DNA of 29,250 nt from a virus: positions 1-29,250 of the IMG/VR virus record IMGVR_UViG_3300042154_003041. One strand, 5' to 3'. The notes beneath the pieces were generated by a model. That model was not told the origin of the DNA. It did not search any database and saw only the letters and a program-made list of their open reading frames with translations. Below, one piece after another: positions 1-29,250 of the stretch (within the stretch, counting starts at the first letter, position 1; each line of letters opens with the position of its first letter). Position numbers and translations under genes: made by a program.

Positions 1-12
1 ATCGAGGGCCAT
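1..12 (-). CDS. Possible start of the next downstream gene (cut by window edge)
   Basis: An ATG lies on the minus strand 4 bases after the TAA stop of the preceding gene, followed by codons for Ala, Leu and Asp before the window ends. The spacing fits the tight packing of the neighbouring genes. Only four codons are visible and there is no strong ribosome binding site, so no function can be given. Confidence 0.3.
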
Positions 13-16
13 CAGC

Positions 17-220
17 TTAGTTGCCATCAGTAGGAGGAATAATCTCATGGTTCTTAGTGATGCGCTCGAGCTCGGTCTTGAGACGAACGACCTCGGCAAG
101 CAGCTCGACGGATTGAACATGATAGTCTCGGGCCATGGCACCAAGGCGCAAGGACTCGCGGTGGATCCAATCAAAGTGGTCCTTGCGGACCACGCGGTAT
201 TCTACTTCTGGGGTTTCCAT
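17..220 (-). CDS. Small hypothetical protein, 67 aa
   Basis: The product is a 67-residue charged protein and I do not recognise its family. Residues 1-30 mix acidic, basic and aromatic residues. Residues about 35-57 form a heptad-like helix (VELLAEVVRLKTELERI), so a short coiled coil is likely. It starts with ATG and overlaps the end of the upstream 60-residue gene by 19 bases, in line with the rest of the operon. It is the last complete gene of a run of four small proteins that follows the primase-helicase. It has no signal peptide and no membrane segment. A role as a small accessory protein of the replication region is only a guess from position. Confidence 0.6.
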   Translation of the reverse strand: METPEVEYRVVRKDHFDWIHRESLRLGAMARDYHVQSVELLAEVVRLKTELERITKNHEIIPPTDGN

Positions 221-384
221 TTGTTCTTAGAGAGAAGGGCGGCCCACCGGTCTTTCATGTCTTGGAGCATGAGCTTGACGAAGTGAGCCTCGGTGGGGGT
301 GAGGCCTTGTTTCTTGAAGGGCTTTCCTTTGCCACATTTGCCTCGCTTGCTCACGGCTGGGATCCTTCCGTTGCGTCCAGCCAT
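202..384 (-). CDS. Small basic hypothetical protein, 60 aa
   Basis: The product is 60 residues and very basic: residues 1-27 hold ten or so Arg/Lys, including GKCGKGKPFKKQ. An amphipathic helix follows (LTPTEAHFVKLMLQDMKDRW). A basic N-terminal tail plus one helix could bind nucleic acid, but no named family is recognised. There is one Cys, so a zinc knuckle is unlikely. The ATG at 384 overlaps the upstream gene by 34 bases and the stop (TAG) overlaps the downstream gene by 19 bases. Overlaps at both ends, rather than spacers, support it being a real operon member. No clear Shine-Dalgarno sequence precedes the start. Confidence 0.55.
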   Translation of the reverse strand: MAGRNGRIPAVSKRGKCGKGKPFKKQGLTPTEAHFVKLMLQDMKDRWAALLSKNKWKPQK

Positions 385-611
385 TCAACCAGCAGCGGAT
401 CATTTATCTCACGCCAGCGTCGGCGGAAAGCACCATTGGCCCGCTTGCGGGCAAGCTTCTCTCCGGCTTCCGTCAGTCGCTTGATCTTAATGCGCAGTTC
501 GGCAATTTCTGCGTTTCGGCATGACACCATGAGACGCTTCTCCATCTCTAACCTTTTAATGTCATCGTTCAGGACGAGCATCCTTGCGTATTCGGTGATA
601 CCTTGACTCAT
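351..611 (-). CDS. Small coiled-coil hypothetical protein, 86 aa
   Basis: The product is 86 residues, mostly helical and charged. Residues 12-55 have a heptad-like run of Leu/Ile/Met among Lys, Arg and Glu, giving a likely coiled coil; the C-terminal part is basic (RKRANGAFRRRWRE). No family is recognised. The start is well supported: the ATG shares bases with the upstream stop (ATGA) and a strong purine-rich ribosome binding site lies 8 bases upstream. This is one of only two clear Shine-Dalgarno sites in the window. Position suggests a small accessory protein expressed with the replication genes. Confidence 0.65.
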   Translation of the reverse strand: MSQGITEYARMLVLNDDIKRLEMEKRLMVSCRNAEIAELRIKIKRLTEAGEKLARKRANGAFRRRWREINDPLLVEWLDATEGSQP

Positions 612-1003
612 TGTTGGTTCCTTCCTTCGAGGAAGTCACAACGAGCCTGGAGCTGATCGTTGTCCTCTTTCAGTTTGTCGGCCTGAGTCTTGGTGATCTG
701 GACGAGCTTCTGCCAATTATCGGAACGAAGCTTCCAAAGCTCGACCTCGGCCTTGAGGCGTTCCGTTTCCTTGATGTAGTCGGAGCTACGCACGAACTCA
801 TGTCGCTTGTTTTCGTGCGTGCCGCCGACCATGCCAAGCTGGCCGCCGATGTAGATGAACGTATCGGCTACGAGCGCCTTCATCTCGGCCTTCATCATGG
901 CGAGCGCAGCGTCTCGCTGCATCTCGGCATGGTTCAGTCGTAGGTGTAGGTTCGCGATCGTATCCTTGTCGGTGTGGTTTGATCCTTCTGGGTTGTTACT
1001 CAT
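608..1003 (-). CDS. Coiled-coil hypothetical protein, 131 aa
   Basis: The product is 131 residues and strongly helical. Two coiled-coil stretches are visible: residues about 14-45 (Leu, Met and Ala at heptad spacing) and about 78-128 (KETERLKAEVELWKL onward). A more apolar middle, residues about 46-62, contains FIYIGGQLGMVGG. The open frame continues upstream to 1390, but that part lies inside the primase-helicase gene and has a low-complexity shadow composition. The ATG at 1003, 37 bases after the primase stop, is therefore chosen. No family is recognised. The helical design could suit a DNA-binding or scaffolding accessory, but this is not shown. Confidence 0.6.
   Translation of the reverse strand: MSNNPEGSNHTDKDTIANLHLRLNHAEMQRDAALAMMKAEMKALVADTFIYIGGQLGMVGGTHENKRHEFVRSSDYIKETERLKAEVELWKLRSDNWQKLVQITKTQADKLKEDNDQLQARCDFLEGRNQQ
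620..628 (-). promoter_or_regulatory. Strong Shine-Dalgarno site for the 86-aa gene
   Basis: Read on the minus strand this is GAAGGAAGG, ending 8 bases before the ATG at 611. It lies inside the 3' end of the upstream 131-residue gene. It stands out because most starts in this window lack a purine-rich site. Confidence 0.6.
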
Positions 1004-1040
1004 GGGTGGAATTGCAAGGTTGAGGTTGTGGGCTTGTAAG

Positions 1041-3302
1041 TCAAGACAGGACGCAGTTGCCGGCCATGCTGTCGTAGGTCCATCCATTCCAATTAGGCGG
1101 ACGATAAGCACCATGGTTGAGCTCAGCACCTTCTTCGTTGGTGGCGACAGGGCCGGTCGGAATGTCCAACCACTTCTTATCCTTACCGCCGCGAGCAGCG
1201 CATGATGTGATGACCTTGCCGAGAAGGAGATCATCCACGAGGTGCTGGAACTCGCCTGGACCAATCTGACGGAGGACAGGCGGCAGCTCGTTGCGTCGGC
1301 GATAGAGGCCTGACTTGGCGTTCTTGCCTTCGATGGAATAGGGGTGGCCTTCGTGGGCCGCACGCTCGATCGCAAGGGACAGCCAAGCATGGCGTTCGCC
1401 GATGTTCACTGTGGAGAAGCCGTCGTGCTGGGTGACGTCGATGAGCAGGCCTGAGGCGGTTCGCAGGAGGGTCTTCTCTCCGTCGAACATCTCCGGGTTG
1501 TTGGCTTTGACGACCGCCATCTTCCACAGGACGCCACGCTTAGGCGGCAGGCCCATGGTAGGCAGGCGGCGGTCATAGTCAGCACAGTGCCAGATGCCGA
1601 TGACGGAACGGAAAGCGGCCGGCAAAGCGGACGAGCCACGGATCGAGGCCTTCATGTCCTCGACACCGCGGATAGGCTCCTCGCCCTGCTTGCGGATGTG
1701 GTGGGTCAGCATGAGGGCAGCACCGAGCTCGCCGCAGACCTGAGAGGCCACGCGCACGAACTCGTTGATCACAGTGGCGGAGTTTTCCTCGCCGTGGAGC
1801 GTGCTATTGAGCGTGTCCACGATGACGAGGGTAAGGTCGGGCAGTCGCTTGAGCAGGGCAAAGAACTCGGCCCATCGGCGGGAAGGCTTGGCCTCGCCTG
1901 TCTTCGGGTCAGTCTCGACGATGGCAAAGGAGCCACCCGAGTTGATGGTCGGCAGGATGATGAGCTTATCACCGGCCTTCTCTCGACGCTTCTCGGCGTC
2001 AATGTCATGGAGGCGGATGTGCAGCTCGTCCTTGTCATCTTCGGTGGTCAGGATGACGACGGTTCCGCCCTTGAGGATCTTACCGCCGCACCACTCGTGC
2101 TCATCCCCTTCGGTGTGAGAGGCGATCTTGATGGCGAGGTCCAGACAGAGGAAGGTCTTACCAGCTCCGCCTTCGGCGACCATGAGCTGATGCTTGCCGG
2201 CGAGGATCAGGCGGTCCACGAGGAACTGACGCTTGGGCTTCTCGGTCATGGACCAGCGGTGCGCTGCCCAGATTTCGAGGCCTTCTCCGTCGGCGACCAT
2301 GGGCTTCATGGGCTCAGGGAAGGGGCCGTGGTTGAGAATGTCTCGGTTCATGACCGCATGCCACTCGCGTTCAGCACGCTGGAGGGGCCAAGGCGGGACC
2401 ATGTTGGCGTCCATCCATCCGAGGACAGCCTGGAACGCATCATCAAGGGACATGTCCCCACGGCGGGCGACATGTAGGTAATGGCCGCATACGCGGGTGA
2501 ACTGCGACCAGCGGTTCTTCTCATCGTCGGAACCCTCGAACACCTTTTCAGTCAGATCGAGGCTGGCCTTCTCGGGCTTAAACAGACCTTCGGCCGGAGC
2601 TGAGGCCTCAGTTCCGTCATGGTTCTTAGCCTGAGAGATGCGGTCCTTGAGCAGCTTCACGCCATAGACCTGGGCATTACCCATGTCGCAGGCGATGGTT
2701 ACAGGGCTCTTGATGCCGCCTTTGCCGTGAACGGAGCCGGCGATGCGGACAGGTTGGTGAGCTCGGCCGAATGGGTTGCCTTCGACGCCAAGGCCGAACT
2801 GCATATCTCCGCCGGCCTTGCGGGCGAGGTCATCACGAAGGCGGACGATCTCGGCGACGTCGGAGCAAGGGTCGTTGAGGGTCCAATACAGGTGGCGCTT
2901 AGAGACGCCATCTATCAGGCCACCAGACATGACGACTGCGGTGGGCTCGCCGATGGTCTTGGCAAGGAAGGCGTGCTTGGCCTCAATGTCTCCGGCGTCA
3001 AGGTCCACGACGACGGAACGAAACTCGCGCACATTCTCAGAAGTGCCTCGGTCGGTGGACAGGATCGCGGGGACGATGAAGCTCGCCCGGCCATGCTCAG
3101 ACCAGCGTTCGACATGGCGGACGACCTCATCCGACACCTTGATACCGGAAGACAGGTCGATGAACTTGTCTTCACGGAACGTGCCTTCTCCGTCAGTCCC
3201 CTTCTCGCCGATACCTCGGACGCAGACGAAACCAGACGACGGAAGGTTGCCGAAGATGACCTTCAGGTGAAGGGCAACGGCCTCTTTGCTGATCAGGCTC
3301 AA
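1041..3302 (-). CDS. Bifunctional RepB-like primase / RepA-like helicase, 753 aa
   Basis: This probably makes primers and unwinds DNA at the phage replication fork. Residues 1-200 resemble the RepB/archaeo-eukaryotic primase type: an Asp-x-Asp metal site (VVVDLDAGD, D100 and D102), then SGG at 126-128 and KRHLYW at 135-140, and a basic HQPVRIAGSVHGKGG stretch near 182-196. Residues about 360-620 are a RecA-fold ATPase of the RepA/AAA_25 type: Walker A EGGAGKT at 377-383, an acidic TTEDD near 419-423, Walker B LVIVDT with D496, and LTHH at 532-535. A helical tail follows. The start is TTG, overlapping the upstream stop as TTGA. It is backed by an AAGGAAG site 8 bases upstream and by the absence of any early ATG. 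It is coupled to the double-HTH gene. No polymerase gene is nearby in the window. Confidence 0.85.
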   Translation of the reverse strand: MSLISKEAVALHLKVIFGNLPSSGFVCVRGIGEKGTDGEGTFREDKFIDLSSGIKVSDEVVRHVERWSEHGRASFIVPAILSTDRGTSENVREFRSVVVDLDAGDIEAKHAFLAKTIGEPTAVVMSGGLIDGVSKRHLYWTLNDPCSDVAEIVRLRDDLARKAGGDMQFGLGVEGNPFGRAHQPVRIAGSVHGKGGIKSPVTIACDMGNAQVYGVKLLKDRISQAKNHDGTEASAPAEGLFKPEKASLDLTEKVFEGSDDEKNRWSQFTRVCGHYLHVARRGDMSLDDAFQAVLGWMDANMVPPWPLQRAEREWHAVMNRDILNHGPFPEPMKPMVADGEGLEIWAAHRWSMTEKPKRQFLVDRLILAGKHQLMVAEGGAGKTFLCLDLAIKIASHTEGDEHEWCGGKILKGGTVVILTTEDDKDELHIRLHDIDAEKRREKAGDKLIILPTINSGGSFAIVETDPKTGEAKPSRRWAEFFALLKRLPDLTLVIVDTLNSTLHGEENSATVINEFVRVASQVCGELGAALMLTHHIRKQGEEPIRGVEDMKASIRGSSALPAAFRSVIGIWHCADYDRRLPTMGLPPKRGVLWKMAVVKANNPEMFDGEKTLLRTASGLLIDVTQHDGFSTVNIGERHAWLSLAIERAAHEGHPYSIEGKNAKSGLYRRRNELPPVLRQIGPGEFQHLVDDLLLGKVITSCAARGGKDKKWLDIPTGPVATNEEGAELNHGAYRPPNWNGWTYDSMAGNCVLS

Positions 3303-3685
3303 AGTCGGAACTTCCTTGCAGGGGTAATGTCGTGGTCCTTCATGTATCGGCTAATGGTCCATTCGCCGACGCCAAGGGTGGCAGCTATCTGTGCCTGGCT
3401 TTGCTTCGCATCGACCATGGCGGGGACCTTCTTATCCCAGCCGGTCTTGTCGATGCGGTAGCCCTCGCGCTTACGACGCTTCTTCCAATGGACGCCGAGG
3501 ATGCGGATCCAATTACGCAGGGAAGACTCAGACCAGCCCATCCAATCGGCCGCCTGAGGGACAGTCAAGCCCCTGCGGTTGGCCTTGTGGATGAACGGCA
3601 GCATCGACTTGATGCGGATCATCTTGGAATACGTCATCTCGGTATTCCGATACTTCATCTTGAAGACAGGCTTTCGGTGAGGCAT
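3299..3685 (-). CDS. Small double helix-turn-helix DNA-binding protein, 128 aa
   Basis: This is a likely sequence-specific DNA-binding protein. Two helix-turn-helix-like units are visible: residues about 41-65 (TVPQAADWMGWSESSLRNWI) and about 95-120 (QSQAQIAATLGVGEWTISRY). A very basic linker (KKRRKREGYR) joins them. The frame is open upstream to 3769, but that part overlaps the preceding gene and looks like shadow sequence. The ATG at 3685 sits 1 base after the preceding stop and is chosen. Its stop overlaps the primase-helicase TTG start, so the two proteins are probably made together. It may mark the origin, load the primase-helicase or regulate the replication genes; the sequence cannot decide between these. 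Confidence 0.72.
   Translation of the reverse strand: MPHRKPVFKMKYRNTEMTYSKMIRIKSMLPFIHKANRRGLTVPQAADWMGWSESSLRNWIRILGVHWKKRRKREGYRIDKTGWDKKVPAMVDAKQSQAQIAATLGVGEWTISRYMKDHDITPARKFRL
3311..3317 (-). promoter_or_regulatory. Shine-Dalgarno site supporting the TTG start of the primase-helicase
   Basis: Read on the minus strand this is AAGGAAG, 8 bases before the TTG at 3302. It lies inside the 3' end of the HTH gene. Together with the TTGA stop/start overlap it decides the start of the primase-helicase. Confidence 0.65.
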
Positions 3686-3686
3686 G

Positions 3687-4061
3687 TCAGGTGATGAAGC
3701 GGATGAACAGAGGGGTGCGGGGGCCGACATAGGCTCCGGTGACATTGAAGGACATGTGCTCGATTGCATCTTCTTCGGTCATTTCGTCACGGACTTGGAG
3801 GATCCTGACGCACTCATCCCAGTCATAAACGACGACAGGTTCGCAAGTTTCAGTGACACCCACGATAGCAGCCTCGAAGCCATCGGCGCATAGCATTTCA
3901 TCTCCTTCGCCGAGATTGTCGGCGAACTCGGCAACGGCTTCGCGGAGGTGCTTGCCGCGGGTTTCGATTTCATTGACTTCGGGGTTCGGGACGGTTTTAC
4001 GAGCCGGCTCTTTTCCCTTTTTGGTCTTTTTCTCATTTAGTTTGTTGGGCCTTTTAGCCAC
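3687..4061 (-). CDS. Conserved-looking phage hypothetical protein, 124 aa (GTG start)
   Basis: The product is 124 residues. It has a Lys-rich disordered N-terminus (about 1-27) followed by a compact acidic domain (about 35-124) containing DEMLCADGFEAAIVGV and ending in GAYVGPRTPLFIRF. That ending looks like a small globular phage family of unknown function, but I cannot name it. The start codon is GTG at 4061, which overlaps the upstream nuclease gene by 25 bases; the next Met is deep inside the domain. No Shine-Dalgarno sequence is visible. It lies between the nuclease and the HTH gene, inside the DNA metabolism operon. Confidence 0.65.
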   Translation of the reverse strand: MAKRPNKLNEKKTKKGKEPARKTVPNPEVNEIETRGKHLREAVAEFADNLGEGDEMLCADGFEAAIVGVTETCEPVVVYDWDECVRILQVRDEMTEEDAIEHMSFNVTGAYVGPRTPLFIRFIT

Positions 4062-4831
4062 GTCGGTAGGGGTTGGTTATTGGTTTGCTGCTGAGGTTTT
4101 TCCCAGCATCTCTTAGAGTAGTTACAGAAGCGGCAGCGGAAGTCCGTCTCATCGGTGGTAGAGACGCGCGCCATCTCCTCGGGTGCGGCGGTCTTGACGA
4201 TGGAAACGATCCTGTCGATTTGCCCCTGTGCGAACACAGGGTCGAAAGGGATAAACTCGGCGTTAAGCTCGCCGGTATTCCTGTTCAAAGTCGTGAACAT
4301 GCAACCGTTAAAGAGCTCCATGTAAGCCATGTAGACTTGTGCCTGGACGTAGTAGACGAAGTTGGCCTTCTTGATGCCGTCATCTCCGGCCTTCTTCCAA
4401 TTCGAGGCGTTAAGGGCCTTATTTTCCCATAGGACAGGGTAGTTCATGCCTTCTAAGGCAGGGCCAGAGACGATCGCTCCGTCGATATGGCCACGCAGGC
4501 GGCCATCCATCTCATAGAAGCCGAACTGCTTGCCATCGGCCTTTTCCGTGATCAGGTCGAAGCCGGCGAGCTTGACATACTTGGCGACGCGGGCCTCGCC
4601 GTCGTGGCCCATGTCAAAGATGCGCAGGGTCTTGCCCTCGAAGCCGGTCCCATCGTCCTCGGGCACGCCATGGAAGATGTAGGCCAGCTGGCGATTGCAC
4701 TCTTTGCCCCACAGGGAGGCTCCGAGGTAGTTGCGCTTAGGCTGGGCCTTGTTGGCTGCGATCATGGCGTCGTCGATATGCTTGACGACTGCTTCAGAGA
4801 ACAGGTTTTTGGTTTCGGGTTTGAGGATCAT
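4037..4831 (-). CDS. PD-(D/E)XK nuclease with probable Fe-S cluster (Cas4/RecB-type), 264 aa
   Basis: This is a likely DNA exonuclease or endonuclease for recombination or end processing. The PD-(D/E)XK core is readable: GHIDG with D117, then LWENKAL with E136 and K138, then YYVQAQVYM (residues 160-168), which fits the conserved Q/Y helix motif. Four cysteines have the Cas4/AddB arrangement: C45 near the N-terminus (GKECNRQLAY) and C233, C236 and C242 in FRCRFCNYSKRCW. In those families such a set holds a 4Fe-4S cluster; the cluster here is inferred. The C-terminus is a Gln/Pro-rich tail. The ATG overlaps the helicase stop (ATGA), so nuclease and helicase are probably translated together and may act as a pair, as helicase-nuclease systems do. 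Confidence 0.82.
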   Translation of the reverse strand: MILKPETKNLFSEAVVKHIDDAMIAANKAQPKRNYLGASLWGKECNRQLAYIFHGVPEDDGTGFEGKTLRIFDMGHDGEARVAKYVKLAGFDLITEKADGKQFGFYEMDGRLRGHIDGAIVSGPALEGMNYPVLWENKALNASNWKKAGDDGIKKANFVYYVQAQVYMAYMELFNGCMFTTLNRNTGELNAEFIPFDPVFAQGQIDRIVSIVKTAAPEEMARVSTTDETDFRCRFCNYSKRCWEKPQQQTNNQPLPTWLKGPTN

Positions 4832-6501
4832 TTTTTCTTGAGCTTATGGAAGTCTTGGACGCCCCACATGATGCGTTGTTCGTTGAACTTCCAAGTCATA
4901 AGGCACGAGGCCAGATACTTAGTTAGGCCGAACACGACGCGACCACCGAGGTCGAGGTATTGAAGCTGCTTGGGGGTGGCGGGTTCTTGGAGCCAGCGCT
5001 TAGTCTTCAGGCAGGCCTCCTTGTCGCCATGCTGGCGGAGGAAGTCATCGGCCGAAGACATTACGGCGATCTTGGCGTCGATGCCGCCGGCTGCGATCAT
5101 GCGCACGCCGGTCATGTGCTCGGCTTTCCCGAAGGCGAACCAGATCTCGCCATGCTGGAAGATGCAGGCCCATGCGGTAATGCCGTTGGCCATCTGGACG
5201 ACGTTATCGAACATGGCCTGCCACTTGTAGGGCGACATGTTCAGGAGATTGATCTCCGTCATTACGAAGGCCTTGAGCTCCTCCTTCTCGGCCTTCTCGG
5301 CCTTTTCCACCTCTGTTCCGCAGATTGGGCAGACCATGCAACCGAGTGGAAGGATGGTATGGCACTCCTTGCACTCCTTTACCGGAGCGTCCTTGGGCTC
5401 GCTTTCGTCCTCTTTCTTGATGCGCGGGTCTACCTCAATGGAGCCGTGAGCTCGCAGGGAATACCCAAAGTCGAGCACGATGCAGTCGGATTTAACTACA
5501 CCAGGATAACGGTCAGGGTCCACCTTGCGCAGCCCTCGGCCGATCATCTGGATCATAGTGCCCTTGAAGGAACAGGGCCGCAGCAGGATGACGCAGGAAA
5601 CGTCCTGACAATCCCAGCCCTCAGTGAGAACGGCGACATTGACCATCACGAGGAACTTGCTCTTGTCGAAGTCCTCGATGACCTGCCGGCGGTCCGAGTC
5701 GGCCATCTCGCCATTGACCTCGTTCGCGGGGATGCCTGCGGCACAGAAGGCAGCCATGACGTCCTTGGCGTGGGCCACAGTGGAGCAGAAGATGACGGTC
5801 TTGCGGCCGTCGGCGTTCTTGCGCCACTCCTCGATAACCCGGTCATTCACCACCTGGCTATTCATGATCTTGCCCGCCTCCTCCATGTCGAAGTCGGCGG
5901 TCGAGGTCTTGGTCTTGTTGAGAGCTTCCTCAAGGTCGCAGTCGATGACGAAGAAGCGGGGTTTTACGAGGAAGCCCGAGTTGATGAGCTCCCCGAGCTC
6001 GATCATGTCGGCGACGTTATTGAACGTCTTTACGATGACCTTCTTATCCCCACGGTGCGGGGTGGCGGTCACGCCGAAGATCTTGACGTTAGGATTGAGC
6101 GCCTTGGCCCGATTGATGACCGTGGCGTATGAGTTTGCGGCCACATGGTGAGCCTCGTCGATGATGACGAGATCCATGGCCGGCATAGAGTCGAGGTTGT
6201 CAGGCCTGCAAAGGGTCTGAACCATCGAAAAAGTGACACCCTCAGACCACCGCTTACGCGCTGCCGTGTATAGGTCCGTCTGGACCTCCGGCGCAACCCG
6301 CTGGAAGGTGGCCCTATTCTGGGCCACCAGCTCGTCGCGGTGCTGGATGATGAGGGTGCGCCCGCCCATGGCTTTAGCCACAGCTGACAGCATGACGGTT
6401 TTGCCTGCACCGGTAGGCGCGATGCCAAGCGTGTTGCCATATTCCTTAAGTCGTTCGATACAGCTATCGACGAACTCAACCTGCCGAGGTCTTAGTTGCA
6501 T
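4828..6501 (-). CDS. SF2 DEAH-box helicase with C-terminal zinc ribbon, 557 aa
   Basis: This is an ATP-dependent helicase or translocase of superfamily 2, of the type found in many phages beside recombination genes. It has a Q-like motif QLRPRQ at 2-7, motif I APTGAGKT at 28-35, motif II DEAH at 115-118, motif III TAT at 145-147, TEGWD in the second RecA domain near 293-297, and motif VI QMIGRGLRK at 318-326. A zinc ribbon follows, with C377/C380 and C391/C394 as likely ligands. The last 150 residues are unassigned. The frame allows an earlier ATG at 6540. The ATG at 6501 is preferred because it directly precedes the conserved LRPRQ, though neither start has a Shine-Dalgarno sequence. Its stop overlaps the nuclease start. 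Confidence 0.88.
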   Translation of the reverse strand: MQLRPRQVEFVDSCIERLKEYGNTLGIAPTGAGKTVMLSAVAKAMGGRTLIIQHRDELVAQNRATFQRVAPEVQTDLYTAARKRWSEGVTFSMVQTLCRPDNLDSMPAMDLVIIDEAHHVAANSYATVINRAKALNPNVKIFGVTATPHRGDKKVIVKTFNNVADMIELGELINSGFLVKPRFFVIDCDLEEALNKTKTSTADFDMEEAGKIMNSQVVNDRVIEEWRKNADGRKTVIFCSTVAHAKDVMAAFCAAGIPANEVNGEMADSDRRQVIEDFDKSKFLVMVNVAVLTEGWDCQDVSCVILLRPCSFKGTMIQMIGRGLRKVDPDRYPGVVKSDCIVLDFGYSLRAHGSIEVDPRIKKEDESEPKDAPVKECKECHTILPLGCMVCPICGTEVEKAEKAEKEELKAFVMTEINLLNMSPYKWQAMFDNVVQMANGITAWACIFQHGEIWFAFGKAEHMTGVRMIAAGGIDAKIAVMSSADDFLRQHGDKEACLKTKRWLQEPATPKQLQYLDLGGRVVFGLTKYLASCLMTWKFNEQRIMWGVQDFHKLKKK

Positions 6502-6662
6502 AGGAAATGGGGGGCGTCCGCAGAGGCCATGAGCAAGCATGCGGATACGAGGACCAACTTCGGATTGGAACCGACGCCAATACGTTCCGATCCTCTCGCC
6601 CTTCCACTGTTAAAGATCCTACCGACGACAATGGACGCCATGTATGTATTGTCAAATGCCAT
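6492..6662 (-). CDS. Possible small gene, 56 aa, between SSB-like and helicase genes
   Basis: An ATG-initiated frame begins 15 bases after the SSB-like stop. It runs 56 codons and ends in TAA, overlapping the helicase ATG at 6501 by 10 bases. It would fill an otherwise odd gap (6502-6677) in a densely packed operon. The product is basic in the middle and apolar near residues 36-47 (LVLVSACLLMASA), with no recognised family. There is no Shine-Dalgarno sequence. If the helicase instead starts at 6540, the overlap grows to 49 bases. This is a tentative call. Confidence 0.3.
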   Translation of the reverse strand: MAFDNTYMASIVVGRIFNSGRARGSERIGVGSNPKLVLVSACLLMASADAPHFLCN

Positions 6663-6677
6663 CGGTAGGAGCTCGGA

Positions 6678-7301
6678 TTAGAACGGATTGTTAGTCTGGC
6701 CGGGCTTCTGGAGCCAAGCAGGGCTGCTGGACGCGGGCTTGGAAGGGCCCTGCGGGTTCATGATCTTGGGCTGAGCGAACACCTGGGCGGGGGCCTGCTG
6801 GGCGGGAGCGCCACCGTGGAGCTTCTGCCAGCCGGGGTAGCCATTAGACTCAGGGTTCGGGGTCAGGAAGTCCTGAACCTCGTTCTTGTCCTCGTAGCCA
6901 TCCTTGCCCTTGGCGATCTTGATCTTGATAGCCACGGTCTTGCCGTCGAGCAGCGCGAGCATCTCGCCGAAGCTTGCTCCGTTGTATTTGGCGTAGGACG
7001 CCTCATCGCCGATGGTGAACAGGCCGGAGGCCTCGAACAGTCGGGTCAGGGACGTGATGCCCATCTTCTTGCCGCCCTCGGAGTTGTTCTCGTCGGCCGG
7101 GTTCATGATGACGGTCCAGACCTTGCGGCCCGAGAACTCGCCGGCGTTGATCGTCAGCTCGACGCTGCCGTACTCGCCGTTGGTGCGCTGGGAGCGCTTG
7201 AGGCCCTTGACCGTGACGACCGCGGAGGCGAGCGTACCGTTGGGGATGAGCTGGAACGAGCTTTCGCCGATACCAGACTTGCTGTTGAACATGTTGTGCA
7301 T
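6678..7301 (-). CDS. SSB-like single-stranded DNA-binding protein (DUF669-like), 207 aa
   Basis: This probably binds single-stranded DNA and supports the neighbouring annealing ATPase. Residues about 15-165 look like an OB-fold phage SSB/DUF669 domain: a VVTVKGLKRS strand, a YGSVELTINAGEFSGRKVW core (45-62) and repeated short strands. Residues about 170-203 are a Pro/Gln/Ala-rich flexible tail, and the protein ends in NNPF. That layout mimics bacterial SSB (fold, linker, short tip) but the acidic residues of the usual DDDIPF tip are absent. The frame is open upstream to 7382, inside the ATPase gene; the ATG at 7301 is chosen (ATG at 7292 also possible). The leader is A/C-rich with no Shine-Dalgarno sequence. 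Confidence 0.68.
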   Translation of the reverse strand: MHNMFNSKSGIGESSFQLIPNGTLASAVVTVKGLKRSQRTNGEYGSVELTINAGEFSGRKVWTVIMNPADENNSEGGKKMGITSLTRLFEASGLFTIGDEASYAKYNGASFGEMLALLDGKTVAIKIKIAKGKDGYEDKNEVQDFLTPNPESNGYPGWQKLHGGAPAQQAPAQVFAQPKIMNPQGPSKPASSSPAWLQKPGQTNNPF

Positions 7302-7323
7302 GATGTGTTTTTTTGGGTTGGGT

Positions 7324-8190
7324 TTAGGACTGCTTTTCGGGCAGAGTGGTGATGATATCCGCGTCGAGGCGCTTGCCTTCACGGATCTTCTTAATGAGCT
7401 GGCCGAGGTGCGGCGGCTCGATCATATCGAGGCGACCAGAACGGTCCTTGGCAGGGTAGTTCCAAGGGTTCTGCTGGTGACAGACGAGGGCACGATACTG
7501 GGTCTTGCCGTCGTCGGCGGTCATGTTCTGGAGAGTGATAACCTGGTCGAACACGCCCGGCAGCTCACGGCCGGTCTTGGAGCCTTCAATCTGCGGCTCC
7601 CAAGTGACACGGCGGAGATCGTCCTCATGCTTGTCGAGGATGCCGACGACGATGATGGACTTGTTGCTGTGCTGGAGGTGGGTCAGCCAGCGCATCATTT
7701 CACGGCCGAGAAGGCCATAGGCCCCGCGGGTGTCAGGCTTGCCGGTCTTCTCAGACAGGGCCTCGGGCTGGATCTGGGCCCACTTGAAGCACTCACGAGA
7801 GGCGACAGTGATGGAGTCCACGAAGATCGTGTCGTACTTGTCGAGGTCGATGCCGACGCCGGTAAAGAGCTCAACGACCTGACGATAGACGGCAGCCGAA
7901 TAGGGGCCGGTGGCGTCAGACGGATCAGCCCCGCCAACGAACAGAGCGAGAGCCCTGGACAACTCCCACGGATGGCAGCCCAAGGCGGTGGCGGCCTTGC
8001 GCATGTCGAGAACGTCGCCAGCCCAGTCCTGAATAGCCAGCGTGCCGGCTTCGAGGTCCACGAACAGGGTGCGCTGGGGGTCCAGCGTGCGGGCGAGCGT
8101 CGTCTTGCCGACCCCGGAAGGGCCGAACAGGGCGATGTTGATCTTAGGGACCGCTTTCAGGCGGTCATTTGCAGTGATGATTTTGAACAT
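7324..8190 (-). CDS. Sak4-like RecA-fold ATPase (AAA_24 type), 288 aa
   Basis: This is a likely phage recombination ATPase of the Sak4 type, which promotes single-strand annealing together with an SSB. Walker A is GPSGVGKTT at 23-31, an acidic strand LFVDLEAGT lies at 42-50, and Walker B is YDTIFVDS with D125. A conserved-looking KTGRELPGVFDQV stretch suits the family's C-terminal half. The length (288) is near the family's usual 200-300 residues. The ATG at 8190 directly precedes the first strand. The leader is rich in C and A (CCACCCAAAACCGAT) and has no Shine-Dalgarno sequence. It lies immediately upstream of the SSB-like gene, the pairing expected for Sak4 systems. Alternative: a generic AAA_24 NTP-binding phage protein. 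Confidence 0.8.
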   Translation of the reverse strand: MFKIITANDRLKAVPKINIALFGPSGVGKTTLARTLDPQRTLFVDLEAGTLAIQDWAGDVLDMRKAATALGCHPWELSRALALFVGGADPSDATGPYSAAVYRQVVELFTGVGIDLDKYDTIFVDSITVASRECFKWAQIQPEALSEKTGKPDTRGAYGLLGREMMRWLTHLQHSNKSIIVVGILDKHEDDLRRVTWEPQIEGSKTGRELPGVFDQVITLQNMTADDGKTQYRALVCHQQNPWNYPAKDRSGRLDMIEPPHLGQLIKKIREGKRLDADIITTLPEKQS

Positions 8191-8310
8191 ATCGGTTTTG
8201 GGTGGAAAGTGGAGAGGGGGGAGGACAACAAGCCCTCACACGTCGTCGCTGATGAATATCCCGATCAAGGGATGGTTTAGCGATTACGCCCGAAGTGGCC
8301 CCTCAAAGGA

Positions 8311-8745
8311 TTACTCGGCGGTGAAGACGATCTTGGGGGCGGAGAACTCAACAGTGCGGGCCGGCTTGAGCAGCTCCATCAGCTTGTCCTCGGTGATAGC
8401 CTTGAAGGTGCGCTCAGGGACGGAGAACTCGATCTTAAAGACCTTCTCGATCTTCTCCCACGGCATCGTGGCTGCCACGGCCTGAAGCTTCTTGGAGTCC
8501 CACTTGACCTTGGGCTTCATGGCGAAGGTCATGCGAACGCCGTCGAACTCGCGGGTCATCTCGCCGTCGGTCTTGCCGGCGGCTTCGAGCTCGCGGATGA
8601 AGCGGTCGTGGTAGCGATTGAGGATCTCGGCGTTGATCGCATCCAGAATGTCCTTCTGGTAAGCGATGGTTTGGCCAATATCCACGGCCATATCCTTGAG
8701 CTCGTGGAGGGGCTTGTTGCTGAACGTGATGGGTAGGTTGCTCAT
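8311..8745 (-). CDS. Hypothetical protein of the recombination module, 144 aa
   Basis: The product is 144 residues. An N-terminal helical part (about 10-60) contains a paired-helix pattern (LHELKDMAVDIGQTIAYQKD), and a mixed C-terminal part contains MKPKVKWDSKKL and ends in strands. No catalytic motif, signal or membrane segment is visible and I cannot name the family. It is the first gene of the DNA metabolism block, after an 86-base gap that separates it from the membrane-protein genes. It is 120 bases upstream of the Sak4-like gene. Proteins of this size and position are common at the head of Sak4/SSB clusters, so an accessory recombination role is plausible but inferred. Confidence 0.65.
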   Translation of the reverse strand: MSNLPITFSNKPLHELKDMAVDIGQTIAYQKDILDAINAEILNRYHDRFIRELEAAGKTDGEMTREFDGVRMTFAMKPKVKWDSKKLQAVAATMPWEKIEKVFKIEFSVPERTFKAITEDKLMELLKPARTVEFSAPKIVFTAE

Positions 8746-8831
8746 GTCGGTCCAAGCACGATGCCTTACCCTGAATGTGGGTCAAGAGCTACTTGCATCT
8801 TTTTTTGTGTGTGCATGCAACCCACTGGTGC

Positions 8832-9104
8832 TCAACGTGATTTTGCAGCACGCCAGACCAGTCCACCTATCACCATAAGTGACCCAACCCCCACCGCCAG
8901 GGCTATATCGCGAGTGGCCATAAGGGCCAAAGTTGCGGAACTCAGCTGGTTTTCGGTGTTTTTGTCATCAAACTTCAAGCCCTGGTCAGTGATCAGACCG
9001 ACCATGGCGTGACTATCCTGAAAGGCATCGAGCGTGCGCTGCACGAGGAACGCCGTAGCTATGGAACAGAGGATGGAGATAACAGCGGTGACGCCGATCG
9101 CCAT
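8832..9104 (-). CDS. Small two-TM membrane protein, 90 aa
   Basis: The product is 90 residues with two membrane segments: residues about 3-20 (IGVTAVISILCSIATAFL) and about 66-84 (IALAVGVGSLMVIGGLVW). A polar loop joins them and a short basic tail (RAAKSR) follows. The frame extends upstream to 9221, but that would overlap the holin-like gene by over 100 bases with a Lys/Pro-rich stretch. The ATG at 9104, 13 bases after the holin-like stop, is preferred. Its place at the end of a set of membrane proteins suggests a lysis accessory such as a second holin or antiholin. No family is recognised. Confidence 0.6.
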   Translation of the reverse strand: MAIGVTAVISILCSIATAFLVQRTLDAFQDSHAMVGLITDQGLKFDDKNTENQLSSATLALMATRDIALAVGVGSLMVIGGLVWRAAKSR

Positions 9105-9117
9105 GATCAGGTTTAGC

Positions 9118-9456
9118 TCAACGTCGCTTTCCTTTGGCCGCTTTGACTTGGGCTTCGCCTTTCGCACGAACGTATTGGAGTACGAAATCACAAACTTCGG
9201 GCCCTGCGTAAGAGAGCGCACCGACGGCTGCGAATTGTAGTCCGGTTGATTGTATGTATTCTCTAACTACCATCGACGAGAAGAAGCCGACGATACAGGC
9301 TATGCCAATGCGACGCGCCACATACCCAAACGACTTCTTATCTTGATCCGCAAGGAGTCTGGCAGTCATGGCCCCGGCTCCGAGGGCGGCCGCAGTAGCG
9401 CCGTCCTTGACGAGCTGGTTTACCTGTTCTGGGTCACTTGGGGGAGGAGGGCTCAT
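9118..9456 (-). CDS. Holin-like membrane protein, 112 aa
   Basis: This is probably a small inner-membrane pore-forming protein of the lysis cassette. A polar Pro-rich N-terminus is followed by three apolar segments: about 19-35 (ATAAALGAGAMTARLL), about 50-68 (IGIACIVGFFSSMVVREYI) and about 73-93 (FAAVGALSYAGPEVCDFVL). The C-terminus is basic and Lys-rich (KAAKGKRR), as in many holins. The RRIG pair before the second segment and the G-x-x-S-Y-x-G-x-E pattern recall LydA/phage_holin_3 type proteins; this is a judgement from memory. Its ATG lies inside the 3' end of the spanin-like gene (23-base overlap). Confidence 0.55.
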   Translation of the reverse strand: MSPPPPSDPEQVNQLVKDGATAAALGAGAMTARLLADQDKKSFGYVARRIGIACIVGFFSSMVVREYIQSTGLQFAAVGALSYAGPEVCDFVLQYVRAKGEAQVKAAKGKRR

Positions 9457-10150
9457 TGATTTTGTCTCTTATTTTATCCCAAGCGAACCACAGTATTAGT
9501 CCCAGCAGTATCGAAATAAACCCAATTAGAATGGGCATGAAATAGACGTTCTCGTAAAGCATCGGCAGCGCACCGATGCCCGCACCGATCGCAAGCGCTA
9601 CGCCAGCTCTGACGTATTGGCCGGCGAGTCCCATGCCAAGGGCGGCGAGCAAACAGATGCCAGCGCAGCCGCCGATGATCAGCTTGTAGATGTTGCGAGT
9701 GCCTTCTTCTTCGACGCGCTTCACTTCGCCTTCGAGGAACGTGATGCGAGAGTTGGCCTTCTTCAGCAGCTCGGCGTTGGCCTTCGACTGATCGCTGGCG
9801 ACTTTCCAATCTGCCTCGAACTTGGCGAGAAACTTCTTCGCAAAGGCAGACTGATCAGCGTACGCTTTTGCGTCCGCACGCTCCGCACGCTCCAATGCGA
9901 ACTTAACGTCTTCCGGGCTCGGCTTGGGGAGGTATTCGAGGGCGAGCTTAGCTTCAGCCCTGACTACCGGCTCCTTGTCTGCGTTCTTTTCTATCGCAAC
10001 GAGAGCGCCTGCTACTCGGCCATCCGCCTTCTCCTGCTCCTTCTCGATCGCCTTGAACGGCTCAACCGATGGGACGGCGGCGACAGGCTCAGGGCTGCTG
10101 GACTTGCATCCAGCGAGCAGGGCCAAGACCAGCACCAGGCATAGTCTCAT
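9434..10150 (-). CDS. Lipoprotein with coiled coil and C-terminal TM segments; unimolecular-spanin-like, 238 aa
   Basis: The N-terminus is a classic lipoprotein signal: two charged or polar residues, an apolar run, then lipobox LLAGC with C15 as the lipidated residue. Residues about 33-150 are Glu/Lys/Ala-rich and helical, probably a coiled coil. Three apolar segments follow at about 153-176, 178-197 and 203-223, then a charged tail. A lipid anchor at one end and membrane helices at the other, joined by a periplasmic helix, is the plan of u-spanins such as that of phage T1, which link and fuse inner and outer membranes at lysis. This one is longer and has three C-terminal segments instead of one. 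Start and upstream stop overlap as ATGA. The function is inferred from architecture and neighbours. Confidence 0.6.
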   Translation of the reverse strand: MRLCLVLVLALLAGCKSSSPEPVAAVPSVEPFKAIEKEQEKADGRVAGALVAIEKNADKEPVVRAEAKLALEYLPKPSPEDVKFALERAERADAKAYADQSAFAKKFLAKFEADWKVASDQSKANAELLKKANSRITFLEGEVKRVEEEGTRNIYKLIIGGCAGICLLAALGMGLAGQYVRAGVALAIGAGIGALPMLYENVYFMPILIGFISILLGLILWFAWDKIRDKINEPSSPK

Positions 10151-10281
10151 TTTATGATCTTGGCCGCGTCGCGGACCTTAGCTTCGGCTTCCTGAAGCTT
10201 CTTCGCGTTATTGCGATAGGCCAGGGCGCCGACGGCGACGCCGGAGAGGAAGGAAAGGACGAGGAATACGAGGGTGGTCAT
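10147..10281 (-). CDS. Small single-TM protein, 44 aa
   Basis: A 45-codon frame starts with ATG 5 bases after the stop of the giant gene and ends in a TGA that overlaps the next start as ATGA, so it fits the operon exactly. Residues 3-21 (TLVFLVLSFLSGVAVGALA) form a membrane segment, and the rest is a charged amphipathic helix with Lys and Glu. No ribosome binding site is clear. It could be a pinholin, a holin partner or a small membrane accessory; it matches no family I can name. Confidence 0.6.
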   Translation of the reverse strand: MTTLVFLVLSFLSGVAVGALAYRNNAKKLQEAEAKVRDAAKIIK

Positions 10282-10286
10282 GGGTG

Positions 10287-13200
10287 TTATTTAAGTCTGA
10301 ATACATCAGGCGTCAATCCTCCTGATTTTTTGCCGTCCTGAGGCACGATTGCGTTAGTGAAAGCAGGGGCGTTAGTGGCCTGCGTTGCTACCGTTCCGAG
10401 GGCCGGATTTATGGCGGAAGCGCCGGCCACTATGCCGCCCTTAAGCAGCGGTACGGAGGCCTTGGCTATGCTCTTTTTGGCAGCCGACATATCCTTGCCT
10501 TCGGCAGCGGACTCAAGGACCGACTTGCCGGCTCGGCCGACATTGACGGCCATCTGGCCGACAGGACCACCGACAGCCTGATCTCGCTTAATGGACTTAA
10601 CCATCTGCTCGAACTTGGGGCCGAGGAGGCCTGCGTAGGAGGTGGCATTGACCCACTTAACAACCTCAGGGTCCTTGGCGCGCTGCTTGGAAGACTCGCT
10701 CGGGTAGAGCAGGTCCTTGAGCTCAAGGAGGCCGCGGTAGGCGAGGATCGAGAGGAGGCCGCCGGCCACAGGGCCCATCATGCGGATACGGTCATAGGCG
10801 GTGTAGTTCTTGCCTTCAGGGCTGAAGGCAAGGGACTGCTTGGCCATGTCGTACATTCGGCTGTTCACTTCGGCTGCGTAGGAGTAGCTGAAATTCATGA
10901 GCTGAAGGAAGGCCTTACCGAGAGGATTGTCTTGGAACTCGGGCTTGTGGGCTCGGTTGGATCTGACGCTGGACTGCATCGAGAAGCGAACCATCGCCTC
11001 CTGGTGCAGCCTGGCCATCTCGTCCTGGCCGAGCATAAGCGCCATGGCTTCGGAGTCCTTGGCATCTTGGAGCTTCTTAGACCAGTCGGCGAACTCTGCC
11101 TGCTTTTCCGGGGCGATACCGAGCTCAGAGAGCTGATCCGCAACGGACTGCTTGGCGTTCATGCCGAGTTTAGCCGTCCAGTGGTCGCCGCGAGCCATGG
11201 CAGCAAGCCGGTTAATGTAGCTGAAGCCGATGGCGTGCGAGGCCTGCTGCTTGGCGGTTTCCGTGGCATCCATAAGGTTGGCCTTATAGACGCGATTGGT
11301 CAGCCAGCGGAAGCGAGGGTCGGCGTACTCGGCGTCGAGTTCCATGGAGTGAGTGGTCATCCATGCGTCCTCGATGGAGTTGTGGATAGTTCCAATTTCA
11401 TGGCCATACTGACTCCAGAACGTCTCTCCCATCTTGGCTCTGAGGGTCGGGCTGAGGCCCGGAAGCTCACGCAGGAAGCGGGTCCAGGTTTCGGCGTAGG
11501 CCCTGAGAATATCAATCGGATTGCCAGTGCGCATACCGATCGTGACAGGCTCGACGAGGTTGTTCAGGAAGCCACGACCCATCGCCGAAGCGGCGGTCGC
11601 AAGCGTAACCGTATCAACGAACGTCTGGCCGGCCTTGCCGCGGGGCGGGATGCCGATACCGGCAGCACCGCGGGTAAGCTCACGCATTTCGCTGATCACC
11701 TCGTAGGGCACGCCATCCTTCTCCATCTGGGTAGACAGCTTTTTCCACTTTTCGCCTTCGTTACCGAAGCGCCGGACGATCTCAGCACGCTTGACGCCGC
11801 TGGTGATGTATCGGCCGACGACACGGAATGGGTCGTTTACCTGCCACTTACGCATGATATCCTGAGACGCGCGGCTGAACTTACGTTTCATCGAGGGGTT
11901 CTCGGCCCCACTCTTGTTGGCCATGCCGAATATGGAGTCAAACTCCTCGGCCCCAGCGCCTCGAACATGCGAGTTGTAGAGGCCGAGGGCCTTCTGCTCG
12001 GTGAGCTCGTCCATGATTTCTTCGAGCTTATCCGGGTCGTTGTCGGCCATCTCCTCATATTCCTTCTTCGTAAGACCAAGCTCACGGCGAAGGGTGTCAG
12101 GGTCCATTTCGCCGAGCTGGATTTCGTATGCCTTCTTGGCGTCCTTGATGAAGTCCTTGCGATTGTCGCCAATGCGAGGGGAGTCGTAGACGGCCGGGTA
12201 GTAGTCGGCGACAGTGCCGATAGACTCGCCTGCGGCGGTGCGGTAGTCGTGGATCTCAGCGAGCAGCGCCTTGAGGCCAGCTGCGGACTCACCGATAGCA
12301 CCACTGGTGATGTTCTTTCGGCCAGTGATCATGTCATTGAGGGCCTGATACACTTCTTCGCGCTGCTGTTTGGCAGTGCCCTGGTCGGTGTCCTTAAAGC
12401 CGCCGAGCATACCTCGGAGGGGCTCCATTATCTTGTTCAGGCGTGTGTGGTACTTAGACCTTGCGGTGCTTATGGCCGTCGGAAGGTCACGCTCGTATGC
12501 GTTCGACTTAGTTCCCGGCCGGCTATGGATCATGTTAGCGATGGCCTTGACGGCATCACTGTAAGGGTGGCGCTTGGCGTTCTGGTGAGCCTTGCCCGAC
12601 ATGCCAGAGAAGAAGCGGCCGCTTACGATATCCCAAGCGGACCGGGTGACGGACTCGCCGGAGCGAGGGTTCTTGAACACCTCAGGGTCTTCGGACTGAT
12701 CAGTGGATGCGTCCCTGACGGACTTGAACACCTGACCGTTTCCGGAGTTAGAAACATCCCCCTTTGGCAGAGAGTTCTGGGCGGTCACTTCGGCCGAAGG
12801 GTCGGCCATGCCCGGAAGGGCTATGCGCTTGTAGACTCGAGCACCCTTAAGGCGTGCGTCAGGGCCCTTGTTCGTAAAGTGGCCTTCTTCCATGACCGAC
12901 TGCCATTCACGCTGGTTAAAGCTCGGGTCCTGAGAGGCGAGTCGTTCAAACTCGGCTTCGGTGAGCTTGTTCTTGTTGGCTACGCCCATGGCGTCTTGAA
13001 GGCGAACCTCGCCGGATACGCGCATATCAAGCTCGCTCTGCTTGGGCTCACCCTTCGACTGGAATATGTTGCTGGAAGAAGTATTGACGTCGTTTCCTCC
13101 AAAGGCCGCTTTGATCCTGCGTGGGTCTGCGAGAACGTAGGACTCCTGGCCGCCTTTCTTTCCTCCCTGCGCGGTACGCAGGTCAGAGTCGCTATACTTG

Positions 13201-16200
13201 ATGGCATCAACGCCGTACTTGTTGAAAAGAGAGTGGATGGACTGGTGGCTAAACACCTGCCATATGCTCGTCTGGAACTTATTAAGGTGATCATCTCTGG
13301 CTTCGTCAAAGGCTTCGATCAGGCCTTCTCTTAGCTCGGTCAAGTCGATGTCTTTTCCTTCATTTATGCGCTGAACTTCACTGATGATTTTATTGATGAA
13401 CTCGTCTTCTCGGGCAGCGATATGCTCGTTGGCGGAAAGTCCGTCGTTATCCAGCTTGCGCATCTCCTGTATCTTAGCCCTGGAGTCTATGGAGTGTCCG
13501 ATATCCGATATATCAACGACGTTCTTAACATTGATGTATACCTGGGCAACAGCCCCAGAAGTGCCGACCTTAGGCAGCTTCTTGTTAAAGTCCTGAGCGT
13601 ATTGGACCGCGTAATCAGGGTCGGCCGCAATATGGAAAAGGCCATCCGTGGACGAGTTTGCGTCCAGCGTCTCATAGGCGTTGTTCTGACCACGGTACAG
13701 GGCATGCTTAACAATGGAGTCCTTGACGAACTCCTCGATCTGTCTGGCACGCTCTTTGGTCATCTTGTTGCGGCCAAGAATGTTCGCAACGGTCGTGCCG
13801 TCTTCTTCCGGACGGACAAACTGTTCGCCGATTGGATACAGCGAGTTGGCGTCATTGTCCGGCCCCTTAACTATGCGCTTGGCCTTAAGCTCACGGTCCT
13901 TTCTGTTGAAAGTAGTGCCACCACCCCACTGGCGGTCCGAACCTATGCCGGTAATGTCAGCGCTTCCTTCTTCATCCGGGTTGTAGCGCCCCTTGGCAAA
14001 GTTAGACAGGATCTTGTTGGCGATCTCCTTGCCGAACATCTTGCGGAAGTTCAGCTTAATGTCCTGCCAAAGACCGGCGAGCTTCTCCTTCCAGTTGCGG
14101 GATCGACCAAGGTAAACAGGGTCTGAGTTGAGCTCGCGCATGACGTTATCCTTGAACTCCTCGGCGAAGTATTCGTTCGGATTGGTCAGGCGGTAGGTTT
14201 CGTCAGTAAGCTTAAGTCGATAGATAGACTCATTCGGCTTATAGCCCTCCTTCTTGAGCTCATCGGCGTCGAGCTTGACGATCTGCGAGGTCGGATCTTG
14301 GAGGTTTGCGTTGGCTATCTGCTGTGCGGTAAAGCGCTTCTTGGCCCAATCCTTGCGGTCGGTTGCGCTGAACAGGTTTTCAAGGCCCTTATTTCGCTTA
14401 AGGAACTCAGCTCGCTTGGAGTGTAGCTCGGCTATGACCGCCTGTCGGTCGGCTTCCGGAAGGAAGCGAGCGATGTGGTGGGCGATTTCGTGGGCGGCAG
14501 TCTCCTCGAACTTGCCGTTTCTGATGGCGTCCTTGAAGATCGTAATGATGCGTTCAACGGTCTGGTATTGACCATACTCGCCGGGGCGAGAGCCAGCACC
14601 GACCTTCATCTTGACGCCCTCAAAGAACTGAGCGCCGATCTTGTTCATGATGCGGGTGACGCCTTCGATCTCCTTAGGAGTCAGGTCGCCACGCAGGCGC
14701 ATCTCGTCGGTAACGCGAGACACGATGCCAGAGTAGCCCTTGCGGGACTCAGGGTCGCCTGCTCGGTTTTTGGCGTTCTGCGCCTGGCGTCGTTCAAGCT
14801 CGCGCTTGGCGGCATCAGGGGAAAGGTCGCGGCGGGAGAAGTTAAACCTCGGATCCTCTGACGAGAAGCCTCCAAAGTTAGAGGCAGCCTTTACGCTCGT
14901 GTTCGGCTTATCTCCTCCAAGCTTCGGGTGTCCGTCGTTTGAGACAACAATCGTAGGGCTTTCAGTGCTAACGGTGGAGTCGTTGAAAACAACGGAGTTA
15001 TACTTTACGGAGGCGCTTTCAAGGAACCACCTGGACATTTGATGCTGGATGCCAGCCTGCGACCTTCCATCTATGTCAAACAGGCGACCATCTTCGAGTG
15101 CTGAAACAAAGCTATCAAGACTGTCGAATGACTCGCTCGCCACATCGTTGTAAAAATCAATCAGATCCTTGCCTATACGGCCCTGCTTTGTGCTTGTTCC
15201 AGAGGACTCAAATGCCTGTATTGCTGCGTTAGGGCTCGTAAGTACGGCCGGCAAACTGCTCCTAACATAATACATGTCAGGCGCATCCTTGGCATACATG
15301 CCAGCCGCGTCCCTATCGGCGACAAAGTATGTAAGAGAGCCTGGCTTGAACTGATCAAACTCACGACCCTCGCTCTTGGTGCCATGGAATACCGTGGTCA
15401 CGAAGCCATCAACAAGACCATTAAAGTCTCTTAGCTTTTCAACGCCCCTGACGAGCTTAAGCATGGTCGATCTGGGCTTGAAACCATACTGGTTCCCCTT
15501 GGTCCATTCGTTAAACTTCTTCGTATTAGGGTAGGAAAATAGCTTCTTTGGCGCATTGTCTCTGGCATCGTCACGGCGAGAGAATGGGTCGTCAGGATTA
15601 GCCTGATCGGCCTCGTAGAGTCTCTCGATGATACCGGAGGCCTTCATATCGACAGGCGCTGCCGCACCAAGAACCCCGCCCTTAGGAGTGAGCATTTCGC
15701 CTCTGCCGGCAGCAACAATGGCCTGAACGAGATCGTCGGTGTTGAAGTTGGCAGGATCAAACTGGGTCCAGCCAAGCTCGCTAAGCGCAGTGGCAAGATC
15801 AGAAAGCTGGCCCTCTGCCCTGTCCTTCATGTCCTTTCGGTATGTCGCGTCAGTCTTTGCTCGATTTGCATCAACCTTGCCCATTCCGACAGGGTTTCTC
15901 ATGAGGGCTATGACCTGGCCCTCCGAGAGTTGCTCCCGCAGCGTATTTAGGCTATCTGCTCCGAACTCAGCAGGTAGAGTCGGGATGCCGTACTTGTTTC
16001 CATGCTCTGCGATGAGGTTCCTTATATCGGCAAGAAGGTCGCCCTTCTGAGAAGGGGTATCGCCGGCATCGGTGTCCTCAATTCCAGACTTTTCCTGAGT
16101 TTCAAACCTTGCGGCGAGCTCGGCTTCAACGGCAGCGGTTATGGCCGGATCCACATCTTCCGATCCGAACTTGGCAACGAACTCCTCAAGGGCAGCGTTG

Positions 16201-19200
16201 GATATGATCTCCATATCCTCCGCGGTGGGCTCGTACTTGCCAGAAAGCAGCTTGTTCTCGACCTCGAACTGCTCGATCTTAGCCTCGGCATCACGGCGCT
16301 TGGCATCCCATCCTTCGCCGCGGCTCATGTTCTTGATGATGCTGGAGAGCTGCTGGCGGGCCTCGGTTATGGAGGCCGGCTCATTGTCAGAAACAGGGGT
16401 CAGCACGCTTTCCGCGGTAGCAGCGGAGGTCTTTCCGAGCTTCTCGTAGCTTGCGATGCGATCCATGATATCCCTGACCCTTGGCATCTCGGCGAAATCG
16501 AGGCCGCTGGAGCGACCCGGACGGAAGGTGTTTCCGTTAAGCAGTTCCCTGAGCTTGCGGCGCTGGGTTTCGAGACGGCCGTTGTCGGTCGGCTTGTCCT
16601 TGGTGGCAGCAAGCAGTGCTTCCATCTTATCGACGTTAGCCTGGCGCAGCTCACGGACCTTATCGTTCTGCGAGTCAGCCAGAAGGTCGCGCATGTCCTG
16701 TATGCCGCGCTGGAAGCCCTTGACGCCCTTCAGATCAGTGCGCGGAGCTTCAGCGGAAGCTTCACCGCCGGCGATCTCCATGAGGCGGGCCTTGAGCGTC
16801 TTGTAGTCCACTCCGTCTGCGAGCTTATAGGTCGTGGTATAGCTGCCATTGGCCGTGTTCACCTTGCTGCCCTTGAAGGCTTCAACAAGCTTCTCTCTGA
16901 CGAGCTGTTGCATGAGGCGAGAGACGTTCTTTATGCCGACATTCATCTCCTCTGCTATCTCGGCAGTGGGCCTTAGCATATTGGTCTTTCCCCTTCCCTT
17001 CAGAACGCTGTCGTGGTCAAGGATGCCCTTGGCAACCTCATCGTTTTCGACGCGCTCGCGGAATGAAGCAGGGTCAAAGCTTGGCTGTGGCTCTGATTTC
17101 TTCTTAACGCCTTTTTCTTTACCAAATCCAGCCTTTACAGGATCTACGAATATCCGACTTGGAGACGCATACCTGGCTCCTTTGACACCAATTTTCTTAA
17201 GCTTGAAGATTTCCTCAGAACCATCAGCGGGGGTTGAAATGCCAACAACATCGTAGTCTCGGAACTCCTCATGAACAATGGCGTCCTCATTTGGGAAGTT
17301 TCTCAACCTTGCAGGCTCAGCATCACCCTCCTTAGGCTTAACGCTCTCGTTATACTCGGCGATCGTCTTGCGCAGGGCTTCCTGCTGATCGGGGTTACGT
17401 CCGGCCTTTTCCAGCTTAGAAAGCTGATCTCTGGCGGCTACGATATGGGCAGGCTCAGCTCCGGTAGAGAAATCTCCGGTCGTGTCCTCGGTGCGCTCAA
17501 CAGGCGGCGGGGCCGCAGTCTCGCCGGCGAGGCTGAAGTCTTCAGAGGAGTCGAAAAGTTCGCCCTTCTGGACGCCGCCTCCGAGCTGCTGGGGCTTGGA
17601 GGGCTTCTCGGCCTCCTTCGCCTTGATGATGGCATCTACACGATCGTATTCTTCCTGTATCTTTTTCTTCTTATCTGCCGAGTAGTTAAGCCCAAGGTTT
17701 CGATTAAGAAGCTCCCTGTAATAGTAAGCATCATTCGGGTAATCTCCATTTCCAAGTCCGAAGTCGAGGTCCATGGACTTAGGAAGCTTTCTGTCTACCG
17801 GTATCGTTTCAGCTCCGCCGTGTGCAGACTCTCTATATTCACGAGCAAGCTCCTCGTCGCTTAATTCCGTTGAAGGCGTTTCGTCCTCAATAGGTTCGCT
17901 CGGCTTCCAGTGGCGAGTGTCCACTTCATTGTTAAACTCATCCATCGTTTCCCACCTTCCATAAAGAGGGAAAAGGTGATCCTCAGGAAGACCTGCGGCC
18001 TCCTTTATGGCATATAGTGCTGCGCTATGACCCTTAGGGTCGTCAAAATCAAACGGAACATACCGAGAGTCATAGGCTGTTTCATGCGCGGCACGCTCGA
18101 TGCTCTTACCAGGCTCCTTCATTCTTTCTGCTATCGCATCCTTCATCTTTTTCACGAGGGCTGGCTTATTCTTTGACTGAGCCGGACCTTTTGAGTCGCT
18201 GGCCACAAAATCCATGGCTTCCTCCATTGTCTTGAAGTATTGATCCTCAGAAGCGCGCTTACTCTTAATGTGGCCATTCTCGTCTATGGATTTAACGCGA
18301 TGGACATAGTAAAATCCATCATCAGGCCCTGCCGAATAACCTATTGAGTGCTTCTTATCAGGACTCAGGAAAGTCATCTGGCTTATCACGTCAAAGCTAC
18401 CGGCATTACTGCTTCCAGCAGGAGCTCTTACAGGCGTGTATCCTTTCGCGGTAAAGGCTTCAAACTGGAGGTCAGCGTCGCTCTTGTAGTCAGGGTTTGT
18501 GCTGTATTCGAGATCCCGCTTGTCTCGCTTTAGTGACTTTTTGAGCTTTTCGAGCTGCTTCTGAACTGACTTCTTTTTCGCTCCATCGCCATTTTCGATC
18601 TTAACTATCTGCTCCTCTGCCGACTTTATCTTCTTTTCGAGCTGAGATATGGTCTTTTCAGATCCACGCTTCCATCCAGCTTTAGCCTCTGCCAGCTTTT
18701 CTTGGTAGATCTCCTGGTCGCTCTTGGCGAGGTTTCGCTGGTATTGCGCCTTGTCATTCTCTGCGTCGCTTTCCGCAAAAGCAGCTTCGCGCTCGGCTAC
18801 ATCCTCCGGATCTTCATCAGGATCTGGTTCTTCTTCTGCCGGGTCACGGCCTTCCGGTTCAGGCTCTTGAACCTTCTTCTCGTACTTTCCGAACTTAGAC
18901 TCGTAATCAGACTTAGCATCTAAGGCCTCTTGCTCGCGGTCCTTAAGCTCCGCTTCAGCATTGGAACGTCCTGCTTCAGCCCTGGTAACAAAGTCAATGT
19001 CTTCCTTTTTCTTGCTGGATCGTAGCTTTTCAACCTTAGCCCGAACAGAAGCCATCGCATTTTTCCAAGAATTAAGCTCTTCTTCTGCGCGCTCCACCTT
19101 GCGCCTTGCCGTTATCTCTGGAAGATCGGACTTTTTAACAATCGTATCAAGATGCCATGCGGCATCAGCATCGTTATTTACATGAAAAGAGTTACCTTCA

Positions 19201-22200
19201 AAGTTGCCATCATCATCCCTGTTGAATGACTGGTATTGATATCCACTATCAGGCCCAACGTCCAAGGTGTAGCCTTCTTTCAAGTGAATGACGCTGCCAC
19301 TTTCGACTACGCCATCTTCATCAAAAGTAGTCCTTTCGTATCTTTCTACGCCTGGGTGAGAGACTACCTTTTTTGCATTTTCGTTATTTAGTATCTCGTA
19401 ATCATCTACCTTTTTATAGGCAGCCTTAAGTTCATCCGAGGCAGGCTCTCCGTGTTCCCTCTCCATTATCATCCTGTATGCGTCTACTACATCCTTTCCG
19501 GCGTTAGGGTTTTCTCCCTGCCACCACTTCATGTGTCTTTCGGTAGACGCTGTGATTTCCTTTTCCTCCTTCGACTTCTTCTCAGCAGCACGCTGCTCCT
19601 TCTTGGTTAGGGGCTTGGCGGGCTTTGAGGGCTTAGGCTCGGCCGGCTTAGGCGCAGGCTTGGCCGCTTCGGGCGTGAGCTCGGCGGAGGCGGGCGTGGC
19701 AGGCTTAGGGGCAGGCTTTGCTTCCTGCTGTTTTCTTTGGCGGGCCGCTTCTTGCTGCCTGCGCTCCAATGCCTTTTCTTTGCTCTTGGCCCTCTGCTTG
19801 TCGTTAAACAGCTGCTTGGCTTCTTCAAGGGTCTTGGTAAATCCAAGAGTCTCATACGACTGAATAGATCCATCCTTCTTGATAGCAGCAGCGCGCTGGA
19901 TCATGAAATTGTCTCCTTGCGCTATTATGAGGCCGTGTTTGTCCGTTGTCTGATGGGATCTTCCGTCGTTCTTAGACACCCAGGTTGCGTCTCTCTTTTT
20001 CCCTGAAAGAGCACTGATCAGCGAGTCTATTTCAGCAAGACTGTGGGCTCCTCCTACATAGCTTATGGTTTCTCCTGCCTTGTGCATAGGCTTACCCTGC
20101 ATGTCGTAGGTGTCGTCAAGAGATACGGCCGTGGCTTTGTCTCCCTTTATGACTATCTTGTAGTCACCCTCAGGGTTCATGTATCCATCTTCAAACTTAG
20201 TGTATCCTGCGTCCTTGAGTTTCTTTTCGTGATCTCCAGGGTTCTGAGGACGACCGGTTTCAGGATTGTCAGGCTGAGCTGCGACCGGCTTCGGCTTGCG
20301 CTGCGCGGCAGCGGCATCGAGGCGATCAAAGAGGTTCTTCATGTTCGCCTCAAGCTTAGGGCGAGTTTCGGGCGTTCCGTTTCCAGTAGGAGTGAGGCCT
20401 TGATTGATATGGGCAAAGCTATCCTTGTTGCCGACCTTCGGGAACCTGTCCCGGCCAGCCTGATGCCTGATATCTCCGATCGTTCGATCGAGCTGTCTTG
20501 CGACGGCAGCCAGATCAGCTCGGCCGTAATAGCTGGCCATCTCCTTGCCGCCTGTCTTGTTCAGCCAACCGTCCGCAACACCAAAGAATGGGTACCACTT
20601 GCCGGAAGGAACATCCTTCTTACCGCCGTCTCCGGTGCTTAGGTAGAAAGGTACCTGGACTCCGTTCACATTTCGCAGGACCATGAGACGGCCATTGTAT
20701 TCAACGATCGGAGCCTGGCCCTTGTCTTGAACGACAGATCCTCCGTTCGGCATCTTAGGGTCAGCCTGCCAGCGCTTAGTGTCGTAATTAACAGCAACCT
20801 CGCCGATATCCACTCCGGCTTCAGCGGCAGCCTGCTCAGGGGAAGGAGGAGTGTTTCTTGCAGCTTCGACCTCGGCATCCTTGCCGGCGTAATACTTCAT
20901 GTTCTTGACGTATTCGGTTACGCCTGCAACGGAGTACGGAAGGGGCTCTGTTCCGCCCTTTCGGAGATGTTCAACGATTGCATCTACTCGACCCTTTCGA
21001 TATTCCATCTCAAACACCTGTTCGGGCGTATATGGACTCTGTTCAGGGTTGTTCTTTGCCTTCGTGATCTGGCTTTCAATGAGCCGAGACAGGCCTTCGC
21101 CTGTGGATATAGCAAGTCCTTGGTCCTTCGCAGCCAAATCGCGCAAAGCAACGCCAGTGTGTGTAAGGATCCGTTCGGTGAAGGCAGGATCGCTTGGCTT
21201 GATGTTTCCGTTGCGGCGATGGGCTTCCGCGTTCAATGCGATAATGCTGTTGGCAGCCTGGGCAGGCTCCATGGCCGCATGCGCTGCACGCAGCTGCTCG
21301 GGGGCAAGGTTTTCGTGCGCAGGTATGTGGTTCGGAACAAAGCTAACCTGGCCGCGACCATCTGCGCCAACTGCGACGGCGGGGGCGGTTCCGGGCTCGA
21401 CGCTCGGGCGTGCGACAGGCGCCGCCGGAGCAGCCGCTGCTGCGGCAGCAGGTGTAGCCGTGGCCGGCGTGGCGACAGCAGGCGTGGCGACAGCAGGCGT
21501 TGCCACGGCAGGCGTGGCGACGGCCGGAGTAGAGGTCGTTACGGCAGGTACGTTTTGACCTGCGATCTGGCCTTGGGTGGCAACAGGAAGCCCATCCGGA
21601 CCAAGCGGTATCGGGGCGTTCGGATTGACAGCAGGAATATCGACTGCGCCGCGAGCTTCGGCGAGAATGTCGCTTTGGATGCCTGGAGTGACCGGCGTAG
21701 CGGGCTTCGGTGCGGACGGAGTAGTAAGATACTGCGCAAGGTTGATTGGAGACTGAGAGATGGCCCTGCCAACTCGAGTCTGTTGGCCTTGGAGTAGACC
21801 TTCGGTAAGGGCCATTCCAAGACTTTGACCGAGGTTTTGCTCTTGGCCGGTAAGCGCGTTGATAACAACATCGCCGCCAAGTTCGCCGCCAACCTCAGTT
21901 GCGAGCTCAATACGAGCAGCCCTCTTTACAGCATTAGCAGCAGCGATCTCAGCCGCATTTGCGCCAGCCTTCAAGCCGCCAGTGGCAAGTGCCTTAGGGT
22001 CGATAAACTTGCCAGTGACAAAGCCAGGAGCAAGGCCCATCCAAGTATATGTGTTAGGGTTTTTGCTGGCGGCGAGTTGTTCACGCAAGCCCGGCTTCCA
22101 CACAGCGTTTTGCCCTTCTGCCAATAGGTATGCGGTTCCGGTGGAAGCAGCAAAAGCAGCAGCAGGCGCCGTGTATGCGGCGGCAGGACCACCAACAAGC

Positions 22201-22439
22201 CCGCCTCCAACGCCGCCAACAGTGCCAGCAAGAAGGCCTCCAAGAGAAGGAATTATGTTTCTTCCTGCGCCGTAAAGGGCAGCAGTGCCCATGCCAGGCA
22301 TAGCGTCTTTAGGTACAGCAAGGAAGTCGTCGTCCGCGATCGTGTTCTTCTTGATCGGGCCGACAGATTGAGGGGCTTGCGGGGCTTCTTGCGCCTTATT
22401 TGGCTGCACGAGAAATTCGTCGTCAGGAATAATACCCAT
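10287..22439 (-). CDS. Giant polyvalent internal virion/ejection protein (T7 gp16 position), 4050 aa
   Basis: This is probably packaged in the virion and injected with the DNA. Visible parts in order: two DDEFLVQP/DDDFLAVP motifs (1-45); a Gly/Ala-rich membrane-active segment (50-110); TPAVA repeats (about 304-328) and a poly-Ala run; Lys/Glu/Pro-rich helical tracts with repeated Phe/Tyr modules near 842, 1062 and 1371; a winged-helix-like segment (about 1821-1860); ART-like domain 1 (H2352, Y2371, about 2340-2515); a zinc-peptidase-like domain (HEIAHH at 2650-2655, acidic NEYFAEEF at 2755-2762); ART-like domain 2 (YRGQ at 2915, GQES with E3099); and a long helical C-terminus (about 3200-4050) like the LPD38-type ends of large polyvalent proteins. 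FSRRD/FNRKD motifs mark domain borders. T7 gp16 is 1318 residues; no lytic transglycosylase domain is seen here. Gene order (gp12/13/14/15-like upstream) supports the ejection role. Confidence 0.8.
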   Translation of the reverse strand: MGIIPDDEFLVQPNKAQEAPQAPQSVGPIKKNTIADDDFLAVPKDAMPGMGTAALYGAGRNIIPSLGGLLAGTVGGVGGGLVGGPAAAYTAPAAAFAASTGTAYLLAEGQNAVWKPGLREQLAASKNPNTYTWMGLAPGFVTGKFIDPKALATGGLKAGANAAEIAAANAVKRAARIELATEVGGELGGDVVINALTGQEQNLGQSLGMALTEGLLQGQQTRVGRAISQSPINLAQYLTTPSAPKPATPVTPGIQSDILAEARGAVDIPAVNPNAPIPLGPDGLPVATQGQIAGQNVPAVTTSTPAVATPAVATPAVATPAVATPATATPAAAAAAAPAAPVARPSVEPGTAPAVAVGADGRGQVSFVPNHIPAHENLAPEQLRAAHAAMEPAQAANSIIALNAEAHRRNGNIKPSDPAFTERILTHTGVALRDLAAKDQGLAISTGEGLSRLIESQITKAKNNPEQSPYTPEQVFEMEYRKGRVDAIVEHLRKGGTEPLPYSVAGVTEYVKNMKYYAGKDAEVEAARNTPPSPEQAAAEAGVDIGEVAVNYDTKRWQADPKMPNGGSVVQDKGQAPIVEYNGRLMVLRNVNGVQVPFYLSTGDGGKKDVPSGKWYPFFGVADGWLNKTGGKEMASYYGRADLAAVARQLDRTIGDIRHQAGRDRFPKVGNKDSFAHINQGLTPTGNGTPETRPKLEANMKNLFDRLDAAAAQRKPKPVAAQPDNPETGRPQNPGDHEKKLKDAGYTKFEDGYMNPEGDYKIVIKGDKATAVSLDDTYDMQGKPMHKAGETISYVGGAHSLAEIDSLISALSGKKRDATWVSKNDGRSHQTTDKHGLIIAQGDNFMIQRAAAIKKDGSIQSYETLGFTKTLEEAKQLFNDKQRAKSKEKALERRQQEAARQRKQQEAKPAPKPATPASAELTPEAAKPAPKPAEPKPSKPAKPLTKKEQRAAEKKSKEEKEITASTERHMKWWQGENPNAGKDVVDAYRMIMEREHGEPASDELKAAYKKVDDYEILNNENAKKVVSHPGVERYERTTFDEDGVVESGSVIHLKEGYTLDVGPDSGYQYQSFNRDDDGNFEGNSFHVNNDADAAWHLDTIVKKSDLPEITARRKVERAEEELNSWKNAMASVRAKVEKLRSSKKKEDIDFVTRAEAGRSNAEAELKDREQEALDAKSDYESKFGKYEKKVQEPEPEGRDPAEEEPDPDEDPEDVAEREAAFAESDAENDKAQYQRNLAKSDQEIYQEKLAEAKAGWKRGSEKTISQLEKKIKSAEEQIVKIENGDGAKKKSVQKQLEKLKKSLKRDKRDLEYSTNPDYKSDADLQFEAFTAKGYTPVRAPAGSSNAGSFDVISQMTFLSPDKKHSIGYSAGPDDGFYYVHRVKSIDENGHIKSKRASEDQYFKTMEEAMDFVASDSKGPAQSKNKPALVKKMKDAIAERMKEPGKSIERAAHETAYDSRYVPFDFDDPKGHSAALYAIKEAAGLPEDHLFPLYGRWETMDEFNNEVDTRHWKPSEPIEDETPSTELSDEELAREYRESAHGGAETIPVDRKLPKSMDLDFGLGNGDYPNDAYYYRELLNRNLGLNYSADKKKKIQEEYDRVDAIIKAKEAEKPSKPQQLGGGVQKGELFDSSEDFSLAGETAAPPPVERTEDTTGDFSTGAEPAHIVAARDQLSKLEKAGRNPDQQEALRKTIAEYNESVKPKEGDAEPARLRNFPNEDAIVHEEFRDYDVVGISTPADGSEEIFKLKKIGVKGARYASPSRIFVDPVKAGFGKEKGVKKKSEPQPSFDPASFRERVENDEVAKGILDHDSVLKGRGKTNMLRPTAEIAEEMNVGIKNVSRLMQQLVREKLVEAFKGSKVNTANGSYTTTYKLADGVDYKTLKARLMEIAGGEASAEAPRTDLKGVKGFQRGIQDMRDLLADSQNDKVRELRQANVDKMEALLAATKDKPTDNGRLETQRRKLRELLNGNTFRPGRSSGLDFAEMPRVRDIMDRIASYEKLGKTSAATAESVLTPVSDNEPASITEARQQLSSIIKNMSRGEGWDAKRRDAEAKIEQFEVENKLLSGKYEPTAEDMEIISNAALEEFVAKFGSEDVDPAITAAVEAELAARFETQEKSGIEDTDAGDTPSQKGDLLADIRNLIAEHGNKYGIPTLPAEFGADSLNTLREQLSEGQVIALMRNPVGMGKVDANRAKTDATYRKDMKDRAEGQLSDLATALSELGWTQFDPANFNTDDLVQAIVAAGRGEMLTPKGGVLGAAAPVDMKASGIIERLYEADQANPDDPFSRRDDARDNAPKKLFSYPNTKKFNEWTKGNQYGFKPRSTMLKLVRGVEKLRDFNGLVDGFVTTVFHGTKSEGREFDQFKPGSLTYFVADRDAAGMYAKDAPDMYYVRSSLPAVLTSPNAAIQAFESSGTSTKQGRIGKDLIDFYNDVASESFDSLDSFVSALEDGRLFDIDGRSQAGIQHQMSRWFLESASVKYNSVVFNDSTVSTESPTIVVSNDGHPKLGGDKPNTSVKAASNFGGFSSEDPRFNFSRRDLSPDAAKRELERRQAQNAKNRAGDPESRKGYSGIVSRVTDEMRLRGDLTPKEIEGVTRIMNKIGAQFFEGVKMKVGAGSRPGEYGQYQTVERIITIFKDAIRNGKFEETAAHEIAHHIARFLPEADRQAVIAELHSKRAEFLKRNKGLENLFSATDRKDWAKKRFTAQQIANANLQDPTSQIVKLDADELKKEGYKPNESIYRLKLTDETYRLTNPNEYFAEEFKDNVMRELNSDPVYLGRSRNWKEKLAGLWQDIKLNFRKMFGKEIANKILSNFAKGRYNPDEEGSADITGIGSDRQWGGGTTFNRKDRELKAKRIVKGPDNDANSLYPIGEQFVRPEEDGTTVANILGRNKMTKERARQIEEFVKDSIVKHALYRGQNNAYETLDANSSTDGLFHIAADPDYAVQYAQDFNKKLPKVGTSGAVAQVYINVKNVVDISDIGHSIDSRAKIQEMRKLDNDGLSANEHIAAREDEFINKIISEVQRINEGKDIDLTELREGLIEAFDEARDDHLNKFQTSIWQVFSHQSIHSLFNKYGVDAIKYSDSDLRTAQGGKKGGQESYVLADPRRIKAAFGGNDVNTSSSNIFQSKGEPKQSELDMRVSGEVRLQDAMGVANKNKLTEAEFERLASQDPSFNQREWQSVMEEGHFTNKGPDARLKGARVYKRIALPGMADPSAEVTAQNSLPKGDVSNSGNGQVFKSVRDASTDQSEDPEVFKNPRSGESVTRSAWDIVSGRFFSGMSGKAHQNAKRHPYSDAVKAIANMIHSRPGTKSNAYERDLPTAISTARSKYHTRLNKIMEPLRGMLGGFKDTDQGTAKQQREEVYQALNDMITGRKNITSGAIGESAAGLKALLAEIHDYRTAAGESIGTVADYYPAVYDSPRIGDNRKDFIKDAKKAYEIQLGEMDPDTLRRELGLTKKEYEEMADNDPDKLEEIMDELTEQKALGLYNSHVRGAGAEEFDSIFGMANKSGAENPSMKRKFSRASQDIMRKWQVNDPFRVVGRYITSGVKRAEIVRRFGNEGEKWKKLSTQMEKDGVPYEVISEMRELTRGAAGIGIPPRGKAGQTFVDTVTLATAASAMGRGFLNNLVEPVTIGMRTGNPIDILRAYAETWTRFLRELPGLSPTLRAKMGETFWSQYGHEIGTIHNSIEDAWMTTHSMELDAEYADPRFRWLTNRVYKANLMDATETAKQQASHAIGFSYINRLAAMARGDHWTAKLGMNAKQSVADQLSELGIAPEKQAEFADWSKKLQDAKDSEAMALMLGQDEMARLHQEAMVRFSMQSSVRSNRAHKPEFQDNPLGKAFLQLMNFSYSYAAEVNSRMYDMAKQSLAFSPEGKNYTAYDRIRMMGPVAGGLLSILAYRGLLELKDLLYPSESSKQRAKDPEVVKWVNATSYAGLLGPKFEQMVKSIKRDQAVGGPVGQMAVNVGRAGKSVLESAAEGKDMSAAKKSIAKASVPLLKGGIVAGASAINPALGTVATQATNAPAFTNAIVPQDGKKSGGLTPDVFRLK
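21456..21530 (-). repeat. 15-bp tandem repeat coding for TPAVA units
   Basis: About five copies of a 15-base unit code for four TPAVA units and one TPATA inside the giant gene, followed by an alanine run. Copies differ mainly at third codon positions. The repeat makes a flexible Pro/Ala linker between the N-terminal membrane-active part and the rest of the protein, and could change copy number by slippage without shifting frame. Confidence 0.75.
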
Positions 22440-22478
22440 GACGAGACTTTCCCAAAAACCCGGCCAGAGGCAACAAAA

Positions 22479-24980
22479 TTACTTCTTCTGCTTGGCTGCT
22501 ACCTCGTCCTTTTGGATCTTCCCAAATCCCTTGCCGGCCAGGATCCGTTTCTCCTCGTCGGTCAGCTCTTTCTTCGGGGCCACGATCTCGGCTACGGTCT
22601 TTGGGGCAGGCTTAGTGTCAGGTTTTGCCTTTTCGACAGGAACAGACTCTTGCTTTGTCTGCGTCGGAACTCCCTTAGGAATAGAGGGGGGCTCTATCTT
22701 TGTTTCGGCAGGGAGCTCAGGGGCCTTTTCCGTCTTTGACCCGGCAGGGCCGGCTACCGGAGGCACATCGTTCCTTGGCTGCGGAGAGGTCTTAACCTTT
22801 CCAGCCAATACGTCGGCAAAGAAGGCTTTTAGTCCAGAGTGCATCCTGTCTTGGGTATCCTTGTAACCCGGAAGGAATAAAGAACCTGGGACATTCTGAA
22901 TAAACGCCTCACCGAGATCGCCAAGAGTGCTTTCCCTGTACCTTCTGCCCCTTGAGTCGGTGGTCATTTTGCCCTTATAACTGGGTATTCCGTAGGCTTC
23001 ACGGTCTATTCCGAGTCGCTCTGCAAGCTCCATGGCATCATCAGGAAGGCCTTTATCATCAAGAAAATCACCCTTTGCATAGGACTTAACACGAGGGTCG
23101 CGCTTTGCTTCCTCGCCCTCCATGGCCTTAAGCTTATCTACCACCTTAGCGGCGGTAGATCTCTTTGATCCGCTTACCTTTCCGAATTTGGTTGCGGCAT
23201 CATATTCCTCCTTGCTTATAGCCCCCTTTTCCAAGGCGAGCTTCAGGATATCATCCTCGGCAGTCCTGCTTTCTTCCGCGGTAGGAGGCCTCGTGAACAT
23301 GCCGCCCTCTCTGTTTAGATCCTTACCAAGTTGGTCCACCTTATCAAAGTCCTCCTGACGGCCGCCGATAGGCGTATCAGACCAGCCACCCTTACCCCCA
23401 AGGGCCTCGGCGTCCCAGTATCGGGTTTCTATCTTTCCTGTCGTTTTACTAATGCCGGTATACTCGTCACCATGCTTGCGCTCGGTGGCAAGATTTGAGC
23501 CCGGTGTGAACGGTATGCCTTCTATTTCTATTGATCCGTCAGCCTTCGGGGCAGGCGCACCAGCAGGAGTTGATCCTCCTGCAACGACGCCAGCAACGCT
23601 TCCGTCGGCCGGCTTGCCGTCGGCGGTCAGAGGAGTGCCTGGGGCGCCTGTGGCAGTAGCAGCAGGACCCGGTTGGGCGCCAAAAAGCTTGGTGCGCAGG
23701 GCGTTAAAGTCCATCGGCTTTCCATTCTGAGAGAAGTCCACACGGCTCCAGCCACCAGTGTCGCTGGTTATGCCGTTTTGCGTCATGAACTTCTGAATGG
23801 CCGTACCGGCCGGATCGTTAGGGAAGGACTGGGTTGCGGCCGCCGCAAGAAGTGCAGCGTGGTTGGGGTCTATGTTATGGCCAGACTTGCCAAAGGAATT
23901 AACCAGATACTCGGTTGCGGCCTTCTCTCGGTCAGCAAGGCGGTTTAGGTCTATCGGGGCCACGCCTCCGTCTTGACCAACGCCGGCTTCGCCAGACGAA
24001 GACGCACCCTTTCCTTTGCCTGCGCGTATGCGGGCGACGATCTCTTGACCTTCCTTGCGTATGTCTGCGATCTCCTTGGCTGTCGCATTTCGACCCATGG
24101 CAATATCCAGCTTAGTCTGGTTATCCAAAAGGGCCTGAGTGAGATCAGCTTCGTTATTCTTGTCGGCAACCTGAAGCTTGGTCGAGCTGGCTGGGGCAGT
24201 GTAAGGAAGGTTAGAGTTCACCCTCTGAGGCATCTCAATACCGACCTTATCCATGCCTGCCTTGTTGCCGGGAGCGAGTATGGCCGCGAGATCTTCGTTT
24301 GATATGTTTCCGCGAGGGATAACTTGAGCGTTTGGAGCAAGTGGCTCCGTGATAGGTCCAGCAAAGTTCGGCAGCGTCACCTTGGGCGCAGCCATCGGGG
24401 CACCAGTGATAGGCTGGCCGGTAAGCGGATCTTTTTGGATCAGGGTTTGGTCAGGATTAAGCTGGATCGGCTTCAGCATACCTGCTCCCGCCGTCGCGTT
24501 GGTGCCTCCGGCAGCAAGGTTAGCGCCTGGGCTCAGAGGGTTGGCCTGAAGATTAAATCCGCCGATGATGCCAGGAACATTCTTAACTCCAGCCGCACCG
24601 CCAGCTCCAGCGCTTGCGGCGATTATTCCGTGTATCTTGTTTACGTCAGGGACTCGTCGGCCATCTTGCGTAGTGATGTAATTTGTAGGATCAGAAAGAA
24701 GCTCTGAAAGCCTTTGTGCCGAGTCGTTTGTGTGCTTTATGCCGCGAGTCTCCTCGCCAACCTTAACTCCAAGTGCTTTCTTGTGCCCAGCATCGGCATC
24801 AAAGACGCCCTTTTGAGCAGGCAGCAGTTGGCCAAGTCGATACTTCTCGGTTTCAGTCTGGGCGGTGTAAAGGTCGCCATGCTTCTGCATGAGCTGGCCT
24901 TCGGCGGCCTGCTTAGGGTCGAGTCCGAACGCGGATCGCGCGTGTTTAAAGAGAGGATCTATCCAAGAGAGGTCAGCCAT
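22479..24980 (-). CDS. Internal virion protein in T7 gp15 position, 833 aa
   Basis: This is probably a structural protein of the ejection apparatus. It lies between the gp14-like genes and the giant gp16-position gene, and its length (833) is close to T7 gp15 (747). Residues 1-60 are helical and polar, and Gly/Ala-rich stretches at about 120-180 and 460-490 look flexible. The last 110 residues are Pro/Lys/Glu-rich and probably disordered. No enzyme motif is recognised: I looked for a lytic transglycosylase or other wall hydrolase and saw none. The ATG starts 6 bases after the upstream stop, with an A-rich leader and no Shine-Dalgarno sequence. The assignment rests on position and size, not on sequence similarity. 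Confidence 0.6.
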   Translation of the reverse strand: MADLSWIDPLFKHARSAFGLDPKQAAEGQLMQKHGDLYTAQTETEKYRLGQLLPAQKGVFDADAGHKKALGVKVGEETRGIKHTNDSAQRLSELLSDPTNYITTQDGRRVPDVNKIHGIIAASAGAGGAAGVKNVPGIIGGFNLQANPLSPGANLAAGGTNATAGAGMLKPIQLNPDQTLIQKDPLTGQPITGAPMAAPKVTLPNFAGPITEPLAPNAQVIPRGNISNEDLAAILAPGNKAGMDKVGIEMPQRVNSNLPYTAPASSTKLQVADKNNEADLTQALLDNQTKLDIAMGRNATAKEIADIRKEGQEIVARIRAGKGKGASSSGEAGVGQDGGVAPIDLNRLADREKAATEYLVNSFGKSGHNIDPNHAALLAAAATQSFPNDPAGTAIQKFMTQNGITSDTGGWSRVDFSQNGKPMDFNALRTKLFGAQPGPAATATGAPGTPLTADGKPADGSVAGVVAGGSTPAGAPAPKADGSIEIEGIPFTPGSNLATERKHGDEYTGISKTTGKIETRYWDAEALGGKGGWSDTPIGGRQEDFDKVDQLGKDLNREGGMFTRPPTAEESRTAEDDILKLALEKGAISKEEYDAATKFGKVSGSKRSTAAKVVDKLKAMEGEEAKRDPRVKSYAKGDFLDDKGLPDDAMELAERLGIDREAYGIPSYKGKMTTDSRGRRYRESTLGDLGEAFIQNVPGSLFLPGYKDTQDRMHSGLKAFFADVLAGKVKTSPQPRNDVPPVAGPAGSKTEKAPELPAETKIEPPSIPKGVPTQTKQESVPVEKAKPDTKPAPKTVAEIVAPKKELTDEEKRILAGKGFGKIQKDEVAAKQKK

Positions 24981-24986
24981 AAGTGT

Positions 24987-25760
24987 TTATGCTTTGCGTC
25001 GTGATGCCAGGGCTCCGGCGCCAATAGCAGCGCCACCCCAGAGATAAGGATTGGCATACCAAGCAGCAGCGGGAGCCGCAGCGGCAGCAGTTCCAGCAGC
25101 GGCAGTGCCAGCGGCCGTGGCAACAGGGGCTGCGGCAGCAGGAGCAGCAGCGGCAGCAGCGGTTGCTGGCTGCATCGCACCATACATTCCAACCATTGAG
25201 CCTGCGGCTGATAGCGCCTGGCCCCAGCCCTTAAGGGAGTCTCCCTTGTGTGAGGCGGCTTCAACTTCACTGCCAAGCACGCCAGAAGATCCGCGCGAGA
25301 AGTCGGCGATCATGTTCTGGCGTCGGCTGAAATCGAGGTTCATCAAGGCGTTGCCTACCTGAGTGTCTCCAAATCCTGAAGCTATGGCTTTATTTCGTCC
25401 TTCGATAGAAGCCCCGGTTGCGGCAGCGTCTTTTCGCTGCGCAGACTCGTCGGCGACGATCTGGGGCGTGTCGCCCTGTGATTTTATCGGAGCAACAGTC
25501 GGAGCTGAGGTGACATTTCGATCCATGGCAGCCAATCGGTCGCCAATAGCCTTGCTGGTCTTGGGTTCGTCTCCTTCAGTGCCCTGTTTCGCAAGGGACT
25601 CCTTGAAAAGAACGTCAGAGTCACCCTTTAATCCCATTTGGCGGATGCGCTCGGCTTCGCGTGCCGAGTTTATGGCCTTCTGCGCCTTCTTGGCACCTTC
25701 GCTTTGAGCGTAAGTGCCGGCGGCCACCATCGACATACCAATAGCAAGAGGGTTACACAT
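24987..25760 (-). CDS. Internal virion protein, T7 gp14-like, 257 aa
   Basis: This is a likely ejection protein that inserts in the outer membrane. The N-terminus MCNPLAIGMSMVAAGTYAQS, followed by a helical QKAINSAREAERIRQ stretch, is the usual opening of gp14-like core proteins. The middle is polar and helical. Residues about 175-220 are an extreme Ala-rich tract (runs of up to seven Ala), then WYANPYLWGGAAIGAGAL forms a last apolar segment before a basic end. The length (257) is slightly above T7 gp14 (196). The ATG follows the upstream stop with a 1-base gap. The family call comes from the N-terminal pattern, topology and gene order. Confidence 0.6.
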   Translation of the reverse strand: MCNPLAIGMSMVAAGTYAQSEGAKKAQKAINSAREAERIRQMGLKGDSDVLFKESLAKQGTEGDEPKTSKAIGDRLAAMDRNVTSAPTVAPIKSQGDTPQIVADESAQRKDAAATGASIEGRNKAIASGFGDTQVGNALMNLDFSRRQNMIADFSRGSSGVLGSEVEAASHKGDSLKGWGQALSAAGSMVGMYGAMQPATAAAAAAPAAAAPVATAAGTAAAGTAAAAAPAAAWYANPYLWGGAAIGAGALASRRKA

Positions 25761-25761
25761 G

Positions 25762-26379
25762 TTAGTCGGTCTTAGTTACTTTTTCTTTGCCTGTGCCAAA
25801 GCCAAAGAGGTTCTTGTATCCATCCAGTCCGACCGCATTTCGGTCGTACTGCTTGGCAGCCCTGGCGTCAGAGACAAGCCCCATGCCGCCGGCAAACATG
25901 TTGCCAAGAAGTGAATAGGATTGCTGGCCAGCAAGGCGATTGGCGGAATTTAGCGCCTGATTTGCGACGGCATTTGCGTCGCCTGTGGCGTTTAGCTGCT
26001 GGATTAGGGCCGTCTTGCCCTGCTCTACCGATTGTCGCTGTTCATTCGTGCGATCAATGGCCTGATTTGCGACCTCAGTGCGGCCGGCATCGAGCTGGCC
26101 CTTGAGAATACCCTCGCTCTTGGCTCGTTCGCTGGAGTCGGTAAGGCCGCTTCGCGCGAGAGAGTACGCGAGGCCTTCATTTGCCTGACGATACTGCTTA
26201 ACCAGCTGCGGGTTCATCACCGCCATATACTCGTCGCTGCGCTTCTTGAAGAAGTCATCATTGAAGCCGGCAAATCGCTGGTCGATCTGCGACATGCCTG
26301 ACTTGATGCGCTCTTGTCGAGCCACCTCATCAGCCCGAGCTTGGGCCGCATAAGCATCTGATCCTCCTCCGCCGCACAT
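25762..26379 (-). CDS. Second small internal-virion-like protein, 205 aa
   Basis: The product is 205 residues, beginning MCGGGGSDAYAAQARADEVARQ: a Cys/Gly opening and then a long helical region (about 10-160) rich in Ala, Gln, Arg and Asn. A short Gly/Met-rich apolar stretch (YSLLGNMFAGGMGLVSDA) lies near residues 155-172. Proteins with this opening occur widely in phage tail and internal-core operons. It resembles the next gene in layout (MC start, helical body, apolar C-terminal stretch) and may be a paralogue or partner. The leader before the ATG is A/C-rich with no Shine-Dalgarno sequence; the gap to the upstream gene is 39 bases. Confidence 0.55.
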   Translation of the reverse strand: MCGGGGSDAYAAQARADEVARQERIKSGMSQIDQRFAGFNDDFFKKRSDEYMAVMNPQLVKQYRQANEGLAYSLARSGLTDSSERAKSEGILKGQLDAGRTEVANQAIDRTNEQRQSVEQGKTALIQQLNATGDANAVANQALNSANRLAGQQSYSLLGNMFAGGMGLVSDARAAKQYDRNAVGLDGYKNLFGFGTGKEKVTKTD

Positions 26380-26418
26380 GTTCGTATTTGGTTGTAGTTA
26401 GTTTGTGTTTATCGCCGG

Positions 26419-26877
26419 TTAGGTCCAGCTATAAACGTGGAAAGTGTCCTTATTTTTGCCGAAGTAAGGCAGTGCGCCTTCTCGGGTGGCTCCGAGCATC
26501 TCAAGCCATCGGTGAGCGACGTCGTGGCCCTCTATGGATCGACATTCAGCTCGATGCCAGTCGGCCGACTTGACCGAAGGGATCATGATGCGCTTGATGA
26601 ACTTGGTTACGCCGACTGAAACCTCAGGCCAGCGGTCGGTTGCGAACATCCAGACCTGCCACACGCCTGGCCACATCGGGACTGCCCCGAAAGCAGCTAT
26701 CGGGATGCCATCTTCTCCGCCGGCTACCCAGCCAAAACGGCCGTTCGACAGGATGCTATCGACCAAAGTTGCAGGATTTTCGTCCCATCTGGTAGCGTAG
26801 ACCTCCTTTTTGTCGATTTCGCGCATATTGTCGGCGACATACAGCAGGTCTGACTCATTCAGGTAAGCCAATTTCAT
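26419..26877 (-). CDS. T7 gp13-like (DUF2833) protein with GNAT-like fold, 152 aa
   Basis: The product is 152 residues and resembles the phage gp13/DUF2833 family, small proteins related in fold to GNAT acetyltransferases. The pattern GWVAGGEDGIPIAAFGAVPM, then VWQVWMFATDRW and a helix (VGVTKFIKRIM), followed by HRAECRSIEGHDVAHRWLEM, gives the beta-bulge and helix order of that fold; a GNAT-like LGATREG ending is visible. In T7 gp13 is needed for virion assembly or core formation, with no shown acetyltransferase reaction. The start overlaps the upstream stop as TGATG, so it is coupled to the tail protein. Its place between the tail nozzle and gp14-like genes matches the T7 order. Confidence 0.68.
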   Translation of the reverse strand: MKLAYLNESDLLYVADNMREIDKKEVYATRWDENPATLVDSILSNGRFGWVAGGEDGIPIAAFGAVPMWPGVWQVWMFATDRWPEVSVGVTKFIKRIMIPSVKSADWHRAECRSIEGHDVAHRWLEMLGATREGALPYFGKNKDTFHVYSWT

Positions 26878-29250
26878 CAGCCTGCCTCGTGTTTAGAGTG
26901 TTGATCGTCGTAGTGCAGGATGAAATTGGCCAGCTTTGCGTAGCCAAGGTAGGAGCTTATTAGCCTTGGGCCGATATGCGTACCCATTCCTGTCGCCGTG
27001 ATGCGTCCAAGGGCAAAAGAGGGCTGGTCTACCGTCGCTATTTCATCTCGCGCATCGGGGTTGGTGTAGTCGAAGCCGAGCTCGATCTTCCACTGCCCCT
27101 CGCAGGTAAGGTCCACGCCGTTCACATACTTGAAGGTGGCAGCCTTGTTGGCGTCAAGGTAAGGCATTTCAACCACTACCTTGCTGGCGTCATACTCGTT
27201 TCCTGTATCTCCACCGTATTTATAGATGCTGTTTCCAGACCGGATGTAGACGTTATTGCTGAAAACGCACATATTGTCTATCTGGTATCCGGTTGTATAC
27301 TCAGACCATGCGTTGATCCCTGATCCAGAGAAGGATGAAAGGACAAAAAGCTTTCCGCCTATCGCTATCCAGTATCGGCCGTCGGTAGGCTCGATGATGG
27401 ACTTTGACTTGTAAATCTGTTCTTCCGTCAGGGTCGCCATGTGGGCGATCAGTATCTCATCCACGGCAGAGCCGATATCGTTGGCGTAGGCAGAGTCGGT
27501 GCTGTCGCGCGCGCGAAGCGACCTAACGCCGTTGTAGGAAAGGTAGAAAAGGTCCACCGATCCGACCGACATTACGCTGCCTGGGGCTACGCAGCCGGTG
27601 TTATCCAAGACCTGACTCTGAGCATTGACGCTCGGATCAGGGTCAAAGTACCACATCTGGACGCTTCTCTTGCTGAACACGGCCACCGAGTTCTGGTAGA
27701 AGCCGATACCAGACAGGTCTTCTCGGCCGCCAAAGTTGTTGGACATGTCGATAAACCCGGAGCCGACGTCGTAGACACCCCACTCTGTCGCATCGTTTAG
27801 GGCGGAGAAGAAAAGCGTAGAACCTACGGCTGCATACTCCTTGCCCTTGTAGGTTGCTGAAAATGCTGGGATTTTTCCAGATACCCGCGTTGCGCCAAAT
27901 TGGTATGGCTGGTCAGGACTTGCGGGGTCAGTTATCGCTATCGAGTACCTGTCTCCGATCGTAAATGTGCCATCAATCGTGAAATCCATCACGCGCGGGG
28001 ATCCTGCGACGACATTTTTCCCGCCGGCAAACGCCACAAAAGAAGTAACGATTGCGTCGCCAACCGTGGTGGCATTTATGGTTCTTCCATTAACGGACTC
28101 ACCTGTTCCTGTCGTGGCAGTAAGTATGATGCGGGTGCTATCTTTTACCGATGCCACATACTCTGTCGTTGATACGAAATTGTTTATCTGAGTTACGATA
28201 TCAAGAGCCGTCTGGCTGTTTGACGTTTTCCATGCGACTCTCTCGCCGAGCACTTCGACGCCATCGACCTTGACGCTCGATACTCCGTTGAACGTACCTC
28301 CGGCAAGCTGACCAGCAGAGTACCCAAGCGTTCTCATCAGATATCTTCCATTTGGAATAGTCTGATCTTCTCCTGTTCGGTAGTAAGGACTCGGGATTAT
28401 CTGAGCGTAATCAAAGAAGTTATCGCCTGGGTTTCCGCCTGTGGTCCCGGGCCAAGCAGGCTGACTTTTAAACTCTATCCAAACATCTTTCCCATTGGCA
28501 GTCTCATGCAGGTTTTCAGGAGCATACAGAGTCCAGCTGCCCGGATCTCGCGCGTTCCAACCGCCGCCGCCATGAGAGTAGATTGCCGTGTATCCTGATA
28601 TCGCCGTGTTTGCGTTCACATAGAACGCAAAGGCTGCCGCATATCGCTGGCCCGGATCTCCGCCTATGCCGCCAGCCATGCTCCACGCTCCAAATCCTTC
28701 TATCGAAGCTATCTGAGGAGCAAGAAATGTAAGCGTCAGGTCTGTGGCCGTATCAGTAGCAGGTTCGCTAATTGTTATGTCGTGAGGCAAGGATCCCTGT
28801 ATGGATACAATCTTTGCGCCACTTGGTATGCCGCTTCCGGACACGCTCATTCCGACAGATAGGGCCTGCCAACCTCCAAAGCTAATTCCGGTAATAACGG
28901 AAGATCCAGACGTAGTGCTCAGTCCTGATCGAGTTATCGGCTCAGGAATAGGTGCATTAAATCCAAGCAGCTCCTTTACCTCGGCAGCACCGTCACCAAC
29001 CCAGACACCTACGGCATTGGGCAGGTTTTCGTAATAATGCTGACGAAGCGCGTATGTGGCAGAGGCTTTTACTGAAGCCGATCCTCCGGTCAGGAGGAAA
29101 GACCCTTGTGCCTGGACCGAGGGAGTCTCGACCTTGGCCTCGGAAACGACAGTCCCTTTGACCGCCGGGTTTGAGTTCTTATAAAGACTTCCCTCAAAAG
29201 TCTTTCCGGTAGGGCCTGTAACGCGGACCTTATTGCCGATCGCGCTGCAC
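26877..29250 (-). CDS. Tail nozzle / DNA-stabilisation-like protein, 5' end cut by window (at least 790 aa)
   Basis: This is a likely podovirus tail tip protein (T7 gp12 or P22 gp10 type). The frame has no stop from 26877 to the right edge, so the ATG at 28850 is internal and the true start lies outside. The core, SGIGFYQNSVAVFSKRSVQM then WYFDPDPS, GCVAPGSV and DLFYLSYNGVRSL, matches the repeated blades of stabilisation/nozzle proteins (hydrophobic strands, GC-x-AP turn). Two extra modules are inserted: one near 28660-28930 with SVGMSVSGSGIPSGAKIVSI, and a VKVDGVEVLGERVAW-type domain near 28040-28290. Both are beta-rich and Thr/Gly-rich. The normal family length is about 470-800 residues, so this copy is at the large end or longer. 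Confidence 0.7.
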   Translation of the reverse strand, partial: CSAIGNKVRVTGPTGKTFEGSLYKNSNPAVKGTVVSEAKVETPSVQAQGSFLLTGGSASVKASATYALRQHYYENLPNAVGVWVGDGAAEVKELLGFNAPIPEPITRSGLSTTSGSSVITGISFGGWQALSVGMSVSGSGIPSGAKIVSIQGSLPHDITISEPATDTATDLTLTFLAPQIASIEGFGAWSMAGGIGGDPGQRYAAAFAFYVNANTAISGYTAIYSHGGGGWNARDPGSWTLYAPENLHETANGKDVWIEFKSQPAWPGTTGGNPGDNFFDYAQIIPSPYYRTGEDQTIPNGRYLMRTLGYSAGQLAGGTFNGVSSVKVDGVEVLGERVAWKTSNSQTALDIVTQINNFVSTTEYVASVKDSTRIILTATTGTGESVNGRTINATTVGDAIVTSFVAFAGGKNVVAGSPRVMDFTIDGTFTIGDRYSIAITDPASPDQPYQFGATRVSGKIPAFSATYKGKEYAAVGSTLFFSALNDATEWGVYDVGSGFIDMSNNFGGREDLSGIGFYQNSVAVFSKRSVQMWYFDPDPSVNAQSQVLDNTGCVAPGSVMSVGSVDLFYLSYNGVRSLRARDSTDSAYANDIGSAVDEILIAHMATLTEEQIYKSKSIIEPTDGRYWIAIGGKLFVLSSFSGSGINAWSEYTTGYQIDNMCVFSNNVYIRSGNSIYKYGGDTGNEYDASKVVVEMPYLDANKAATFKYVNGVDLTCEGQWKIELGFDYTNPDARDEIATVDQPSFALGRITATGMGTHIGPRLISSYLGYAKLANFILHYDDQHSKHEAG

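Follow-up and report, generated by a model that had tools for sequence, protein, structure and literature searches.

The window, that is, the whole stretch of DNA that was analyzed, is the entire virus record IMGVR_UViG_3300042154_003041, 29,250 bases long; it has no terminal repeats and thus is probably a fragment. At positions 9434–10150 of its minus strand (ATG at 10150, stop codon ending at 9434), exactly where the earlier note had placed it, lies a gene for a candidate lipoprotein of 238 amino acids, with a predicted helical periplasmic domain and three C-terminal transmembrane (TM) segments; the surrounding genes encode a Cas4-like exonuclease, a helicase, a Sak4-like annealing protein and a 4,050-aa protein. 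The N-terminus of the lipoprotein, MRLCLVLVLALLAGCKSSS, is a compact lipoprotein signal in which the lipobox L-A-G-C, with the cysteine at position 15 (C15), is preceded by an uncharged LCLVLVLALLAG stretch. The signal peptide II with the lipobox (residues 1–15) occupies positions 10106–10150 (minus strand; C15 codon at 10106–10108) and is followed by the periplasmic domain (residues 16–156; 9683–10105, minus strand), predicted to consist of a linker and then helices, with residues 32–75 being the best conserved part. The three C-terminal TM segments claimed in the earlier note coincide with the Kyte-Doolittle maxima at residues 157–175 (TM1; 9626–9682), 180–198 (TM2; 9557–9613) and 202–220 (TM3; 9491–9547), all on the minus strand; in the structural model, TM1 runs on from the periplasmic helix, and TM2 and TM3 are recovered by hydropathy and model alike.

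The 4,050-aa protein (10287–22439, minus strand) shows a weak Pfam match, below the cut-off, to the ADP-ribosyltransferase ART-PolyVal at about residues 2345–2434, and towards the C-terminus, it is similar to virion proteins from KPP25-like phages of Pseudomonas. For the cultured phages Mae-Yong1326-1 of Microcystis and KPP25 of Pseudomonas, which encode distant relatives of this giant protein, the annotation near the match shows no lipoprotein or holin.

The lipoprotein gene is subject to purifying selection, with dN/dS of 0.15/1.21 and 0.17/0.99 in comparisons with the two closest relatives among those kept, far below 1. Exactly one ORF with a lipobox and at least two later TM segments was found in the window and in each of six near-complete relatives (contigs of 42.7–47.7 kb; one of them, G008, is terminated by direct repeats of 127 bp), and 30 shuffled genomes yielded no such ORF; together with the selection estimates, this leads us to reject a random ORF. 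Database searches with the protein returned little: Pfam yielded DUF6251 at E 0.3 and nothing else, a PDB fold search gave no match at E ≤ 0.001, and tblastn with the window protein and one more family member (from L079) produced no match at E ≤ 1 among 50,697 phage records. The one strong database match, obtained with Foldseek (E 8.9e-12; 235 aligned columns, 37% identity), is A0A6J5MZD0 from BFVD. This protein, from an uncultured Caudovirales phage, is uncharacterized, has no assigned function and is probably another member of the family. The family appears to be undescribed, and none of its copies is annotated as a spanin in the libraries searched.

The lipoprotein gene is tightly embedded among genes for small membrane proteins. 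Upstream, a 44-aa ORF with a single TM segment (10147–10281, minus strand) overlaps with its stop codon the start codon of the lipoprotein gene (ATGA), and downstream, a holin-like gene of superfamily III (9118–9456, minus strand; 112 aa) overlaps the end of the lipoprotein gene. The latter matches a PHROG holin family (E 8.5e-4) and, below the cut-off, Pfam Phage_holin_3_3 (E 2e-4), so that the holin-like neighbor proposed earlier is correctly identified at these coordinates. Next comes a two-TM protein (mechanical ORF at 8832–9221, minus strand, with the true start probably at about 9110), which is found in many relatives and is absent from L002. The gene order is the small TM ORF, the lipoprotein, often an HExxH protein, the holin-like protein, often the two-TM protein, PHROG 2480 and Sak4. 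The small HExxH protein, encoded between the lipoprotein and the holin in most relatives (125 records; for example, L116:5644–5886 and L128:903–1169), was not seen in the window, and the two examples tested gave no confident family match.

At the left edge of the contig (1–48, minus strand), the first 16 codons of an SLT-type endolysin with a signal peptide, MRLFLLLMATKLMALD, are preserved; the contig breaks off within the signal peptide, and the rest of the gene is missing. A relative 98.9% identical to window positions 620–8815 (L082) extends into the whole endolysin gene (L082 8366–8956), whose product lies slightly above the Pfam SLT cut-off. SLT-type proteins that begin with a hydrophobic signal occur in 60 sequences of relatives and genomes, some of them duplicated; three examples scored 23.3, 22.2 and 24.3 bits against the Pfam SLT profile (curated cut-off 21.3). 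The phage thus combines an endolysin and a holin-like protein with a single lipoprotein.

A scan with the single sequence yielded one relative at 76%, a scan with a two-sequence alignment the best 80 of 186 confirmed relatives, and a second scan, with the Sak4 neighbor, the best 80 of 113 confirmed loci. The local set comprised 158 records, among them the window but not L001, which merely duplicates it. Homologues of the lipoprotein were detected by iterated profile searching in 131 of the 158 (some records are one contig fetched twice, so that all such counts are of records and not of independent lineages), and in 130 of these 131, a holin-like gene is located on the same strand at most 1 kb downstream. 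By the rule that the lipobox lies 10–35 residues from a start, 123 of the 131 homologues possess one; three more are cut by the contig end, and the remaining five carry TAGC, TTGC, LTGC or LCAC, outside the rule or without a start. The periplasmic part has a median length of 142 residues and is free of cysteine in 122 of the 123. The sole match in a bacterial genome lies in an Opitutae MAG, on a 28-kb contig that also bears homologues of the small TM ORF, the HExxH protein, the holin and the endolysin, and with the same cassette, it is probably a phage contig.

In two mosaic lipoproteins (L033:42–785 and L055:1821–2561; alignment read by eye), the periplasmic domain of one subfamily is fused to the membrane module of another, which suggests that the membrane module is exchanged as a unit. 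Three short forms, two with identical sequences of 142 aa (L128:494–922 and L129:1477–1905) and one of 138 aa (L130:4770–5186), retain the lipobox and the three TM segments, with only 39 residues separating the lipobox cysteine from TM1.

The position of the lipoprotein was also surveyed without recourse to homology to the lipoprotein itself, by inspecting the slot upstream of the holin. Of the 158 records, 10 had no holin match and 20 had the holin too near the end, leaving 128 to be judged. The first count found a lipoprotein in 115 of these slots and missed it in 13, all of which held family members overlooked because the distance limit and the lipobox rule were too tight; the limits were then widened (threonine at position −3 was added and the distance raised, CTG starts being allowed already) and the slots recounted. 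With the widened rule, all 128 readable slots are occupied by a lipoprotein whose C-terminal part contains two or more TM segments, three of them in 122 cases. Thirteen slot proteins fall in branches beyond the reach of the family profile; one such branch aligned with the family alignment in hhalign with a probability of 97.8% (E 1.2e-12, 16% identity), and its structural model (pLDDT 75.4, pTM 0.33) arranges its elements in the same sequence, helix 100–182 continuing into TM1. Judging from these sequences and models, the lipid anchor, the helical domain and the three-helix membrane anchor appear to be retained despite far-reaching sequence drift.

The alignment used for this comparison and for the analyses below consists of 52 rows drawn solely from the 123 lipobox-positive homologues and thinned by identity; the invariance of C15 in it is therefore partly a product of selection, and the unselected evidence for conservation of the lipobox that the earlier note had read from a single sequence is the counts for the 131 homologues and the slots. 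In the same alignment, the mean majority fraction is 0.81 for residues 32–75, 0.64 for the membrane-proximal helix and 0.56–0.61 for the TM segments; this peak of sequence conservation at residues 32–75 suggests that this segment may have a binding role beyond spacing.

AlphaFold2, run with the 52 sequences, predicts helices only, at residues 30–55, 60–73, 79–91 and 94–175 ahead of TM2, the last one continuing into TM1; the periplasmic stretch of 141 residues is predicted to be all-helical. The mean pLDDT of 76.7 combined with the pTM of 0.41 makes the helices believable but not their packing. The long periplasmic helix claimed in the earlier note accordingly has a counterpart in the model, as a prediction of helices throughout. 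A coiled coil is indicated in part at most: heptad periodicity exceeded that of shuffled sequences (p < 0.05) for residues 112–152 in 27 of the 52 members, a modest signal, compared to 4 of the 52 for residues 32–75 and 1 of the 52 for residues 79–120, and being nearly confined to 112–152, it fits a coiled coil in the membrane-near part at most.

All 52 aligned members have a net positive TM1/TM2 loop. The TM2/TM3 loop carries a net negative charge in 47 of them and a net positive one in no member, and the C-terminal tail, with its balanced charges, is uninformative on topology. The positive-inside rule relates loop charge to membrane topology, and under this rule, the loop charges predict a periplasmic N-terminal domain and a cytoplasmic C-terminus. 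This N-out/C-in arrangement, predicted from hydropathy and loop charges across the 52 members, is the topology demanded of a lipoprotein with three C-terminal helices.

A spanin assignment would be undercut by another spanin elsewhere in the genome, and the search for one was conducted in the six near-complete relatives, the window itself being an incomplete genome. A strict six-frame lipobox scan recovered the lipoprotein in five of the six (the one missed was in G001) and no second convincing lipoprotein; its extra hits were an ORF with IACWPG in G001, which by eye resembles the PHROG 308 gene of the window, and a 65-aa frame in G008. A relaxed scan recovered the lipoprotein in all six. It also listed additional short ORFs, between one and four in each relative and three in the window; most of them run antisense, only one, in G001, has TM segments, and we judged them to be chance occurrences. 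The sensitivity of the scans on the lipobox-positive homologues was 118 of 123 (strict) and 123 of 123 (relaxed). On this basis, the possibility that the protein is merely one of several lipoproteins was rejected, and no Rz/Rz1-like lipoprotein, the item whose presence elsewhere the earlier note had singled out as damaging, was detected in these six relatives; C15, the residue named in the other refuting condition, is conserved. Among the PHROG spanin family profiles, the Rz-like matches to the window protein itself start with the signal and reach no further than residue 46 (for one of them, E 0.03 over residues 1–31).

We consider it reasonably probable that the lipoprotein is a unimolecular spanin (u-spanin) of a new build, helical and anchored by three inner membrane helices. 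In the survey of Kongari et al. 2018 (PMC6139136), u-spanins combine a lipobox with a TM domain at the C-terminus, and all 58 lack periplasmic cysteine; the candidate shares all these features, which makes a u-spanin role its most likely function, if by no means an assured one. U-spanins are likewise counted by the presence of a lipobox and a TM segment in PMC12596118. With the T1 gp11 family, as described in PMC6139136, the candidate has in common the lipobox signal, the C-terminal anchor, the lack of periplasmic cysteine and the location of the gene in a lysis cassette. Unlike that family, which is beta-rich with a single TM segment and is likened there to class II fusion proteins (the helical two-component spanins being likened to class I), the candidate is predicted to be all-helical, has about 238 aa and three TM segments, and shows no sequence match. 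No strands appear in either of our two models, and a beta-rich periplasmic domain is a trait of the T1 family that is not required of u-spanins. The resemblance to Rz/Rz1 lies in the combination of a lipoprotein with a helical periplasmic part linking two membranes, the difference being that there is one chain instead of two. The open literature, searched by title and abstract with subscription papers and preprints outside the scope, yielded no u-spanin with several TM segments.

If the protein functions as a u-spanin, signal peptidase II would cleave the precursor, and C15, we infer, would be lipidated and sorted to the outer membrane. The helical domain of about 140 residues is predicted to bridge the periplasm, and the three helices to anchor the protein in the inner membrane with the C-terminal end in the cytoplasm, as the loop charges support. 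After the firing of the adjoining holin and the degradation of the peptidoglycan by the secreted SLT-type endolysin, the tether could, under the published spanin model, collapse or oligomerize, joining both membranes and removing the last barrier of the Gram-negative cell.

The u-spanin plan proposed in the earlier note is thus supported in part, by the retained lipobox, the loop charges, the near-universal association with the holin and the status of sole credible lipoprotein in the six near-complete relatives, whereas the short forms speak against it: their 39-residue spacers are short for the periplasm and fit poorly with a spanin, given that the shortest two-component pair in the survey has 62 periplasmic residues in all (PMC6139136). 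The short forms may have another mode of action; otherwise, the protein would have to do more than span the periplasm. The conservation peak at residues 32–75, away from the membrane-near helix, and the lack of any match to a spanin family profile past the signal region count against the u-spanin as well. The further suggestion of a new spanin class survives as a variant of the u-spanin and not as a proven class.

Several other functions have to be weighed against the u-spanin. The tight linkage to the holin could also be explained if the protein were an inner membrane lipoprotein that regulates the holin, similarly to an antiholin or a trigger, with both the lipid and the helices in the inner membrane and the domain folding back or sensing the periplasm; the short-spacer variants would then need no outer membrane reach, and the strong conservation of the distal segment 32–75 would be accommodated as well. 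Aspartate after the lipobox cysteine is the classical E. coli signal for inner membrane retention, and the residue at this position is serine in 66 homologues, lysine in 35, alanine in 18, threonine in 3 and glycine in 1, so that this signal is absent in all 123. Furthermore, with such a regulator, these phages would be left without a lipoprotein for outer membrane disruption, and on balance, we regard holin regulation as unlikely.

Distinctly less credible is a holin and a spanin combined in one chain that would both permeabilize the inner membrane and link it with the outer membrane. According to PMC9636201, class I holins possess three TM segments in an N-out/C-in orientation, and the candidate has the same number of segments in the same predicted orientation, although topology alone does not make a holin. 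A dual function may be suggested by this topology of the three-helix module, the module swaps and the persistence of the module behind a 39-residue spacer. Phage_holin_3_6 matches were obtained for 17 of the 52 members at E ≤ 0.1, weak on the whole (best E 3.8e-6), and the two that were placed cover the TM region with 16.5 and 18.5 bits (cut-off 28.4). The candidate differs from class I holins in having a lipobox, a 140-residue periplasmic domain and a separate holin-like neighbor, the last of which makes the dual function less likely.

Phages do produce exclusion lipoproteins, and the protein might be one of these, or another envelope lipoprotein, merely parked in the lysis region; such a role is very improbable considering that a lipoprotein of this build precedes the holin in every one of the 128 readable slots, the 16%-identity branch included, and that in L152, a gene of a PHROG endolysin family (E 6e-46) lies directly upstream of the cassette. 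Finally, the ATGA overlap in the window and the presence of a single-TM ORF (about 40–46 aa) directly upstream of the lipoprotein in 89 of the 131 homologue records are reminiscent of an overlapped o-spanin/i-spanin pair with the 44-aa protein as a tiny i-spanin, a possibility that we rejected as hardly tenable, given that in 97 of 98 homologues of the small ORF, the C-terminal flank of the TM segment carries more positive charge than the N-terminal one, which predicts N-out/C-in, the reverse of the N-in/C-out topology of an i-spanin partner and of the Rz/Rz1 arrangement, and that a normal o-spanin lacks TM segments, whereas three are conserved in the candidate.

The product of the small ORF could be a releasin-like or antiholin-like accessory. 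As a presumed cytoplasmic protein tethered to the membrane and encoded in a lysis cassette, it brings to mind the Mu releasin (PMC9239132), but this likeness is only an idea.

Were the lipoprotein a u-spanin, the present pairing of fold and architecture, in which helical spanins are two-component and beta-rich spanins are single-chain, would be broken, and an annotation handle would become available for a large set of uncultured phages. The naturally occurring short-spacer forms and module swaps would then provide ready mutants for finding out how much tether a spanin needs.
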